64,000 nt of DNA, taken from Spinactinospora alkalitolerans (GTDB lineage: Bacteria; Actinomycetota; Actinomycetes; Streptosporangiales; Streptosporangiaceae). The notes beneath the pieces are model-generated. The model searched no databases. It saw only the letters and a list, made by a program, of their open reading frames with translations, and was not told where the DNA came from. The stretch is from assembly GCF_013408795.1 (NCBI RefSeq), contig NZ_JACCCC010000001.1:5704001-5768000 (forward strand), in the 5' to 3' direction. Below, in pieces: positions 1 to 64,000 of this stretch (position 1 is its first letter; each line of letters opens with the position of its first letter). Position numbers and translations under genes: made by a program.

Positions 1-244
1 GCCATCCCAGCGCGGCGAGACCGGCACCGGGAGCCGTGCACCGCAGGTCCAGCAGCGCGCCGCGCTCGTGCACGCGCACCCGGTAGGCCAGCGGGCGCAC
101 AACGACGTCGTCGGGGCCCTGAATCCGCACGACACCGTTCAGCAGGGCGCCGAACAGCGCGCCGACCTCTACGGCCTTCGCCTCCGTCAGCGGTTCGGCG
201 TCGTCGGGGATATGGGTGTGCAGGGTGAGGGTGAATACGGCCAT
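1..244 (-). CDS. Hypothetical protein, 3' end outside window
   Basis: An open frame of 81 codons starts at ATG 244 and runs off the left edge. A purine-rich stretch (AAGGACGA) lies just upstream of the start. The visible protein begins MAVFTLTLHTH and is followed by acidic residues and alternating short hydrophobic segments. GC-rich third positions support coding. I do not recognise the family. It lies directly downstream of the ArdC-like gene on the same strand (82-bp gap), so it probably belongs to the same accessory transcription unit. Confidence 0.55.
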   Translation of the reverse strand, partial: MAVFTLTLHTHIPDDAEPLTEAKAVEVGALFGALLNGVVRIQGPDDVVVRPLAYRVRVHERGALLDLRCTAPGAGLAALGW

Positions 245-326
245 CGCTTCGTCCTTTCGGTGTTGCGTGAGGGACCGGGAACGGTGCGCGGGGCCCGTTC
301 TCTGTCCAGAGCGAGCCCCGCCTGAC

Positions 327-1223
327 TCACGCCGCGTCGCCGATCCGGGCGTGAGGGTCGGTGTCGGCCGCGTTCTCCAGCGCGGTGACGATGGCATCGG
401 CCACGCTCAGCACGCGTCCGGCGCTGGTGTGGGCGGTTTCGGCGTCGCCAGCCCATCCGGCCACGTAGGGCACGGAGTAGGCCAGTGAATCGAGTCCCGC
501 GAAGCCGACGACGATGCAGGCGACCGATTCGGCTTCGACCTCCAGCAGCGCACGGGGCGTGGTGGTGCGGCGTGCCTCGTGGTCGCAGGCGATGTGCGCC
601 AGCTCGTGGACCAGGGTTTTCGCCGCCTGCGCCTCGTCGACGCTCGCGCGCATGCGTACCGTGCGCGTGTCCCACCTGGTCCAGCCGTAGGCGTGCCCGC
701 AGTCGCCGCGCTCAACGGTGAATCCGCGCGCGGTGATCTGTCGGGCGATGCCGTCCCACAGACGCGCGGGCGCGATCCCTTGAAGCTCCTGCGGCGCGGC
801 GTCGCTCGCAGCGGGCAGGGGATCACCTTCGGTCTGGGAGACGTCGAAGACGCTCACCAGCTTGAAACCGCGCACCTGAAAGACGGGATCGCCGTTGGTG
901 TCGGTCTCCTCGTTGCCGTCGTCGTCGCGCACCTTGTAGCGGCACGGCGCGAAGATCCGGATGCCTTTCTGTCCCTTGCGGACGCGCCGCCCCGTCTCGT
1001 TCCACTGCGACAGCGGACGGACGTCGGTCGCATCCGGGAACTGCGAGATGATCATCAGCACGTTGTTCAGCGAGTAGCGGCGCAGCCACACGCGCGCCGC
1101 GATCATCGCGCGCCATCCTTCGGAGGTGAGCAGGCCGTCAACGGCGTGCGTCAGTCGATCGTGTGCGGCCTTGAGTCGTTCCTGTCGCTGCTCGGGGGTG
1201 AGCTTCCCTTTCTGCTTTCCCAT
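327..1223 (-). CDS. ArdC-like antirestriction / zincin metallopeptidase-like protein
   Basis: This 298-aa protein has the ArdC layout. An N-terminal single-strand-DNA-binding-type domain (DUF1738) covers roughly residues 10-125, with WRAMIAARVWLRRYSLNN and the RKGQKGIRIFAP segment. A C-terminal zincin domain carries VHELAHIACDH, an HExxH metal-binding motif. ArdC proteins are carried by plasmids and integrative elements, where they protect incoming DNA from host restriction. The open frame extends upstream, but ATG 1223 is preceded by GGAGG at a good distance and starts a protein of family length, so I use it. The following minus-strand unknown genes suggest an accessory block from a mobile element. 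Family assignment is strong; actual antirestriction activity is inferred. Confidence 0.8.
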   Translation of the reverse strand: MGKQKGKLTPEQRQERLKAAHDRLTHAVDGLLTSEGWRAMIAARVWLRRYSLNNVLMIISQFPDATDVRPLSQWNETGRRVRKGQKGIRIFAPCRYKVRDDDGNEETDTNGDPVFQVRGFKLVSVFDVSQTEGDPLPAASDAAPQELQGIAPARLWDGIARQITARGFTVERGDCGHAYGWTRWDTRTVRMRASVDEAQAAKTLVHELAHIACDHEARRTTTPRALLEVEAESVACIVVGFAGLDSLAYSVPYVAGWAGDAETAHTSAGRVLSVADAIVTALENAADTDPHARIGDAA

Positions 1224-1323
1224 GGTGTGACCTCCACCAGGAATCCGATGGTTCGGGCACGGTCTCGGTAGCGGCTCGCAGAACGCAGGCTCTGCGAGCC
1301 GAAACAGAGATCCGCACGACCGT

Positions 1324-1866
1324 CTAGGCGTCGGAGGAATCCGGCAGGTAGTAGGCGTGGAGCTGGCGCTCAAAGGCGTGGTAATCGGGATTGACGGCGA
1401 TTTCCCTGCTGTCGCCCGTGGTGACGTAGCCCCACAGCTCTTCGTCAACCAGAAGTTCAATCGCCTGCATCTTGTTGAGTCGGACCGTTCCGCCCCCGGA
1501 TTCAGCCGCTGCCATCACCTGTGCGCGCAGACGGTTGAACGGCTCCATTCCCACCAGAGCGAAGACCCGGGATCGGCCGATGACGTCCAGCCGCTTACGG
1601 ACGTGTGCGGCATCGAGAGCAGGGAACGGGTAGGGGCGACGGTCGCCGCTGTTCCATTTGGTGATCAGCTCTCGCCGGTTGCTCTGCATCTTCGCGTAGT
1701 GGTCGGGGTCGCTCCTGCGCAGCTCCTGCCAGCAGGCGTCACAGGTGGCGTATTCACAGGAATCGGCGTGTACGGCCGAGGTGAAGAACGGCACCCACAC
1801 ACCGCAGACCGCGCGGCGTTCCTCGCGTTGGTAACTGAGAACGTTGGTGACCATGTGCAGAACCAT
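1324..1866 (-). CDS. Hypothetical protein, Cys-containing, 180 aa
   Basis: The start at ATG 1866 has GGAG seven bases upstream; a second in-frame ATG at 1854 is possible. The N-terminal half holds three closely spaced cysteines (DSCEYATCDACWQEL), which resemble a small metal-binding knuckle. The C-terminal half is mixed alpha/beta and ends in acidic residues. I do not recognise a family. It lies upstream of the ArdC-like gene on the same strand, with about 100 bp between them, among other small accessory genes. Confidence 0.6.
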   Translation of the reverse strand: MVLHMVTNVLSYQREERRAVCGVWVPFFTSAVHADSCEYATCDACWQELRRSDPDHYAKMQSNRRELITKWNSGDRRPYPFPALDAAHVRKRLDVIGRSRVFALVGMEPFNRLRAQVMAAAESGGGTVRLNKMQAIELLVDEELWGYVTTGDSREIAVNPDYHAFERQLHAYYLPDSSDA

Positions 1867-1930
1867 GGGAGTACTCCAATCCCGCTCAGCGGGCGCCGTC
1901 CCGGAAAACGGGGCGGCGCCCGATGTCCGG

Positions 1931-2296
1931 TTATGCGCAGTCGTCCACGCGGTAGGTCGAAAGGTCGGTCACCTCACAACCGTTCTCGTCATAGAGGCAG
2001 GTAACGAGGGATTCGGCGTACTCTCCGCACCATTCGATCTGGGCGGGGGTGTAGTCGGCGAAATACTCGCCGTCGGTGTCGCCCGGCTGCAGCGTGAGCC
2101 AGAGCAGCGCGTGCGCGGCTACCTCATCTTCGGTAACGCCGCTGGGACTGCCCAGGTCGGATCCGGAGAAGACGAGTCGGTCACCGCAGAACAGCTCATA
2201 GGACCAGCGCTCGCGCATGTCCGGGCGCACGCCCGCAGGCTCGATGACCAGTGTGTGAGGGTCGGGAGTGAATCCGTCGATGACGAAAGTAGACAT
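1931..2296 (-). CDS. Hypothetical acidic protein, 121 aa
   Basis: I start this gene at ATG 2296 (MSTFVIDGFTPDP), which has GAGGTG upstream, rather than the longer start at 2317. The product is strongly acidic and rich in Trp, Tyr and Cys. It has no obvious membrane segment or signal peptide. Small acidic proteins of this sort are common on actinobacterial plasmids and phages, but I do not recognise this one and assign no function. Confidence 0.55.
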   Translation of the reverse strand: MSTFVIDGFTPDPHTLVIEPAGVRPDMRERWSYELFCGDRLVFSGSDLGSPSGVTEDEVAAHALLWLTLQPGDTDGEYFADYTPAQIEWCGEYAESLVTCLYDENGCEVTDLSTYRVDDCA

Positions 2297-2341
2297 GGCA
2301 CACCTCATGAACGGCACTACAGGAAGAGAGAAGGGTTGGCG

Positions 2342-2632
2342 CTACTCGAATCGGACCCCGCCGCGCGGACCGAACACCGCGCGCCGCTCAATGCAGGACA
2401 GGTCAGCGTCAGCAGAGCGGTAAAGGTCGATGTAGCTTTCCTCGGTCACGGCGGGGGTGTAGACGCTCTCGGGCTCGCGCGACACGTAGTCGAAGTGCTG
2501 GAGCCACACCGCGCCGCTTTCACAGCGGGATTTCAGAACCTCGGCGACGTCAGCGAGCGAACCGAAACGCTCGAGATCGTCCGTACCGGACAGTGAAAAT
2601 GGCCAACCGTGCCAGATTCCATACCAGGCCAT
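2342..2632 (-). CDS. Hypothetical protein, 96 aa
   Basis: ATG 2632 (MAWYGIWHGWPF) has an excellent AGGAGG six bases upstream, so I prefer it to the longer frame starting at 2686. The protein is short, aromatic at the N terminus and acidic overall, with no motif I recognise. It is probably the first gene of the four- or five-gene minus-strand accessory operon that ends at the left edge. Confidence 0.55.
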   Translation of the reverse strand: MAWYGIWHGWPFSLSGTDDLERFGSLADVAEVLKSRCESGAVWLQHFDYVSREPESVYTPAVTEESYIDLYRSADADLSCIERRAVFGPRGGVRFE

Positions 2633-2689
2633 AACCGGCCTCCTCGCGATGAACTGTATTGCTTGGTCATTGTCATTAATACCCAAATC

Positions 2690-3387
2690 GCGAGATCATC
2701 TAACGCCGGACACGGAAACTCGTTCGTCTTTTTCACGCAGCAGGGACCACCGAATGAAAGGCGATTGGCAGCCGACGCCGGATATTCCGGACCCTCGGAG
2801 TGGCGAGCGGAGTTCAGCGCACGAAAGCGCCGACACCTTACCTCTCATCCAGAGAATCGAACGCACTACCAGCGAGATCAAGAGATATGAATAACCAGCG
2901 AGCACGAAAACCGGAAAGAATCACCAGAAAACAGCAGCCGAATACAAGCCACCCCATCAGGCGACGTCATCCATCACCAGGAGAGTCTGCTCAGGCGCTC
3001 CGCACCTGTCGGGCGGGACACCGACCGGCCCTGCGAATCGCCGGCCAGGGGTTTTGCGTACGCAAGGGTGGTCGCTCATACGGGTGGAGGGATCGACCGG
3101 CGGATCGGGTACCCGTTGGACAGGGCCAGAGACCCGGTTAGCAATCAGAAAACAATCTATTATCGACACAGAGGACCAAGAAACCAGGCGCGGCCAAAAG
3201 AGAGGAATCGGCGGGGAGCTCAGCTCCGAACCTTTATGTCAACGCAACCCAGAGACCGCCGGAGTATTTATCCGGAAATTATCGCTGGAGGAGTCAGCCT
3301 GCATGTTCCGATCCGGCCGCACACGGACTGGAGCGTCGCAGCATTCTTTTCGAGGGTAAGTGATTCAGCGCGGGAACAGGGACTCCG
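2690..3387. other. Intergenic region, about 700 bp, no gene recognised
   Basis: Base composition here is visibly lower in GC than the flanks, for example around 3130-3260, and no frame shows the third-position GC bias of the neighbouring genes. A short palindrome TGCGTACGCA sits at about 3055-3064. The stretch separates the 5' end of the accessory operon from the 3' end of the Tad operon. It probably holds the promoter of the former. I see no RNA gene or repeat. Confidence 0.4.
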
Positions 3388-5916
3388 TTATGCGCTTTCC
3401 GGGATGTTTTCGATCAGGTCGCGGATTCGCGTGGTGGGGGCGGCGTCGATTTCCCGGAGAGCCTGTTCGTGGTTTCGGTAAACATTGGTGGCGGCGCGGG
3501 TATCGCCGTGGTCCAGGTGTAGCCGGATGAGGGCCAGGTGGGCGTCCTCGCTGTGCGGGTCGATGGCCACGGCGCGGGACAGAAGCGTCCGTGCGTCATC
3601 GTGGCCGCTGTGGGAGGCGCAGCGCAGCACGGCGTCGACGAGGCGGCGACGCAGGCGCAGCCGGATCTCCTCGGCCCAGGCGTAGCCGGCTTCGGCGGCG
3701 AAGTCTGCGTAGTCGGCCACAGCGTGCCGCAGGGGCGGTTGGGGCGATCCTTCTGCTCCATCGTCCTCGGCTTGGGTGATGGCGGCCTCCAGGTCCCACA
3801 CGTCCACGCCGACCAGCTCCGGGTTGAGTCGGTAGCGGTCGTTCTCGTGCAGGATGACGGGGCGTTCGTCGTCGGTGAGGACGTCTCGGAGGGCGGTGCG
3901 CAGGGCGCTGGTGGCGTCGTGGAAGCGGCGGGTGGAGCGGGCCGCGTTCTCGCCGGGCCACATGTCTTCGACGGCGCGCTCGAGCATCACGCCGTCGGGG
4001 TGGGCGGCGAGGTAGGCGGTGACCTCGAAGGCGGAGCGGCGGCGCAGTGTCAGCGGCCGGCCGTGGGCGCTGATGGTGATGCGGCCGAGGACGCGCACCG
4101 CCACGGGTGACTGCTCCTGGCCGGAGGCTGCTGCTTCAGCCTCTGATCGCGGGCGTGTGAGGTTCTCCGCGGATGTCTGGAGGGTGGTGCCGTTCTGGTG
4201 CGGCGTAGCACCGCCGTGGTGACGCCCACGGGGTTCGGAGGTGGCGGCTGGCAGGTCCACGAGGAGGCTCAGGACGCTGCCGCGGTCGGTGCCGGGCCAG
4301 CGGGCGCCGTGCAGGTGGGCCAGGTGCGGGCCGGCCGTGGTGACGGTGTGGGTGCCGCTGATGGTGCAGGTGGCGGGCGGCCAGGAGCCGAGCAGGACCG
4401 CGGTGACGGGGCTGGTGCCGGCCTGGCGCAGCAGGGCCTCGATTTCGGGGGTGTGTGCGGGGTCCGGGCCGGCCAGGAGAAGGAACGGTGCCGCCGACGG
4501 CGCTTCGTCCTCGTTCTTGGTGGGCTCATCGAGATCGTCGTCAGGACGGCGGAGCAGAAGTTCGGCGTGGAGCAGCGTGATGGCGTCGCTGAGCGAGTCG
4601 GCGACGGTGATCGTTGGCGTCTCGCGCTCGGCAAGCAGGGCGACTCCGTCCTCGCCAAGGAACAGGCCCAGGTCTGCGGCGGGGATGACCAGGTTCAGGG
4701 CCGGGGTTTCCTCGGCTGTGTGCAGTGCGGCGGTCAGCAGGCTGCGGGCGGCGTCATGGGCGCCGGGGCCGGTGATGCCGAGGCCGGTCTTCAGGTCGAT
4801 GACTGCGTGGGCGTCGATACGGGGCACCGGTGCTGCCTCGTCTGAGTGTGGGATGTCCTCGTCTCCGACCGTCCCGGCGTCGCAGGTGTCATCAGATGCC
4901 TCGACGGGCTGAGAGGAGGGGGCGTTTGGTCGGCTGCGGCGCCGTCGTCCCAGCGCGAAGCCGCCGACGGCCCCGCCCACGGTGGTGGCGGTGAGCAGAA
5001 GGCCGGAGGGCAGCTCCAGCACCACGACCGCCTGGCCCTCCTCGTCTCCAGTGGTGTCGTCCTGTTCTTCCTGCGGCGCCGCGGTTTCAGGTTCGGACGA
5101 GGTGGGCTTGCCGGGTGGGCGGGTGACGACGGTGTAGGCGATCTCCACTCGGCGCTGGGCCGCATCCGGGGCGCCGTCCAGGAGCTGGTCGGAACCGACT
5201 CCGCGGGTCTGCACGGCGGGTGCCGCCTCGCCCAGTTGCGTACGCAGGAATTTCGCCACCGCCTCGGCACGGCGTTCGGAGAGGGCCTGGTTGTAGTCGG
5301 GAGCGCCGGCGGGGTCGGTGTGGCCGGTGACCGTGATCGGCGCTGTGGTGCCGTGGGTGCGGATCATCTGCACGACCGGTTCCAGGTCTTCGCGCATGTC
5401 TTCGGTCAGGAGGGCGGAGTCGTAGCCGAAGCCGTCGATGGCCCGTTCGCGCTCGACGAGCCCGCTCGGCGACTCCCCTGCCGGAAGCTCGTCGGCACTG
5501 GTGCTGTTCGGCTGCGTGGAGGGATGAGTGCCCGCGGTGCTCGGCTCGGCTGTTGCGGGTGCGGCCGTGGTGGCGGCGTGGGCGGTCGGGGCGGTGAGGG
5601 TGGCGCCGATCGCGCTGGCCGCGACGAGCTGCAGTGGGCCGAGCAGGCGTCGGCGCGGCGGTCGGCCGCGCAGCCGCGCGGTGGCCTCGGCCGCAAGCGC
5701 GAGCAGGTAGAGGCCCCACACCGCCCACAGGGCGATGATGAGCGCCGCGGCGCCCAACCCGGGAGGCAGCGCTCCGCCGCGCAGGTGGGCCAGCACGCCG
5801 GTCAGGGAAAGCTCGAGGTCGGGCCAGGCCGGCAGGCTGATGGCGGCATAGGGCAGTCCGGTCAGCAGGGCGATGGTCACCAGGAGGGCGCTGAGCTGTT
5901 GGATTCCTCGGGCCAC
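3388..5916 (-). CDS. Membrane protein with OmpA-like domain and C-terminal BTAD regulator domain
   Basis: This 842-aa protein is the last gene of the Tad operon. The first 130 residues hold about three hydrophobic segments. Residues of about 155-270 form an OmpA/MotB-like peptidoglycan-binding domain (ITVTGHTDPAGAPDYNQAL and an SERRAEAVAKFL helix). A Pro/Glu/Thr-rich stretch and another membrane segment (about 297-317) follow. The C-terminal 230 residues form a winged-helix plus BTAD (AfsR/SARP-type) domain, with RRRSAFEVTAYLAAHPDG and a TPR-like tail. BTAD proteins of this size recur beside actinobacterial Tad loci. The domain order suggests a cell-wall or pilus sensor that acts from the membrane; that role is inference. 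Confidence 0.75.
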   Translation of the reverse strand: MARGIQQLSALLVTIALLTGLPYAAISLPAWPDLELSLTGVLAHLRGGALPPGLGAAALIIALWAVWGLYLLALAAEATARLRGRPPRRRLLGPLQLVAASAIGATLTAPTAHAATTAAPATAEPSTAGTHPSTQPNSTSADELPAGESPSGLVERERAIDGFGYDSALLTEDMREDLEPVVQMIRTHGTTAPITVTGHTDPAGAPDYNQALSERRAEAVAKFLRTQLGEAAPAVQTRGVGSDQLLDGAPDAAQRRVEIAYTVVTRPPGKPTSSEPETAAPQEEQDDTTGDEEGQAVVVLELPSGLLLTATTVGGAVGGFALGRRRRSRPNAPSSQPVEASDDTCDAGTVGDEDIPHSDEAAPVPRIDAHAVIDLKTGLGITGPGAHDAARSLLTAALHTAEETPALNLVIPAADLGLFLGEDGVALLAERETPTITVADSLSDAITLLHAELLLRRPDDDLDEPTKNEDEAPSAAPFLLLAGPDPAHTPEIEALLRQAGTSPVTAVLLGSWPPATCTISGTHTVTTAGPHLAHLHGARWPGTDRGSVLSLLVDLPAATSEPRGRHHGGATPHQNGTTLQTSAENLTRPRSEAEAAASGQEQSPVAVRVLGRITISAHGRPLTLRRRSAFEVTAYLAAHPDGVMLERAVEDMWPGENAARSTRRFHDATSALRTALRDVLTDDERPVILHENDRYRLNPELVGVDVWDLEAAITQAEDDGAEGSPQPPLRHAVADYADFAAEAGYAWAEEIRLRLRRRLVDAVLRCASHSGHDDARTLLSRAVAIDPHSEDAHLALIRLHLDHGDTRAATNVYRNHEQALREIDAAPTTRIRDLIENIPESA

Positions 5917-5949
5917 GGCTGTCTCACCTCGGGGCTGTGGTCGGTGTGC

Positions 5950-6348
5950 TCATGGGCTGGTGTGGGGACCGGCGCCGGCGGTTCCGCTCAGGCTGCGGGT
6001 GCCCAGCGGCAGCAGGGTGAAGGTGTGGTTCAGGCGGGCGGTGACGGTGACGGTGTCGCCGTCGACCTGCACGGTGCCCTCGGCGCCGGCCTGGCGCAGG
6101 AAGTCTCGCGCCGCCTGTTCGGCGGCGTCGGCGTCGAGGGTCACGTCTTGTCCGGCGCGGTAGGCGGTCAGGTCGAGTTGCTGGGCGCCGGCGCGGGCGG
6201 CTTCCTGGGCCAGCGAGAGGGCGCGGCTGCGTGTGCCCAGTGCGGTTCCGCCCTCCAGCACCAGGGCGAACAGCAGGATCAGGGCGATGGAGACGGTGAC
6301 GACGAAGGCCGTCACCTGCCCGCGGTCGCTGCTCCGAAGCGTGTTCAT
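5950..6348 (-). CDS. TadE/TadG-like pseudopilin with C-terminal OB-like segment
   Basis: The 132-aa product starts with a short charged leader, then a single hydrophobic helix (VTAFVVTVSIALILLFALV) and an EGGTALG segment typical of TadG-like minor pilins. There is no von Willebrand domain, so it is a short variant. The start overlaps the preceding TadE stop as ATGA, indicating translational coupling. It is predicted to be an exported membrane-anchored minor pilin of the Flp pilus. Confidence 0.75.
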   Translation of the reverse strand: MNTLRSSDRGQVTAFVVTVSIALILLFALVLEGGTALGTRSRALSLAQEAARAGAQQLDLTAYRAGQDVTLDADAAEQAARDFLRQAGAEGTVQVDGDTVTVTARLNHTFTLLPLGTRSLSGTAGAGPHTSP

Positions 6349-6758
6349 GGCTGTCCCCGGTAGACGTCGACCACCGCGGTGGCGGTGCCCTGCGCCTCGT
6401 AGGTGCCGGGCACGCCCAGTCCGGACAGGTCGGCCAGGTCGGCGCGGCAGGTCAGGTTCGCGCTCACCGTTGAGCCGGGTTCCAGGCCGGAGGTGTCGAG
6501 GTCGAGGATGTGGGTGGTGCAGGACAGGCCGTGCGTACGCAGTGCGTTCGCCGCGGCGTCGTGCGCGGCCGCGTTCGCGCCTTCGGCGGTGCGTTGCAGG
6601 GTGGCCGCCCGGGCGGCGGCGTGGGCGACGGCGTCGGCGGTGGACTCGGCGGCGACGACGCGGTAGGCCAGCACCGCCAGCAGGGCGATCAGCACCAGCA
6701 GAGGGGTGAGCAGCGCCAGTTCGACCGAGGCGCCGCCGTGCTCGTGCCGCCTGTTCAC
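6345..6758 (-). CDS. TadE-family minor pilin
   Basis: The 137-aa product starts at GTG 6758, which overlaps the upstream stop as GTGA. It opens with the TadE signature: a short basic leader (VNRRHEHGGASVELALL) with a Glu inside the start of the hydrophobic helix, then a periplasmic or surface domain with two cysteines. TadE proteins are minor pilins needed for Flp pilus assembly. The longer open frame upstream overlaps the preceding gene out of frame and is discarded. Confidence 0.8.
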   Translation of the reverse strand: MNRRHEHGGASVELALLTPLLVLIALLAVLAYRVVAAESTADAVAHAAARAATLQRTAEGANAAAHDAAANALRTHGLSCTTHILDLDTSGLEPGSTVSANLTCRADLADLSGLGVPGTYEAQGTATAVVDVYRGQP

Positions 6759-7153
6759 GGTGCACCGCCGGTCGCGGGCACGTAGCGCTCCACCGGTGCC
6801 TCCTGCTGGTGTCGGATCGGCCAGGTCAGGCCCGGCAGCAGGCTGGGGACCTGCGCCTGCACGGTGACGCGGGCGGTGATGTCGGTGCGCTCCACGTCCA
6901 CCCGGACGTCGGTGAGGAGGTCGCCGGCGAGCTGGTCGGCGACCTGCTCGGCGGTGGCCCGGCCGTCGGCTTCGGTGGCGTCGACCGTACGTGTCGCGGC
7001 CAGGGTGTGGTGGGTGATGGTCTGGGCCACGTGTCCGGCGTGGGCCCACAGGACGGTCTGCACGACCAGCATCACCAGCAGGAGCAGAAGCGGTGTGGCG
7101 ATGGCCAGTTCGGCGCTGCCCCGGTCATCGGCTCGGGTCCGGCGCGAGGGCAT
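6755..7153 (-). CDS. TadE-family minor pilin
   Basis: The 132-aa product has a basic leader, the pilin-like RGSAELAIATPLLLLLVM helix with Glu near its start, and a roughly 90-aa soluble part. It starts four bases after the stop of the Flp-like gene and overlaps the next TadE gene, so the pseudopilins are made from one tightly coupled message. Processing would need a TadV-type prepilin peptidase, which I do not find in this window. Confidence 0.8.
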   Translation of the reverse strand: MPSRRTRADDRGSAELAIATPLLLLLVMLVVQTVLWAHAGHVAQTITHHTLAATRTVDATEADGRATAEQVADQLAGDLLTDVRVDVERTDITARVTVQAQVPSLLPGLTWPIRHQQEAPVERYVPATGGAP

Positions 7154-7157
7154 GGGA

Positions 7158-7331
7158 CTACTCCAGGGTGATGGACTCGGCGCGGTCCATCACGGCCTCG
7201 CCGATCACCGCCAGCGCGCCCAGTGCGAGCGCCGCGAGCAGGGCGATGACGACGACGGTTTCGGTGGAGTAGCCCGCATCGGAGCGGCTGGTGAGGCGGG
7301 CGGCGATGTGGGCGGTGGTTCGGTTCGGCAT
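7158..7331 (-). CDS. Small Flp-like pilin, 57 aa
   Basis: This gene is only 58 codons long. The product has a basic leader of about 20 residues, then a type IV pilin-like segment (DAGYSTETVVVIALLAAL) with a Gly cleavage site, a Glu four residues later and a long hydrophobic helix. That is the plan of Flp major pilins and the DUF4244 family. It sits between tadC and the first tadE, exactly where the pilin gene is expected, which supports it being the structural subunit. Confidence 0.75.
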   Translation of the reverse strand: MPNRTTAHIAARLTSRSDAGYSTETVVVIALLAALALGALAVIGEAVMDRAESITLE

Positions 7332-7353
7332 CGAAGTCTCCCCTCCGCGGGGT

Positions 7354-8244
7354 CTACAGGCTGGTCAGAATGAGGCTGAGGGCCGGGAAGCCGATCAGGA
7401 CGAGGAATCCGGCGAACAAGAGGACGACCGGCAGGCTCATGCGTTCGGTCGCGGACTGGGCGTCGGCGTCGAGGGCGGCCAGGTGCTGGGTGCGCAGGGT
7501 CTTGGCCTTGGCGGCCAGGGAGGCGCGCACCCGGGCGCCGTCGGCCCCGGCGAGCTGCAGGCCGGCGGCCAGCTCGGAGAACTCCTCCACGCCGTAGCGC
7601 TCGCCCAGGGCGCGCAGCGCCTGCCAGGGTGGTTGGCGGCGCACCGCCGCGGCGCGCAGTGCGGTGCGGATGCGCGCCATGGCCGCGCCGGAGCCGGCCC
7701 GGCTTGCATCGTCCAGCGCCCCGGTCACGCCCGCGCCGCCCGCCAGTGCCACCACGACCAGGTCGGCGAAGGCCGCCAGGGTGTGGCGCATCTGCTCGCG
7801 GCGCTTGGCCGCCTCGTCGCGCAGCGACAGGTCCGGGGCGAGCCAGACCACAGCGGCGAAGACGCCCCAGACGGCGACGCCGTACAGCGACACCACATCC
7901 ACACCGGCGAGCAGCAGCACCGCGCCCAGCAGCGGCGGGACGCAGATCCCGAGCAGGCCGGTAGTGGTCTTCTCCGCCAGATAGCCGGGAACATCGCGCT
8001 CGCAGATCTCCAGCCGGGCCCGGGTGCGCGCGGTGGGCAGGCCTGACGCGGAGAGCACCGGGACACCGACCGATCCGAGCCGGGCGCTCCACCCGCCCGG
8101 CTGGGTGACGGGCTTCGGCGAGAGCGGGGGCGGGTCGGCGAGCAGTTCGGCCAGGCTCGGCCGGGCGAAGCGCACGGCGACCAGCAGCCAGAACCCGGCG
8201 GCGAGCAGCCCTCCGCCGAGCGCGCCGAGGACGAACGGGTTCAC
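7354..8244 (-). CDS. tadC: TadC-like type II/IV secretion platform protein
   Basis: The 296-aa membrane protein belongs to the GspF/TadC family: N-terminal hydrophobic segments, a cytoplasmic four-helix domain around residues 140-240, and a closing hydrophobic helix (LPVVLLFAGFLVLIGFPAL). TadB and TadC form the inner-membrane platform on which TadA acts. I use GTG 8244, which overlaps the tadB stop as GTGA; the longer frame to 8334 would overlap tadB by about 90 bp without reason. Confidence 0.85.
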   Translation of the reverse strand: MNPFVLGALGGGLLAAGFWLLVAVRFARPSLAELLADPPPLSPKPVTQPGGWSARLGSVGVPVLSASGLPTARTRARLEICERDVPGYLAEKTTTGLLGICVPPLLGAVLLLAGVDVVSLYGVAVWGVFAAVVWLAPDLSLRDEAAKRREQMRHTLAAFADLVVVALAGGAGVTGALDDASRAGSGAAMARIRTALRAAAVRRQPPWQALRALGERYGVEEFSELAAGLQLAGADGARVRASLAAKAKTLRTQHLAALDADAQSATERMSLPVVLLFAGFLVLIGFPALSLILTSL

Positions 8245-9104
8245 GCCCCCACCTCCTGCGTGTCGGGCCGGAGGATGCGAGGGCCCAGATCGGTGCGGGC
8301 CAGCCGCGCCAGCCAGGTTAGCGCGATCGCCCACAGGACACCGATCACGGCGAGCGCCACCTGCCCGAACAGGCCGTCATAAGGCGCCAGATAGGTGGGG
8401 TTGAACACGAGCAGCCCCACGGCCAGGGCGAGGGTGACGGTGACGATGATGCGCATCGCGGTGCGCACCCGCGCCCGGCCGGCCGCCACGCGCACCAGCA
8501 TCGCCGCCTGCTCCCGGGTGGCCTCGGCCAGGCTGGACAGCAGCGTGCCCAGGTCGGCGGTGTGGCGGCTCGCGGCGCCGGCCAGCGCCGCGGCCACAAG
8601 GTCGGCGGTCGGGGTGTCGACCGCCGCGGCGAAGTCGGCCAGCGCCTTGTCCGGGGAGCGGGCGGCGCGCAGCCGGTCGGCCAGCCGCCCCACCTCGGCG
8701 CGAATCGGCTCAGGGGCGATAGGGGCGGTGGCGGTGATGGCGTGCTGCAGCCCGCTCGCACCGGCCATCAGGTCGCGGATCTGCTCGGTCCAGGAGGCCA
8801 CCGCCTCGATCCGGGCCAGCCGCTCGGCGTGCCCGCGGTCGGGGCCCAGCAGGGCGGGCAGCCACCACACCCCGGCCGCCGCGAGCACCACGGCGACGGG
8901 CCAACCGGTCAACGCCCAGCCCAGCACGCCCGCGCCGACGGCTCCGACGAGGCGCACCGCCCGGCGCCGGTCCCCGACCAGGGGCCGCAGACGCGCCCGC
9001 GCCGCACTCCGGGGCGCGGCCGACGTGGTGAGCAGGAGCAGCCACACCCCGAACCCGAGTGCGGCGCCCCCGAGCAGTCCCAGCAGGAGCGTGGAGGTGC
9101 TCAT
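8241..9104 (-). CDS. tadB: TadB-like secretion platform protein
   Basis: The 287-aa protein has paired hydrophobic segments at each end and a GspF-type cytoplasmic domain between them (ASWTEQIRDLMAGASGLQHA; LADFAAAVDTPTADLVAAAL). That is the standard TadB arrangement. ATG 9104 overlaps the tadA stop as ATGA; an alternative ATG lies nine bases upstream at 9113. It follows tadA and precedes tadC, the canonical order. Confidence 0.85.
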   Translation of the reverse strand: MSTSTLLLGLLGGAALGFGVWLLLLTTSAAPRSAARARLRPLVGDRRRAVRLVGAVGAGVLGWALTGWPVAVVLAAAGVWWLPALLGPDRGHAERLARIEAVASWTEQIRDLMAGASGLQHAITATAPIAPEPIRAEVGRLADRLRAARSPDKALADFAAAVDTPTADLVAAALAGAASRHTADLGTLLSSLAEATREQAAMLVRVAAGRARVRTAMRIIVTVTLALAVGLLVFNPTYLAPYDGLFGQVALAVIGVLWAIALTWLARLARTDLGPRILRPDTQEVGA

Positions 9105-10453
9105 GGCGCCCATCCCCGGGCTTCGCCGCCCACCAGGCGGGAGATGTCGAAGCCGTTCTCGGCGAGGGCGTCGATGGTGTCCGGGCTCGGCGGCGCGGCC
9201 GGAAGCAGGCCGCCGTCGCGGGCGCGACGGTAGATCTCGTTGGAGACCACCCGCCGACCTTCGGCGCCCACAACCTCGCGCACACTGGTCACCACCCGCT
9301 CCCCGGCCGGGGTGGCGGAGATGTGCACGACCAGGTGCACCGCCGTGGCGACCAGCAGCGCGGTCGCCTCCAACGGCAGCCGCTCGGCCGACTGGGCGGC
9401 ATAGGCCCCCAGTTTGGCGAACGCCCCCTCCGAGGAGGCGGCATGCACCGTAGTCAGGCTGCCGTCGTTGCCCTGGCTCATCGCGTTCAACAGCGGCACG
9501 GTTTCGCTACCGCGGGTCTCGCCCACGATCACCCGGTCCGGCGACATGCGCAGCGCCGCCCGCACCAGCTCGGCCACCGTCACCTCGCCCGCCCCTTCCA
9601 CGTTGGGTGGGCGGGCGTGCAGGGCCACCGCGTCCGGGTGCGCCCGGCGGTCGCGCTGCAGGCCCAGTTCGGCGACGTCTTCGATGGTGACGATGCGCTC
9701 CGATGATCCGATCTCCGCGGCCAGAGCGCGCAGCAGGGTGGTCTTGCCGGCCCCGGTGCCGCCGGTGATGACGATGTTGCGCCGAGCGCGCACCGCCGCG
9801 CGCAGCAGCGCCACCGCGACATCGTCCAACGTCCCGAGTCGGCGCAGTCGGCCCAGTGTGGTGGTGCGGTAGCGGTGCCGCCGGATGGAGACGACGGGGG
9901 CGTGGGCGACCTCCATGATCGCGTTCAGCCGGGACCCGTCGGCCAGCGGCATGTCCAGGATCGGCGCGGTCGGGTCGAACCGGCGCTCCCCCGAGGGAGA
10001 GTCGGCGGCGATGCGGCGCACCAGCGCCATCAGCTCCTCGTCATCGGCCACCACGGGCGGGCGCTGCTCGCGCCGGCCGTCGGCGTAGCGCACCCACACG
10101 TCGGTTCCGGTGAGGTTGATGTTTTCGATCTCGGGCTCGTCCAGCAGCTCCTGCAGCGGCCCCAGCCCGCACACCTGCGCCGCGGCGCGTCGGGTCACCG
10201 CCTGCTCGGTGGCCGCGTCCAGGACCGGGCGCCCCTGGCCCAGCGCCCGCTGCGCGGCCTCGTCCAGCACCTGGCGGATGGTGCGCTCGGCGCGGCGCCG
10301 GTACCCCTCCCCTCCCGGCGCATCGCCGTCGGCCACCGCCGTGCTCAACCGGCGCGTGGCCTCGGCGGCGACGTAGCGGCTCCACTCGGCGACGGTCTCG
10401 CTGAAGGCGGGATCGACCACGCGTGCCGGATCCTCGTGCAGCGGCTCGCTCAT
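9101..10453 (-). CDS. tadA: TadA/CpaF family secretion ATPase
   Basis: This 450-aa ATPase powers Flp pilus assembly. Visible motifs are a Walker A segment (ITGGTGAGKTTLLRAL, about residue 225), an Asp box (IVTIEDVAELGL), the TadA hallmark ALRMSPDRVIVGETRG (Walker B) and the His box SLTTVHAASS. The N terminus carries the usual helical domain. ATG 10453 overlaps the CpaE-like stop as ATGA. The much longer open frame to 11317 reads out of frame through the cpaE gene and is not real. Confidence 0.9.
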   Translation of the reverse strand: MSEPLHEDPARVVDPAFSETVAEWSRYVAAEATRRLSTAVADGDAPGGEGYRRRAERTIRQVLDEAAQRALGQGRPVLDAATEQAVTRRAAAQVCGLGPLQELLDEPEIENINLTGTDVWVRYADGRREQRPPVVADDEELMALVRRIAADSPSGERRFDPTAPILDMPLADGSRLNAIMEVAHAPVVSIRRHRYRTTTLGRLRRLGTLDDVAVALLRAAVRARRNIVITGGTGAGKTTLLRALAAEIGSSERIVTIEDVAELGLQRDRRAHPDAVALHARPPNVEGAGEVTVAELVRAALRMSPDRVIVGETRGSETVPLLNAMSQGNDGSLTTVHAASSEGAFAKLGAYAAQSAERLPLEATALLVATAVHLVVHISATPAGERVVTSVREVVGAEGRRVVSNEIYRRARDGGLLPAAPPSPDTIDALAENGFDISRLVGGEARGWAP

Positions 10454-11205
10454 GAGGCGTTCACCTCCGCCAGGTGCTGCCCGGACTCCTCGGCGTCGAT
10501 GATCGTGTGGGCCAGCCGACGGGCCGCGGCCAGCAGCGGGCGGCGCCGCGGACGAGCCTGGTGGTACTCGCCGCGCAGGAACGCCCCACCGCGTTCGTCG
10601 ACGGGGATCCGGCCCCACACCGGCGCCCCCACGGCACGGCTGACCTGCCCGGTCCCTCCGCTGCCGCCGACCACCACCAGCCCCAGGCCGCTGATGCCCA
10701 GCCGCAGCGCCGCGATGCTCTCCTTGGCCCGCTTCAACTGGGCCACATCGTCGCCGACCACCAGCAGGGCGACGTCGGCGAACGCGGCCAGGTGCACCGC
10801 CGGGGCGCGCGGAATCAGCCGCCCCAGGTCCACGACGGTCACCGTGTCGGTGACCGGCCGCAGCACGCCGGGATGCTGAGCCAGCAGCCGCACCGCGCCG
10901 CCGGCGCGGTCGGTCGTCACCGGCGCCGTGCACACCGACTGCCCGCCCGGCAGCCTCTGCGTGTGGTCCAGCAGTACGTCCTGCTGTTCCGCGGGGGTGA
11001 ACGCGGTGTCGTTGCGGGCCGTCGCGGCCAACTCCACCAGCCCCGGCCCGCTGGGCATGCGCCGCCACGCCGCCACGTCGCCGCCGGAGGCATCGGCCTC
11101 CACCATCACCGTCGGTACCCGCACCGGCCACATGCCCGCCAAGGCCAGCGCCAGCGTGGTCACCCCGGGAGCACCACCGAGCGAGAACAGCGCGATCGTG
11201 CGCAT
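10450..11205 (-). CDS. CpaE/TadZ-like MinD-family ATPase
   Basis: The 251-aa product begins with a deviant Walker A region (MRTIALFSLGGAPGVTTLAL) of the ParA/MinD type, followed by EADASGGD and VTVVDLGRLIPR segments. In Tad systems TadZ/CpaE localises the pilus machinery. The conserved lysines of a true ParA P-loop are replaced (GGAPGVTT), as is common in CpaE-like proteins. It is coupled to both neighbours by 1-4 base overlaps. Confidence 0.8.
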   Translation of the reverse strand: MRTIALFSLGGAPGVTTLALALAGMWPVRVPTVMVEADASGGDVAAWRRMPSGPGLVELAATARNDTAFTPAEQQDVLLDHTQRLPGGQSVCTAPVTTDRAGGAVRLLAQHPGVLRPVTDTVTVVDLGRLIPRAPAVHLAAFADVALLVVGDDVAQLKRAKESIAALRLGISGLGLVVVGGSGGTGQVSRAVGAPVWGRIPVDERGGAFLRGEYHQARPRRRPLLAAARRLAHTIIDAEESGQHLAEVNAS

Positions 11206-11912
11206 CAGCGCCCCCGCCCCGAGACCTCGACCACCGCCAGCGCATCAGCCGATGCCGCGCGGGCGACCTCGGCCGCATCGACGCCGTCCACGACCAGCTC
11301 CACCCGCGTCTCCTCACCGCCTTCCCCCGGCGGAGTCACCGTCTGCACCCGGGCCTCGATCACCTCAGAAGGCCCCGAGGCGGCAGCGGACTCCTCGGCG
11401 TCCGCAGAATCACCGCCGCCGTCGCCTTCGCCCTGCCCGGTGGTGATCAGGGAGACGTACGCACCGCTCCGCAGCGACTCCGGGACCCGGTTGTCGGCCA
11501 GGCTCGCGCTGACGACCGCCTCGCCCGCGCCCGGATGGTCCGCGTCGGCGCCCAGCGTTCCTTCCGCGATCGGCGCGTCCTCGCCGATCGGGGCGAGCAC
11601 CGTCCGCCCGATCAGCACGTCGAGCTGCGCGGCCGGAATCACCGCGAGACTCTCCCCGCCGGCGATCTCGGCGACCTGAAGGTCGCCCGCCCCCACCACG
11701 TGACCGGCCGGAAGATCACGGGCCGCGGCCACGATCCCGCTGCGCTGGTCCACCTGGCCCAGCGCGGTCACCACCGCCAGCGCGCCCAACACCATCAGCC
11801 CCGCACCGGCCGCCAGCCACCGCCAGCGCCGCGGCCCCGCGCCCAGCAGCCGCACCGGCTCCCGGCCGGTGTCCGGCTGTTCCCGGTCGGTCCTGTCCGC
11901 AACTCCCGCCAT
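11205..11912 (-). CDS. SAF-domain pilus assembly protein (CpaB/RcpC-like)
   Basis: The 235-aa protein has a cytoplasmic N terminus, one membrane helix (about residues 33-51), a SAF domain (VAARDLPAGHVVGAGDLQVAEI) and a C-terminal domain resembling RcpC/CpaB. These proteins anchor or guide the pilus in the envelope. The C-terminal half has an acidic Gly/Glu-rich insertion. The start at ATG 11912 is 42 bases after the upstream stop. Confidence 0.8.
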   Translation of the reverse strand: MAGVADRTDREQPDTGREPVRLLGAGPRRWRWLAAGAGLMVLGALAVVTALGQVDQRSGIVAAARDLPAGHVVGAGDLQVAEIAGGESLAVIPAAQLDVLIGRTVLAPIGEDAPIAEGTLGADADHPGAGEAVVSASLADNRVPESLRSGAYVSLITTGQGEGDGGGDSADAEESAAASGPSEVIEARVQTVTPPGEGGEETRVELVVDGVDAAEVARAASADALAVVEVSGRGR

Positions 11913-11954
11913 CTGGCCTGAACTCCCTCCGCAGCAGTTCAGGGCATCCCCCGT

Positions 11955-12785
11955 CTACCCCGCTGCCTCCACCAATCCCTGCGACTCGACCACATCGAAC
12001 TCCGCCGAGGACGAGGTCACCAGCGGATCGAGCTCACCGCCGTCGCCCTCCGAGGACTCCCACGTCACCTCCCAGGTGACATCCAGCCCAAGCTCGTATA
12101 CGCCGCCCGGCTCTCCGGCCGAGGCCCGCGTGTAGGTGTGGCCGCACTCCGGCGACGGCGCCGCCGGATCATCTCGCCCCACCACGAACGGCATCCCCGG
12201 ACCGGTGCAGGAGACGACCTCTCCATCGCCCATCGACCAGTCCGCGCTCCTCGGCGCCGCGGTCACCGACACCGACCCGCCGGGCACCTCGGCCCGCGCC
12301 GACTCCGGCCGCCACGTCTCCTCGTCCACCCACAGCCACACCGGCACCTGCACCAGCACCGGACCATCGGCGCCCGGGGACGTGGCGATTCCCGGCTCTG
12401 GCAACCGCAAGGAGTCCCGAGCGTCATCGGCAACGGCCTCCGGGGCGACGGCCTCACCGTCAGCGATCCCCGGCTGATCGAACGTCGTGGCGCACTCCTG
12501 CTCCCCCGGAGCGACCTCCTCACAATTCGGCTCGGCCTCCGCAGCGGCTTGAGGCAATCCCCCGCCTCCGGTGTCCGCGCCTCCAGAACCGTCACCTCTT
12601 GAATCGGAGGAGGATCCCGGTGAGTCCCGGCCGGACTCCGCGGAGACGTCGCAGCCGGGACCGCCGTTCGACCCGCACTCGGCACGGCCCAGGAACTCCG
12701 GATCATCAGCGAACGCCGGCGTGGCGAGGCAGACGGATCCGACTCCGGCGAAGATGAGAACAAGGACCGACCAGCGCCTCAACAT
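11955..12785 (-). CDS. Secreted acidic protein of the Tad operon
   Basis: The 276-aa product has a clear Sec signal peptide (MLRRWSVLVLIFAGVGSVCL, then ATPAFA). Low-complexity Gly/Ser/Glu-rich sequence follows, then a C-terminal domain with paired Trp residues and a few cysteines. Its ATG lies inside the last codons of the lipoprotein gene (7-base overlap). I recognise no enzymatic motif. Position suggests a cell-surface partner of the pilus. A related protein is often found next to actinobacterial SAF/CpaE genes, but its function is not known to me. Confidence 0.7.
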   Translation of the reverse strand: MLRRWSVLVLIFAGVGSVCLATPAFADDPEFLGRAECGSNGGPGCDVSAESGRDSPGSSSDSRGDGSGGADTGGGGLPQAAAEAEPNCEEVAPGEQECATTFDQPGIADGEAVAPEAVADDARDSLRLPEPGIATSPGADGPVLVQVPVWLWVDEETWRPESARAEVPGGSVSVTAAPRSADWSMGDGEVVSCTGPGMPFVVGRDDPAAPSPECGHTYTRASAGEPGGVYELGLDVTWEVTWESSEGDGGELDPLVTSSSAEFDVVESQGLVEAAG

Positions 12786-13327
12786 GTCCCCTGCTCCCAG
12801 ATCCGAAGCTGGGAGACCCGCCAGGCGAGCCCGTCATGGCTGACGGTCGCATCGACCTTGCGCGGCCGGTCCTCGTCGGGGGCTTCGCTTTCGGTGGGAC
12901 TGCTCTGGCCCTGCTCGACCCAACGGGAGTCGTCTACGCAGTCGAGGATGACGACGGTGTCGGGATCCGATGCCGGTGAGACCTCGGTGACATGGGGGTC
13001 CAACGCCGGTTCGCCGACAACGGTGACGCCGTCGTCGCCGGCGCCCTGCAGCGTCTGCCGCATCAGCGCAAGTGCGTCCCCGGACGCGTAGCGATCAAGG
13101 TCGGAAGGATCGGCTTCACCGTTGTGGGACGCCTCGATTACGACGTCCCACATGTTCTCGTAGGCTTCGAGACCCGCTTCCTCAACCGAACTCCCCGTGT
13201 CCGACGGCGTCGGGGACGGCGTGGGCGAAGGCGAGGATTCACTTCCTTCAAGCGCGGCGCAGCTCTGCAGCGCCGCCATCACCAACGCGCCACCGGCCAG
13301 TGTGGCGCCACGATGCCCGAAAGCCAT
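12779..13327 (-). CDS. Putative lipoprotein, first gene of the Tad operon
   Basis: The 182-aa product begins with a signal sequence ending LQSC, a plausible lipobox with the Cys as lipidation site. An Ser/Pro/Thr-rich linker follows (repeated SPTP units), then a globular domain with an NTF2-like look (EAYENMWDVVIEASHNGEAD; the terminal WRVSQLRIWEQGTC). It heads the operon; the promoter should lie in 13328-13540. Function is unknown, probably an envelope partner of the pilus. Confidence 0.65.
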   Translation of the reverse strand: MAFGHRGATLAGGALVMAALQSCAALEGSESSPSPTPSPTPSDTGSSVEEAGLEAYENMWDVVIEASHNGEADPSDLDRYASGDALALMRQTLQGAGDDGVTVVGEPALDPHVTEVSPASDPDTVVILDCVDDSRWVEQGQSSPTESEAPDEDRPRKVDATVSHDGLAWRVSQLRIWEQGTC

Positions 13328-13662
13328 CGGCTACCTCACTACGCGACTTCAACCTCACGCTTCCGCGCGGGGTGACGACGCTAGTACGCAGAGCGACGAC
13401 ATCCAATGGGGAGCAGCGCAGATATCGACCGAAAAACGGACCCCTCACTAAAAGGTAAGAAGCGTTCCTGAATACACAACAGACAGTTTCACTTTTACTG
13501 CAATCTCTCCAGCGAGACGAACGGCCGCCACCACGCTTCAGCGCACTCGGGTACGGAAGAGACCGCTACCTCGCTCAGTGCATTCCCGGACTTCTTCGGT
13601 TGCGGCCGTCGGCCTCGGCGAAGACGGTGACGACCGCGGCGACCATGTCCATTCGGACGGAT
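13328..13662. other. Intergenic region with the presumed Tad-operon promoter
   Basis: This stretch has lower GC, especially 13420-13500, and no credible coding frame. It lies upstream of the minus-strand lipoprotein gene and downstream of the minus-strand kinase. I cannot assign -10 or -35 boxes with confidence, and I see no strong terminator hairpin. Confidence 0.35.
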
Positions 13663-14199
13663 TCATCCGGTAACTGCCCCGCCTGTAGGGTGCCGGGTGA
13701 GCTTGAAGCGTGCCGTGAGCCGGTTGGCGGCGCGGCGGGACCGCACGATGTGGATCTCGGCGTGGGCGCCGTGTTCCAGGACCAGGTTGCGAACCCGAGG
13801 CCCCATGGTTTTGCGGTAGTTCCACACGTAGGTGATGAAACCCCAGTGGATGCGGTCGTAGACGCCGGTGGCGTCGTTCTGGCCGCCGCCGTGGGCGAGG
13901 CGGCGCTGCAGGATCCCCCACAGGCAGGTGAGCGGGCCGATGTCGAGAAAGACGACCGCGGTGGCGCGCTTGAGCCGGATGGGGAGAGTGGAGGCGAAGT
14001 TGCCGTCGATCACCCAACGCGGCTCGGCCACCAGTTCCTCTTGGGCGGCGGCGAACTCCTCCTGGGGCAGAGGATTCCACTCGTCGTCGTAGTAGACGGC
14101 GTCGAGATGGATGACCGGAGCGTTCAAAGCCGCCCCGAGCCTGCGGGCCATGGTGGTCTTACCGCTGCCACCGCAACCGATGATCGCGATCCGCTCCAC
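13663..14199 (-). CDS. P-loop kinase (adenylate-kinase-like / topology modulation family), copy 1
   Basis: The 178-aa protein opens with a Walker A motif (IAIIGCGGSGKTTMARRLG), then HLDAVYYDDEWNPL and WVIDGNFASTLPIR, the plan of the FlaR/adenylate-kinase-like small P-loop kinases. I choose GTG 14199 by alignment with the second copy at 28271; the longer frame adds 15 unsupported residues. A central 327-bp block is almost identical at the DNA level to that inverted copy, while the first 40 codons and the C-terminal 20 residues differ. The substrate is unknown. It stands alone here, with no adjacent gene in its direction. Confidence 0.8.
   Translation of the reverse strand: MERIAIIGCGGSGKTTMARRLGAALNAPVIHLDAVYYDDEWNPLPQEEFAAAQEELVAEPRWVIDGNFASTLPIRLKRATAVVFLDIGPLTCLWGILQRRLAHGGGQNDATGVYDRIHWGFITYVWNYRKTMGPRVRNLVLEHGAHAEIHIVRSRRAANRLTARFKLTRHPTGGAVTG
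13718..14044 (-). repeat. Long inverted repeat, left arm (partner 28426-28752)
   Basis: By eye, the reverse complement of this segment differs from 28426-28752 at only a handful of positions over 327 bp, while sequence on both sides diverges quickly. The two arms lie in opposite orientation about 14.4 kb apart, inside two kinase genes. The sharp borders suggest gene conversion or recent duplication of the core. Such a pair could support inversion of the intervening DNA. Confidence 0.8.
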
Positions 14200-14611
14200 A
14201 CCGGCAACGCTATCCCGAATGCGGGCGGATGCCGAAGGAATCACTCAACGGACAGGCGGAAGGATTCCATGGGAGTCTCGGCTCGTCTACAGCTCGGCGG
14301 GTACCGCCCTCCAGTCAACGCCTCCATAGCGGATTTCCCTCGGCTGGACGCAGTACTCCACGGCATTTGCAGGAAGGGCCGCGGTGGCGGGCCGGCTGGG
14401 AAGGAGGGACCGGCCACGGCATCCAGGAGTGGGAGAGGGGATGCCATATGTCGCCACCGCGGCGGCTGTGGGCCTGCGCGGCCACTGCCGGGGCAGTGGT
14501 GGTGGAACGGCTGTGGCCGCGCGGACGGTTGGGTCCCTGTGACCGCGGGAGGTCGAGCAGTACCGCCCCCGTTGTCGGCGCTGTTCGCCTCGGCCCCGCG
14601 GCCACAGGGGT
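14200..14611. other. Intergenic region, nothing recognised
   Basis: About 410 bp between the minus-strand kinase start and the minus-strand ATPase stop. Frames on both strands are open but lack the neighbouring genes' codon bias and a ribosome binding site. I see no RNA gene or repeat. It should hold the kinase promoter. Confidence 0.3.
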
Positions 14612-15148
14612 CTATCCGGCCGTGAGGCCGCTCGGTTGAGGTCGAACCCGGAGCTCGCCTTGGGCGGGGAGGACGCTGCGGGCCCAGGTCCGGGCGCACA
14701 CCAGGCCGGCCAGGACCGGCTGCGGCGGGAAGAGCTCGCTCAGCGGTAGGGCGAACCACACCGACTTGCCTCCATCGGGAAGTTCGGCGACTCCGCACCG
14801 CTGCCGAGCCAGTGCGGTCACCATCGGCAGGCCCCATCCCGATCCCGCCGGCGCATCGACATCGGCCGGATCGATCGGTGACGGCAGGACCGGACGCGTG
14901 CGTCCGGCGTCGTGGACCTCGACCACCACACAGCCCAGGTCACTGGGCCACGCCAGCACCGCGACCGGTCCCGCACCGTGTCTGAGCGCATTGGTGGCCA
15001 GCTCGCTGGCCATGATCTCGGCATCGCCGAGGCGTTCGACCGACACGCCCAGGCGCCGGAGTCGCGCCGTGACCCGTGTGCGCGCCTGCGCGACGTGCTG
15101 TCCGCCGGGCCTCACCCAACGGGCGACGACATCATCCGTATCATCCAT
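14612..15148 (-). CDS. RsbW-like anti-sigma/HATPase_c protein
   Basis: The 178-aa product is a GHKL-type ATPase of the RsbW family. The N box is visible as MASELATNALRHG, the G1 region as VVVEVHDAGRTRPVL and the G2 region as GSGWGLPMVTALA. In actinobacteria these proteins bind partner regulators or sigma factors; many are orphans next to WhiJ-type XRE/DUF397 pairs, as here. ATG 15148 has GGAGGAG close upstream and gives a family-length protein. The C-terminal 45 residues past the ATPase fold are not conserved in any way I can see. It is transcribed divergently from the XRE gene. Confidence 0.8.
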   Translation of the reverse strand: MDDTDDVVARWVRPGGQHVAQARTRVTARLRRLGVSVERLGDAEIMASELATNALRHGAGPVAVLAWPSDLGCVVVEVHDAGRTRPVLPSPIDPADVDAPAGSGWGLPMVTALARQRCGVAELPDGGKSVWFALPLSELFPPQPVLAGLVCARTWARSVLPAQGELRVRPQPSGLTAG

Positions 15149-15383
15149 GACTCCTCCAGGTCGGCTTCGCCCGCGGCAGAGCACCACGGAGAGACAAGTG
15201 CCGTACGCAACGAGCAACAAGCTATCTCGCTCTACGCCATTCGTCCAGTGCCATTGGCACTGAGATAGTCTCTACAGGTAATGAAGGTGAACGACATCAG
15301 CGGAAGACGACTCGTCTTCCCGGTCCGGGCACGGGCACAATGACGTAGCGCAAGTGGCACCACACAGGGCACGGAGGAAGCGC

Positions 15384-16250
15384 ATGCCGCCGATCCAGGC
15401 ACCCACCATCCGCCTTCGCCAGCTCGGCATGGAGCTGCGCAAATGGCGCGAGCACGCCGAGGTCAAGCTGGAGGAGGCCGCCGCGCACCTGGAGTGCTCC
15501 ACCACCCGGGTCAGCCGGATCGAACTGGCCAAGGCCAAGCCGCGCATCCGCGACGTCCGCGACCTCTGCGAGCTTTACGAGGTCCCCGAGCATCTGCGCG
15601 CGCAGCTCATCCAGCTCGCCCGCGACGCCCAGACGCCGGGCTGGTGGACCGAGTACGAAGACGTCCTGTCAGCCGAGTTCGGCTCCTACATGGGAATGGA
15701 GCACGAGGCCGCCTCTCTGCGCGCCTACGAGGCCCAGCTCGTGCACGGTCTGCTGCAGACCAGCGCCTACGCCCGCGCGGTCCTGCACGAGACCTCCCTC
15801 GGCCTCGCCGAAGACGACGAGGAGCTGCAACGCCGACTCGCGCTGCGCCTCAAGCGTCAGCAACTCCTCGACCGCACCACCCCGCCGTTCCGGCTCGGGC
15901 TCGTGCTCGACGAAGCCGTCATCCGCCGCCCCGTCGGCGGAACCGCGGTCATGCGCGACCAGCTCACCCACCTGCTGGAGGCCGGTGAGCGCCCCAACAT
16001 CACCCTGCAGGTCCTGCCCTTCGCCAAGGGGGCGCACGCGGCCCTGGACGGCCCCTTCTACCTCATCGGCTTCCCCGCCCCGACCCACCCCGACGTGGTC
16101 TATGTAGAGTCCCAAGGGGGCAACGCATACCTGGAGAAACCCGACCAGGTCGAACGCCACACCCGGATGTTCGAACTGCTCACCTCCGATGCCCTCAGCA
16201 GGGAGGACACCCGCGCCTTCCTCCACCGAGCGATCAAGGAGCTGCGATGA
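15384..16250 (+). CDS. XRE-family regulator with DUF5753 (WhiJ-like)
   Basis: The 288-aa protein has an N-terminal helix-turn-helix (LRKWREHAEVKLEEAAAHLE, then CSTTRVSRIE) and the DUF5753 ligand-like domain (AYEAQLVHGLLQTSAYARAV; LQVLPFAKGAHAALDGPF; DVVYVES). WhiJ-type regulators are paired with DUF397 partners and control development or antibiotic synthesis in Streptomyces. ATG 15384 has GGAGG upstream and is preferred to 15354. Its stop overlaps the DUF397 start as ATGA. Confidence 0.9.
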   Translation: MPPIQAPTIRLRQLGMELRKWREHAEVKLEEAAAHLECSTTRVSRIELAKAKPRIRDVRDLCELYEVPEHLRAQLIQLARDAQTPGWWTEYEDVLSAEFGSYMGMEHEAASLRAYEAQLVHGLLQTSAYARAVLHETSLGLAEDDEELQRRLALRLKRQQLLDRTTPPFRLGLVLDEAVIRRPVGGTAVMRDQLTHLLEAGERPNITLQVLPFAKGAHAALDGPFYLIGFPAPTHPDVVYVESQGGNAYLEKPDQVERHTRMFELLTSDALSREDTRAFLHRAIKELR

Positions 16251-16456
16251 CGACCGACCGCACCGGCGCCGACCTGGAATGGCGCAAGGCCACCGCCAGC
16301 CAGGGCTCCAGCGGCTGCGTCGAAATCGCCCACACCGACGACGGCACCCTCGTCCGCGACTCCAAGAACCCCGACGCCGGCCACCTCTTCTTCACCCCCC
16401 ACGAATGGGCCTGCTTCCTCGACGGCGCCGCCAAGGGCGAGTTCCACCACGGTTAA
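16247..16456 (+). CDS. DUF397 small partner protein
   Basis: The 69-aa product has the DUF397 pattern LEWRKATASQGSSGCVEIAH, then VRDSKNPDAGHLFFT and a final EWACFL. DUF397 proteins act with the adjacent WhiJ-like XRE regulator, probably as antagonist or co-regulator. Translational coupling to the XRE gene by a 4-base overlap fits that pairing. Confidence 0.9.
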   Translation: MTTDRTGADLEWRKATASQGSSGCVEIAHTDDGTLVRDSKNPDAGHLFFTPHEWACFLDGAAKGEFHHG

Positions 16457-16621
16457 TCCGGTCGGCCTTCCGCCGTCCTGCCGTGGAGAAGCCGCGCCAC
16501 AGAGGCGCAGTCTCGGAACCGACACAGCCCGGGCTTTCTTCGAAGGGCCGATACGGAAAGACGGAAAGCAGGCGGCCTCGGCGGCCAGGCCACCGAATTC
16601 CCGTGTGAGGGCACGCGGTTG

Positions 16622-18706
16622 TCATGAGGCCGTACCGCCGCCCGACGCGGCCGCCGGTGCCTGCTCGGGCGCGTCGGCTTCGGTGATGCTCTGCCGGTAC
16701 TCCGCGGCTTCGGGTGTCTCGTCGTATTGCAACAGGTCTCCGGCCACACTGGCCAGCAGGTCACGTACCTCCGCCGGTGTGGCGCGGAAGAACTCGCGGC
16801 GGTGGTTGACCCGGTTGACGCGCCTGTCTGCGAGTCTGCGGTGCATCTCGGCCTCCACGCCGACCGCGTCGTCGGAGAAGTGCAGAGCGTGCACGTCGAA
16901 GTTGAACGGCACCGACGCGTCGCTGAGTTCGCGCACCCGGTCCATGGGGTCCAGGCGCCGGGTCATCCCGACCTTGATCATCCGTTCGCCGAACGATCCC
17001 AGGTTGGAGATCACGTACACGTATCCCGCGCGCACGTTGGCGGCGCGCTGGTCGACGTCGTCCATGGCCTTGGCGATGTCGTCGATCTGGTCCTGCAGCC
17101 GCCGGGCGCCTTCCTCGTCGCCCTTGTCGCGCAGCGCCGCGAGCGCGTTCTCGTAGTGTCGGCGCTCCTTGTCCAGGCGGGCCTTCTCCCGCTCCAGCTC
17201 CGCCTGGGCCTGGCGTTCTTCGCGCAGCCGGGCCTTCTCCTCGCGTTCACGCTCCTTCTCCTCGGCCACTTTGTTGAGGTGGTCGGCGGTCAGCTCCAGT
17301 TCCCGCAGGCGCAGCCGGTGGTAGGGGTGGGAGATGCGGATGTCCATCGACCGGCCCAGTTTCTCCACGGTGGCCCGGGTCTTGTCCAGCCGGTCCCTGG
17401 CGGTGGAGAGCTTGTAGGGCTTCATGCCGCGCACGAGGTTGTCGGCCTCGTTGTTGTAGGCGCGCAACAGCAGCTTGGAGAACTCGCCGACCATCTTGCG
17501 GCCCTCGGTCAGTGACCCGTTCATGGTGAAGGCCGTGGTGGCCTGGACTGCGCCCCCGTCCTTGCGGTTCATCGCCTTGATGTGGTCTTTGAGCTCGGCC
17601 AGTGCGGCCTTGTAGGCCACGGAGTCGTCCAGCGGGTGGGCGTATTCGTAGACACCGGCCTCCTGCAGGACCAGCAGGTCCTCGGTGACCACGATGCCCC
17701 GGCGCAGCTCGGCCATGCGCGATTGGAGTCGGGCGATCTCCGCGGCGGCCTGCGAGGCGGCCGCCCGGTGGGCGGCCGCGGCCTGATCGCGTTGAGCCCG
17801 TTCTTCGGCTTCGAGGGCGGCGATGTCGTCCTTGAGGCGCTGCTTGGCCTGTTCGAGTTCGGCTGCCTCCAGGGCGCCGAGGCGCTCGAGGTCGGCGCGC
17901 AGCCGGACGTTGTCGTCGGTCAGCCGGTTGACCTGCACGGCCAGTTCCCGGGCCTTGGAGCGGGCACCGAACACGCCGATGTCGGTGTCGACGTGCCCGT
18001 CGGGCGGCACCGATTGAGGCGGACCGGCGTTGGAGGGCGCGGCGATGGCCGGGTGGGTCGGCGGTTGCTCATGGGCGGCCGGAGGCGGTGCTGCAGGGCT
18101 GGGCTGAGGCGGCTCTGCCGGGACCCAGAACGGCCAACCTACGGGTGCCGGTCCCCACGCGGGATCGGGCCGCCAGTCCGGGGGCGGAGTCCAGCCGGGT
18201 GGAGGCGCCGGCCAGTTCGGCGGAGAGTTGTACCGGTACCCGGCGACGGCGGTGTTTCCCATGGGCTGTACGCCTGCGGAGCTGTGGCCGCCGGGAACGT
18301 GCTCGGCGGGGGTCCGAGGTGCCGCCGTGCTCTTGATGTCCTCGACCTCCACCAGGCAGCCGGGTGGAGTGGCAGGGCCGCCTGCCCGATAGGTGTTGAC
18401 GGCAGCTACCAGTTTCTCGACGAAAGCCGCGACCTCGGCTGCGTAGCCGCTGCGGACCGGCTGGAAGTGCAGGACGTGTGGATCTTCGGCCACTTTGCGG
18501 TTCGGGGTGTAGCCGGGCGTGACGATGCGCAGATAGCGCTCGTTGAGCCGGGTGAGCTGCTGTTCGATGCACACGATGCCGGTGAGGGGGATGATCAGAG
18601 GCGATGCCTGCTTCTTCGCCGGCATGGCCGTCCAGGCGGTGAAGGTCAGGGTCAGCGAGTCCGCGGAAAGGATCGCCTCGCCCTCCTGGTGTTTGATCGT
18701 GGACAC
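16622..18706 (-). CDS. DUF4429-coiled-coil-DUF4041-MUG113 (GIY-YIG-like) protein
   Basis: This 694-aa protein is modular. Residues 1-120 resemble DUF4429 (a PH-like fold). A Pro-rich linker (about 150-240) follows. Residues of about 260-370 form a long coiled coil, followed by a DUF4041-type helical domain (DDSVAYKAALAELKDHIKAM; TRATVEKLGRSMDIRI) and a second coiled coil. The C terminus is a MUG113/T5orf172 domain (YVYVISNLGSFGE, IKVGMTRRLDP, EMHRRLADRRVNRVNHRREFF), related to GIY-YIG nucleases. DUF4041-MUG113 proteins are common in phages and mobile or defence regions; their function is not settled. GTG 18706 has GGGAG upstream and is preferred to the frame start at 18799. Confidence 0.75.
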   Translation of the reverse strand: MSTIKHQEGEAILSADSLTLTFTAWTAMPAKKQASPLIIPLTGIVCIEQQLTRLNERYLRIVTPGYTPNRKVAEDPHVLHFQPVRSGYAAEVAAFVEKLVAAVNTYRAGGPATPPGCLVEVEDIKSTAAPRTPAEHVPGGHSSAGVQPMGNTAVAGYRYNSPPNWPAPPPGWTPPPDWRPDPAWGPAPVGWPFWVPAEPPQPSPAAPPPAAHEQPPTHPAIAAPSNAGPPQSVPPDGHVDTDIGVFGARSKARELAVQVNRLTDDNVRLRADLERLGALEAAELEQAKQRLKDDIAALEAEERAQRDQAAAAHRAAASQAAAEIARLQSRMAELRRGIVVTEDLLVLQEAGVYEYAHPLDDSVAYKAALAELKDHIKAMNRKDGGAVQATTAFTMNGSLTEGRKMVGEFSKLLLRAYNNEADNLVRGMKPYKLSTARDRLDKTRATVEKLGRSMDIRISHPYHRLRLRELELTADHLNKVAEEKEREREEKARLREERQAQAELEREKARLDKERRHYENALAALRDKGDEEGARRLQDQIDDIAKAMDDVDQRAANVRAGYVYVISNLGSFGERMIKVGMTRRLDPMDRVRELSDASVPFNFDVHALHFSDDAVGVEAEMHRRLADRRVNRVNHRREFFRATPAEVRDLLASVAGDLLQYDETPEAAEYRQSITEADAPEQAPAAASGGGTAS

Positions 18707-18981
18707 GGGGCTCCCAGGGGGAACGGCGACCGAGCGGGGGACGCGGCCGTCAACGGGGGAAGGAGGCCGGCACCTGAGGCGACCGGCCCAACACCTCACA
18801 CGCTACTGGGCACAGGCTGAATTCGGGCCGGAACTCCACCGGAAACACGCCCAGTCCCGTATAAAAGCGGAATTGAGAACCTTCTCCGTCGTGATCGAGA
18901 CGAAGCACTTCATGCCCTGTGCCTGACCTTGCTCACCGTGGTCCGCATTTCACGGACCGCGTCTCAGAAGGATTTTCACTG

Positions 18982-20925
18982 TCAGTCGTGGACGGTTTCG
19001 GCCTCGGGTCGTTGGTAGGCGGATGCCTGGATGGTGTAGAGCTCGGCGTAGAGGCCCTGGGCCGCCATGAGCTGGTCGTGGGTGCCGTGTTCGATGATGC
19101 GGCCGGCGTCGAGGACGTGGATGTGGTCGGCCATGGCGACGCTGGCCAGGCGGTGGGTGATGAGCACGACCGCGCTGCCGGTGGCGCGGGCATGGTCGTG
19201 TATGGCGGTGAACAGTTTGTGTTCGGCGCGGGCGTCCAGGGCCGCGGTGGGTTCGTCGCAGATGAGCAGGGGCGCGTCGCGGTAGAAGCCGCGTGCGGCG
19301 GCCAGGCGCTGCCACTGGCCGCCGGAGAGGTCGACGCCGCCTTCGTAGCGCTTGTCGAGCAGGGTGTCCCAGCCGTGGTCGAGGTTGTCGACGACGGCGT
19401 GGGCGTCGGCGACGCGGGCGGCGCCCTCAAGGCGGGTCGGGTCGTCGGGGCTGGACATGGTGACGTTGCGTCGGGCGGTCAGCGGCCAGTGGCTGTGTTC
19501 CTGGGCGATCACGCCGATGTGGTGGCGCAGCCCTTCGGTGTCGACCTCGGCCAGGTCGGTGCCGTCCCAGCACACGGTGCCCGAGGTGGGGGTGTAGAGG
19601 CCGGCCAGGAGTTTGGACAGGGTGGTCTTGCCCGAGCCGTTCTCGCCGACCAGGGCGATGACCTGGCCCTTGCGGATGCGCAGCGAGACTTCGGTCAGGG
19701 CCGCTGTGTCCTGGCCGGGGTAGCAGAAGGTGGCCCGGTCCACGGTGATCTCGGTGAAGTCGGCGGGGGCCGGGGCGGCGGCCGGGGCGGGCAGCCGGGC
19801 GCGGGCGCGATCCAGGAAGGACAGGTAGTCGTCGAAGTACAGCCCGGACTCATAGGTGCGGTTGGCCGAGGCCAGGAGGTTGGAGATCGCGTTCTGGCCG
19901 GTGCGGATGGCCACCACCGCGGCCCCGGCCACCGCCAGCTCCATCGCGCCGGTGGCCAGCAGCGCCCCCAGTGCGGTGAAGACGCCGACGATCGCGGCGC
20001 CGGCGGCGGCGTCGCCGCCCAGGCGCACCCACGCCTGCTTGCGTGCCACTCCCATCTGGGTGTCGACGATGTGTGCGCTGAGGTGGGCGTATTCGGCCAG
20101 CAGGGGCCGGCGCATGGTGTAGCTGCGGATCTCGGCGCTGGTGGAGCGATCGGTCATGATCCAGTCCAGCATGCGTTTGCGGCGGTCGCCGGTGATCAGC
20201 GCCAGCAGCCATACGTAGCGGATCCGGGCGGCGGCCGAAGCCGCCCACGCCTCGGGGAGCACCGCCAGGATCAGCAGCGGGATCAGCACCGGGTGCAGGA
20301 CCCCCAGCACCCCGCAGGCCGCGGCCAGGCTGATCAGCCCGGTCAGCATGTCCACGCTCAGCGACATCACCCGCTGGGCCTCGTCCACCCCGCGCATGTA
20401 GGCCCGGTGCAGCCCGTCGTGGAACCCCTCGTCGTCGAAGGCGCGCAGCTCCACCCGGGTGGTCAGCTCCAGCAGCTCGATCTCGGCCACTCGCGCCACC
20501 TTGGGTTCCAGCCGGGCCTGCGCCCAGCCCGCGCCGGCCGAGAGCACGCCCCGCAGCAGCGCCGCGCCCGCCAGCCACGCCAGTGCGGGCAGCGCCGCCC
20601 ACACCCGCTCCGGGGTCGGTCCCGCGGCCAGCAGCCGCTCCAACACGCCCGCGGTGGCCACCAGGGCGGTGGCGGTGGCGATACCGGCCGCGACGTTGAG
20701 CACCAGGCACACTACGGTGTCGAGTCGGTCGGCCCGCCACGCCAGGCGAAACGCCCGCGCCACCAGCGAGGGCAGCCGGCGCCCCACCCCGGCCCAGCCC
20801 GCCCGCGTCGCCGCACCCGCGTGGCGCTGCCACTTGAACTCCGCCAGCGGCGGCAGCACCAGCCCCGTGGCCGCCCCCGGCTCCTCCATCCTCCGCTTGG
20901 GCTTCTGCTTCCCGCCGATACGCAC
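18982..20925 (-). CDS. ABC transporter, fused permease and ATPase
   Basis: The 647-aa protein is an exporter-type half-transporter. Six hydrophobic segments fill residues of about 40-340. The nucleotide-binding domain follows with Walker A GENGSGKTT, signature LSGGQWQRLAAARG, Walker B LLICDEPTAALD and H-loop VLITHRLASV. GTG 20925 has GAGGAG at seven bases. The first ~75 residues of the longer frame overlap the upstream regulator gene and are rejected. It is probably coexpressed with the XRE/TPR regulator upstream (58-bp gap). Substrate unknown. Confidence 0.85.
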   Translation of the reverse strand: MRIGGKQKPKRRMEEPGAATGLVLPPLAEFKWQRHAGAATRAGWAGVGRRLPSLVARAFRLAWRADRLDTVVCLVLNVAAGIATATALVATAGVLERLLAAGPTPERVWAALPALAWLAGAALLRGVLSAGAGWAQARLEPKVARVAEIELLELTTRVELRAFDDEGFHDGLHRAYMRGVDEAQRVMSLSVDMLTGLISLAAACGVLGVLHPVLIPLLILAVLPEAWAASAAARIRYVWLLALITGDRRKRMLDWIMTDRSTSAEIRSYTMRRPLLAEYAHLSAHIVDTQMGVARKQAWVRLGGDAAAGAAIVGVFTALGALLATGAMELAVAGAAVVAIRTGQNAISNLLASANRTYESGLYFDDYLSFLDRARARLPAPAAAPAPADFTEITVDRATFCYPGQDTAALTEVSLRIRKGQVIALVGENGSGKTTLSKLLAGLYTPTSGTVCWDGTDLAEVDTEGLRHHIGVIAQEHSHWPLTARRNVTMSSPDDPTRLEGAARVADAHAVVDNLDHGWDTLLDKRYEGGVDLSGGQWQRLAAARGFYRDAPLLICDEPTAALDARAEHKLFTAIHDHARATGSAVVLITHRLASVAMADHIHVLDAGRIIEHGTHDQLMAAQGLYAELYTIQASAYQRPEAETVHD

Positions 20926-20983
20926 CAATCCGCTCCTCACACTCCGAAAGGGTCCATAACGGCTCCGGCACTGCGTATCGCGT

Positions 20984-22342
20984 TCACGCGGCGAGCCGGT
21001 CGATGCGGCCGCGGTAGTCCTCAGCCGTGCCGGGGCTGCGCTCGGCGATGCCGCCACCGAGTGCGCGGGCCTGATCCAGCAGCAGCGGCAGGCGTTCGGC
21101 GGGGCGCAGGTCGGCCAGCGCGGTGACGGCGGTGGCGGCGGCATCATCGACGCTGCCGCGCCGGAGCTGCCAGCGGGCGCGATCGAACAGGATCAGGCTG
21201 TAGGACAGCGGGTCCCCGGCGTAGGCGTCCAGCGCCGTGGTCTGGGCGCTCCAGGCGCCCGGATCCCCGATCAGGCTCAGCACCGATGACTCGTACATGC
21301 TCAGTTGGGTTTCGGGGAAGCCGAAGAAGCCGTCGTCGGCCTCCTCATCCGGCACCGACGAGAAGAGCTCGGTGGCCGCGGTGAGGGCGTCGCGGGCGGT
21401 GTCGTGGTCACCGAGGCGGGCGTGGGCGCGGGCGGCCAGACCGGTGAGCTGGACCCGGGCGGCGCCGCCGTCGCCGCCGATGCCGCGGCGGGCCCGCTCG
21501 GCGACGGCGATCACTTCGGCGGGGCGGTGGCCGTAATAGGCCAGCATCGCCTGGGCCATCGCGCCCCAGGTGCGCATCGAGGCGTCGTCGGCGAGACGCG
21601 CATAGCCGCCGGCGGTCGCCAGCCAGTCGCGGGCCTCGGCGTCGTCGTCGAGGTCGGTGTGCAGGGCACCGGTCAGCCCGCACAGCCGCGCGGCGACCAT
21701 CTGGAGTTCACGCTGGTGGGAGTAGCGCCCGGCCAGCGCGCTGATCTCCTCCAGGTCCTCGGAGAGCGCGGAGAGCAGGTCGGCGGGGGTGCAGGTGCCG
21801 TAGGCGGCGATGTGGCGGTCGGCGACGCTCACCCAGTGCTCCAGGTCGGCGGCGGGCAGCAGCCGCTTCAGCGGGCTTTCCAGGCGCTGGCGGACCTCCC
21901 CCAGCGGCAGGACCACGGGGGCCGTGGTGGCAGCGATTCCCAGGAAACCGCGTCGGTCCACGTCATCGTCCCCTTCACGGTCGATCGGATCAGGCGCAAT
22001 CGGCGGGGGTGGAACCGGGAAACCGAGCTTGGCCGGAGACGCGCCGTAGAACAGGGCGAAGAGCCGCCGGTAGAACGGCCCGACACGGTCGGCACCGGCC
22101 TCCCAGCGAGACAGCTGAGAGGTGTTGGGTGCGCACGGAGCGCCGGCCTCGTCTCCCACCTGACCGAGGCCGTCGACGACCTGGCGCTGGGTGTGGCCGC
22201 AGGTCAGCCGCCAGGCCATCAGCAGCGTCGGCGTCTCCGCCTTGAAGTGGACCGCCTGCACCAGATCCCAACGGGTCCAACCCTGCTCGGCGACGTGTTC
22301 ACGGAGATCGGCGGCGACTCGGGAGCGCTGACGAGGATCCAC
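20984..22342 (-). CDS. XRE-family regulator with TPR-like C-terminal domain
   Basis: The product of about 452 aa has an N-terminal helix-turn-helix (LREHVAEQGWTRWDLVQAVH; APNTSQLSRWEAGAD), a short Pro-rich linker with a DRRGFLGIAATTAP segment, and a C-terminal domain built of TPR-like helices (WGAMAQAMLAYYGHRPAEVI; RAHARLGDHDTARDALTAA). This plan is common in Streptomyces orphan regulators. The start is uncertain: GTG 22342 is the best-placed start codon but the nearest GGAGGAG is about 18 bases away. The gene is divergent from the biosynthetic operon at 22607 and probably controls the shared intergenic region. Confidence 0.75.
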   Translation of the reverse strand: MDPRQRSRVAADLREHVAEQGWTRWDLVQAVHFKAETPTLLMAWRLTCGHTQRQVVDGLGQVGDEAGAPCAPNTSQLSRWEAGADRVGPFYRRLFALFYGASPAKLGFPVPPPPIAPDPIDREGDDDVDRRGFLGIAATTAPVVLPLGEVRQRLESPLKRLLPAADLEHWVSVADRHIAAYGTCTPADLLSALSEDLEEISALAGRYSHQRELQMVAARLCGLTGALHTDLDDDAEARDWLATAGGYARLADDASMRTWGAMAQAMLAYYGHRPAEVIAVAERARRGIGGDGGAARVQLTGLAARAHARLGDHDTARDALTAATELFSSVPDEEADDGFFGFPETQLSMYESSVLSLIGDPGAWSAQTTALDAYAGDPLSYSLILFDRARWQLRRGSVDDAAATAVTALADLRPAERLPLLLDQARALGGGIAERSPGTAEDYRGRIDRLAA

Positions 22343-22389
22343 ACCGGTGACGCTAAACAGACTCCTCCGGTTTGTGAAGACAGCCCTAC

Positions 22390-22430
22390 TTGCGGGTTGC
22401 CCGCAACCGGGGTTGCGACTTTTTCCGCAA
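22390..22430. promoter_or_regulatory. Cluster of four alternating TTGCGG/CCGCAA half-sites
   Basis: Within 41 bp there are two overlapping perfect inverted repeats: TTGCGGG-3-CCCGCAA at 22390-22406 and CGCAACC-2-GGTTGCG at 22402-22417. A further CCGCAA follows at 22425-22430. The cluster sits between the divergent XRE regulator and the first gene of the biosynthetic operon. That is the expected place for an operator; binding by the adjacent XRE protein is inference. Confidence 0.55.
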
Positions 22431-22606
22431 TTGCCGAGTGTGCCTCGGGAGGCCAACGATGGCCTTAACCGCTGCGCATCGACCTCACCACCGGTCCTTG
22501 CGGAGGCAGGCATCCCTACTGGAGAGCCGCTCCGCACGCCACAGACTCTTCTATCCCTCTACAGAGAACGCCTGATCGGCAAACCGAGCGATCCAACGGG
22601 GAGTCA

Positions 22607-23644
22607 ATGCTTACCCGACAGCCAAGATTTACCGTTCCTTACCGGCAAGCCCCTGTTCTGGTGACAGGAGCGAGCGGCTTTATCGGCTCACATCTAGTGG
22701 CGAGTCTGATCTCTAATGGCTACTGGGTGATAGGCGCCGATCATTCCTCTCCGCGGCGGAGCACGATCGCCATGCGAAACCTCTCGGAGGTTCTTGACCA
22801 TCCGCGTTTCCGGTTCGTGGAATGCGATCTGCGCATCACCGATGTTACTGCGCTCCTGCAGGATGTGAGCACCGTGTTCCACCTCGCGGGTGTGAGTGGA
22901 GTCCGCGAGTCCTGGGGGGCGCGTTTCGAGGACTATGCGACTGTGAATCTGGTCGGGACGCAGCGGATTCTGGAAGCATGCTGTTCAGCAGGTGTCCAGC
23001 GTGTTGTGCTCGCTTCGTCGTCGAGCGTGTACGGCTCTGCCCCTGGTGGCTCGTCTCGAGTGAGCGATCTACCTGTTCCGGTGTCCCCTTACGGAGTCTC
23101 CAAGTTGGCGGCCGAGCGGTTGGCGCTGGCCTATGGCGCGCGTACCGGGGTCCCCTTTGACGTCCTCGCGTTGCGCTATTTCACGGTCTATGGTCCGCGG
23201 CAGCGCTCGACGATGCTGATGGCGCGGATACTCGATGCGGCGTTCACGCAGCAGCCGATGACGCTATTCGGTGACGGCTCGCAGCGCCGGCACTTCACCT
23301 TTGTCGGTGACGCGGTTGCGGCCACTGTGATGGCGGGAACGTGTTCGCTGGCGGACTCAATCGTAGTCAATGTGGCGGGACCGCGGAGTATCACAATCAG
23401 CGATGTCATCGCCGCTGCCGAACAGGCCACCGGTCGAACGATCCCGCTGCGTTTTGAGGCGAATCGCGCCGGAGACGTGGAGGCCTCTGAAGCCGATCTT
23501 CAGCTCACGCGTTCAGTACTGGGCTATGAGCCACGTGTTGACCTGGGTGAGGGAATCACCCGTCACTGGGATTGGTACCTCCGGACAGGTCGCAGGCCGA
23601 CCGCGTCACGGCGGTCTGTGGCCGTAGCGGGCGGTGAGCAGTGA
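22607..23644 (+). CDS. NAD-dependent epimerase/dehydratase (extended SDR)
   Basis: The 345-aa enzyme has the nucleotide-binding GASGFIGSHL motif near residue 20, the SSSSVYG serine and the YGVSK catalytic Tyr/Lys pair. The fold is that of UDP-glucose 4-epimerase and UDP-sugar epimerases or dehydratases. ATG 22607 is preceded by GGGGAG. It opens the nine-gene operon and would supply or modify a nucleotide sugar, possibly the donor for the GT-B glycosyltransferase further down. Which sugar is not readable from sequence. It is coupled to the next gene by a GTGA overlap. Confidence 0.85.
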   Translation: MLTRQPRFTVPYRQAPVLVTGASGFIGSHLVASLISNGYWVIGADHSSPRRSTIAMRNLSEVLDHPRFRFVECDLRITDVTALLQDVSTVFHLAGVSGVRESWGARFEDYATVNLVGTQRILEACCSAGVQRVVLASSSSVYGSAPGGSSRVSDLPVPVSPYGVSKLAAERLALAYGARTGVPFDVLALRYFTVYGPRQRSTMLMARILDAAFTQQPMTLFGDGSQRRHFTFVGDAVAATVMAGTCSLADSIVVNVAGPRSITISDVIAAAEQATGRTIPLRFEANRAGDVEASEADLQLTRSVLGYEPRVDLGEGITRHWDWYLRTGRRPTASRRSVAVAGGEQ

Positions 23645-24582
23645 TCTTGTTGAAATCCGGCTCGGCCAACGAACTGTTCACTGCGGCTGTGCGAGCGGTG
23701 CTGGAGCACGGCGCGCACAGCGCTCCTCGGGGGTTGGAGACCCTGGAGGTGCTGGGAGCGCACCTATGCTTGACGGATCCTCGCCGTCGACTGGTCGAGT
23801 TGGCGCCGACACGGGTGGTGAATCCGGCGTTCGCTGCCGCGGAAGCGGTTTGGATCCTTTCGGGCAGCGACGCCGGTTGGATCTATGACTACAACCAGCG
23901 AATGTCCGAATTCGCAGATGACGGAGTGCTGCTCGGCGCTTACGGGCCGCGGCTGCGCCGCTGGAGTGGCGCCGTCGACCAACTGGAGCAGGTACGTCGG
24001 GTACTGCTCGGTGATCCGGACACCCGTCGGGCGGTCATCCAGCTCTATGACCCCGGTCGGGACGTCTCGACACATAAGGACGTGCCGTGCACGCTGGGCT
24101 TCCGCTTCTATCTGCGCGGTGGCCGGCTGCACATGCACACCACCATGCGCAGCCAGGATCTGTGGCTGGGGTTCTGCTATGACGTCTTCACCTTCACCGT
24201 GCTGCATGAGTTGATGGCACATTGGACCGGCGTCGAGGTGGGCGAGTATCACCACCACGTCGACTCCCTGCATCTCTACGCCGGGCATTGGGACCTTGCC
24301 TCCCGGATTCCGCCTCGCGTGATCGCGAGCAGCCAAGGATCACCGCTCGGCGTGGCATGGAAGGACTTTGACACGGTCCTGGCGCAGGTTCGCTCGGCCG
24401 GTCCCGTCCCTGCGGGCGCATGGAGGGAGTTCGCCCAGGCCATGCGCAGCTACCGGCTGTGGAAATCCGGTAAGCGCCCTGCGGCCCGGACACTCGCGCG
24501 AGCAACGGGCGGTGTTCTCGGTCCGGCCCTTGAGTCCTGGTACCGGCATCTGTCCGGCCGTCCCAGCATCCCCGCGCGCTGA
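23641..24582 (+). CDS. Thymidylate-synthase homologue, likely cytosine-nucleotide hydroxymethylase
   Basis: The 313-aa protein keeps the thymidylate synthase core: an Arg pair DTRRAVIQLYDPGRD, the catalytic Cys150 in KDVPCTLGF, the phosphate-site RSQD at 170-173 and a HLY motif near the end. The residue equivalent to Asn177 of E. coli ThyA is Asp181 (LGFCYDVF). In T4 dCMP hydroxymethylase and the CMP hydroxymethylase of mildiomycin synthesis that position is Asp and directs the enzyme to cytosine. Formation of a 5-hydroxymethyl-cytosine nucleotide from methylenetetrahydrofolate is therefore the leading prediction. The start is GTG, overlapping the SDR stop. A housekeeping ThyA would not sit in such an operon. 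Confidence 0.85.
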   Translation: MILLKSGSANELFTAAVRAVLEHGAHSAPRGLETLEVLGAHLCLTDPRRRLVELAPTRVVNPAFAAAEAVWILSGSDAGWIYDYNQRMSEFADDGVLLGAYGPRLRRWSGAVDQLEQVRRVLLGDPDTRRAVIQLYDPGRDVSTHKDVPCTLGFRFYLRGGRLHMHTTMRSQDLWLGFCYDVFTFTVLHELMAHWTGVEVGEYHHHVDSLHLYAGHWDLASRIPPRVIASSQGSPLGVAWKDFDTVLAQVRSAGPVPAGAWREFAQAMRSYRLWKSGKRPAARTLARATGGVLGPALESWYRHLSGRPSIPAR

Positions 24583-24593
24583 GGAGGAGAATC

Positions 24594-26312
24594 GTGACAT
24601 CTCGCGCTCCTGTGGTACTCGGCCTGTGCTCGGGCACCCATGACTCCGCCGCTTCCCTCATCGTCGACGGCAGACTCGTCGGGCTGGTGGAAGAGGAACG
24701 GCTCAACGGCGAGAAGCACACCCGCGCCTACCCCGAACACGCCATCGACTGGCTGCTGGACCGTGCGGGCCTCGTGAGCGAGGACGTCTCCTCGGTGGCC
24801 TACAACTTCAGCCCGTCCTTGTATATGCGCGGTGTGGTCCCAAGCCTCGCCTATCTCGCACCGCCTTCCTCCCGAAGGCGCGCGCTAGCACGGGCCCGCA
24901 GCTTCCATACGGTCTACCGCCGTGCGAGCGAACGTCTCGCCGACCTCGCCCACCGCTTTCCGTTGGCGAGAGTGAGCGGGGTGGCCCATCACCGTGCCCA
25001 CGGGATCTATGCCTTTACCGCCTCGGGGTATGAGGACGCGGCCGTACTCATCGTTGACTCCCTCGGTGAAACCGTCACCACCAGCATTGCGCACGCACGC
25101 CTGCACGGCGCCGGTCTGCGGTACCGGCCGATGCACCAGATCACCGACCCGGCGTCGCTGGGATACGCCTACGGCGCCGTCACCCAGCATCTGGGATGGC
25201 GGCGCGGCGACGAAGAGGGCACCGTGATGGCGCTGGCCGCGCTGGGTGATCCGGCACGTTTCCGCGCTCTGTTCGCCCGCGCCATCGTGCTGACCGAGGA
25301 CGGCTTCGCCCTCAACCCGCGGGCATTTCCGTTACGGGTGATCTCCAGCCGCTATTCGCGTCTCTCACAGGACTTCGTCCGCATGACCTGCCCGCCTCGG
25401 GCGCCGGACAGCGCGGTCGAGAGCGTCCACGCCGACCTGGCCGCGGCATTGCAGGAGCGCACCGAGCAGGTGATGGTGCACCTGGCCCGCCGCGCCCGGA
25501 CGTTGACCGGCGCACCGTTGCTGTGTGTGGGTGGCGGGGTGGCGATGAACTGCGTGTCCATCGGCCGCATCGTCGAGCAGGCCGGTTTCGATGAGGTCGC
25601 CGTTCCGCCCGCACCAGGTGATGCGGGTACGGCGGCCGGGGCCGCCCTGGCGCACCACCTCGATACGTCCGGCGTTCTGGCCAGTGGAGCCGCCCGCCGC
25701 TGTTATCTCGGCCCTTCCTTTCCAAGGATCCGTCTGCCGAAGCATCCGCGCCGCGGGCTCGCCGCACACACCATCACCGATCCGACACGGCGCTTGGCGC
25801 ATGAGCTTGCGGCCGGCCGGATCGTCGGGGTGTTCCAGGGCCGGTTGGAAGCCGGCCCGAGGGCGCTGGGCAACCGATCGATCCTCGCCTCTCCGCTCCT
25901 GCCCGATGTGGTCAAGCGGCTGAACTCCACTGTGAAGTTCCGCGAGTCGTTTCGGCCATTCGCACCGGTGGCGTTGGAGGACAAGGCTGCGGACTACTTC
26001 ACGCTCGACCAGCCCGCTCCGTTCATGTCGATCGCCAGCGGCGTCACCGAGCTGGCGCACCGCACCGTCCCCGCCGTCATCCACGCCAACGGCACCGCAC
26101 GGATCCAGACACTGACCCGGGAACGCAACCCTTTCCTCGCCGACGTGCTGGCCGCATTCGCGGAGCTGACCGGCGTTCCGGTGCTGATCAACACCAGCCT
26201 GAACATCAAGGGCAAACCCATCTGCGGCACACCGGAGATGGCGCTGGACTGCCTCGCCGAATCCGGTCTGGACGCCCTGCTGCTGGAGACGTGGTGGGTG
26301 GACAAGGAATGA
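24594..26312 (+). CDS. O-carbamoyltransferase (NodU/CmcH/TobZ family)
   Basis: The 572-aa protein matches the two-part carbamoyltransferase plan. The N-terminal Kae1-like domain has LGLCSGTHDSAASLIVDG, an EEERLNGEKH segment, VAHHRAHG and GGVAMNC. The C-terminal domain carries the family hallmark FQGRLEAGPRALGNRSI. These enzymes transfer a carbamoyl group from carbamoyl phosphate via carbamoyl-AMP to a hydroxyl. Directly after a predicted hydroxymethylase, the obvious acceptor is the new hydroxymethyl group, though a sugar hydroxyl is equally possible chemically. GTG 24594 has GAGGAGGAG upstream. The stop overlaps the glycosyltransferase start as ATGA. Confidence 0.88.
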   Translation: MTSRAPVVLGLCSGTHDSAASLIVDGRLVGLVEEERLNGEKHTRAYPEHAIDWLLDRAGLVSEDVSSVAYNFSPSLYMRGVVPSLAYLAPPSSRRRALARARSFHTVYRRASERLADLAHRFPLARVSGVAHHRAHGIYAFTASGYEDAAVLIVDSLGETVTTSIAHARLHGAGLRYRPMHQITDPASLGYAYGAVTQHLGWRRGDEEGTVMALAALGDPARFRALFARAIVLTEDGFALNPRAFPLRVISSRYSRLSQDFVRMTCPPRAPDSAVESVHADLAAALQERTEQVMVHLARRARTLTGAPLLCVGGGVAMNCVSIGRIVEQAGFDEVAVPPAPGDAGTAAGAALAHHLDTSGVLASGAARRCYLGPSFPRIRLPKHPRRGLAAHTITDPTRRLAHELAAGRIVGVFQGRLEAGPRALGNRSILASPLLPDVVKRLNSTVKFRESFRPFAPVALEDKAADYFTLDQPAPFMSIASGVTELAHRTVPAVIHANGTARIQTLTRERNPFLADVLAAFAELTGVPVLINTSLNIKGKPICGTPEMALDCLAESGLDALLLETWWVDKE

Positions 26313-27376
26313 GGATCGGCTACAGCTTCTGGGGGTTCCTCGGGCACGGGGTCACCGACACCCCCGACGGCGGACGCAGCCACCGCCGCATTCTCGTCGA
26401 CGGGCTCCTGGACCGCGGATACGAGATCGTCTTCCTTCAGTCCAATCGCGATCTCCTCGAAGCCGGTGACGACCTCACCGACACCTACGACTGGGACGGC
26501 GGCCTTCCGGAGATCGACGCGTTGTTCCTGGAGTGGCGCTGGCCGATCCCCGGCCGCAACACCATCCCGTGTCCCGGCCGCGGACACACCTGCGACCTGC
26601 ATCGGCAAACCGACCTGGTCCGCCACTACATCCTCGGTCGCGGCCTTCCCGCACTGCTGTGGGACAAGGACCAGCAGCTCGCAGCAGACGATCCGCTCCG
26701 CACGCAGCACGGCGTCACCGTGTGCGAGCCGGCTCTCTTCCCTCAGTCGGGCACCCGCTCGCTCCTCTTCCCGGTGTCTGACAGCGCGATCGACGGTGCC
26801 GACCCGATCTCCCTGGCACAGGCCCACCGCGACCTGCCCTTGGTCTACGTCGGTAACCAGTACGACCGCGACGACGCCTTCGGCCGCCTCTTCGCACCGG
26901 CCGCCGCACGCCACGAGCACGTGGTGGCCGGGAAATGGCCCCACACCACGGCATGGCCGCACGTCACCTTCGCCGGGCGGCGCCCCTTCTCCGAAGTGGA
27001 ACGACTCCACCGCCGTGCTCTGGCCACGATCCTGCTCACCCCGCACCGCTACGCCGTGCACGGTCAATTCACCCAGCGGCTCTTCGAGGCGGTCCTGGCC
27101 GGCTGTCTGCCGATTGGACCGGCCGAGGTGCGCGGCGCCGGCCAGGTACTGCCCACGGAGCTGATCGTGAACGACGGCACCGAGGCCGCCGACCTCATCG
27201 ACCGGCTCAGGCACATCGCCAGTACCGCGCAACACATCGACCTGATCGCAGCCTGCCTGCACCGCCTCGACGCCTTCCGGCTCTCTCGTCAGCTCGCGGT
27301 GATCGATGCCGTCCTGCGCCCCTGCGTATCCGTCCGGAGAAAGGAATCCAGCGGTGATCACCCCCACCAAGCATGA
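26309..27376 (+). CDS. GT-B type glycosyltransferase-like protein
   Basis: The 355-aa product begins MRIGYSFWGFLGHG, with a Rossmann-like N domain. The C domain carries PLVYVGNQYDRDDAFGRL, then GRRPFSEVERLHRRAL and FTQRLFEAVLAGCLPIGP. That is the Glyco_trans_1_2/CgeB-like arrangement in which the late Glu contacts the sugar nucleotide. The last 23 bp overlap the radical SAM gene. It is the likely user of the sugar donor shaped by the SDR enzyme. Substrate unknown. Confidence 0.7.
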   Translation: MRIGYSFWGFLGHGVTDTPDGGRSHRRILVDGLLDRGYEIVFLQSNRDLLEAGDDLTDTYDWDGGLPEIDALFLEWRWPIPGRNTIPCPGRGHTCDLHRQTDLVRHYILGRGLPALLWDKDQQLAADDPLRTQHGVTVCEPALFPQSGTRSLLFPVSDSAIDGADPISLAQAHRDLPLVYVGNQYDRDDAFGRLFAPAAARHEHVVAGKWPHTTAWPHVTFAGRRPFSEVERLHRRALATILLTPHRYAVHGQFTQRLFEAVLAGCLPIGPAEVRGAGQVLPTELIVNDGTEAADLIDRLRHIASTAQHIDLIAACLHRLDAFRLSRQLAVIDAVLRPCVSVRRKESSGDHPHQA

Positions 27377-28211
27377 GCCCCTGCCGGGTATCCGACGTGT
27401 GGACAAGCTCTACCTGGAGCTGCTGTTCCGCTGCAATTTCCGGTGCCTGCACTGCTACCACGGCGCCGACCTGAACCGACCCGAACGAGTAGAGCCTGAG
27501 CAGGCGGTCGGGGCCCTGGACTACTTCGCCGAGCACTACGGCTGCGCACAGGTGTGCTTCCTCGGCGGTGAGCCGCTGCTCTATCCCGGTCTGCCCGACC
27601 TGCTGGCCGCAGCCAAGCAGCGCGGATTCCACACCGAGATCTGCACCAACGGCTACAGGCGCTACAACGTGCTCGACCGATGCCGATCGCATCTGGACCT
27701 GCTGCGCGTCTCTTTGGACGGCGGCACTGCCGAAGCCCACGACCGGATCCGGCGTCCCGGCTCCTTCGCAGCGGCTTTCGACACTCTCACCTGGGCGCGC
27801 GACCGCGGACTCGTCTTCGGAGCGACGTGCACGCTGACCGAGGACAACATCGGCACGATCCCCGCGTTGGCGATGCGGCTGCATGAGTTGGGGGCGCGCG
27901 AACTCATCCTGCACCGGCTCCGCACGATGGGGAACGCCGCCCAGACTTCTCTACGGGAGGTCACCTGGGAGCACACCGAACGCCTGCACGTGGCACTCAC
28001 CGGCATGAATCTCACCGGTCTGCACATCAACCGGGAAATCCTGCTGCCCGAGCGCTGCCCTGCCTCCGGTGACGTGGTGGAGAAGCTGGAGATCGCCCCG
28101 GACGGCCGCGTCTACCTCTCCTGCGCCGAGGTGGCGGGCAACGGCCGCGATATCCGTTTCGACTTCGCCCGCGCTGCGTTGGTGAATGCGACAGAGTCGG
28201 TGACCAGGTGA
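27354..28211 (+). CDS. Radical SAM enzyme
   Basis: The 285-aa protein has the CxxxCxxC cluster motif at Cys27, Cys31 and Cys34 (CNFRCLHC) binding the 4Fe-4S cluster. The GGEP SAM-binding motif (CFLGGEPLLYPG) and TNGYR and VSLDGG strands of the partial TIM barrel follow. The C terminus has a short SPASM-like tail with two cysteines (RCPASGD; LSCAEVAGNG). GTG 27354 is preceded by GGAGAAAGG and lies inside the end of the glycosyltransferase gene. Radical chemistry on a sugar or nucleoside is the plausible role in this operon; a precursor peptide is not seen, so a RiPP role is less likely. Confidence 0.85.
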   Translation: MITPTKHEPLPGIRRVDKLYLELLFRCNFRCLHCYHGADLNRPERVEPEQAVGALDYFAEHYGCAQVCFLGGEPLLYPGLPDLLAAAKQRGFHTEICTNGYRRYNVLDRCRSHLDLLRVSLDGGTAEAHDRIRRPGSFAAAFDTLTWARDRGLVFGATCTLTEDNIGTIPALAMRLHELGARELILHRLRTMGNAAQTSLREVTWEHTERLHVALTGMNLTGLHINREILLPERCPASGDVVEKLEIAPDGRVYLSCAEVAGNGRDIRFDFARAALVNATESVTR

Positions 28212-28270
28212 CACGGTGATGGTTCTGATTCCCCTCCGACGCACTCCCCTCTGGAGTAACGTCACTGTTC

Positions 28271-28795
28271 ATGGACAGGATCGCAATCATCGGATGCGGC
28301 GGCAGCGGCAAGACCACCATCAGCCGCCTGCTGGGGGCCGCCTTGAACGCTCCGGTCACCCATCTCGACGCCGTCTACTACGACGACGAGTGGAACACCC
28401 TGCCCAAGGAGAAATTCGCCGCCGTCCAAGAGGAACTGGTGGCCGAGCCGCGTTGGGTGATCGACGGCAACTTCGCCTCCACCCTCCCCATCCGGCTCAA
28501 GCGCGCCACCGCGGTCGTCTTTCTCGACATCGGCCCGCTCACCTGCCTGTGGGGGATCCTGCAGCGCCGCCTCGTCCACGGCGGCGGCCAGAACGACGCC
28601 ACCGGCGTCTACGACCGCATCCACTGGGGTTTCATCACCTACGTGTGGAACTACCGCAAAACCATGGGGCCTCGGGTTCGCAACCTGGTCCTGGAACACG
28701 GCGCCCACGCCGAGATCCACATCGTGCGGTCCCGCCGCGCCGCCAACCGGCTGGTCGAGAAGATCGCTGCCCAGGCCGCTGCAGCCGGTTCCTGA
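28271..28795 (+). CDS. P-loop kinase (adenylate-kinase-like / topology modulation family), copy 2
   Basis: The 174-aa product starts MDRIAIIGCGGSGKTT and is the paralogue of the minus-strand gene at 13663. The Walker A, the VIDGNFASTLP segment and the whole middle are identical or nearly so, and only the first 40 codons and the C-terminal 20 residues differ. It is the sixth gene of the operon, 59 bp after the radical SAM gene. In this context it could phosphorylate the modified nucleotide, but the existence of an orphan copy elsewhere weakens any pathway-specific reading. Confidence 0.8.
   Translation: MDRIAIIGCGGSGKTTISRLLGAALNAPVTHLDAVYYDDEWNTLPKEKFAAVQEELVAEPRWVIDGNFASTLPIRLKRATAVVFLDIGPLTCLWGILQRRLVHGGGQNDATGVYDRIHWGFITYVWNYRKTMGPRVRNLVLEHGAHAEIHIVRSRRAANRLVEKIAAQAAAAGS
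28426..28752 (+). repeat. Long inverted repeat, right arm (partner 13718-14044)
   Basis: This segment is nearly identical to the reverse complement of 13718-14044. See the left arm. The boundaries fall inside the coding sequences rather than at an insertion-sequence end, so no mobile element explains the copy. Confidence 0.8.
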
Positions 28796-28813
28796 CCCGG
28801 GGGGAGGCACACC

Positions 28814-29638
28814 CTGCCTTCCGTTAACCCGTTCCTCGACATCGACCAGATACGCGGTCCTCTGTACGCCGCGCCATACCGGCTCGCTCAGCGCACCGAC
28901 GCGCTGATCAGTGCCCGCATCAGCGGATCTCCGGTTGTCGAGGTGCTGGCAGAGCTGATCCGTGGCCGACTCCACACGCCCATCGCCGAGGCGAAGCTGC
29001 TCGATGTGGGCTGCGGGCGCGGCACCACCAGCCGGGCACTGGCCGCATTGGCGCCACGCGCACTGGTCGCCCTCGATCTCTCGTCTGCGCTCGCCGCCAC
29101 CGCGCGCGCTCGCCTTCCGGATCCCCATGCGGTGATCGCCGCGGACTTCCACCACCTGCCCTTCAGCGGCGGGGGTTTCGACGCGGCAGTGGCGGCGTTC
29201 TGCCTCTACCACGCCTCTGACCCGATCACCGTGATCACCGAGATCGCCCGCTGCCTGCGCCCCGAAGGGCTGTTCATCGCAGTCACCAAATCCCTAGACA
29301 GCTACAGCGAACTCGACACCCTGCTCGCCGCCAGCGGCCTGGTTCCCCGTCCGGATGACCGGCCGAGCCTGTATGAGGCGGCACACAGCCACAACATCGC
29401 CGCCCTGGCCGCGCCGGTCCTCGACGTCCTCCAGATCCGCCACGACGAGCACCGATTCCGGTTCACCAGCCTGGAGCACCTCGCGCGCTACCTCGCCACC
29501 ACGCCGAAGTATCCGCTGCCGGACCGGTTCCGTGACGCCCCGCAGCAACTCGCGAAGGAGCTGTGCCAACACCTCGTCGACGGCCCGGTGGAGGCGTCTT
29601 CCACCGTCACCTACCTTGTCGGAGCCCGGCGTGCCTGA
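28814..29638 (+). CDS. Class I SAM-dependent methyltransferase, apparent CTG start
   Basis: Motif I (AKLLDVGCGRGTTSRAL), an acidic ALDLS strand and the GGGFDAAVAAFCLYHAS segment identify a class I methyltransferase. The first ATG/GTG in frame is GTG 28943, but that would remove a well-formed N terminus (NPFLDIDQIRGPLYA and ALISARISG). The frame is open back to CTG 28814, which has a perfect GGGGGGAGG six bases upstream. I therefore annotate a CTG start, giving 274 aa. The gene follows the kinase by 18 bp and overlaps the next gene by 8 bp. Confidence 0.75.
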   Translation: MPSVNPFLDIDQIRGPLYAAPYRLAQRTDALISARISGSPVVEVLAELIRGRLHTPIAEAKLLDVGCGRGTTSRALAALAPRALVALDLSSALAATARARLPDPHAVIAADFHHLPFSGGGFDAAVAAFCLYHASDPITVITEIARCLRPEGLFIAVTKSLDSYSELDTLLAASGLVPRPDDRPSLYEAAHSHNIAALAAPVLDVLQIRHDEHRFRFTSLEHLARYLATTPKYPLPDRFRDAPQQLAKELCQHLVDGPVEASSTVTYLVGARRA

Positions 29639-30362
29639 GCATTTCACCAAGACCTACGAGCATCCCGGACACGCCCAGATCGCGGCCCGCCACCGCCACT
29701 GGCTCACCGCGCTGGGCGCCCCCACCCCGGCACTGCACCGCGTCACAGCACACCGGTTGCAGTTTGAGCAGCTCACCGGCCACCACGCCCGCCCGCAGGA
29801 CCTCCGCAGCGTCGCGCACCTCTTGGGACGCCTGAACGCAACCGCATACCTGCGGGAACTCCGCAACGCCCACCTGGAAAAGGAGTTCACAACCGACGGT
29901 GATCTGGTGCTGCCCGGATTCACCGCCCCGCGACTGGCCAGACTGCGTCGGCACCACAACGAAGGGCTGATCACCCCGCGGCAACGCGCCGAAGCCGCCG
30001 AACTGATCACCCAGGCCGCCGAGTGGCCCGCCACCTTCTACAAGGACTCCAACGTCCGCAACGTGCTCATCACCGGCTCGGGTCCCATCCTGGTGGACTT
30101 CGACGATCTCACGCTCGCCCCCTTCGGCTACGACCTCGCCAAACTCCTCGTCAGCGCCGCCATGACCCACGGCCCTCTCCCCCGCACCACATACACCGAG
30201 ACCTTGGCCGCCTACATCGACGGCGTCGAAAGTGCCGGCGGACCGGCCGATGCATATACCCAGGGCGATCTCGCCCACTGGTTGGAGATCCAGAACCTGT
30301 TCACCTCTCCCTACCTCGGCCACAACGGCTACCGGCACCCATGGCGGGCACCTCGCCTCTGA
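29631..30362 (+). CDS. APH-fold phosphotransferase-like protein
   Basis: The 243-aa protein resembles aminoglycoside/choline-type kinases. It has a catalytic-loop-like FYKDSNVRNVLI, with Asp and Asn kept but His replaced by Tyr, and a metal-binding VDFDDLTLAPFGYDLAKLL. The N lobe is short. GTG 29631 overlaps the methyltransferase stop. In a biosynthetic operon such enzymes phosphorylate an intermediate or provide self-resistance. The changed HxD motif makes the activity less certain. Confidence 0.7.
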   Translation: MPEHFTKTYEHPGHAQIAARHRHWLTALGAPTPALHRVTAHRLQFEQLTGHHARPQDLRSVAHLLGRLNATAYLRELRNAHLEKEFTTDGDLVLPGFTAPRLARLRRHHNEGLITPRQRAEAAELITQAAEWPATFYKDSNVRNVLITGSGPILVDFDDLTLAPFGYDLAKLLVSAAMTHGPLPRTTYTETLAAYIDGVESAGGPADAYTQGDLAHWLEIQNLFTSPYLGHNGYRHPWRAPRL

Positions 30363-30388
30363 CCGGCCCCGTCGAACCGGAAGGATCC

Positions 30389-31399
30389 ATGAACGCCGCC
30401 CTGCTCGCCCAGCTCCACAGCCCCGACCCCATTGGCATCGACCTGGCGCTGCTGCGCACCCGGCTGTATCGCTTCAGCGACGACCGCCGCCATTACGTTC
30501 TGGCCGAAGTCCTGGAAGAACGCTTCGTCGACGGCCGCCCGCCACAGCAGGCCACCCTGGACTACGTCGCCTGCTGCCTGAACGGCATCCGAAACATCGG
30601 CCGCCCACTTCCCTTCGATCCGCGGATCACCGACGCCGAAGACATCGACCTTGACGCCGAACTGCGCACTCGCAGCCCCTTCACCGTTCACAGTGCCGGC
30701 AGCACCGCACAGCCCCGCCAGATCGTCTGCATCCTCGGCGCGCCTCGATCGGGAACCAGCCACCTGCACAACCTGCTCGCCTACCAGCGGCTATTCGCCT
30801 ACTTCACCACGGTCACCTGCTGGGCCTGGCCCACCCGCAATCTCCGCGTCCGGCAGCGCCACTCCTTCGAAATGCTCTCCGACGACGTCCTGACCGTCGA
30901 CAACAGAACCACCCGGATCATCCCCGGCCTCGTCATGCCCTACGAAGCCGAAGACGTCTACGCCCGCGCCATTCCGACCTACCGCCACGTCGCCGGCCAC
31001 AGCTACGACATTCAACCGGCCGCAACCACTGACGCCTCGATTCTGCGGCACGCGATCGACGCCCACACCCGCAACCTCGGCCGACAGCGCTTCCTCACCA
31101 AGTCACCGTTCAACGCCTTCCGCATCCCTCAACTCGAAGAGCTCTACGGCAAGACCATCCGCTACATCCACATCACACGGGACCGGAACGACGTCGCCGC
31201 CTCCATGACCCGCAACCGCTTCTCCTTCAGCCATGGCGGAGGAGCGCTGGACAGTGGACAGGCGCACGACCTATTCGTCTCCACCATCGTCTCCATGGCC
31301 CCCGAAAAACGAACCCTCACCGTTACCCACCATGACCTGATGAGAGCGCATCAATACGTCGTGCCTGAAATCCTCGCCTGGCTAGACGCCAGAATCTAG
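30389..31399 (+). CDS. PAPS-dependent sulfotransferase family protein
   Basis: The 336-aa product shows the 5'-phosphosulfate loop (CILGAPRSGTSHLHNLLAY) near residue 112 and the 3'-phosphate region (FLTKSPFNAFRIPQL; HITRDRNDVAASM), typical of the sulfotransferase 1/3 families. ATG 30389 has GGAAGGA upstream. The larger open frame to 30023 runs out of frame through the previous gene. As the last gene of the operon it would sulfate the product or an intermediate, giving an anionic compound. Confidence 0.85.
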   Translation: MNAALLAQLHSPDPIGIDLALLRTRLYRFSDDRRHYVLAEVLEERFVDGRPPQQATLDYVACCLNGIRNIGRPLPFDPRITDAEDIDLDAELRTRSPFTVHSAGSTAQPRQIVCILGAPRSGTSHLHNLLAYQRLFAYFTTVTCWAWPTRNLRVRQRHSFEMLSDDVLTVDNRTTRIIPGLVMPYEAEDVYARAIPTYRHVAGHSYDIQPAATTDASILRHAIDAHTRNLGRQRFLTKSPFNAFRIPQLEELYGKTIRYIHITRDRNDVAASMTRNRFSFSHGGGALDSGQAHDLFVSTIVSMAPEKRTLTVTHHDLMRAHQYVVPEILAWLDARI

Positions 31400-31743
31400 T
31401 ACTACAGTCGCGGCCTGCTCCATCGGTGATGATGGCAGCGGCCGGCGATGGCCTGGTGGCGCCTTCCCGGTGAAACCATCGGCAGCGGAACGCCTGGGAC
31501 CTGCGAGCGGTGGTGAGCAGATCGACCATGGTGATCGGCCTGGCGGCCGGGACCACGCCGTCAACGTCGGCATAACCGGCGGCCTGCACCTTGACCCGGC
31601 TACCGCGGGCCACCGACCTCACCGCTTCCGGCCCCGGCCTATCGCCGACGTACGCTTCCAGAACTTCGCACAGGTTGTTCGTCAGCCCAATCCTGAGTGT
31701 GCGATTCGAAGTAAGGGTCCCACCACGATGCAGGATCGATAGG
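31400..31743. other. Intergenic region between convergent genes
   Basis: About 344 bp. A minus-strand frame (31323-31769) is open but overlaps the sulfotransferase 3' end, lacks a good start and has no recognisable domain, so I do not call it. The region may be the decayed end of an unidentified gene. I see no clear terminator stem of the usual GC-rich type. Confidence 0.3.
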
Positions 31744-32475
31744 TCATGGGCGGCGGCTCCAGGCATCATCTGAAAGAAGGCTGGCTAGGATGCCTGGGCT
31801 GTCAGCTCCTTCCAGCGTCTTCAGGGTGAGGTCGGCACCCGCCTCTGTCAGCTCCTCGGGGGTACTGCCCCCCGAGGCGACCGCGATCACGCGGGCTCCT
31901 GCTGTGTGTGCTGCCTCGATGTCTTTAGGGGTGTCCCCGATAAGGACCGTATTCGCCTGATTGAACGCAGCGCCGCGCCTTCTCTCAGCGCGCTTTCGGG
32001 CGATGCCGACCAGGGCGGGCCGGTCGGAGTCGTCGTCTCCGTAGGCACCGATTTCCAGATCGAGGTACTGGTCAAGACCGAAGGCGCTGATTTTGATCTG
32101 TGCGGCTTTCCTGGTGTTTCCGGTGAGAACGGTCTGGATGGTGCCGGGAACACGGCTGAGCTCGCGTAGCGCCACTTCGACTCCTGGCAGCGCCCGGCCC
32201 CGTTCTCGCAGTTCGTCCAGATGAGCGAGGTAGGAGTCTGCCTGCGCGTCCGCGAATCGGCGGAACAGGTCCTCGTCGCGGTCGTGGACTCTGTTGAGGT
32301 CGAGTGTCTGCTCCAGCAGAACGGGTTCGGTGTGCCCGTGCGCCTTGGCCATACCGGCGCTCATGGGCCGACCGGTGGCCTTCTCGAATGCCTCGCCGAA
32401 CACGACGCCCCCGACACCGCGGGTCTCGATCAGGGTGTGGTCGACGTCCCAGAGCAGAAGCAAATGGTCCGGCAT
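31744..32475 (-). CDS. HAD-superfamily hydrolase (phosphoglycolate phosphatase-like)
   Basis: The 243-aa protein has HAD motif I LLLLWDVDHTLIETRG (DxDxT, both Asp visible), motif II VLTGNTRKAAQIKISAFGL and motif III/IV VLIGDTPKDIEAAHTAGA. This is the PGP/beta-phosphoglucomutase group. I use ATG 32475 (MPDHLLLLWDVD) with GGAG upstream; longer starts at 32496 and 32532 exist. It is transcribed toward the biosynthetic operon and divergently from the XRE gene, so it may not belong to either cluster. Confidence 0.8.
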   Translation of the reverse strand: MPDHLLLLWDVDHTLIETRGVGGVVFGEAFEKATGRPMSAGMAKAHGHTEPVLLEQTLDLNRVHDRDEDLFRRFADAQADSYLAHLDELRERGRALPGVEVALRELSRVPGTIQTVLTGNTRKAAQIKISAFGLDQYLDLEIGAYGDDDSDRPALVGIARKRAERRRGAAFNQANTVLIGDTPKDIEAAHTAGARVIAVASGGSTPEELTEAGADLTLKTLEGADSPGILASLLSDDAWSRRP

Positions 32476-32571
32476 CGGCGGCTCCGAGTGAATCATTGAA
32501 GGGGCGTATTCGTGGGGATGGCGTTTTACCATGTACCCCGGGAATGGGATTCCAGCCGGAGAGGCGGGACG

Positions 32572-33786
32572 ATGTCGCTCGGGAGGACGTTCGCGCAGCG
32601 GCTACGGTGGCACCGTCGCAGGCAGGGAAAATCCCAGGCCGTGGTGGCCGGTCTTGCGGGCGTCAACGCCGAATACGTGGGTCAGATCGAGCGGGGACAG
32701 CGCACTCCGTCGCTGGATGTCGTCGAGGCCATCGCGAACGCTCTCGGCGTCACCGTCACCAACCTGGTCACCGACGCCACCGATCCCTCGCCCATGGCCG
32801 CGGACATCCGCCTGGCCTCCGAACTCCACCAGTCGCTCCTCCTCGGCGCCTCCCGTGACGGCGAGCCGGAGACCAGTCTGGTGGAACTGCGCGAGCGCGT
32901 CGACCATGCCTGGGACACCTGGCAGGGGGTGTCGGATCGCTACAGCCGCCTGGCGGCGTTGATTCCGGGGTTGATCGGCGATGTCGTGCGCGTCTGCGAA
33001 ACCGGGCGCACGGCGGGAACCGAGGAACAGCGGCTGGCCGCCGACGCCTACACGCTGCTGCGCACGGTGGCGCGCCGGATCAACCGTCCCGACCTCGCGC
33101 TGGTCGCGGCCGACCGCGGGCGGCGGGCCGCCGAGCTCGCCGATGATCCGATCCGGCTGGCCGGCGCGCGCTGGAATCTGGCGCATGCGCTGCTCGCCCA
33201 ACAGGAGCCTCAAACGGCGGAGGAGATCGCTCTGGCCGCGATCGCCGAGCTTCGCCCAGGCGGCGATCGGGACACCTTGGCCATGACCGGCGCACTCTGG
33301 CTCACCGCGGCCGTCGCCGCGGCTCGTTGCCGGCGCAAATTCGTGGCCCTGGAGCGCGTGGAGGAACACGCTGCCCTGCTCGCCGAGCGAACCGGAGAGA
33401 CCAACGTCGGTCGGGCCGCGTTCGGTCCGGCCAACGTGGCCTTGCACCTGGTGAGCATCGAATTGGAAGACGGCCAGGCCGCCAATGCGCTGGCGGTCGC
33501 CGACCGGATCGATCCGGCGCCCATGGCCTCCCGTGAGCGCCACACGACCCTGGCGCTCGATCTCGCCCGGGGGCATGCGCTTCGCTTCGAGGCCGGCGCC
33601 TCGCTGCTGCACCTACTGCAGGCCGAACGGACCAGCCCTGAGGAGCTGCGGTACAACCCAGCCGCCCACGACACCATCCGGCGGGTCTTTCACCGCGCGC
33701 GGCCCTCGCTGCGCTCCCAGGTGACCGGTCTTGCCCAACGCGTCGGAATCGAAGAGCAGATCGTCGCCGATCACACGCTTTCCTAG
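32572..33786 (+). CDS. XRE-family regulator with TPR-like domain
   Basis: The 404-aa protein has a canonical helix-turn-helix (LRWHRRRQGKSQAVVAGLAG; VGQIERGQRTPSLDVVEAIA) and a C-terminal TPR-like helical domain (ALVAADRGRRAAELADDPIR; GARWNLAHALLAQQEPQTA). ATG 32572 has GGAGAGG upstream. It stands just upstream of the P450/PKS operon in the same direction and is the candidate pathway regulator. Confidence 0.85.
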   Translation: MSLGRTFAQRLRWHRRRQGKSQAVVAGLAGVNAEYVGQIERGQRTPSLDVVEAIANALGVTVTNLVTDATDPSPMAADIRLASELHQSLLLGASRDGEPETSLVELRERVDHAWDTWQGVSDRYSRLAALIPGLIGDVVRVCETGRTAGTEEQRLAADAYTLLRTVARRINRPDLALVAADRGRRAAELADDPIRLAGARWNLAHALLAQQEPQTAEEIALAAIAELRPGGDRDTLAMTGALWLTAAVAAARCRRKFVALERVEEHAALLAERTGETNVGRAAFGPANVALHLVSIELEDGQAANALAVADRIDPAPMASRERHTTLALDLARGHALRFEAGASLLHLLQAERTSPEELRYNPAAHDTIRRVFHRARPSLRSQVTGLAQRVGIEEQIVADHTLS

Positions 33787-33881
33787 CTCTGCGCTAGGAC
33801 TCTGCGAACTCGGTAGGGCCGCCTGCGGACCGCCTTAGCGTCATCCTCGCCGCATGCTCCGAAATGCCGCGAGGAGAAACG

Positions 33882-34157
33882 ATGGCCGAATTCCGGCTGA
33901 ACACGCCTGTATTCGTCGACCGTTCCAGACAGGACACGGGGATCGGTCGTCCCCGTAGAAACGATTCCAGCAGAAACAGTTCGCTCGGTTTCCGCCGCAC
34001 AGACTCGACTGCGCACAGCACGTTCAGCGTCGACCTGCGCAATGAGCGAGTTTCCATGACGGCTTTTCCGCCACCTCTTGGCCACCGCCGTGTCCTCCTG
34101 CCTTGCTCGGGCGCGTTCTCGGTGCTCCGTTCCTCCGATGCGCCGCGGGAGCGCTGA
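33882..34157 (+). CDS. Small basic hypothetical protein, coupled to the P450 gene
   Basis: The open frame of 91 codons starts at ATG 33882 with GAGGAG seven bases upstream and stops as TGATG over the P450 start at 34157. The product (MAEFRLNTPVFVDRSRQDTG...) is rich in Arg and Ser and has no signal peptide or motif I recognise. Third-position GC bias is weaker than in its neighbours, so the call rests mainly on the ribosome binding site and the coupled stop. It may be a leader peptide for the operon. Confidence 0.4.
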   Translation: MAEFRLNTPVFVDRSRQDTGIGRPRRNDSSRNSSLGFRRTDSTAHSTFSVDLRNERVSMTAFPPPLGHRRVLLPCSGAFSVLRSSDAPRER

Positions 34158-35563
34158 TGGTGCCGCACACTCCGCCCCAGAGCATGAGACCGGCCTCGCC
34201 TCTGCATGAGGCGGCCGTACCGCTCTACGGTGACGCGCTCACAGCAGAACTGCCGGTGGCTTTGGAGAATCTGCGGGGTCGGTTCGGGTCGATCGCTCCG
34301 GTGGAGATCGCGCCCGGGGTGGCGGCGTGGGTGCTGCTGAGCTATGACCTCAACCAGCGGGTTCTGCGGGACCCGGCGGGTTTTCCACGGGATCCACGGC
34401 GCTGGCGCGAGGCCCGCGAAGGCCGTGCAACGCCGGAGACGGTGCCGGGGCCGTTCTGGTACTTCCGCAACGCTTTGGCATCCGACGAGCCCGACCACAG
34501 CCGCTACCGCGCGGTGATCGCGGACGCGCTGGCGGCGATCACCGCCTCAGGCGCACGGTTGGCCGTCCGCGAGATCACCGCGGAGCTTCTCGCCGAGAAG
34601 GCTCTGAGTGGCCGGTGCGATCTGGTCGCCGACTTCGCGTTCCACCTGCCGCTGCTGCTGCTCAACGGCTACTTCGGGCTGCCCCGCGAGCAAGGGGCGA
34701 GGCTGGTCGGCCTGATGCGGCGGGTGTGGGACGGCGGTAAGGACGCCGAAGCCGCCCGGCTGGAGCTGTTCGGCTATGCCCAAGCCGTCACCGTCGACCG
34801 GCGCGCCCGTCCGGGCACCGACATCGTCTCGCGCATGGTCGCCCACCCCCACGGGCTCGATGACGAGGAGGTGGCCCACCAGCTCATCCTGGTCATCTCC
34901 GCGGCGCACGATCCGCTGATGAACCTGATCGCCAACGCCGTCCACACCCTGTTGGCCGACCGGGAGTTCCGGTCGGACGTGGCCGGGGCGCGCACCCGGA
35001 TCGAAGAGGCGATCGATGCGGTGCTGTGGCGGTCCCCGCCGATCACGCTGCTGCCCGGCCGCTACCCCACACGCGACATGGAGTTGGCGGGCGCGCGGCT
35101 GCGCGAGGGCGACTGCTTGATCATCGGCTACGGCCCCGCCCACGCCGATCCGGTCGTCGCCCCGAAAGCCGGCCCGGTCGGGTCTTCGGGGGCACGAACG
35201 CACCTGGCGTTCGGCACCGGTCCGCACCGGTGCCCCGCGCGCGATCTGGCCCGCCAGATCGGTGTCGACGCCGTCGGGGCGCTGCTGGACCTGCTTCCCG
35301 ACCTGCACCTGGCTGTGGCACCGCAGGCACTGCAACGGCGGCATTCACCATTCGCCCACGGCCTGGACGCACTGCCCGTGGTCTTCACCCCTACCACCAT
35401 CGCCCCGCCCGCATCCCCGTCCACGACCGGAGCGCCGTCATGCCCCCACGCCCCGACCCCATCGTCCTCGTCCCCGGACAGGCCCGCGCCCAGGCACACG
35501 ACCTCCAGGCGATCGGCCCGCTGGCACGCGTGGTGGTCGAAGGTCTGGAGGCCTGGGCGCTGA
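34157..35563 (+). CDS. Cytochrome P450, CYP157-like, lacking the EXXR motif
   Basis: The protein has a P450 haem loop (HLAFGTGPHRCPARD, Cys359) but two otherwise conserved features are changed. The K-helix position of EXXR reads AVLW (residues 288-291, preceded by Asp). The I-helix segment is SAAHDPLMN, without the usual acid-Thr pair. CYP157 enzymes of Streptomyces are the known group without EXXR, with Trp at the Arg position, and they are typically paired with CYP154 genes, as here. The frame continues 124 bp into the next P450 gene, giving a Pro/Ser-rich tail of about 50 residues that is probably incidental. ATG 34157 has GGGAG upstream. Confidence 0.85.
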   Translation: MVPHTPPQSMRPASPLHEAAVPLYGDALTAELPVALENLRGRFGSIAPVEIAPGVAAWVLLSYDLNQRVLRDPAGFPRDPRRWREAREGRATPETVPGPFWYFRNALASDEPDHSRYRAVIADALAAITASGARLAVREITAELLAEKALSGRCDLVADFAFHLPLLLLNGYFGLPREQGARLVGLMRRVWDGGKDAEAARLELFGYAQAVTVDRRARPGTDIVSRMVAHPHGLDDEEVAHQLILVISAAHDPLMNLIANAVHTLLADREFRSDVAGARTRIEEAIDAVLWRSPPITLLPGRYPTRDMELAGARLREGDCLIIGYGPAHADPVVAPKAGPVGSSGARTHLAFGTGPHRCPARDLARQIGVDAVGALLDLLPDLHLAVAPQALQRRHSPFAHGLDALPVVFTPTTIAPPASPSTTGAPSCPHAPTPSSSSPDRPAPRHTTSRRSARWHAWWSKVWRPGR

Positions 35564-36720
35564 CCCGCGACCGTGAGCTGCGCGCCGCGCTGACGGATCG
35601 CCGGTTCAAGCGGAACTGGCGCACCTGGACGGCACTGGTCGAGGGCGAGGTGTCGCCGGATCACCCGGCAGCGGCGATGGTCTACCTGGACAACATGCTC
35701 ACCGGCGACGGTGCAGACCACCGCCGGCTGCGCGGCCTGATCTCCCAGGGCTTCACCCCCAGACGCGTCAACGCACTGCGCCCGAGCATCGCGGCCACGG
35801 TCGAGCGCCTGCTGGACGGCATCACCGCAGTCCCCGGCCCGGTGGACATCAGAGCGGATCTGGCCTACCCGCTGTCCCTGGCGGTGTTCGGCGAGCTGTT
35901 CGGCATCCCTGCCGAGGAGCACGGCCGCCTGCGCCAGATGGTGGAGACCGCATTCTCCTTCGCCCCGCTCGAGCAGGTCCGCGCCATGCGTGCCGACGTG
36001 GACGCCTACCTGGACGAGCTGGTCGCCGCCAAGCAGGCCCGCCCGGGCGGCGACGCGGTCTCGGCGCTGATCGGAGCGCGCGACCGCGGCGACCGGCTCA
36101 GCACCGCCGAACTGCGCGACACCCTGTGGCTGCTGATCACCGCCGGATTCGAGACCACCGCCTCGGCGCTGGCCAACGCCGTCGAGATGTTGCTGTCGAA
36201 CCCTGATCAGCTCGCCCGGCTGTGTGCCGGGGCCCTGGAGTGGCCGATCGCCGTCGAGGAGGTCCTGCGCCAGGCCACCGGCGTCGCCGCTCTGCCGTTC
36301 CTCTTCGCCGGAGAGGACATCACATTGGCCGGGCACACGATCGCGGCCGGCGAACCGGTGCTGCTGTGCTATCTGGCCGCGAACCTCGATTCGGCGCGCT
36401 ACGGCCCCGGCGCCGAAGAATTCGACATCACCCGCTCGCGCCCGCGGCATCTGGGCTTCGGGCACGGCCCGCACGTGTGCCTGGGTGCGGCGCTGGCGCG
36501 GCTGGAGCTGGAGGTCGCGCTGTCGGCGCTGTTCACCCGCTTTCCCGACATCAGCCTCGCTGACGGCTCCGCGGCGTCGCGGGCGGCCTCGGTCTTCATC
36601 AACGTCCCCGCAGCCGTGCGTGTGCGGCCGGGGCCTGCCGCAGTCGCCACCGGCGCACCCCAGCCACTCACACGTAAAACGCCCGACCACACCGATGAAG
36701 GAACCCGGAACCGTGTCTGA
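35440..36720 (+). CDS. Cytochrome P450, CYP154-like
   Basis: The 426-aa enzyme has all classic elements: I helix LLITAGFETTASAL (acid-alcohol pair), K helix EEVLRQATG (EXXR) and haem loop HLGFGHGPHVCLGAALA with Cys347 as thiolate ligand. It is a soluble class I bacterial P450 and needs ferredoxin and a reductase, neither of which is encoded nearby. ATG 35440 lies 124 bp inside the preceding P450 frame. The CYP157/CYP154-like pair is well known from conservon loci of Streptomyces. Confidence 0.88.
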   Translation: MPPRPDPIVLVPGQARAQAHDLQAIGPLARVVVEGLEAWALTRDRELRAALTDRRFKRNWRTWTALVEGEVSPDHPAAAMVYLDNMLTGDGADHRRLRGLISQGFTPRRVNALRPSIAATVERLLDGITAVPGPVDIRADLAYPLSLAVFGELFGIPAEEHGRLRQMVETAFSFAPLEQVRAMRADVDAYLDELVAAKQARPGGDAVSALIGARDRGDRLSTAELRDTLWLLITAGFETTASALANAVEMLLSNPDQLARLCAGALEWPIAVEEVLRQATGVAALPFLFAGEDITLAGHTIAAGEPVLLCYLAANLDSARYGPGAEEFDITRSRPRHLGFGHGPHVCLGAALARLELEVALSALFTRFPDISLADGSAASRAASVFINVPAAVRVRPGPAAVATGAPQPLTRKTPDHTDEGTRNRV

Positions 36721-37039
36721 ACGGATCTCTGTCCCGCCCTACCGCTACGTCAATCCCGGCCCTCAGCGGGCGCGCCACCCTATCCAGGTCACCGATCTCG
36801 TGGCCGCGGCCGCCCCTGCTCCTGAACCGGCAGCAGCCCTGCACGGCGACGCCGTCGGCCTGCTCGCTCTGGCCCGCCGGGTCGGGCCGTGCTCGGTCAC
36901 CGGTCTGGCCACCGCAGCGGAGCTGCCCGAGGCCGTCGCCCTGGCCCTGGTCGCCGACCTGGAGCACGCGGGCCTGGTGCGCATCGACCCGGCCGGCACT
37001 CGCCTGGCCGGTGGCCGGGCCGAAAGGGGTGCCGCGTGA
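36713..37039 (+). CDS. DUF742 family protein (CvnC-like)
   Basis: The 108-aa product shows the DUF742 plan: a VPPYRYVNPGPQRARHPIQV opening, then a winged-helix-like region (ALARRVGPCSVTGLATAAEL; LVADLEHAGLVRID). DUF742 proteins are the third component of conservon operons (sensor, roadblock, DUF742, small GTPase, P450). Here only the P450s accompany it. GTG 36713 overlaps the P450 stop; an ATG at 36695 is an alternative. Its stop overlaps the monooxygenase start as GTGA. Confidence 0.8.
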   Translation: MSERISVPPYRYVNPGPQRARHPIQVTDLVAAAAPAPEPAAALHGDAVGLLALARRVGPCSVTGLATAAELPEAVALALVADLEHAGLVRIDPAGTRLAGGRAERGAA

Positions 37040-38328
37040 GGAGAATTCTGATCGTGGGCGGCGGCCAGTCCGCGCTGTATCTGGGCCACGGGCTGCTGCG
37101 GCACGGCTATGAGGTGACGCTGATGACCGCCCAGACCACCGAGGAGGTGCGCGCCGGTCTGCCCTCGGTGCTGCAGTTCACCCCGCCTACTGTGCTGCTG
37201 AGCGAACGCGAGGCCGGCCTGCCGGTGTGGGAGAACGACGCTCCGCCCATCGAACGTCTGCGCATGCGGGTGCGGACGGGTGCCCACGAGGTGGCCTTCA
37301 CCGGGGCCTTCAGCGCCGGCTACGCCGTCTCGGTGGATCGTCGGTTGAAGATGGCCGACTGGCTGGAGCTGTTCAAGGCCCGCGCCGACGAGACCGGGCA
37401 CGGCCGGGTCATCACCCACGGCGTCACCGTCACCGACCTGGACTACTTCACCCGCCTGTTCGACCTGGTCATCGTCGCGGTCGGCAACGGCGAACTCGGC
37501 GAGCTCTTCGACCCCGATCCCACGCGCCAGGGCGGGGCGCATCCGCGCACCGTCGTCCAGGCCTACCTCGACGGCGACACCGTCGACGGCCCGGCGGAGG
37601 GGGTGATGGACGTGGTCTCCGCCCAGCCCGGCGGCCCGGACGATGCCGGTGAGGTGTTCTTCGCCCCGGTGCTCACCCACGAGGGGGCCGGGTATGCGGT
37701 GATGGCGCTGGCCGCGCCCGGCGGGCCGCTGGATGCGGCGGTTGCGGCCCGGCGAGCACGTGAGCGTGTCCGCCACGCCTTCTCCCCCGACCTGGCACTG
37801 CACACCCTGCTGACCCAGACCAAGACGTGGGCGCCGGAGGTCTTTGCGCGGATCGCCCACGCACGTCCCATCCGGGGCTCGGCGGTGCTGGGCCAGCGGG
37901 TGGATCCGGTGGTGCGCCACCCCGTCGGGGTGCTGCCCTCGGGTGGCCTGGTACTGGGGATGGCCGATGCGGTGGTGACCACCGGGCCGCTGTGCGGGCA
38001 GGGCTGGAACACCTCCACCCGGTGCGCCCAGGTCTATTTGGAGCACGTCCTCGCCCACGGGGACCGGCCCTTCGACGAGATGTTCATGGACGCCGCCTTC
38101 ACCGCGTTCTGGGACACCTACGGCGAAGCCTCCGCGGCGTTCTCCGAGATCAGCCACGGCGTCTTCCCCGCCCATTTCCCGCACCTGCTGGGCGCGGCCG
38201 GCGCCTTCGGCGAGGTCGCCGACCGGTGGGTGGACGGCATCGACGACCCCCGCAAGCTGCGCGACTGGATGTTCGACGCCGAGCGCGCCCATGCCTACCT
38301 CGCCCAGCTCACCACCTCCGCTTCGTGA
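37036..38328 (+). CDS. StyA-type FAD-dependent monooxygenase
   Basis: The 430-aa flavoprotein starts with the FAD dinucleotide fold (ILIVGGGQSALYLGHGLLRH) and carries the styrene/indole monooxygenase signatures SVLQFTPPTV and VIVAVGNGELGELFDPDP. StyA-type enzymes epoxidise or hydroxylate using reduced FAD from a separate reductase; I see no such reductase nearby. The gene is coupled to DUF742 upstream. In this cluster it would oxidise the polyketide or its precursor. Substrate unknown. Confidence 0.85.
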   Translation: MRRILIVGGGQSALYLGHGLLRHGYEVTLMTAQTTEEVRAGLPSVLQFTPPTVLLSEREAGLPVWENDAPPIERLRMRVRTGAHEVAFTGAFSAGYAVSVDRRLKMADWLELFKARADETGHGRVITHGVTVTDLDYFTRLFDLVIVAVGNGELGELFDPDPTRQGGAHPRTVVQAYLDGDTVDGPAEGVMDVVSAQPGGPDDAGEVFFAPVLTHEGAGYAVMALAAPGGPLDAAVAARRARERVRHAFSPDLALHTLLTQTKTWAPEVFARIAHARPIRGSAVLGQRVDPVVRHPVGVLPSGGLVLGMADAVVTTGPLCGQGWNTSTRCAQVYLEHVLAHGDRPFDEMFMDAAFTAFWDTYGEASAAFSEISHGVFPAHFPHLLGAAGAFGEVADRWVDGIDDPRKLRDWMFDAERAHAYLAQLTTSAS

Positions 38329-38365
38329 CCGACTCGCCTCTGCCTGTGCGTTGAAGGAGTCCGGC

Positions 38366-39049
38366 ATGCCCACCTCCCACCACGACGTCCCCGCCCGCGC
38401 CCCGTCTCTTGCCGACCGGATCGTCTACAGCAGCTTCGGCCTGGCCTGCTATGAGGCCGTGGTCGCCGCCTCATGCGCGGCGGTGTGGCGCTGCCCCCGC
38501 TCCGTTCTGCTGAAGCGCCTGTACCGCCCGCACGTGGGCGCGCGGCACCTGAGCATCGGCGTGGGATCGGGCGCGCTGCTGGACCGGGGCGACTTCCCCG
38601 TGCCGCAGCCCGATTTGCACCTGCTCGACCTCAATCCGGGTCCGCTGCGCCGCACCGCAGCCCGACTCGTCCGATACCGCCCCACCACCCACCGGGCCGA
38701 CGCCACACAGCCGCTGCCGGTCCCGGCGCGGTTGTTCGACTCGGCCGATCTGACACTGATGCTGCACTGCGTGCGCGGTGCCTCGATCACCCAGAAGGCG
38801 GCGGTGTTCGACCACGTCGCCCGGGCGCTGCGGCCGGGCGGGGTGGTCTTCGGCGCCACCGTCCTGGCCCGCGGCGTGCCGGCCAGTCCGGTGGCGCGGC
38901 GGCTCACGGCCTTCTACAACCGCACCGGGGTGTTCTCCAACCGCGGCGACCATCTCGCCGACCTCGACACCGAGCTTCGGGCCCGGTTCGGCTCCGTGCA
39001 CCTCGACGTCGTGGGCTGTGTCGCGCTGTTTGCGGGGGTGGCCCGGTGA
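38366..39049 (+). CDS. SAM-dependent methyltransferase
   Basis: The 227-aa product has a class I fold: motif I HLSIGVGSGALLDRG, an acidic-strand LHLLDLNPGPLRRTA and a VFDHVARALRPGGVVFG segment. ATG 38366 has AAGGAG upstream. It overlaps the polyketide synthase start as GTGA, so the two are coupled. The large out-of-frame reading frame that continues into the PKS gene is not real. Confidence 0.8.
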   Translation: MPTSHHDVPARAPSLADRIVYSSFGLACYEAVVAASCAAVWRCPRSVLLKRLYRPHVGARHLSIGVGSGALLDRGDFPVPQPDLHLLDLNPGPLRRTAARLVRYRPTTHRADATQPLPVPARLFDSADLTLMLHCVRGASITQKAAVFDHVARALRPGGVVFGATVLARGVPASPVARRLTAFYNRTGVFSNRGDHLADLDTELRARFGSVHLDVVGCVALFAGVAR

Positions 39050-42003
39050 AGACCCCCAAGCGTACGGCTGCGATCACCGGGATCGGCTGCCGCCTGCCCG
39101 GCGGCGTGCGCGGGCCGCAGGCGTTCTGGGACCTGCTGGTGCAGGGCCGCGGCGCCGTCGCCCCGGTTCCGGCCTCCCGGTGGAAGACCATGCGCGATCT
39201 CCTGGCGCCCGAGGATGCACCCGTCGAGCCGTGGCAGGCCGGCACCATCGACATCGACGACTTCGACCACGGCTTCTTCGGCATCAGCGCCGAGGAGGCG
39301 GCGGTCCTGGACGCCCAGCAGCGGCTCCTACTCGAAACCGTCGTGGAGGCCCTCTACGACGCCGGCCTGCCGCTGGCCGCGATCGCCGGCGGCCGCACCG
39401 GCGTCTACGTCGGATCGGCCAGCGTGGACCACGCCATGCTCGCCTTCGCCCCCGGCCGGCGCCCCGGCATGCTCACCGCCGGCGGGGCCGGGGCCAGCAT
39501 GCTCGCCGCCCGCACCGCCCACGCCCTCGATGTGCACGGCCCCGCCCTGACCATCGACACCGCCTGCTCCTCCAGTCTGGTGGCCGCCCACTACGCCCGC
39601 CGCGACCTCGAGTCCGGTGAGATCGACACCGCGATCGTCGCCGGAACCAACCTGCTGCAGAACCCGCTGATCACCCGCGCCTTCAACGACGGCGGCGTCC
39701 TCTCCCCGACCGGGCGCTGCCGCCCCTTCGACGCCCAGGCCGACGGCTACGTGCGCAGCGAAGCCATCGCCGCGGTCATCCTCCAACGCCTTGATGACAC
39801 CGGCCCGGATCGAGACCGTGCCTATGCGCTGCTGCGCGGCAGCGCCGTCAACTCCGACGGCACATCCATGGGCGGGCTGTTCGCGCCCAGCCGCACCGCC
39901 CAGGCCGCCCTGCTCGAGCAGGCATATACCGCTGCGCGGGTGCCCATGCAGCGGGTCGGGTTCGTCGAAGCCCACGGCACCGGCACCAAATCCGGCGACC
40001 GCGAAGAAGCCCTCGCCCTGGCCGCGGCGTTCGCCCGCACCGACGCCGACCCGCTGCTCATCGGGTCGGTGAAGTCCAACCTCGGCCACACCGAAGGCGC
40101 CGCCGGAATCGTCGGTCTGATCAAGGCCGCCCTGATCGCCTACCACGGCCAGATCCCGGCCACCCTGCACCACACGCAGATGCGCCCGACCCTGACCGCC
40201 CTCCCCCTCCGCGTCCCCACGGCCACCACGGCATGGCCGCGCCGCAGACACCGCACCCGGGTGGTGGGAGTCTCCAGCTTCGGCTACGGCGGCACCAACG
40301 CCCACGTCATCCTCACCAGCGCCCCGCGCTCCCACCGCCGCACGGTTCCCATCCCGCGAAAGCCCGAGGAGCCGGTCATCCTCCCGGTCTCCGCCCACAC
40401 GCCCCAGGTGCTCTCTGATACCGCTGCGGACCTGGCCGCCGCTCTGGACGACGGCGTCGACCTGCCCTCCGTCGCGGCACTGGCCACCACCGGCCGCGAC
40501 CACCACGCCCACCGCGCCGCCGTCATCGCCACCATCCCCGAAGACGCCCGCGCCGCACTGGACGCGCTGGCCCACGGCCAGACCCACCCGGCCCTCATCG
40601 GATCGCACCACGCCGAGCACCGGGCTCGGACGGTGTTCGTGTTCCCCGGCCAGGGCGCCCACGAACCGGCCATGGGCGCGGTGCTGGCGGCCCGCTTCCC
40701 CGTGTTCTCCGCGACGGTCGAGCAGGTCCAGGCGGCCATGGCCCGCTACGACGGCCACGTGCCCTGGCGCCCCGGTACCGTCCCGACCGGAGTGGCCGCC
40801 GTGCAGCAGGCGATCTTCACCATCCAGATCGCGCTGGCCGGACTGTGGCGCTCCCTGGGGGTGGACTCGGATGCGGTGGTGGGGCACTCACTCGGTGAGA
40901 TCGCCGCCGCCCACACCACCGGCGCGCTGTCCCTGGACGATGCCGCGCGGCTGGTCTGCGCCCGCAGCCAACACCTCGCCGCCGTCGCCGACCAAGGCCA
41001 CCTGCTGGCCACCGGCCTGACCCGTGAAGCCGCCGAAGAGATGGTCACCGCCCACGACGGGCGGATGTCGGTGGCCGCCGACAACGGCCCCGCCCACACC
41101 GTCCTCACCGGTCCCGCCACCGACCTCGACGCCCTGCACACCCACCTGAACGCCGACGGCGTGTTCGCGCGCCGAGTACCTGATAGCCCACCCGCGCACA
41201 GCCCGCTCCTGGACACCCGGCTGGAATCCTTCGCCGCTCAGATCACCGGGATCCGTCCGAAGGCATGCCCGGTGGACTTGGTCTCCACCGTCACCACCGA
41301 GCCGATCCCCGGCGGCCGACTCGACGCCGCCTACTGGACACGCCAACTGCGCGACCCGGTCGAGCTGCACGCCGCCATCCGCCGCATCGCCGAACAGGCG
41401 ACCACGGTGTTCGTGGAGATCACCGCACGCTCCACCCTGGCCGCAGCGATCGAGGACACCCTGGCCCACCACCGCCTGCCCGGCACGATCGTCGCCCCCG
41501 GCGTCTCCGCAGCCGGCGACGAGCACGCCCGCTTCCTGGCCGCCGCCGCCGAACTGTTCACCCACGGCCACGCCCCCGCCTGGCCGGTGAGCGCCCGGCG
41601 CCGACCCGCCGAACTACCGCCCCCGCGCTGGCACCACCACTCCACTCCCGCAGCGCCGCCCCGGTCCCCACTGGCCGAGGCGCTGTCAACCGCCCCACCC
41701 GATCAGCGCCGCGCCATCCTCGTCGACGCCGTCCACGCCAGCGTCACCTCGCTCCTACCTGACCGGATGCTGACTATCGCCGACCGCGACACCGAACTCG
41801 ACCTGCTCGGCATCGCCTCACGTGACGTCATGGTGCTGCGCGAGCGCATCCGCCGCCTGCACCCCACCCTGACCGGAATCGACGCCCCCACCCTGCTCCA
41901 CGCCCCCACCGTCAACGGCATCACCGACGCCCTCCTGCCCCACTTATCCAAGCAGCGAAGCCCCGAGGCCGCCCACCCGCCAACCAAGCCTCCCAGCCCA
42001 TGA
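39046..42003 (+). CDS. Minimal type I polyketide synthase, KS-AT with degenerate ACP
   Basis: The 985-aa protein carries a ketosynthase (residues about 8-430) with the Cys174 nucleophile in TACSSSL, His310 in HGTGTKSGD and His348 in NLGHTEGAAG. An acyltransferase follows (about 525-830) with GHSLGEIAAAH (Ser615). No ketoreductase, dehydratase or enoylreductase is present. The last 80 residues look like an acyl-carrier domain, but the usual Asp-Ser-Leu reads Ala-Ser-Arg (LLGIASRDVM, Ser925). The AT specificity motif is PPAHS, neither the malonyl HAFH nor the methylmalonyl YASH type. Starting at GTG 39046 it is coupled to the methyltransferase. It would make a short, unreduced chain, perhaps iteratively; that is inference. 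Confidence 0.85.
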   Translation: MKTPKRTAAITGIGCRLPGGVRGPQAFWDLLVQGRGAVAPVPASRWKTMRDLLAPEDAPVEPWQAGTIDIDDFDHGFFGISAEEAAVLDAQQRLLLETVVEALYDAGLPLAAIAGGRTGVYVGSASVDHAMLAFAPGRRPGMLTAGGAGASMLAARTAHALDVHGPALTIDTACSSSLVAAHYARRDLESGEIDTAIVAGTNLLQNPLITRAFNDGGVLSPTGRCRPFDAQADGYVRSEAIAAVILQRLDDTGPDRDRAYALLRGSAVNSDGTSMGGLFAPSRTAQAALLEQAYTAARVPMQRVGFVEAHGTGTKSGDREEALALAAAFARTDADPLLIGSVKSNLGHTEGAAGIVGLIKAALIAYHGQIPATLHHTQMRPTLTALPLRVPTATTAWPRRRHRTRVVGVSSFGYGGTNAHVILTSAPRSHRRTVPIPRKPEEPVILPVSAHTPQVLSDTAADLAAALDDGVDLPSVAALATTGRDHHAHRAAVIATIPEDARAALDALAHGQTHPALIGSHHAEHRARTVFVFPGQGAHEPAMGAVLAARFPVFSATVEQVQAAMARYDGHVPWRPGTVPTGVAAVQQAIFTIQIALAGLWRSLGVDSDAVVGHSLGEIAAAHTTGALSLDDAARLVCARSQHLAAVADQGHLLATGLTREAAEEMVTAHDGRMSVAADNGPAHTVLTGPATDLDALHTHLNADGVFARRVPDSPPAHSPLLDTRLESFAAQITGIRPKACPVDLVSTVTTEPIPGGRLDAAYWTRQLRDPVELHAAIRRIAEQATTVFVEITARSTLAAAIEDTLAHHRLPGTIVAPGVSAAGDEHARFLAAAAELFTHGHAPAWPVSARRRPAELPPPRWHHHSTPAAPPRSPLAEALSTAPPDQRRAILVDAVHASVTSLLPDRMLTIADRDTELDLLGIASRDVMVLRERIRRLHPTLTGIDAPTLLHAPTVNGITDALLPHLSKQRSPEAAHPPTKPPSP

Positions 42004-42068
42004 GGGACCCAGTCCTCGGCTCGCCACTCTGCGCCCGTAACCGCTTCCCACCCGACAGGCCAACGACC

Positions 42069-42905
42069 ATGCCCAGCAAGAACTCTTCCTTCCCGCCCGA
42101 CATCGATACGAGCACTCCCAGCCCGGCGCGGCTCTACGACTACTACCTCGGCGGCAAGGACAACTTCGCCAGCGACCGCCAGGCCGCCCAGCGCCTTTAT
42201 GCCAAGATTCCCGAGCTGCGCAGCATGGCCCTGGCCAACCGGATGTGGTTGCGCCGGGTGGTCAAGCACATGGCCCAGGCCGGCATTCACCAGTTCATCG
42301 ACATCGGCTCCGGGTTACCCACCCAAGACCCGGTGCACCAGGTCGCCCACCGCCACGCCCCCGGCTGCCGGGCCGTCTACGTCGATAACGACCCGATCGT
42401 GCTGGTCCACGCCCGCGCGCTCCTCGCCGACGACCCGGCCACCACCACGGTCGTCGAGGGCGACCTGCGCGATCCGCGCGCCATCCTCACCCACCCCGAG
42501 ACCCGACGGCTGATCGACTTCACCCAACCCGTCGGACTGCTCCTGATCGCGGTGCTGCACTTCCTCCGCGACGCCGACCACCCCTACGGAGTGGTGCGCC
42601 AACTGCGCGACGCGCTGTGCCCCGGCTCCCAGCTCGCGATCTCCCACGTCGACAACACCACCGCGCCGGAACGGGCGGCGTTCCTCGAATCAGTCTACGC
42701 CGCCTCCAGCGCGCCGGGCCAGACCCGCAGCCACCACGACATCGCCGCCTTCTTCAACGGGCTGGAACCGGTCGATCCCGGCCTGGCCTACGTGTCCGAC
42801 TGGCGCCCCGAGTCCGGCGACACCTACTTTCCGCCCGAGAAGGCCTGGGTCTATGGCGGCATAGGACGGATCCTCCGCCCCGCAGCCACCGACGCTCACG
42901 AGTGA
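42069..42905 (+). CDS. PF04672-type S-adenosyl methyltransferase
   Basis: The 278-aa product opens with the family signature TSTPSPARLYDYYLGGKDNF, followed by IDIGSGLPTQDPVHQVA, VYVDNDPIVLVHAR and LLLIAVLHFLRD. This actinobacterial methyltransferase family is abundant in Streptomyces, mostly without a known substrate. ATG 42069 lacks a strong ribosome binding site. It lies 65 bp after the PKS and may or may not share its transcript. Confidence 0.88.
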   Translation: MPSKNSSFPPDIDTSTPSPARLYDYYLGGKDNFASDRQAAQRLYAKIPELRSMALANRMWLRRVVKHMAQAGIHQFIDIGSGLPTQDPVHQVAHRHAPGCRAVYVDNDPIVLVHARALLADDPATTTVVEGDLRDPRAILTHPETRRLIDFTQPVGLLLIAVLHFLRDADHPYGVVRQLRDALCPGSQLAISHVDNTTAPERAAFLESVYAASSAPGQTRSHHDIAAFFNGLEPVDPGLAYVSDWRPESGDTYFPPEKAWVYGGIGRILRPAATDAHE

Positions 42906-43279
42906 GCCGATGACGGCACCAAGCCGCGGGCCTCCCGAATCCTGCCGCTTTTCGCCCACCTCTTGAAGGAAGCGGATCGCACATCCCTGCACAGCCCACC
43001 ACTGTCCTCTGGCCTCGCCACGACAGCGACCGGCCTCCCCGAACCAGAAAACCAATCGTGACTGCTACCTCCTCTTCCCCCGAGGCGACGACATACGCCA
43101 CCGGCGACGCGAGCCCGGCTCCACCCGCTCAGGGGTGACGATGGCTCGTCCCCGAAGCCCCGCCCGCGCACCTGCTCCCCCAGCCACATTCGATGCCGGC
43201 CTGGCCGGCCTACTCCACCTTCGGGCCCGGCCCCACCATCCCCCATCCACCTATGGCATCGATCTAGGAAGTCTCCTCA
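42906..43279. other. Intergenic region, nothing certain
   Basis: About 370 bp with no convincing gene. A 26-codon frame from GTG 43059 (a Ser/Thr/Ala/Pro-rich peptide) is open but has no ribosome binding site and I do not call it. The region probably contains the promoter of the small secreted peptide. Confidence 0.3.
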
Positions 43280-43459
43280 ATGATCCGCACTCGGATTCTG
43301 CTCGCCCTCACCGTCACCGCCCTCGCCGCCTGCCTCAGCCTCGGCGCGGCGGCACTGGCCGCCGCCGCACCCGCCGAGCCCACTGCGACCTCAACCGTCA
43401 GCGACTCGAGCTCGGGCTGGTGCTGGCGCAACTACTGCCTCATGAATGCACCGGCCTAA
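43280..43459 (+). CDS. Small secreted peptide, 59 aa
   Basis: A complete frame of 60 codons starts at ATG 43280 with AGGAAG nine bases upstream. The product has a textbook Sec signal peptide: MIRTR, a long Ala/Leu core, then ALAAAAPAEP as a likely cleavage site. The mature part of about 29 residues is Ser/Thr-rich and ends in GWCWRNYCLMNAPA with two cysteines that could pair. I know no family for it. It stands alone between a methyltransferase and a NUDIX gene. Confidence 0.6.
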   Translation: MIRTRILLALTVTALAACLSLGAAALAAAAPAEPTATSTVSDSSSGWCWRNYCLMNAPA

Positions 43460-43665
43460 CCGGCGAGGCCCTTTGGCCCGCAGCGCGGCCCCACCCGCAC
43501 CGCGGGATCTGGTGACCGCCGTTGGCGTCATGCGCCGGCTCTACGCCGAAGGCATCGCCACCGGCGCCGCCGTCTTCAGGACCAAGGCCCTTCCGAGGCC
43601 AGGGGTGGCAGGGCCAGTGACAATCTGTCACGCCCGCACGGCCCTCGCCTCAGAGCGCCGGTGCT

Positions 43666-44109
43666 GTGGTCCGGATCGTCCGTGCCTCTCTCGGAAAGCG
43701 AGCCAACCATGGCCCCCTGGCGTTCCCGGTATCGGTCAAGGGCGTGGTGATCCGCGACGAGCGGGGCCTGCTGCTGCGCAACGAACGCCAGGAATGGGAA
43801 CTGCCCGGAGGCAAGACCGACCTGGGCGAAACGTCCCAGGAGTGCGTGGCCCGCGAGATCGAGAAGGAGACGGCCTGGCCGGTGATGGTCGGCCCGATCC
43901 CGGACTCCTGGATGTACCACATCGATGCGGTGGACCGGCGGGTCTTCATCATCACCTACGGCTGCCGCACCACCGCCCGGGCGCCGGTGCGGGTCTCCCA
44001 CGAGCACAAGGAGGCCGCCCTGGTCGGCCGCGACAAGATCGACGGGCTGGTCATGCCCGAGGGCTACAAGCACTCGGTGCGGGCCTGGTTCGACCACCCG
44101 CTGCGATGA
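43666..44109 (+). CDS. NUDIX hydrolase
   Basis: The 147-aa product has a NUDIX box from about residue 48: GGKTDLGETSQECVAREIEKE, matching GX5EX7REUXEEXGU except for Lys at the first Glu of the EE pair. The family hydrolyses nucleoside diphosphates linked to another group. The start is uncertain: GTG 43666 is the most upstream start codon in frame and has no strong ribosome binding site, and the fold itself begins near residue 17. The stop overlaps the next small frame as ATGA. Confidence 0.8.
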   Translation: MVRIVRASLGKRANHGPLAFPVSVKGVVIRDERGLLLRNERQEWELPGGKTDLGETSQECVAREIEKETAWPVMVGPIPDSWMYHIDAVDRRVFIITYGCRTTARAPVRVSHEHKEAALVGRDKIDGLVMPEGYKHSVRAWFDHPLR

Positions 44110-44234
44110 GCACGACGGCGCCGCGGTGGCTGTGGGTGCGTCCCGAAGCCCGCCGGGCGCTGGGCAACGGCGACATCGGAACCATCCTGGTTTTACAGGC
44201 CCCCGACCCATCTCTTCTCCAAGGTGTCGGATGA
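44106..44234 (+). pseudogene. Truncated N terminus of an XRE-type regulator
   Basis: This 42-codon frame (MSTTAPRWLWVRPEARRALG, then NGDIGTILVLQ) matches the opening of a common Streptomyces helix-turn-helix regulator, in which a residue run of the kind R-x-L-G-x-x-L-R is followed at once by the DNA-binding helices. Here the sequence runs into an unrelated tail and stops. It is coupled by ATGA to the NUDIX gene. I read it as a deletion remnant of a regulator gene. Confidence 0.5.
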
Positions 44235-44336
44235 CCAGGGCCGCCGTGCTTGGCGTCCGACTGTAGAGGAAGAACCCTATGCCGGATATGCGTGCTGTGC
44301 GGGCGCGTGGGGCATGGTGGAGCCGGAGGTGGTCCG

Positions 44337-45250
44337 ATGGACGGTGAGGACCCGCAGCCGCAGGGCCGTGCACACCTCACGGAGGCGACCGCGCAGGAGA
44401 TCGCGCGGCGGGCGTGTGCGCTGGCCGGTGTGGACGCCTCGAAGCTGGAGCGCCTGGGCCCCATCGGCGACAACGCCAGCTTCCGCGCCGCAGGCGAGAA
44501 CGTGGTGGTGCGGGTGACCTCCGCGGCGAACCTGCCGCGCGTGCAGCGCGAGCTCGGCGTCGCGCACTGGCTGCTGGGTGAGGGGTTTCCCGTTGTACGG
44601 CCTGCCCGCTCAAAACCGCTGACCGTCGACGGGCACGCGGTGACGCTGTGGCAGGAGATCGACAACCCCGCCCTCGCCGACACCGGCGAACTGGGGTGCC
44701 TGCTGCACCGACTGCACGCGCTGCCGCCGCCCCGGACATTGAAACTGCCGACGCTGGATCCGCTGGCCGGAGCCGAACGCTACCTGGCCTCGGCCGCCGG
44801 GCTCTCCATCGGCGACCTCGACTTCCTGCACCGCCGCCTACGGCAGCTGCGCCGGGCCTACCGCGGCCTGGACTTCGCCCTGGAACCGGGCGTGGTGCAT
44901 GGCGACGCCCACCGCAAAACGCCGTGCGCGGCTCCGACGGCGCCGCGGTGCTGCTGGACCTGGAGCGCTTCAGCGTCGGGCCGCGCGAATGGGATCTCGT
45001 CGTCGCGGCGGTCTATGAACGGCTGGGCTGGTACTCGACGCAGGAGTACGCCGGGTTCGCCGACGCCTACGGCTTCGACATCACCGACTGGTCCGGCTTC
45101 GACGTCCTGGCCGCGATGCGCAGGCTGCGGATGACCGCGTGGCTGTGCGCCCGCACCGGCCGCGAACCCCACCTGCTACCCGAAGCACGCAGGCGCATCG
45201 CCTCACTGCGCGACCCGCGAGCCCCGCACACCTGGACACCGGGCACCTGA
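44337..45250 (+). pseudogene. APH-family phosphotransferase, frameshifted
   Basis: The N-terminal part (from ATG 44337, with GGAGGTGG upstream) has GPIGDNASFRAAGENVVVRV and reaches the catalytic loop VVHGDAHRK. The frame then breaks at a run of four A at 44916-44919. The continuation is intact in another frame: NAVRGSDGAAVLLDLERFSV, then GPREWDLVVAAVYERLGW, to a stop at 45250. Restoring one A rejoins HGDAHxxN with the DLE metal site. It is either a recent inactivating deletion or a sequencing error in a homopolymer. Confidence 0.8.
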
Positions 45251-45315
45251 CGTTCAAGGTCAGGCTCTGACGCACAGCGACAGCTGGTTTCCATCTCCTT
45301 CCGGCTGGCATGACC

Positions 45316-46014
45316 GGTTCATCTCCACGTGTGTGGAGAGCAGATGACGTAGGAGAACGTATCTGCATGTGGCCGCGGTTCACCTCCACGTGCGTGGAGA
45401 GCAGTGGCGCCCGAGGCCGAACACGACGCCTTGCGCCGGTTCACCTCCACGTGCGTGGAGAGCAGAAACCCACGGCTTCGTTGACGAACTGCGGACCCGG
45501 TTCATCTCCACGTGCGTGGAGAGCAGGTTAGACCCGCTCCAGGGCGGCCTGGAGGTCGCGGTTCACCTCCACGTGCGTGGAGAGCAGGCCCACACCATGC
45601 GCCGATCTGCCGTGCGCCGCGGTTCACCTCCACGTGCGTGGAGAGCAGCACCCTGAGGAAGAGTGTCCGGCCTGATGATTCGGTTCACCTCCACGTGCGT
45701 GGAGAGCAGTCATACTCTGCTCCCCACCCTGTCGGGCTCCACGGTTCACCTCCACGTGCGTGGAGAGCAGTTGGGTGCCTTGAGGATCTGATGGTTGACC
45801 GGCGGTTCACCTCCACGTGCGTGGAGAGCAGGCCGTCACGACCTGCCGCCGATCCTGCTGCACCGGTTCACCTCCACGTGCGTGGAGAGCAGGCCGTCAC
45901 GACCTGCCGCCGATCCTGCTGCACCGGTTCACCTCCACGTGCGTGGAGAGCAGTCCCCGCGATAGCTTCCGGTGGCATCGACTCACGGTTCACCTCCACG
46001 TGCGTGGAGAGCAG
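45316..46014 (-). CRISPR. CRISPR array 1, type I-E, 12 repeats (trailer end)
   Basis: Repeats occur every 61 bp: 28-29 bp repeats beginning GGTTCACC and ending GGAGAGCAG on the plus strand, with 32-33 bp spacers. The RNA sense is the minus strand, where the stem CTCCAC/GTGGAG and the GTGAACCG handle read correctly. The first repeat at 45316 has two changes and is the degenerate trailer end; the repeat at 45499 shares one of them. Two adjacent spacers (45832-45864 and 45893-45925) are identical. The array is cut off on the right by an ISL3-type element. Confidence 0.97.
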
Positions 46015-46040
46015 CCGCGTGTCGCCGACGCGTGAATACT

Positions 46041-47725
46041 GGCTCTGGCACGGATTCGGTGAAGCCTGGCTCTTCTCCGATCAGGCGGCGAGCAGCACGC
46101 GCTTGCGCAGCAGGTCCGGGTTGGCGCGCCCATACATCTGCCGCTTCAGCATCTTGAGCCGGTTGACGTGGCCTTCGACCACGCCGGAGCTGTGCGGCAG
46201 CGTCAGCCCGGCCACGACGGCGTCCCAGTCGCGGCCCAGACCGCGGACGAAGGAGTCGAGTTCGGGGATCCGCTCGCCCCGGGCCGCATTCATCCACTCG
46301 TCCAGTCGGTGGCCCTGCCGGTGGGCCATCATGCGAGCGAAGCCCTGAACACGCTCGCTGAGACCAGCCAGTTCGGGACAAGCTCGGAGTACAGCTTTGA
46401 GCTGGAGTTGCTGCTCGTGTTCGAGGTGGTCGGGGTGGCTGAGGATCCAGGCGGTGACCTGACGGACGGTGGGCGGCTGGGCGGGTTCGGGCGCAGGCAC
46501 TGACTGGCCGCGCCAGGGGCGGATGTGGTCGCGCACGCTCGCATAGCTTCCCCATAGCCCTGCTGTTGGAGTTCGTCCCAGAGCACGACGGCGTTGGTGC
46601 ACTCGTGGGCGAAGCGTTCGCGCAGGTAGGCGTCGTAGCGTTCCAGTCGGCGGGGGCGCTTGCCGGTGCCGTCGTGGGCCAGCAGCTCCTCGGCTGTGGC
46701 GGCGCGGGCGAAGCGGCGCACAGTGTTGCGCGCGAGGTCGAGTTCGCCGACGATCTCGGTGATGGTGCGCCCCTGAGCCAGCAGGTTGTGGACCTGTCGG
46801 TGGCGTCGGCGGGTGCGCTCGGCCAGCGGCCCCTGCCTGATTCCGGGAGACTCGGCCGGCGGTGTTGTCGGTGCCGGTTCGGGCGTGGTGCGGGGCAAGT
46901 CCCGGCGGTGGCGGGCGACAGCGCGCTCCACGGCCGCGGCGAGGTTCTGCCACAGGTGGAACCGATCGGCCACCTGCACCGCCTCCGGGGCGCCCTGGGC
47001 GATGCCGTCGGCATAACCCCCGGCCCGGTCCCGGCAGACGACCTCCACCCCGGGGTGCTGGATGAGCCACTCCTTGAGGGCCTGGGCCGAGCGCTCCGGC
47101 AACAGCTCCACCGGGCGCCGGGTCTGGGCATCGACCAGCAGGGTCCCGTAGACATGGCCCTTGCGCAGGGCGAAGTCATCGACGCCCAGGACCCGGGGGA
47201 CGCAGACCTCGGGCTCGCGTTCGGCGCGCACCTGGCGCAGCAGCGTCATCCGGCTCACGGCCGCGGCCACCCGCGCTGCCAGGCGTGCTCCGGCGCGCCC
47301 GCCCAGCGCCATGCCGATGCCGGCGAGCACGTCGCTCAGCCCCCGGCTGCGACGGGCGTGCGGCACGGTCAGACCGGGCACCTGCCCAGCGAAGATCCGA
47401 CGCCCGCAGGCGGGCACATCGCAGAAGAACCGGCGGACGCCCAGGTGGATCAGCACCTCCTGGCCGGAGACGGGAGTGTCGGCGAGGCGGCGGACATAGC
47501 GGCTATGCACGCGTTGTGACCGGGTCGCGCAGACCGGGCAGGCGGCGTCTTCGGCTCGGGTGGACGCCACGATCCGCACCGATAGCCCGGCCCGGTACAC
47601 GTCATCAATCCGCAGATCGACCAGGTGCGGGAAGAGCAGCGTGAAGAGGGAGGAGAGCGACACCCCGCATCATCGCGGGATCGGACCGACATCCGCAGGC
47701 GATTCACCGAATCCGTGCCAGAGCC
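46041..47725 (-). mobile_element. ISL3-family insertion sequence between arrays 1 and 2
   Basis: Terminal inverted repeats are visible: GGCTCTGGCACGGATTCGGT at 46041 and its reverse complement ending at 47725, matching over 23 bp. The element is about 1685 bp and carries a single transposase gene. The flanking 8 bp (TGAATACT left, CATTTTCA right) do not match, so no target duplication is present. The left flank looks like part of a spacer; the 54-bp right flank before the next repeat is not repeat-like for its first 21 bp. Confidence 0.9.
46081..47663 (-). pseudogene. ISL3-family transposase, frameshifted
   Basis: The gene starts at GTG 47663. The N terminus has a zinc-binding pattern (CPVCATRSQRVHSRYVRRLA; CDVPACGRRIF). 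The DDE domain follows, with LGVDDFALRKGHVYGTLLVD, CRDRAGGYADG and VADRFHLWQNL. The frame breaks at a run of four C (plus strand 46550-46553). The C-terminal part continues in another frame, with the catalytic-Glu region SSGVVEGHVNRLKMLKRQMY, to a stop at 46081. One restored base gives a product of about 528 aa. As it stands the transposase should be inactive unless the slippery run allows frameshifting. Confidence 0.88.
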
Positions 47726-47779
47726 CATTTTCAAGCGACGTTGACACCGCGAACCTGTCCCGCAGGGTGAAAGCCCAAC

Positions 47780-50700
47780 GGTTCACCTCCACGTGCGTGG
47801 AGAGCAGTCCTTCTGCGACCGCCGCGCCGAGTCCCGCAGCGGTTCACCTCCACGTGCGTGGAGAGCAGGCTCAGGTCCCATCGCGGGGGCCACGCGGACA
47901 CGGTTCACCTCCACGTGCGTGGAGAGCAGGCCCGGCCGCGTCATAGGCCCGGCCTCTCCCCCGGTTCACCTCCACGTGCGTGGAGAGCAGACGCGCAGCA
48001 GGAGCTTTCCGCCGCATTCGCGCGGTTCACCTCCACGTGCGTGGAGAGCAGGCGTCCAACATCGCCTTGGGTGCGACTGCGGCCGGTTCACCTCCACGTG
48101 CGTGGAGAGCAGACCTCCCCGCCGTCGGTCGTCCAGGGTTTGGCCGGTTCACCTCCACGTGCGTGGAGAGCAGGGGGCAGGGCAATTTTCTTCCCTCTCT
48201 CAAGACGGTTCACCTCCACGTGCGTGGAGAGCAGCTCGTAGGTCTCACTCATCAGTGGTCTTCTCGCGGTTCACCTCCACGTGCGTGGAGAGCAGACCGT
48301 ACTCCCCGTCCACGAGGATTCCGGCGTCGGTTCACCTCCACGTGCGTGGAGAGCAGCGGGTCGTCCTGGAGCCGGAACCTGACGGAGACGGTTCACCTCC
48401 ACGTGCGTGGAGAGCAGGAACGCGTCCAGGAACCCACCGGCGACATCCACGGTTCACCTCCACGTGCGTGGAGAGCAGACGATCGAGCAGTTCACCGGCG
48501 CGCTGGATGACGGTTCACCTCCACGTGCGTGGAGAGCAGTCCATCCGCGCGGACCCGCCCTGCTCGATCTTCGGTTCACCTCCACGTGCGTGGAGAGCAG
48601 GACACCCGGGCGTGTCCGGCTCGTTCATTGTGCGGTTCACCTCCACGTGCGTGGAGAGCAGCCGGACGGCCTCCGCCGATTCTTCAATCGCGGCGGTTCA
48701 CCTCCACGTGCGTGGAGAGCAGCGGAGGCGGTCCATGTGCGTGCCGCCTAGCGCCGGTTCACCTCCACGTGCGTGGAGAGCAGGGTCGTCGTGATCCCAG
48801 CACGGGAGCACAACTCGGTTCACCTCCACGTGCGTGGAGAGCAGCCGAGCGTGTATGAGGGCGAAGTGCTCGCGAGCGGTTCACCTCCACGTGCGTGGAG
48901 AGCAGCCACGACATGGCCGTGCTGAAGTCGGCCCAGCCGGTTCACCTCCACGTGCGTGGAGAGCAGAGTCGTTCCGGTCGGCAATGAAGTCGACGCAACG
49001 GTTCACCTCCACGTGCGTGGAGAGCAGCGCAGCGCCTTCTCCATCTCGGTGTCGACGGCCGGTTCACCTCCACGTGCGTGGAGAGCAGGAGCGGTCTGTG
49101 TCTGTTTGATAACAAGAACAGGGTTCACCTCCACGTGCGTGGAGAGCAGCAACCCGACCGACGGCTGACACCGACCGACCGCGGTTCACCTCCACGTGCG
49201 TGGAGAGCAGAGGGTCCCGCCCACGCCGAGAGCGGTCGTGGCCGGTTCACCTCCACGTGCGTGGAGAGCAGACGCTGCAGCGTGCGGCGAACCTCTGGAA
49301 TCTCGGTTCACCTCCACGTGCGTGGAGAGCAGGCTGGCGGCACCGCGGTGATGTCCGGCCGCGACGGTTCACCTCCACGTGCGTGGAGAGCAGGCTGGCG
49401 GCACCGCGGTGATGTCCGGCCGCGACGGTTCACCTCCACGTGCGTGGAGAGCAGTGCTGCACCGGTCGGGGGTCATCGACGGTCCGCGGTTCACCTCCAC
49501 GTGCGTGGAGAGCAGGCGGCGATCTGGACCAGTGGCATCTCTACCGGCGGTTCACCTCCACGTGCGTGGAGAGCAGGCGGTCCCGCGCGTTGCGTGCTGA
49601 GTCTGGAGCGGTTCACCTCCACGTGCGTGGAGAGCAGTTGGCGATGGCCTGTACCTGTTCGTACTCGGCCGGTTCACCTCCACGTGCGTGGAGAGCAGGA
49701 CTGGGCGGCGGTGAAAGCATCGCGCGCCTTCGGTTCACCTCCACGTGCGTGGAGAGCAGGCGCGTGAGCAGGCCGAAGGGCTCGCCAGCTTCGGTTCACC
49801 TCCACGTGCGTGGAGAGCAGGGCGCTGAGCTTCGCGGCCCAGTGCACGAGCGCGGTTCACCTCCACGTGCGTGGAGAGCAGTCGGAAAGGCTCACGGGCC
49901 GGTTGCCTTCCGACGGTTCACCTCCACGTGCGTGGAGAGCAGTGGGACCGAAGGACACCGCGTCACCCCCTGGCCGGTTCACCTCCACGTGCGTGGAGAG
50001 CAGTTCTTGGTGTCCATCGGCGGGCCTTTGCGTTTCGGTTCACCTCCACGTGCGTGGAGAGCAGGGGGAGTCCGGCGGCGTCCGCTTCCCGCTCCGCGGT
50101 TCACCTCCACGTGCGTGGAGAGCAGGGGGCCAGCCGGGAGACCGCGCGAAGGGCGTCCGGTTCACCTCCACGTGCGTGGAGAGCAGGCGGCCCCGCGCGT
50201 TGCATGCTGGGTCTGGAGCGGTTCACCTCCACGTGCGTGGAGAGCAGTAGAAGACCGGGTAGCGCGTGGAATCCGTCTACGGTTCACCTCCACGTGCGTG
50301 GAGAGCAGGTGAGAGTCTGCTGAGTGGCGGCCGCGCCCGGGGGTTCACCTCCACGTGCGTGGAGAGCAGGGTCCCGGGCGGCGCCCGTTGCGAGAGGAGC
50401 CCGGTTCACCTCCACGTGCGTGGAGAGCAGTCGTCGGTGTCGAGGCCGGCCTCCAGCAGCCACGGTTCACCTCCACGTGCGTGGAGAGCAGGCGATCAAC
50501 GAGGCCCTTCCGGAGGACACCGTCGGTTCACCTCCACGTGCGTGGAGAGCAGGCCGTGAACCCCTCGGGGTGGACCGGGAAGTTCGGTTCACCTCCACGT
50601 GCGTGGAGAGCAGGAGGCGGACCCGAACACGCAGAAGTCCACCCTCGGTTCACCTCCACGTGCGTGGAGAGCAGTGACTAAGTCGCTGGAGCGGCTGGAG

Positions 50701-51101
50701 CGCACGCGGTTCACCTCCACGTGCGTGGAGAGCAGTCCCTGTAGCGAGTCATGTAGGTGATTGTCCCCGGTTCACCTCCACGTGCGTGGAGAGCAGGCGG
50801 CCTTCCGGTACGCCTCCATCTGCGCGACCGGTTCACCTCCACGTGCGTGGAGAGCAGCCGGCGCGCGGCTGGGTGGACGTGGGCTACTCCGGTTCACCTC
50901 CACGTGCGTGGAGAGCAGTTGCCCACGGCCTTGATGACCGGCGCCATCGCCGGTTCACCTCCACGTGCGTGGAGAGCAGGGGTGGTCGAAGTCGGACACG
51001 AACTGGTCGTGCGGTTCACCTCCACGTGCGTGGAGAGCAGCTCAACAGGCACATCAGCGAAGCCCTCGCCCCCGGTTCACCTCCACGTGCGTGGAGAGCA
51101 G
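47780..51101 (-). CRISPR. CRISPR array 2, type I-E, 55 repeats, leader at right
   Basis: Fifty-five repeats start every 61 bp from 47780 to 51074 with no spacing irregularity in the total. The repeat is the GGAGAGCAG form throughout. Spacers at 49333-49365 and 49394-49426 are identical neighbours; 49577-49609 and 50187-50219 differ at only three positions. The base before each repeat is nearly always C (G in RNA sense), consistent with a 29-nt I-E repeat whose last G comes from an AAG PAM. The newest spacer is at the right end, next to cas2. Confidence 0.98.
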
Positions 51102-51165
51102 ACTTGTTGACCTGCGGTTTCACAAAGGCACGTTACCGTTTTCGGCTCTGAATTCGATGAGCTGG
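51102..51165 (-). promoter_or_regulatory. CRISPR leader of array 2, overlapping the cas2 3' end
   Basis: From the last repeat outward the sequence (ACTTGTTGACCTGCG...) is nearly identical to the segment next to array 3 at 62400: 39 of the first 42 bases match. The cas2 stop codon is only 18 bp from the leader-proximal repeat, so most of this leader lies inside the cas2 coding sequence. Leaders contain the array promoter and adaptation signals. Confidence 0.75.
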
Positions 51166-51425
51166 AGGCCATCGAAGTCGACCACACGCCGACGGCGCTC
51201 CCCTGCGGTTTTGATGACATAGCGCTGCTCGTTTTCGGCGGGGTGGATGCATACCGCTGCTCCTTCGCCGACGGAGGCGCTTACGGCTTCCCAGAGTTTG
51301 TCGCGGACTTTGGCTGAGACCGTGCCGACGTAGAGGCCTGGAGCGGGTTCGGTGAGCCATCGGCTGATGGCTCCTCTGACGTGGTCGGGGACCGCGGTTG
51401 TGGAGATGACGACCATGTTGGACAT
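51120..51425 (-). CDS. cas2: CRISPR-associated endonuclease Cas2, type I-E
   Basis: The 101-aa protein has the Cas2e form: MVVISTTAVPDHVRGAISRW, then LTEPAPGLYVGTVSAKVRDKLW, and a C-terminal tail that lines up with the ferredoxin-like dimer. With Cas1 it forms the integrase that inserts new spacers at the leader end. It starts six bases after the cas1 stop; ATG 51416 is an alternative start. Its last codons (ENGNVPL) double as part of the CRISPR leader. Confidence 0.93.
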   Translation of the reverse strand: MSNMVVISTTAVPDHVRGAISRWLTEPAPGLYVGTVSAKVRDKLWEAVSASVGEGAAVCIHPAENEQRYVIKTAGERRRRVVDFDGLQLIEFRAENGNVPL

Positions 51426-51431
51426 GTGCGC

Positions 51432-52421
51432 CTACCACCCGGGGTCGAGTGCGTGGTTGATGCCTGCATCGACGGGGCCAAGGTCGGGGTCCCACAGATG
51501 GACGAGTTCGGGGTTTTGTGTCTCTTCTCCGGTCTCGTCGAGCTCGGGGGCGAGGAGTCGTTGGATGTCGTGGATGATGGCCGGCATGAGTCGGTAGAGC
51601 CGGAAGTCTTCGCGGAGGTTGCGGCGGGCTTCTCGGTCGGGGTTACCGCTTTTGTTGAGGGAGAAGGCCATCGGGATGGTGTGTTTGGCTTTGTACAGGT
51701 CGGCGATGTCGTAGACGAAGGCATGCTGTTTGCCGCTGTGGACGAAGCCGAGGGCGGGTGAGCATCCCAGGGCGAGGATGGCGGCGTGCACGACGCCGTA
51801 CAGTGCAGTGTTTGCGGCTGATAGTGCTTGGTTGACGGGGTTCTGCTGGTCCCAGTTCTCGGGGTTGTAGTTGCGTTTGAAGCCGCGTATGCGGTGCTTG
51901 TCGGCGAGCATCTGGTACATGAGCTTCATTCGCTGGCCTTCCAGGCCGCGAAGCTGTTGCAGTGTGATGCCTTCGGGGACACCGGCGCCGAATCGCATCT
52001 CATACATGCGCACGGCGATGGCGAGACGGGCGGTGTCGTCGGCCCAGGCCCGGGCTTGGCGTTCGAGCCAGTCGGTGGTGAGTTCGCTGGGTTGGCTGGC
52101 CGAGTACATCCGTACCGCGCCGGAGCCGGTCCACACCACGGTGGTGCCGTGGCGGGCCATGGTGGCCATCGCGGGGTTGGTGGCCGAGGTGCCGGTGCCC
52201 AGTAGCACGCATGCCAGGGATGCGACCGGCAGGTAGACGCGGTCGGCGCTGCCGTCGGTTTTGGCGACTTGGGCGCACACTCCGGTGTCGTCTTGGACGA
52301 CGCGCACGTTCTCCAGGTAGAGGAAGGACAGGGAGTCGGCGATGCGCGGCAGCATCGCCAGGGTGGGGGCTGAGAGGGCGCGCCTGGCGCTGCTGAAGGA
52401 GGTCGACACGAGGAGGCTCAT
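51432..52421 (-). CDS. cas1: CRISPR-associated endonuclease Cas1, type I-E
   Basis: The 329-aa protein has the Cas1e layout: a beta-rich N domain (LPRIADSLSFLYLENVRVVQ) and a helical catalytic domain with KRNYNPENWDQQNPVNQALS, then LGFVHSGKQHAFVYDIADLY. The latter contains the conserved His and Asp of the metal site. ATG 52421 overlaps the cas6e stop as ATGA. The longer frame to 52649 is out-of-frame read-through. Confidence 0.95.
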   Translation of the reverse strand: MSLLVSTSFSSARRALSAPTLAMLPRIADSLSFLYLENVRVVQDDTGVCAQVAKTDGSADRVYLPVASLACVLLGTGTSATNPAMATMARHGTTVVWTGSGAVRMYSASQPSELTTDWLERQARAWADDTARLAIAVRMYEMRFGAGVPEGITLQQLRGLEGQRMKLMYQMLADKHRIRGFKRNYNPENWDQQNPVNQALSAANTALYGVVHAAILALGCSPALGFVHSGKQHAFVYDIADLYKAKHTIPMAFSLNKSGNPDREARRNLREDFRLYRLMPAIIHDIQRLLAPELDETGEETQNPELVHLWDPDLGPVDAGINHALDPGW

Positions 52422-53056
52422 TCTGGTCTTTGTGCTGGGCCGAGGCTGAGCAGGCCGCAGCCGTAGGATTTGGCTCGGCCGATGCCGTTGAGGATGGCTT
52501 GGCGCAGCAGGTCGGCGTCGGTGACGACGCCGACGCCGTCGAATCGGGTGGCGGCGTGGCGAGTCTTGCCTGCGCAGATGTCGGGCAGACGGCTCTGGGT
52601 CAGGCTGAAGGGGTGCAGGCCGTTGGTCGTGGCGCGGGCCAGCCACCACAGTTCACCGCGTTCCCCGGTCAGCACGGTGAGCTTTCCTTTTCTTCGGGGG
52701 TCGGTGGTGGAGTTGCCCACGCGCTGGGTGGGGTTGGCCGCGATGCGGTAGCGCACGTGGGCGCCCGTGCTGAGGTTCTTCAGCAGTGGGGTGAGTTCGC
52801 GTGTGACGATGGTGGCGGCGAAGCCGTTGGTGAGTCGGTCGAGCCGGGGCTGGGTGTGTGTCTGCACGAGGATCTTGACGCCTGCCGGGGTTTCCTCCAG
52901 CCGGTACAGCAGGCCGGCGGCGCTGCGTGGGCGCTCCCCGAGGTCGTCGGGGGCCAGGAACATCAGTTCCTGGTGGAGGCGGTTGGCGTCGGTGATCTGT
53001 TTGGCGATGCCGGGGTGGCGCTGGTTGAGGGTGATCTGGGTCAGCCAGGCGTTCAT
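52418..53056 (-). CDS. cas6e: crRNA endoribonuclease Cas6e (CasE/Cse3)
   Basis: The 212-aa product matches CasE: ITLNQRHPGIAKQITDANRL at the N terminus, RLEETPAGVKILVQTHTQP and a C-terminal glycine-rich loop GIGRAKSYGCGLLSLGPA, typical of RAMP proteins. It cuts the pre-crRNA 3' of each repeat hairpin, leaving an 8-nt handle (GUGAACCG here), and stays bound in Cascade. The gene overlaps cas5e and cas1 by 4 bp each. Confidence 0.93.
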   Translation of the reverse strand: MNAWLTQITLNQRHPGIAKQITDANRLHQELMFLAPDDLGERPRSAAGLLYRLEETPAGVKILVQTHTQPRLDRLTNGFAATIVTRELTPLLKNLSTGAHVRYRIAANPTQRVGNSTTDPRRKGKLTVLTGERGELWWLARATTNGLHPFSLTQSRLPDICAGKTRHAATRFDGVGVVTDADLLRQAILNGIGRAKSYGCGLLSLGPAQRPE

Positions 53057-53808
53057 CGGGCCGCCCCTTGGATGTAGCGGATGAGTTCGGCTTGGTAGGT
53101 CTCGCTGCGTCCGAAGCAGCGTGCGGCGGGCACGGGGGTGGAGACGACGCTGACGGGACGCGGGCGGTAGCGGCGGTCGTGGCGGGTGAACTCGGTGGGG
53201 GTGTCATAGAGTTCGCTTCGCTGCCAGGCGTCGTCGTGGTCGCCTTCGTGGACGAAGTCGAGTTCGAGGTCGCTGCCGTCGCGGGGCGCCCATCGGGGCA
53301 CGGGCACGTGGCGGCGGAGCTCGGCGACCGGATCGTCGACGGGACGGTCCAGCAGCAGCGGCTGTTCCGGTGGGCAGGAGCGTCGGCCTAGGAACGGCTG
53401 CCATCGTGGGCGGCGCAGCGCCGCAGCGACATCGGTGACCAAGATGTCGGGGCCTTCGGTGGCGACGGTGAAGACCGCGTCGGAGAGGTAGTGGCGCTTG
53501 GTGACGATGGTGGCGGTGGCTGCACTCTGCCGTTTGCCGTCGGCGGTGAGCACAGTGCGGGCGCGGGGCAGACCACCGCCGATGGTGTGGAAGTCGACCA
53601 GGCGTACACCGGGGCGGTCGACGCGGATGGTGAACCGCAGCTGGTGCAGGTCCCCGAGGGGGTGTCCGCGCTGGATACCTTGGGCGGCGGCGATGAGCCC
53701 GAGCAATCCGGAGCGGCTGGGAAAGCTCAGCGTGTCGCGTTCGCCGAAGAGACTGTGCTCGCCCCAGCTCTGCAGCGGTCCGGCCAGCCGCAGAAGCAGC
53801 CCGCTCAC
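53053..53808 (-). CDS. cas5: Cascade subunit Cas5e (CasD)
   Basis: The 251-aa protein begins GLLLRLAGPLQSWGEHSLF, then TLSFPSRSGLLGLIAAAQG, a hallmark of Cas5 proteins. It binds the crRNA 5' handle in Cascade. GTG 53808 overlaps the cas7 stop; the longer frame to 53925 is read-through from the cas7 region. Confidence 0.93.
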   Translation of the reverse strand: MSGLLLRLAGPLQSWGEHSLFGERDTLSFPSRSGLLGLIAAAQGIQRGHPLGDLHQLRFTIRVDRPGVRLVDFHTIGGGLPRARTVLTADGKRQSAATATIVTKRHYLSDAVFTVATEGPDILVTDVAAALRRPRWQPFLGRRSCPPEQPLLLDRPVDDPVAELRRHVPVPRWAPRDGSDLELDFVHEGDHDDAWQRSELYDTPTEFTRHDRRYRPRPVSVVSTPVPAARCFGRSETYQAELIRYIQGAAR

Positions 53809-54953
53809 GCGGACTCCCTGCCGTAGGCGGCGGCGACCGCGGCGGTGGTGAGGTCGGCGAAGGATGCGTGGTGGTCGCCGAGCTGGGTGAGTTTGTCGCG
53901 GCCGGCGATGGTGTGGCCGCTCCACAGCCGCTGATCGGCTCCCAGCAGCGTGTTGACCGATTCGGCGTAGGCGACGATCTTGTCCAGCGACGGCGCGAGG
54001 TGCCCCTCGGCGGGCTGGACGGGCGCTTCGAAGGCCGTGGCCAGGGAGAGCGGGCGGTCAGCGCGCACGGCCACGTGCACCAGGTCGGGGACGCTGGCAG
54101 GGGCGGTGGCGTTGGCTTTGCCGGTGGGCAGTTTGGTGATGAAGGCGTCCAGGAAGGTCTTGACGAGTTCGCGGGCGGCGGCGGTGTCCTTGCCGAGGTT
54201 GGCGTCCAGTCCGCGCAGATCGATGTTGGCGTAGCGGTAGAAGGTGCCGGCGCTGAACATGGCGGTGTTGATGTGGCCGCTGCCGGGAATGCCCAGCTCC
54301 TGCTCGACGTCGTCGACCGCGGAGAAGAAGTCGTATTCCACGCTGGTGCTGTGGGTGGTGAAGGCGTGGGCGAGCTGCACCGCGCCGTCGACGTTGGCAC
54401 CGGGAAGCTCGGCGAGCATGCGCCCGAACAGGTTGATGGTGCCGTTGCGTCGGCCGAGCACCTCGGCGATCGCCGCACCGGGGAGCACGCCCTTGCGCTT
54501 CTTTTCCGGCTTGGCCTCCTCGACGACCACCGCATCGCGGTGCTCGGCGGCGATCGCGGTCAGCTCCTCCATGCCGGCCTCGGGCAGGTACAGCAGCACC
54601 GAGGTGGTCAGCACCTCTTCGTCCTGTTCGTCCTTGCTGCGCTCCAGTTTGATGCCGCTGCCCGCGGAGCGGGCGACCTGGCGGCCGGCGGCCTCGGCCT
54701 CCTCCTTGGGCCAGCCCTGCTTCTCCAGGCGCTCGGCGACACCGCGCACCACGCGGCGGGTGCGCACAGCCGGATCGCCCAGGACGCGCTCGACCTCGTG
54801 GCGGATGACGCGCTTCCAGCTCTGGCTGGAGATCCGGGTGCGTTCGACCCCGCCGAAGACGACGGTCTTGGGCGCGCCCTGGTCGTCACGGTTGAGGTTG
54901 GAGAAGGGGACGGTCTGCAGGGCGTGGATGTCAATGAATCGGGGGGTGCTCAT
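53805..54953 (-). CDS. cas7: Cascade backbone subunit Cas7e (CasC/Cse4)
   Basis: The 382-aa protein begins FIDIHALQTVPFSNLNRDDQ and continues with GVERTRISSQSWKRVIRHEV, both characteristic of Cse4. It forms the helical backbone along the crRNA spacer. The gene starts 32 bp after the cse2 stop and overlaps cas5e by 4 bp. Confidence 0.95.
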   Translation of the reverse strand: MSTPRFIDIHALQTVPFSNLNRDDQGAPKTVVFGGVERTRISSQSWKRVIRHEVERVLGDPAVRTRRVVRGVAERLEKQGWPKEEAEAAGRQVARSAGSGIKLERSKDEQDEEVLTTSVLLYLPEAGMEELTAIAAEHRDAVVVEEAKPEKKRKGVLPGAAIAEVLGRRNGTINLFGRMLAELPGANVDGAVQLAHAFTTHSTSVEYDFFSAVDDVEQELGIPGSGHINTAMFSAGTFYRYANIDLRGLDANLGKDTAAARELVKTFLDAFITKLPTGKANATAPASVPDLVHVAVRADRPLSLATAFEAPVQPAEGHLAPSLDKIVAYAESVNTLLGADQRLWSGHTIAGRDKLTQLGDHHASFADLTTAAVAAAYGRESA

Positions 54954-54985
54954 GTGTCCTCATCGGTGTCGGTGATGCTGGTGTG

Positions 54986-55624
54986 CTATTTGCGGTCGCG
55001 CTGGGCCTTGAGCCGGTGCAGGGTGCGGTGGTAGCCCTGCAGCCAGTTCTTGACCACTCGGTCGCGGTCGTTCTCCCACTCGGAGAGGTCGCAGGCGAGC
55101 TGGACCCAGTCGACGTGGACGCGGGAGTTGCGCAGCTGGAAAACGAGCCGGGGCAGCTGGCGGTGGACTCCTGCCGTATCCTGTCGGCACAGCAGGTGCA
55201 GGCGTCCCTCAGCCGCGGTGTCGCCGATGGCGCGGCGGTCCACGGCGTGGGCCAGTACCACCCCGAGGTTGCCGGTGAACGGCGAAGCGGGCTCTCCGGG
55301 CACCTGGGTGGAATCCGGCTCCTCGCTCTCCACCCCGCGGCCGCGTTCCTGGCCTCGTGCGGCCGGCGGCTGAGCCGCAATCAGCGCGGCCACAGCCAGG
55401 AATGCCCGCTCGGTCGCCTCGTCCCGGTCCCCGGGAAGGTGGGGTTCGACGTGGCGGTGGGCGTGCCAGCAGCGCGGGTTGCCCGGCTCCATGCCGACCG
55501 CGCGCCGCAGCTCTGCCCGCGGTCCCGGTTTATCGAGGATGCCGCGCACGTCTGCGACCAGGCTCGTCGCTCTCTCACGGATCTTTGCGCGTCGCTTGTC
55601 GCGCGTGGACGGTGGCGCGCTCAT
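54986..55624 (-). CDS. cse2: Cascade small subunit Cse2 (CasB)
   Basis: The 212-aa protein is helical and ends with the Cse2-like VDWVQLACDLSEWENDRDRV, then KNWLQGYH. Cse2 forms the belly dimer that stabilises the displaced strand. Its start overlaps the cse1 stop as ATGA. An acidic linker in the middle (ESEEPDSTQVPGEP) is somewhat longer than usual. Confidence 0.9.
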   Translation of the reverse strand: MSAPPSTRDKRRAKIRERATSLVADVRGILDKPGPRAELRRAVGMEPGNPRCWHAHRHVEPHLPGDRDEATERAFLAVAALIAAQPPAARGQERGRGVESEEPDSTQVPGEPASPFTGNLGVVLAHAVDRRAIGDTAAEGRLHLLCRQDTAGVHRQLPRLVFQLRNSRVHVDWVQLACDLSEWENDRDRVVKNWLQGYHRTLHRLKAQRDRK

Positions 55625-57186
55625 ACCTGCTCCTCTTCGCGTTGCCAGCCGCGCAGCACATGGGTGCGGCAGCCTTCGATGACCGCTACGTGCCGCGGGT
55701 CGTGGGTGTAGGCATCGGTGGCCGCCTCGTAGGCGACCAGCGCGATTCGGATGAATTCGTTGCGCACCTGAACAGGCGGCTCATCGGCCGTGATGAGCCG
55801 CCAGAACCTGCGCTCTGCCGTACTCCAGTAGCGCGCCTCGCCGACGCCGAGCCAGGGCACCTTGGCTTCGCTACTGCCGACCAGCTCGCGCCAGGCACGC
55901 ATCAAGGCGGTGCGCAGATTGCCGCCGACCTCCTCGGCGTCCTGGCGCGCCCGGCCGATGTAGTTGCACCGGTCGGGGCGTTTCTCCTCCAGGTAGTTAA
56001 GGACCGGCGGGGTGGCGCCGGAGAAGAACTGGCGATCGCGTGCCTGGCCCTCCTGGTCGAATCCGAACGAGCGCACCCGCACCTGGTCGACACGTGACCG
56101 GTAGAAGTCGCTGTCGTGCAGCGTGGCCAGGTCGTCGATGATCGCCGGGCGGCGTTCATCGCTGTCGCCGGGGGTCTTGCGCAGCAGCGTGTCGAAGTCG
56201 CGCCAGATCGCCCGGTCGGCGTTGGCTCGGCGCGCGTAGCGTTCCCCTTTATTGCTGCGCTGATAGATCAGGTACGGATCTTCGGCCTCCCCTTGCGGTT
56301 CACGCCAGGCCCAGGTGATGCGGGCATCGACCACGGAGCGGCCGTCATCGGACGGGCTGAGCAGCAGCGCATGCCGGAAGCGGCCGGCCAGCAGCCGCGC
56401 CAACCCGACGGGCGGAGCGGGAACGCCGAGCGGATCTGGATCGTCCTGCTCCTCCCACGGCGCAGGCCCGCCTTTGCCCTCCTTGAGGAAAGGAATTCCC
56501 AGGAGCAGCGTCTCGAACAGGTTCCCTCCGATGGGATGGAAGGAGATTGTGCTGCGCAGCGGGCCGGCCGTGGTGTTTCTCGCGCTCGTGGTGTTTCTCG
56601 CGCTCGGGTTGTTCACCGCGCGGGGCGTGCTCATCCCTGACGGCCCGTAGTAAAGCCAGGCGAGCAGATGCCAGGCCGCCTCTGCCGTGGGCACCAGGCG
56701 CGGCCGGGCGTCGACGTCGTGAGAGAGCCACACCTGGGTGTTGCCGGCGGCTCGCCCCCACACCAGCTTGTTCACACCTGAGCTGACCGGATTGCCCTTG
56801 CTGTCGACGCACTCCTCCGCCAACCGCCGGTCCTGCAGGAAAGGCCGACGGGGATGGAACAGATCGAAGCAACGGAACGGCGCATCGAAATACTCACGGA
56901 CGTCTTTTTCCTTGAAGCGCCCCGCTTCCAGCAACCGATCGCGCGCGTCCAGCCAGTCGTTGTGATCGCCATGGAGGGCAAGGCCGGCTACCTCAGCGGC
57001 GATCACATACAGCAGCCGCATCAGCCCTGACGTCGCTGGAGGCAGCGGCACGTTGACATCAGCGATGTCATGGGCTCGCAGGAAGAGGTCACGCAACCCG
57101 ACAGCAGACGGACGGTCGGCAGTTTCCTTTCGCCATCGGACCGGTGTCCACGGTTGATTCGTCAGATCGTAGGAAGGGGGAGACAT
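55621..57186 (-). CDS. cse1: Cascade large subunit Cse1 (CasA/Cas8e)
   Basis: The 521-aa protein begins YDLTNQPWTPVRW and has the Cse1 segments LLYVIAAEVAGLAL, FHPRRPFLQD and TISFHPIGGNLFETLLLG. Cse1 recognises the PAM and recruits Cas3. A perfect 18-bp tandem duplication at 56570-56605 repeats six residues (SARNTT) in the middle. The gene starts 327 bp after the cas3 stop, and the gap holds the mini-CRISPR. Confidence 0.93.
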   Translation of the reverse strand: MSPPSYDLTNQPWTPVRWRKETADRPSAVGLRDLFLRAHDIADVNVPLPPATSGLMRLLYVIAAEVAGLALHGDHNDWLDARDRLLEAGRFKEKDVREYFDAPFRCFDLFHPRRPFLQDRRLAEECVDSKGNPVSSGVNKLVWGRAAGNTQVWLSHDVDARPRLVPTAEAAWHLLAWLYYGPSGMSTPRAVNNPSARNTTSARNTTAGPLRSTISFHPIGGNLFETLLLGIPFLKEGKGGPAPWEEQDDPDPLGVPAPPVGLARLLAGRFRHALLLSPSDDGRSVVDARITWAWREPQGEAEDPYLIYQRSNKGERYARRANADRAIWRDFDTLLRKTPGDSDERRPAIIDDLATLHDSDFYRSRVDQVRVRSFGFDQEGQARDRQFFSGATPPVLNYLEEKRPDRCNYIGRARQDAEEVGGNLRTALMRAWRELVGSSEAKVPWLGVGEARYWSTAERRFWRLITADEPPVQVRNEFIRIALVAYEAATDAYTHDPRHVAVIEGCRTHVLRGWQREEEQV

Positions 57187-57233
57187 CGCAGGCTCCTCAC
57201 GGACGCCTCGGGAGGCAGGGGATAAGGTTCATG

Positions 57234-57322
57234 AGGTTCTCCACGGAAGTGGAGGTGAACCGGTTGCCGAGGATCAGTCCACGATCTGATCCAGTTGCTC
57301 TCCACGCATGTGGAGGTTGGGC
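57234..57322 (+). ncRNA. Degenerate mini-CRISPR: two diverged repeats and one spacer (crRNA-like RNA)
   Basis: Two repeat-like segments at 57234-57261 and 57295-57322 flank a spacer of the exact array length: 33 bp, or 32 bp after the PAM-derived G. They read in the plus direction, opposite to all three arrays. Both keep the Cas6e stem CTCCAC/GTGGAG, with loops GGAA and GCAT. The first also keeps the full handle GTGAACCG, while the handle part of the second has decayed. The conserved parts are those needed for one mature crRNA. The position between cas3 and cse1 recalls CreA/CreR-type crRNA-like regulators. Confidence 0.8.
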
Positions 57323-57405
57323 CGCCCTGTCAGGGCGGCCCACTGCAGTTCGATACACGGACCATCAGCAGAGTTATGTAGCACTGAAGCAGTGGCTTCT
57401 GACAT
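57274..57405 (-). CDS. Possible small ORF across the mini-CRISPR, 43 aa
   Basis: A minus-strand frame from ATG 57405 to a stop at 57274 would encode MSEATASVLHNSADGPCIEL, then QWAALTGRPNLHMRGEQLDQ, ending IVD. The ribosome binding site is weak. It lies between the predicted Cascade target and the mini-CRISPR. It may be chance, a decayed gene or a short toxin or leader peptide. Confidence 0.2.
   Translation of the reverse strand: MSEATASVLHNSADGPCIELQWAALTGRPNLHMRGEQLDQIVD
57319..57341 (+). terminator. Perfect 11-bp hairpin after the mini-CRISPR
   Basis: GGGCCGCCCTG and CAGGGCGGCCC are perfect complements separated by one T. The hairpin starts at the last bases of the second degenerate repeat and could end the crRNA-like transcript. 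No U-tract follows, as is usual for high-GC actinobacterial terminators. It would also form on a minus-strand transcript. Confidence 0.6.
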
Positions 57406-57480
57406 TTCTCGGAAGCACCCTTCGCTCCGAGCTCGAAAGAGGCCGCGTACTTGCCGTTAGTGCTAGAAGAAAGCTATCGG

Positions 57481-57494
57481 AAGGTTGCCGAGGA
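57481..57494 (+). promoter_or_regulatory. Predicted Cascade target: AAG PAM plus 11-nt seed match to the mini-CRISPR spacer
   Basis: AAG at 57481-57483 is followed by GTTGCCGAGGA at 57484-57494. The mini-CRISPR spacer begins with the same 11 bases at 57263-57273, directly after its handle G. Pairing stops at base 12, as expected for binding without DNA destruction. The site lies 20-33 bp past the cas3 stop, in the region where a promoter for cse1-cas2 should be. Confidence 0.7.
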
Positions 57495-57513
57495 CTTCTG
57501 CGGTTTCCGACTT

Positions 57514-60288
57514 TTACTTCTTCTCGATCAGCAGTCCCTGCTCACTGTCTAGGAGAAATACCTGGTCACGGATGCACACAGTCTCGATTTGGCCGTTTTC
57601 GGCCACACGGTGCGGCAGCAGCACCAGATTCTGCAGGTGCGGCTCCTTGCCCCACTCCTCTGGTGGCTTGTTGGCTTCCCCGCGCCCCTCCACGAGCTTG
57701 GCCCGCAGCGGGATGGTGTGGCGCATGACAGCGGCCCGCTGAGCGCGGGTGAACCGGCCCTGCTCATTGGGCTGGGGGAACGAGGGCCCGTCGGCGGCTC
57801 CGAGCCGGTAGGTTCCGTCCTGGTCGACGAAGCAGGGCAGGACGCGGACCGAGTCAGCGTCGAATCGGGTGGAGACGAGCTCTTCGGACACCTCTCGATC
57901 GGTGATCCTGTGCAGATGCTTCAGGCTCTCAGGCGTGTCGATCCCGAGCATGTCGGCGGCTTGCAGCTCGACGAGATTGGCACCGATGCGTTCGATCTCT
58001 GCAGACTCGAAGCCTTCGAGCAGCGGATCTTCGGGGCCGATGCCATCGCCGGGGTTAGCGGAGTCGACCATTCCTTGCACATGGTCAGGGATGCTGATCG
58101 GGTCGGCGCCCTGCTTGGTGAGGAGGCGTTGGGCACGGATGAGTGAGGCATGGGGGTAGACGTACTTCCACGCTTCAGGGATTCGAGGGGTATCCCCGCC
58201 GGGAGCGGTGAGCACTACGAGTCGTGGAGTTGCCGCCCATCCGGGACGTGACTTGTCGTTGCCCTTGTGCCTGTGCCCTCGGCCGGCTCGCTGCAACAGG
58301 AGTTCCATTGGGGCCAGGTCGCTGATGACCAGGTCGAAATCCACGTCGAGGCTCTGTTCGATGACCTGCGTTGCCACCAGAACGGAGGGTTTCGCCCGTT
58401 TCCCGTTCTTACCGAAGGCGGCGATCACCTTGTTGGTGATCTTTTCTCGCTGCTGTGCCGGGAAGCGGGAGTGCAGCAAGCGCAGCTCCGGAGGTTCATG
58501 GCCGGCTTCCGCCAGATCAGCGAACCATCCCCGTAGAGCCCGATACGTCTCTTGTGCCTGGGCCACCGTGGTGCAGATGACCGCCGCGCACCCGCCCTCT
58601 TCCACCAGCGGCTGCAATTCGGTGCGCAATGCCGGCAGCCGATCGACCAGATCACCTTCTCTGATCGTGAGCGGCCGCAGGGACACCGCAAGTTCGCGTC
58701 TGTCCTTCTCTGGCACCGGCACTGCTTCGGTGACCGGCTTGGGCATGTCGCGCTGCACGTAGGTCCAGCTCGGATACGTCTGCTCCAGATCTGGCGGAGC
58801 GGCGTTGCCGTCTCGCCCGAGGTAGGCGGCGGACAGTTCCTGAGCGACGTGTCGAGGCAGGGTGGCCGAAAGCAGGACGACCGGCGCTCCCAACTGACCA
58901 AGCCAGCTCAGTAGGATCGCCAAAAGCTTGCGCATGTACGGACTGAAGGCATGGACCTCGTCGATGATGACGGTCTTGTGCGCGAGTCCCAGCATCCGCA
59001 GCACGTTGTGGCGGACCGGTAGAACCGCCAGCAGCGCCTGGTCGATGGTGCCAACAGCAGCCGGGGCCAGCAGTCCCCGCTTGGCCCCGAGCAACCACTC
59101 GGTCACCGCAGTACGCAACCACTCGTCATCGCTGGATACCTCACCGGCATCCTCTGCCTGTTCTTTCCCCTCCAGCATCGAATAGATCGGACTCAGCCAT
59201 GCCATGCCGTGCAGCAGGGTGAGCGCGGCCGGGTCCGGGCTTCGGCGCCCCAGGTACTCCGAAAGACGGCGATACATCTGGTCAGCGGTCGCCATGGTTG
59301 GAAGAGCCACGTAGATTCCGGACGTGCCGGCCACATCGCCGATGATTCGAGCTGCATGGAAGGCGGTCTCCGTCTTCCCCGTGCCCATCGGCGCCGCGAT
59401 CATCAACAGCCCCGGTCCCGTGACCAAGCCGGGAAGCTTCTCGGCGATACCCGCTTGGAGAGCATTGGGAGGGAAAGGAAACTCCTGCTCAAAGCTCCCG
59501 CCCCGCAGTCGCAGCCGCATCAGGCCGGCATCGGCGACCAGCTTCGGCGCTTCGGCCAGTGATCCGCGGAAGAAGGACCGTAGTGACGCAAGATCTCCCG
59601 ATACCGGCCGATGCTTGAGGCGGCGCTTGATGAAGGGGATTTGGCTGGCCAGCCAGTCGGCCAAGATGATCAGGCCACACGCCAAGACGGCTGCATCGCG
59701 GCCAATCTGGGGCGGCGGCTCTGGTGATCCGAGTACCGACTGCACCGTCTTGAGCGTGGCAGTGCGCTGCTCATCCCATAGGCCATTGCCGATCCCCAGA
59801 TAGGGGCGCTTTTCCAGACGCACCTTACCGGGATCGACTTCGTGAAAGCAGCCATGGTGCCCACCGAGCAACTGAGCGACAAGCCGGGCAACCGGGGTAC
59901 GCCTCCCATCGGCATATCCGGCCTGCTGGAGGGCACTCGCCAGCCACAGGTGCGCAGCAACATCATGCCCGACCTTCCGGTCATCGGGGCTCAGCGGGTA
60001 CCCATGCGGAACAGACACCTGCCGCTGAAACGACGGGGTGATCTTACCGATATCGTGCAGACCTGCCCAAAATTCCAGCAGTCTGCCAGCATGGTCCACC
60101 GTGACTTCCATCTGCCGAGCCAGCCACCGGCGCATCCCGGCAGAAACCACATCACGCCACAGAATCCGCATAGCGGCCGCCGCGTCAAGCAGATGGCAGA
60201 CTAGAGGATAGCGCTCTTCGTCGAGGCCTCTCGATTTTCCCCATATCTGCAGGTCGACGCTCACCTCTCCTGCATCTTCAAATTCCAT
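57514..60288 (-). CDS. cas3: CRISPR-associated helicase-nuclease Cas3, type I-E
   Basis: The 924-aa protein has an N-terminal HD nuclease domain (YPLVCHLLDAAAAM; EFWAGLHDIGKITPSFQ). The SF2 helicase core carries Walker A (APMGTGKTETAFHAA), the DEVH box (TVIIDEVHAFSPYM), the LLSATLP motif and motif VI (LLLQRAGRGHRH). It degrades DNA bound by Cascade. ATG 60288 has GGAGGGG five bases upstream and is preferred to 60384. Its 3' end lies 20 bp from the predicted crRNA-like target. Confidence 0.95.
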   Translation of the reverse strand: MEFEDAGEVSVDLQIWGKSRGLDEERYPLVCHLLDAAAAMRILWRDVVSAGMRRWLARQMEVTVDHAGRLLEFWAGLHDIGKITPSFQRQVSVPHGYPLSPDDRKVGHDVAAHLWLASALQQAGYADGRRTPVARLVAQLLGGHHGCFHEVDPGKVRLEKRPYLGIGNGLWDEQRTATLKTVQSVLGSPEPPPQIGRDAAVLACGLIILADWLASQIPFIKRRLKHRPVSGDLASLRSFFRGSLAEAPKLVADAGLMRLRLRGGSFEQEFPFPPNALQAGIAEKLPGLVTGPGLLMIAAPMGTGKTETAFHAARIIGDVAGTSGIYVALPTMATADQMYRRLSEYLGRRSPDPAALTLLHGMAWLSPIYSMLEGKEQAEDAGEVSSDDEWLRTAVTEWLLGAKRGLLAPAAVGTIDQALLAVLPVRHNVLRMLGLAHKTVIIDEVHAFSPYMRKLLAILLSWLGQLGAPVVLLSATLPRHVAQELSAAYLGRDGNAAPPDLEQTYPSWTYVQRDMPKPVTEAVPVPEKDRRELAVSLRPLTIREGDLVDRLPALRTELQPLVEEGGCAAVICTTVAQAQETYRALRGWFADLAEAGHEPPELRLLHSRFPAQQREKITNKVIAAFGKNGKRAKPSVLVATQVIEQSLDVDFDLVISDLAPMELLLQRAGRGHRHKGNDKSRPGWAATPRLVVLTAPGGDTPRIPEAWKYVYPHASLIRAQRLLTKQGADPISIPDHVQGMVDSANPGDGIGPEDPLLEGFESAEIERIGANLVELQAADMLGIDTPESLKHLHRITDREVSEELVSTRFDADSVRVLPCFVDQDGTYRLGAADGPSFPQPNEQGRFTRAQRAAVMRHTIPLRAKLVEGRGEANKPPEEWGKEPHLQNLVLLPHRVAENGQIETVCIRDQVFLLDSEQGLLIEKK

Positions 60289-60404
60289 CAGCGCCCCTCC
60301 AGACACCCGTATGCGGCGAGCACCGCTGATACTAGACACAGGCAATGACACCGGAGCCTGCATACAACGCAAGGCTGAGAGCAACTGCAGTGCGCATCCA
60401 GACT

Positions 60405-60418
60405 GTTCTTAGAAGAAC
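60405..60418. promoter_or_regulatory. Inverted repeat upstream of cas3
   Basis: GTTCTT and AAGAAC form perfect 6-bp arms with a 2-bp gap, about 120 bp upstream of the cas3 start, in the 178-bp AT-richer gap between cas3 and array 3. This could be an operator for the cas operon. It does not fit the actinobacterial LexA box, whose arms are in the other order. No -10/-35 assignment is possible with confidence. Confidence 0.35.
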
Positions 60419-60466
60419 GACCGAGCCCTGCCCATAAGCAACCTTTTCTAAAGAGGTAAGTAGTAA

Positions 60467-62399
60467 GGCTCAACTCAACGTACGTGGAGAGCAGCGACCC
60501 CCCGCTGGCGATGAACCCGAGAACTCCCGGTTCACCTCCACGTGCGTGGAGAGCAGCCAGCATCATCGGTATGCTGCCCAAGCCCTTTCGGTTCACCTCC
60601 ACGTGCGTGGAGAACAGGTAGGCCGAGCGCGGTGGCGTGCGCCGCATCGCGGTTCACCTCCACGTGCGTGGAGAACAGCCGGGTTCGGCGTAGAACGCGA
60701 CCACGTCCAGCGGTTCACCTCCACGTGCGTGGAGAACAGGCGCCGCGCCGCCTGACGTGGGCCGAGACGCACTGGTTCACCTCCACGTGCGTGGAGAACA
60801 GGCGCGGGACTTGGTGTACCTCCGGTGGCTCCCCGGTTCACCTCCACGTGCGTGGAGAACAGTTCGAGAAGTCGCTGCCTCCGAAATTACCGACCGGTTC
60901 ACCTCCACGTGCGTGGAGAACAGACCCGGAGGAACGCAATGCCTAGCCGCCGACGCGGTTCACCTCCACGTGCGTGGAGAACAGCATAGGGCGGTACAAA
61001 CCATTCTGAACTCCACCGGTTCACCTCCACGTGCGTGGAGAACAGACCCCTTCCCGCCGAAGGATTCTTCTCTATCTCGGTTCACCTCCACGTGCGTGGA
61101 GAACAGGGTCGCCCTCCCCGCCGGAGCCGGAGTGGTGGCCGGTTCACCTCCACGTGCGTGGAGAACAGGGGCTTGCCGCCGCGGTCCTTCCACGGTTCGG
61201 CGGTTCACCTCCACGTGCGTGGAGAACAGCTCCTCCGCGGTCGTCTCTCTAGGGTCGCGGCCGGTTCACCTCCACGTGCGTGGAGAACAGGCACCCCAAC
61301 CCCTGAACCACACCCACCTTTGCGGTTCACCTCCACGTGCGTGGAGAACAGCAGAAACGCCGCGATGTCGGGGGTGCCTTCGACGGTTCACCTCCACGTG
61401 CGTGGAGAACAGGAACCCGGCTGCGGCAGCGGCAACTTCATCGGCGGTTCACCTCCACGTGCGTGGAGAACAGCTCCTCCGCGGTCGTCTCTCTAGGGTC
61501 GCGGCCGGTTCACCTCCACGTGCGTGGAGAACAGCAGGAGCTGCTGGCGGTGCCGCAGAACATCTTCGGTTCACCTCCACGTGCGTGGAGAACAGCCCCT
61601 CACGGGCCCGCTCGCCGTCGAAGCCACCGGTTCACCTCCACGTGCGTGGAGAACAGCTTTTGAAGGACGCTGACGAACTGTTGGAGTCCGGTTCACCTCC
61701 ACGTGCGTGGAGAACAGCAGGAGCTGCTGGCGGTGCCGCAGAACATCTTCGGTTCACCTCCACGTGCGTGGAGAACAGCAATTCCACTGAGACCATCAGG
61801 TCCGGTGGTCCGGTTCACCTCCACGTGCGTGGAGAACAGTACACCTGCTGTTCGGCACCAAGCTTGAGAACCGGTTCACCTCCACGTGCGTGGAGAACAG
61901 CCATGTTCCCTGTGTTCCCTATGTTCCCTGTGTGGTTCACCTCCACGTGCGTGGAGAACAGCGCCCCAGCGGGACACATCAAGGGGAACACTGCGGTTCA
62001 CCTCCACGTGCGTGGAGAACAGGGCACCGTTGCTCTCACGGATCAGCCCTCCACGGTCGTCCATGCGGTTCACCTCCACGTGCGTGGAGAACAGCGTTCC
62101 CTCCGCACGCGGCCGGATTCCAGCAGCGGTTCACCTCCACGTGCGTGGAGAACAGGAAGGACACCCGATGTACACATTGGCAGCGGTCGGTTCACCTCCA
62201 CGTGCGTGGAGAACAGACCAGGCGCTCGCACTCGAAGTCGAGCGCGATCGGTTCACCTCCACGTGCGTGGAGAACAGCGCCAGGCCACCATCCTGGGCGC
62301 CCACGACAGCGGTTCACCTCCACGTGCGTGGAGAACAGGGTACTCAGCGGCCCGTGATCGGCTACACCTCCGGTTCACCTCCACGTGCGTGGAGAACAG
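60467..62399 (-). CRISPR. CRISPR array 3, type I-E, 32 repeats, GGAGAACAG variant
   Basis: Repeats start at 60467 and then mostly every 61 bp to 62372. The first is degenerate (trailer end). The first and second end GGAGAGCAG, like arrays 1 and 2; all thirty others end GGAGAACAG. Most spacers are 33 bp; two are 34 bp plus the 34-bp first one, and one is 44 bp (62023-62066). Two spacers occur twice: 61230-61262 equals 61474-61506, and 61535-61567 equals 61718-61750. The leader copy lies at the right end. Confidence 0.98.
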
Positions 62400-62463
62400 A
62401 CTTGTTGACCTGCGATTTCACAAAAGCACATTACCGTTTTCATGTCTAAGTTCAACGAACCGG
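62400..62463 (-). promoter_or_regulatory. CRISPR leader of array 3, derived from a cas2 3' end
   Basis: The first 42 bases match the array 2 leader at all but three positions. Read on the minus strand it still encodes a cas2-like tail (RHENGNVLL and stop), although no cas2 gene is present here. The leader was therefore copied together with the end of cas2. Confidence 0.75.
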
Positions 62464-62990
62464 GAACGGTCAGTAGTAACAGTCCCACCCCAGCCATCGC
62501 CGGGCGCGCAGCGCTGCCCGGTACCCCTGCGAGAGGTACACACCAGCACATCCCTCATACCTTTCACGCTCCTCAGATTCCCTGAAACGTAGATGGCCAG
62601 CCTGGTAGACGGATGCATAGAAATGCCCTGAACACAAGGCCTTGACACTGCCATCCGCTGACAGCGAGAACAAGACTGCCATTGCGGCCACCGTAGTGTG
62701 CACCAGTCCGAGTATGCGGAAGTAGGCACCACCGCGTTGATCATCGCTAGCGGTGGGCCCGCCACGATCAATCCCCACCGTAGCCTCGGAGAGGGCTCCA
62801 TTACCGGCCCATTTTCCTTGGGACCAGAGGGGGCAAGCGGCGGCTGAACGACGTGCCGAACACCTCACGAAAGAACGAGGCCCACGCTGGAGAGAGGCGG
62901 TGAGACATGAACATCTCCCACTCGCGGTTACCTTGGCAAGGCAGAAGCCACAGATCCGGAATCTGTATCCCCGAACAGCAGTGACAGCGT
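62464..62990. other. Region beside array 3, no gene assigned
   Basis: About 530 bp with lower GC than the flanks. A minus-strand frame stays open to 62470 (ending LRARRWLGWDCYY) but it is only the out-of-frame continuation of the broken DUF2637 gene and has no start signal of its own. It may hold decayed coding sequence. I see no repeat or RNA gene. Confidence 0.3.
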
Positions 62991-63744
62991 CTACCCGAAA
63001 CGACCTTGCTGTCCCCGCTGCTTGATCAGCCGTCCCCAGCGGTCCTTGCGGTCGAAGTGTGCGGCGATCTCTTTGCCACTGGGCAGTGAACCGTCCTTGC
63101 GCCGGTTGTCCAGCGCCCAGCGCCACGCCTCCAGCTGGATCCGTGGCACAGCCTCGAAGGACTCCGAAATATCCGAGACGGCCGCCTCCCCGCCATCGTC
63201 CGCCGCTTCGACCACCCGCAGTCGCGGACGCCGCTCCTCTTCCCCGTGTACAGGATCGCTGGCGGAGCGGCCAGCATGGGTGGACCCGACCTCGACAGCG
63301 GAGCCCGCTCTGCTCCGTGGGCTGCGCCTGCTCATCGCCTGCGATCGCGGTGCGTACGCCATGGGCACTCGCCTGGAACTCGCGCATGAGCAGTTCGTAG
63401 GCGCCCATCAGCGCGAAGCTCGGCCAGGCGTGGATCACCCGCGACCACAGGGCCGGGTCGGCGACCGCGACGTTGGCCGCGAGACTGGCCACGCTTCCCA
63501 GAACCAGCAGCGTCCACGGCAGCGCCCCGCCGTGGCGGCCGTGGCGGGCGTCGGTGAGCAGCGCCATCGACGAGGCCACGATCATCCCGCCGACCGACAG
63601 CGGGAGCAGGGCGGCTCGCCATCGCGGTTCACCGTGGCGCTGCGCCGGCTCGAGCATGTGCGAGTAGAACACCGCCGCCGCGATCACCGCCGGCAGCAGC
63701 ACCGCCAGGATCGTGGTCCACCGGGACCAGACAGACCGCTCCAC
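62991..63744 (-). pseudogene. DUF2637 (Spd-like) membrane protein, frameshifted
   Basis: The N-terminal part from GTG 63744 has the DUF2637 plan: four hydrophobic segments (TILAVLLPAVIAAAVFYSHM; LLPLSVGGMIVASSMALL; LLVLGSVASLAANVAVADP; WPSFALMGAYELLMREFQ). The C-terminal winged-helix segment (AWRWALDNRRKDGSLPSGKE, then RWGRLIKQRG) is intact in another frame ending at 62991. The break lies at about 63290-63320. Such proteins are carried by actinobacterial conjugative elements. Confidence 0.75.
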
Positions 63745-63861
63745 CGCGCGTCACCGCCCGTCCGGGGACGGGTGGTGACGCGCGGCCCGACTCCGGAAGC
63801 TCCACACGCTCCTCGATGACGAGCTGGCCCGCGTTCCCATCTACGTGGCACCCTGCACGGG

Positions 63862-64000
63862 ATGCCGACCCTGTGGTGCTCGACCAGTCCCAAGATCGAC
63901 GAGTACGAGAAGCTGGGGATGCTGGAGGCCGGGCCACAGCCGGCCGTGGCTCGGCCGACCCTGCTGATCGCCGGCAAGGAAGCGGCTCCACGACGTTCGG
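63862..64000 (+). CDS. Hypothetical protein, 5' part only
   Basis: An open frame from ATG 63862 runs to the window edge (MPTLWCSTSPKIDEYEKLGM, then LEAGPQPAVARPTLLIAGKE). The codon bias fits coding and no stop interrupts it, but the start may lie further upstream. Family unknown. Confidence 0.3.
   Translation, partial: MPTLWCSTSPKIDEYEKLGMLEAGPQPAVARPTLLIAGKEAAPRRS

What the first reader, a model, noticed from the sequence alone, without database searches (positions are those of the whole stretch)
39046..42003. Minimal KS-AT polyketide synthase with a degenerate carrier motif
The ACP-like tail has Ala-Ser-Arg in place of Asp-Ser-Leu, and the AT motif PPAHS fits neither malonyl nor methylmalonyl type. 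Either a separate carrier protein is used or phosphopantetheinylation occurs at an atypical site. With StyA-type oxidation, methylation and two P450s, the product is likely a small, highly oxidised and unusual polyketide.
Basis: partly seen in the sequence, partly recalled or inferred. Interest (0 to 1): 0.65.

Follow-up and report, generated by a model that had tools for sequence, protein, structure and literature searches.

The report
Minimal polyketide synthase beside conservon genes
A small, apparently intact bacterial polyketide-making enzyme sits in an operon with genes related to a bacterial G-protein signalling cassette; its supposedly degenerate part looks like a normal carrier site, so the surprise is the company it keeps.

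Summary
The gene is real: 39046-42003 encodes a 985-aa KS-AT-ACP protein. Its carrier is not degenerate. The phosphopantetheine serine is present (codon 41818-41820) and kept in 27 of 27 clade members; family profile and predicted fold give a polyketide ACP; the nearest relative reads Asp-Ser-Arg. KS, AT and ACP catalytic residues are invariant in 19 of 19 aligned. These proteins form one supported clade, usually behind a StyA-like flavoprotein and a methyltransferase (21 of 26 loci). The unexpected part is the setting. In a similarity-chosen sample, 72 of 127 StyA relatives lie behind complete conservon (CvnABCD) genes, and 18 of 18 loci examined from two other families have CvnB-C-D upstream. 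In the window only CvnC plus a P450 pair remain. The pair resembles conservon-linked CYP157/CYP154; the first lacks EXXR, so 'two tailoring P450s' is doubtful. Beside methyltransferase-PKS cassettes the CvnD-like protein kept its P-loop in only 3 of 9 hits. Product and activity are unknown. I read this as a working minimal PKS in a conservon-derived operon: a new variant of known kinds.

The parts
39046..42003 (+). Minimal type I PKS, KS-AT-ACP, 985 aa, GTG start; KS Cys codon 39565-39567, AT Ser codon 40888-40890, AT His codon 41197-41199
   Evidence: catalytic residues invariant in 19 of 19; one clade
41611..42000 (+). C-terminal ACP region; phosphopantetheine Ser codon 41818-41820 (Ala-Ser-Arg)
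38363..39049 (+). Class I SAM methyltransferase (called MT1 here), overlaps the PKS start by 4 nt
   Evidence: Pfam Methyltransf_12 and _11 over cut-off; overlap
37036..38328 (+). StyA/indole monooxygenase-like flavoprotein
   Evidence: Smoa_sbd over cut-off; closest solved chain 7z97 E 1.2e-57
36713..37039 (+). CvnC-like protein (DUF742), overlaps StyA by 4 nt
   Evidence: PF05331 E 5e-10; overlap
35428..36720 (+). P450b, CYP154-like, EXXR kept; start codon uncertain
   Evidence: CYP154A1 (1odo) E 3.3e-80, CYP154C1 (1gwi) E 8.1e-80 (four other P450 structures score better); alignment
34103..35563 (+). P450a, CYP157-like, AVLW where EXXR is expected; start codon uncertain
   Evidence: CYP157 comparison from PMC3599690 passages
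42000..42905 (+). S-adenosyl methyltransferase PF04672 (called MT19 here), overlaps the PKS end by 4 nt
   Evidence: E 4e-98; family present in 7 of 19 cassette loci
32512..33786 (+). XRE-type regulator upstream; membership in the operon uncertain
   Evidence: HTH_31

Best explanation
A working minimal type I PKS inside a conservon-derived operon. Inferred steps: a phosphopantetheinyl transferase makes holo-ACP at Ser925. The AT loads a malonyl-type extender (Arg640 kept, GHSLG). The KS takes an acyl starter in trans, since there is no loading module, and extends it once or a few times. With no KR/DH/ER/TE the chain stays a beta-keto thioester or cyclises on release. The coupled methyltransferase and the StyA-like flavoprotein then modify it. 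The P450 pair and CvnC are conservon parts kept beside it, more likely regulatory or sensory than dedicated tailoring. Shown from sequence: domains, intact catalytic residues, ACP-like fold, conserved gene order, conservon linkage, loss of the CvnD P-loop in several relatives. Not shown: activity, starter, extender, number of rounds, product, regulation, one transcript.
For: C174, H310, K343, H348 (KS), S615, R640, H718 (AT), G922 and S925 (ACP) invariant in 19 of 19. Tail profile hits the PKS ACP 6h0q at 8.9e-12; model pLDDT 89, Ser at a helix start; Foldseek best matches mostly PKS ACPs, prob 1.00, best E 1.3e-2. KS-AT tree: 27-row clade, SH-aLRT 100. StyA-MT1-PKS in that order and strand in 21 of 26 loci; 4-nt MT1/PKS overlap possible in 20 of 23. 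Conservon linkage of StyA. P-loop kept in 54 of 58 CvnD hits beside a PKS without MT1 and 23 of 23 without a PKS, but 3 of 9 beside MT1+PKS. Fused CvnC-D protein folds like the GTPase MglA, E 8.5e-6. Plasmid copies.
Against: The window has no CvnA, B or D found. 26 of 127 StyA hits have no Cvn gene found nearby, among them this genome's second minimal cassette L078; 9 of 26 cassette loci show none. The StyA tree needs at least 4 changes for the cassette label, so no single StyA lineage. Four StyA loci have MT1 but no KS near (L173, L176, L178, L185). L082 and L092 have the PKS but no MT1 or StyA found. The window tail alone fails the PF00550 cut-off. The plasmid StyA and Cvn-like proteins have no Pfam match at E<=0.01. 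No chemistry.
Confidence: 0.62

Rival explanations
1. The carrier is dead and a separate ACP in trans, or an atypical site, is used.
For: Window tail scores low by itself; flanking residues are Ala and Arg.
Against: Ser and Gly invariant in 19 of 19, Ser in 27 of 27; ACP-like fold with Ser at a helix start; nearest relative has Asp-Ser-Arg. No small gene family was seen to recur beside the cassette, but those gene calls were crude and no search for a discrete ACP was run.
Confidence: 0.07
2. The P450s and StyA are dedicated tailoring enzymes that make a highly oxidised polyketide.
For: One run of overlapping or closely spaced genes; P450b keeps EXXR; the window StyA keeps a glycine-rich FAD motif.
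Against: Same-strand P450s occur beside the cassette only in the window and L079 of the 26 loci (L145 has one on the opposite strand); P450a lacks EXXR; CYP157s without EXXR are reported as conservon-linked (PMC3599690 passages).
Confidence: 0.2
3. A fragment of a modular PKS or a decaying gene.
For: Domain set equals one plain module without a reducing domain.
Against: Lengths from KS match to stop are 943-994 aa in all 27, catalytic residues invariant in 19 of 19, separate clade.
Confidence: 0.03
4. An intact PKS cassette that lies near conservon genes without a functional link to them.
For: 26 of 127 StyA hits and 9 of 26 cassette loci show no Cvn gene; several cassettes carry Cvn parts on the opposite strand.
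Against: Repeated adjacency across many genera; 4-nt CvnC/StyA overlap in the window; Cvn parts beside 17 of 26 cassettes.
Confidence: 0.25

Closest known systems
Modular type I PKS modules (Lsd14, DEBS)
   Same: KS-AT-ACP order and catalytic residues; best solved sequence match 7s6b (Lsd14), E 4.1e-142
   Different: Stand-alone 985-aa protein, no KR found, AT motif PAHS where Lsd14 has YASHS (alignment), separate clade
Conservons / actinobacterial G-protein systems (PMC8510531 and PMC13343842, passages read)
   Same: CvnC and CvnE-type P450 genes in the window; StyA relatives lie directly behind CvnD in many genomes
   Different: The passages name P450 (CvnE) and GAF (CvnF) accessories; no library paper holds both 'conservon' and 'styrene monooxygenase', and 'polyketide' does not occur in either main text. 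The window lacks CvnA, B and D
Conservon-linked indole prenyltransferase clusters (PMC3617294, passages read)
   Same: Conservon upstream of small-molecule biosynthesis genes
   Different: No PKS of this kind in the passages seen
Frankiamicin cluster of Frankia (PMC4383371, passages read)
   Same: Conservon inside a polyketide cluster
   Different: Type II PKS
StyA/indole monooxygenase family (7z97, 3ihm)
   Same: Whole-length similarity, Smoa_sbd domain
   Different: Far below the NCBIfam cut-off for StyA proper (103.3 of 550 bits); a StyB partner was not searched for
CYP157/CYP154 P450s
   Same: P450a has Trp where EXXR has Arg, as reported for CYP157; P450b close to CYP154A1 and C1
   Different: Family assignment by the identity rule not tested; P450a also lacks the Glu

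Membership tests
Type I PKS (KS-AT-ACP) | KS, AT and ACP in one chain | tested here: met
   ACP by family profile and fold, not by the window tail alone
Type I PKS (KS-AT-ACP) | Active-site residues of KS and AT | tested here: met
   invariant in 19 of 19
Type I PKS (KS-AT-ACP) | Phosphopantetheine Ser | tested here: met
   27 of 27
Type I PKS (KS-AT-ACP) | Makes a polyketide | not testable with these tools
   no chemistry
Conservon | CvnA, CvnB, CvnC and CvnD together | tested here: not met
   only CvnC and P450s found in the window; so conservon-derived, not a conservon
Styrene monooxygenase StyA | NCBIfam StyA equivalog cut-off | tested here: not met
   103.3 of 550 bits
CYP157 | No EXXR in the K-helix | tested here: met
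   AVLW in the window and L079
CYP157 | At least 40% identity to a named CYP157 | not tested
   no named CYP157 sequence at hand
Malonyl-specific AT | Malonyl-type GHS[L/V]G and HAFH motifs (recalled) | tested here: inconclusive
   GHSLGE present, HAFH replaced by PPAHS

The most novel reading that the evidence does not exclude
A G-protein signalling module has been turned into a signal-making operon: the flavoprotein neighbour of conservons was joined by a methyltransferase and a one-module PKS, and the Ras-like switch then decayed to a pseudo-GTPase or was lost. The small product would be a diffusible signal or ligand read by other conservons of the same cell (nine CvnD matches in this genome).
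Probability: 0.15. Interest if true: 0.82.

Novelty: new variant of a known kind. Interest (0 to 1): 0.55.

Why it matters
It ties a distinct clade of one-module polyketide synthases to a widespread but poorly understood bacterial G-protein system, and points to a StyA-like flavoprotein as a frequent neighbour of that system. That makes two open questions testable: what conservons sense or control, and what these small synthases make. It also offers natural cases of a bacterial Ras-like GTPase that has lost its nucleotide-binding loop beside a biosynthetic cassette.

Tried and rejected
Degenerate carrier: rejected. Gene fragment: rejected on conserved length and residues. A starter-activating enzyme: an AMP-binding enzyme was found near L080, but I scanned only some neighbours, so its absence elsewhere is not shown. 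Recurring partners beyond StyA and MT1: MT19 in 7 of 19 loci; the other families shared by three or more loci look like transport, regulation, Cvn-type or APH-like proteins (mostly judged by eye). Known product: ten paper searches, judged by titles and abstract starts of capped lists, showed no matching cluster; the library is open-access only, so absence from print is not shown. Single-sequence PDB searches with the ACP tail and with a CvnD gave nothing. H14 (Streptomyces plasmid) is a PKS beside an adenylation protein and H2 a StyA locus with no conservon genes in its listed annotation; neither is in the counts.

Limits of the counts. The StyA census is not random: one search listed 104 of about 150 StyA places printed; most of the rest were already in hand and about 25 of the weakest were not fetched. 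Loci fetched as PKS relatives and L031 were added; 127 StyA hits of over 900 nt in 126 loci were counted. The other-family check used 18 loci, one each, of the 32 such genomes with a hit, with 1.5 kb flanks, so CvnA could not be seen. In the KS-AT tree the conservon-linked modular rows were thinned and other PKSs taken one per locus. L179 was labelled a minimal cassette by its MT1 hit, but its PKS falls outside the clade, so it is not among the 27. L161 and L175 have MT1 but only short KS hits and are not in the 26-locus table. Names such as f19 and f20 are unnamed families.

Full report
What is there. ORF 39046-42003 (+) encodes 985 aa with KS and AT domains over Pfam cut-offs; no KR, DH, ER or TE family is listed.

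The carrier. By itself the tail is weak: PF00550 E 0.11, below the cut-off, and no PDB chain at E<=10. With its relatives it is clear. Of 19 tails, 18 match PP-binding at E<=1. The 19-sequence profile hits the ACP domain 6h0q at 8.9e-12 and many other PKS ACPs. The model has pLDDT 89 and Ser70 at the first residue of a long helix. Foldseek's best matches are mostly PKS ACPs, probability 1.00, but with modest E-values, 1.3e-2 at best and none under 0.001. Gly67 and Ser70 are invariant in 19 of 19. In the 27 members of the clade the Ser is kept in all: 24 by pattern, three read by eye. The nearest relative, L079 (64% identity), has Asp-Ser-Arg. The genome carries three PF01648 matches over the cut-off. 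I conclude that the carrier is ordinary.

The AT. PAHS is found in 24 of 27 clade members; the others are PGHS, PVHS and PAHH. A pattern scan of the loci held at that time found PAHS at this place only in loci of this clade. HAFH and YASH types are the commonest elsewhere, with other types such as GAGH present. The Ser-His pair and Arg640 are invariant in 19 of 19. GHSLGE fits a malonyl type; that rule, and the likeness of PxH to bacterial FabD, are recalled, not tested. Extender choice is open.

The clade and the cassette. In a KS-AT tree of 83 rows (quick method, LG+G4, rows thinned, several of odd composition), 27 minimal proteins form one group with SH-aLRT 100; no conservon-linked modular PKS or other PKS of the tree falls in it. 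In 26 loci of this group (the plasmid locus L236 was handled apart), StyA-MT1-PKS lie in that order on one strand in 21. Two have MT1-PKS-StyA, one has MT1 and StyA on the other strand, and two (L082, L092) have neither found. Where MT1 lies just upstream, a 4-nt overlap with a PKS start codon is possible in 20 of 23; L084, L106 and L168 have gaps of 130-152 nt. Seen from StyA, four loci have MT1 but no KS near. The cassette also sits on linear plasmids of two Nocardiopsis strains with the same protein accessions; there the StyA homologue is annotated hypothetical, has no Pfam match, and was recognised by a profile built here (E 1.5e-61). MT1 relatives occur in 43 of 200 genomes of the order (E<=1e-15); their neighbours were not all checked. 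This genome has a second cassette at about 0.8 Mb (L078, PKS 50% identical).

The conservon link. Directly upstream in the window are a DUF742 protein (CvnC type) and two P450s. L080 has a kinase-like protein, a roadblock protein, CvnC and CvnD before StyA-MT1-PKS. Among 127 StyA hits, 72 have all four Cvn genes on the same strand within 5 kb upstream, 24 have one to three, 5 have Cvn genes within 5 kb but not in that place, and 26 have none found. In 54 of the 72 a KS-AT lies near without MT1; 50 of these 54 loci hold more than one KS-AT stretch, so they are mostly larger PKSs. In two other families, 18 of 18 loci examined have CvnB, C and D just upstream of StyA. In this genome 3 of 9 CvnD genes are followed directly by a StyA gene (only 7 of 22 StyA candidates were scored). 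The sample was chosen by similarity, so the fractions are not population estimates.

Decay of the switch. Beside a PKS without MT1, 54 of 58 CvnD hits keep the P-loop, and without a PKS 23 of 23; the four failures, in three loci, look like truncation or frameshift by eye. Beside MT1+PKS only 3 of 9 keep it; two of the six failures (L192, L195) lack just the Lys. Several cassettes have a fused CvnC-CvnD-like protein without the loop. Its model (pLDDT 74, six sequences) matches the Ras-like GTPase MglA best, E 8.5e-6, though TM-scores are low, 0.34 and 0.47. No CvnD was found in the window.

The P450s. P450a has AVLW where EXXR is expected, in the window and in L079. PMC3599690 (passages) reports EVLW and EQSLW in CYP157s and their conservon linkage. 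P450b is close to CYP154A1 and CYP154C1. PMC8510531 and PMC13343842 (passages) describe P450s as CvnE accessories and GAF proteins as CvnF. No paper of the library holds both 'conservon' and 'styrene monooxygenase'. So the pair is better read as conservon accessories than as tailoring enzymes, but that is inference.

Verdict. Observation partly confirmed, interpretation partly supported. The best reading is a working one-module PKS in a conservon-derived operon with a methyltransferase and a StyA-like flavoprotein. The product is unknown; the signal reading is kept as the boldest one not excluded.

Noticed in passing
window 51432-59823 (-): Type I-E CRISPR-Cas genes: Cas1e, Cas6e, Cas5e, Cas7e, Cas11e, Cas8e, Cas3e.
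   Followed up: partly
window from 45315; listed copies reach 49089, 33 more not listed: CRISPR array with 61-bp spacing, 63 copies of the reference reported, with a 1.9-kb break that holds ORFs on the minus strand at 46081-47663, transposase-like by eye only.
   Followed up: no
window 28271-30362: Kinase-like, methyltransferase and APH-like gene trio; relatives (75, 62 and 56% identity) lie a few kb upstream of another minimal-PKS cassette in L088, so it may travel with the cassette.
   Followed up: no
window 31744-32532 (-): HAD hydrolase with a 68% relative on the same side of the L079 cassette.
   Followed up: no
L081 7101-13717: Minimal PKS flanked by two StyA genes of different lineages.
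   Followed up: no
L236 18623-19953: The plasmid cassette lies about 7 kb from an ATP-grasp-modified RiPP pair, tgmA/tgmB.
   Followed up: no
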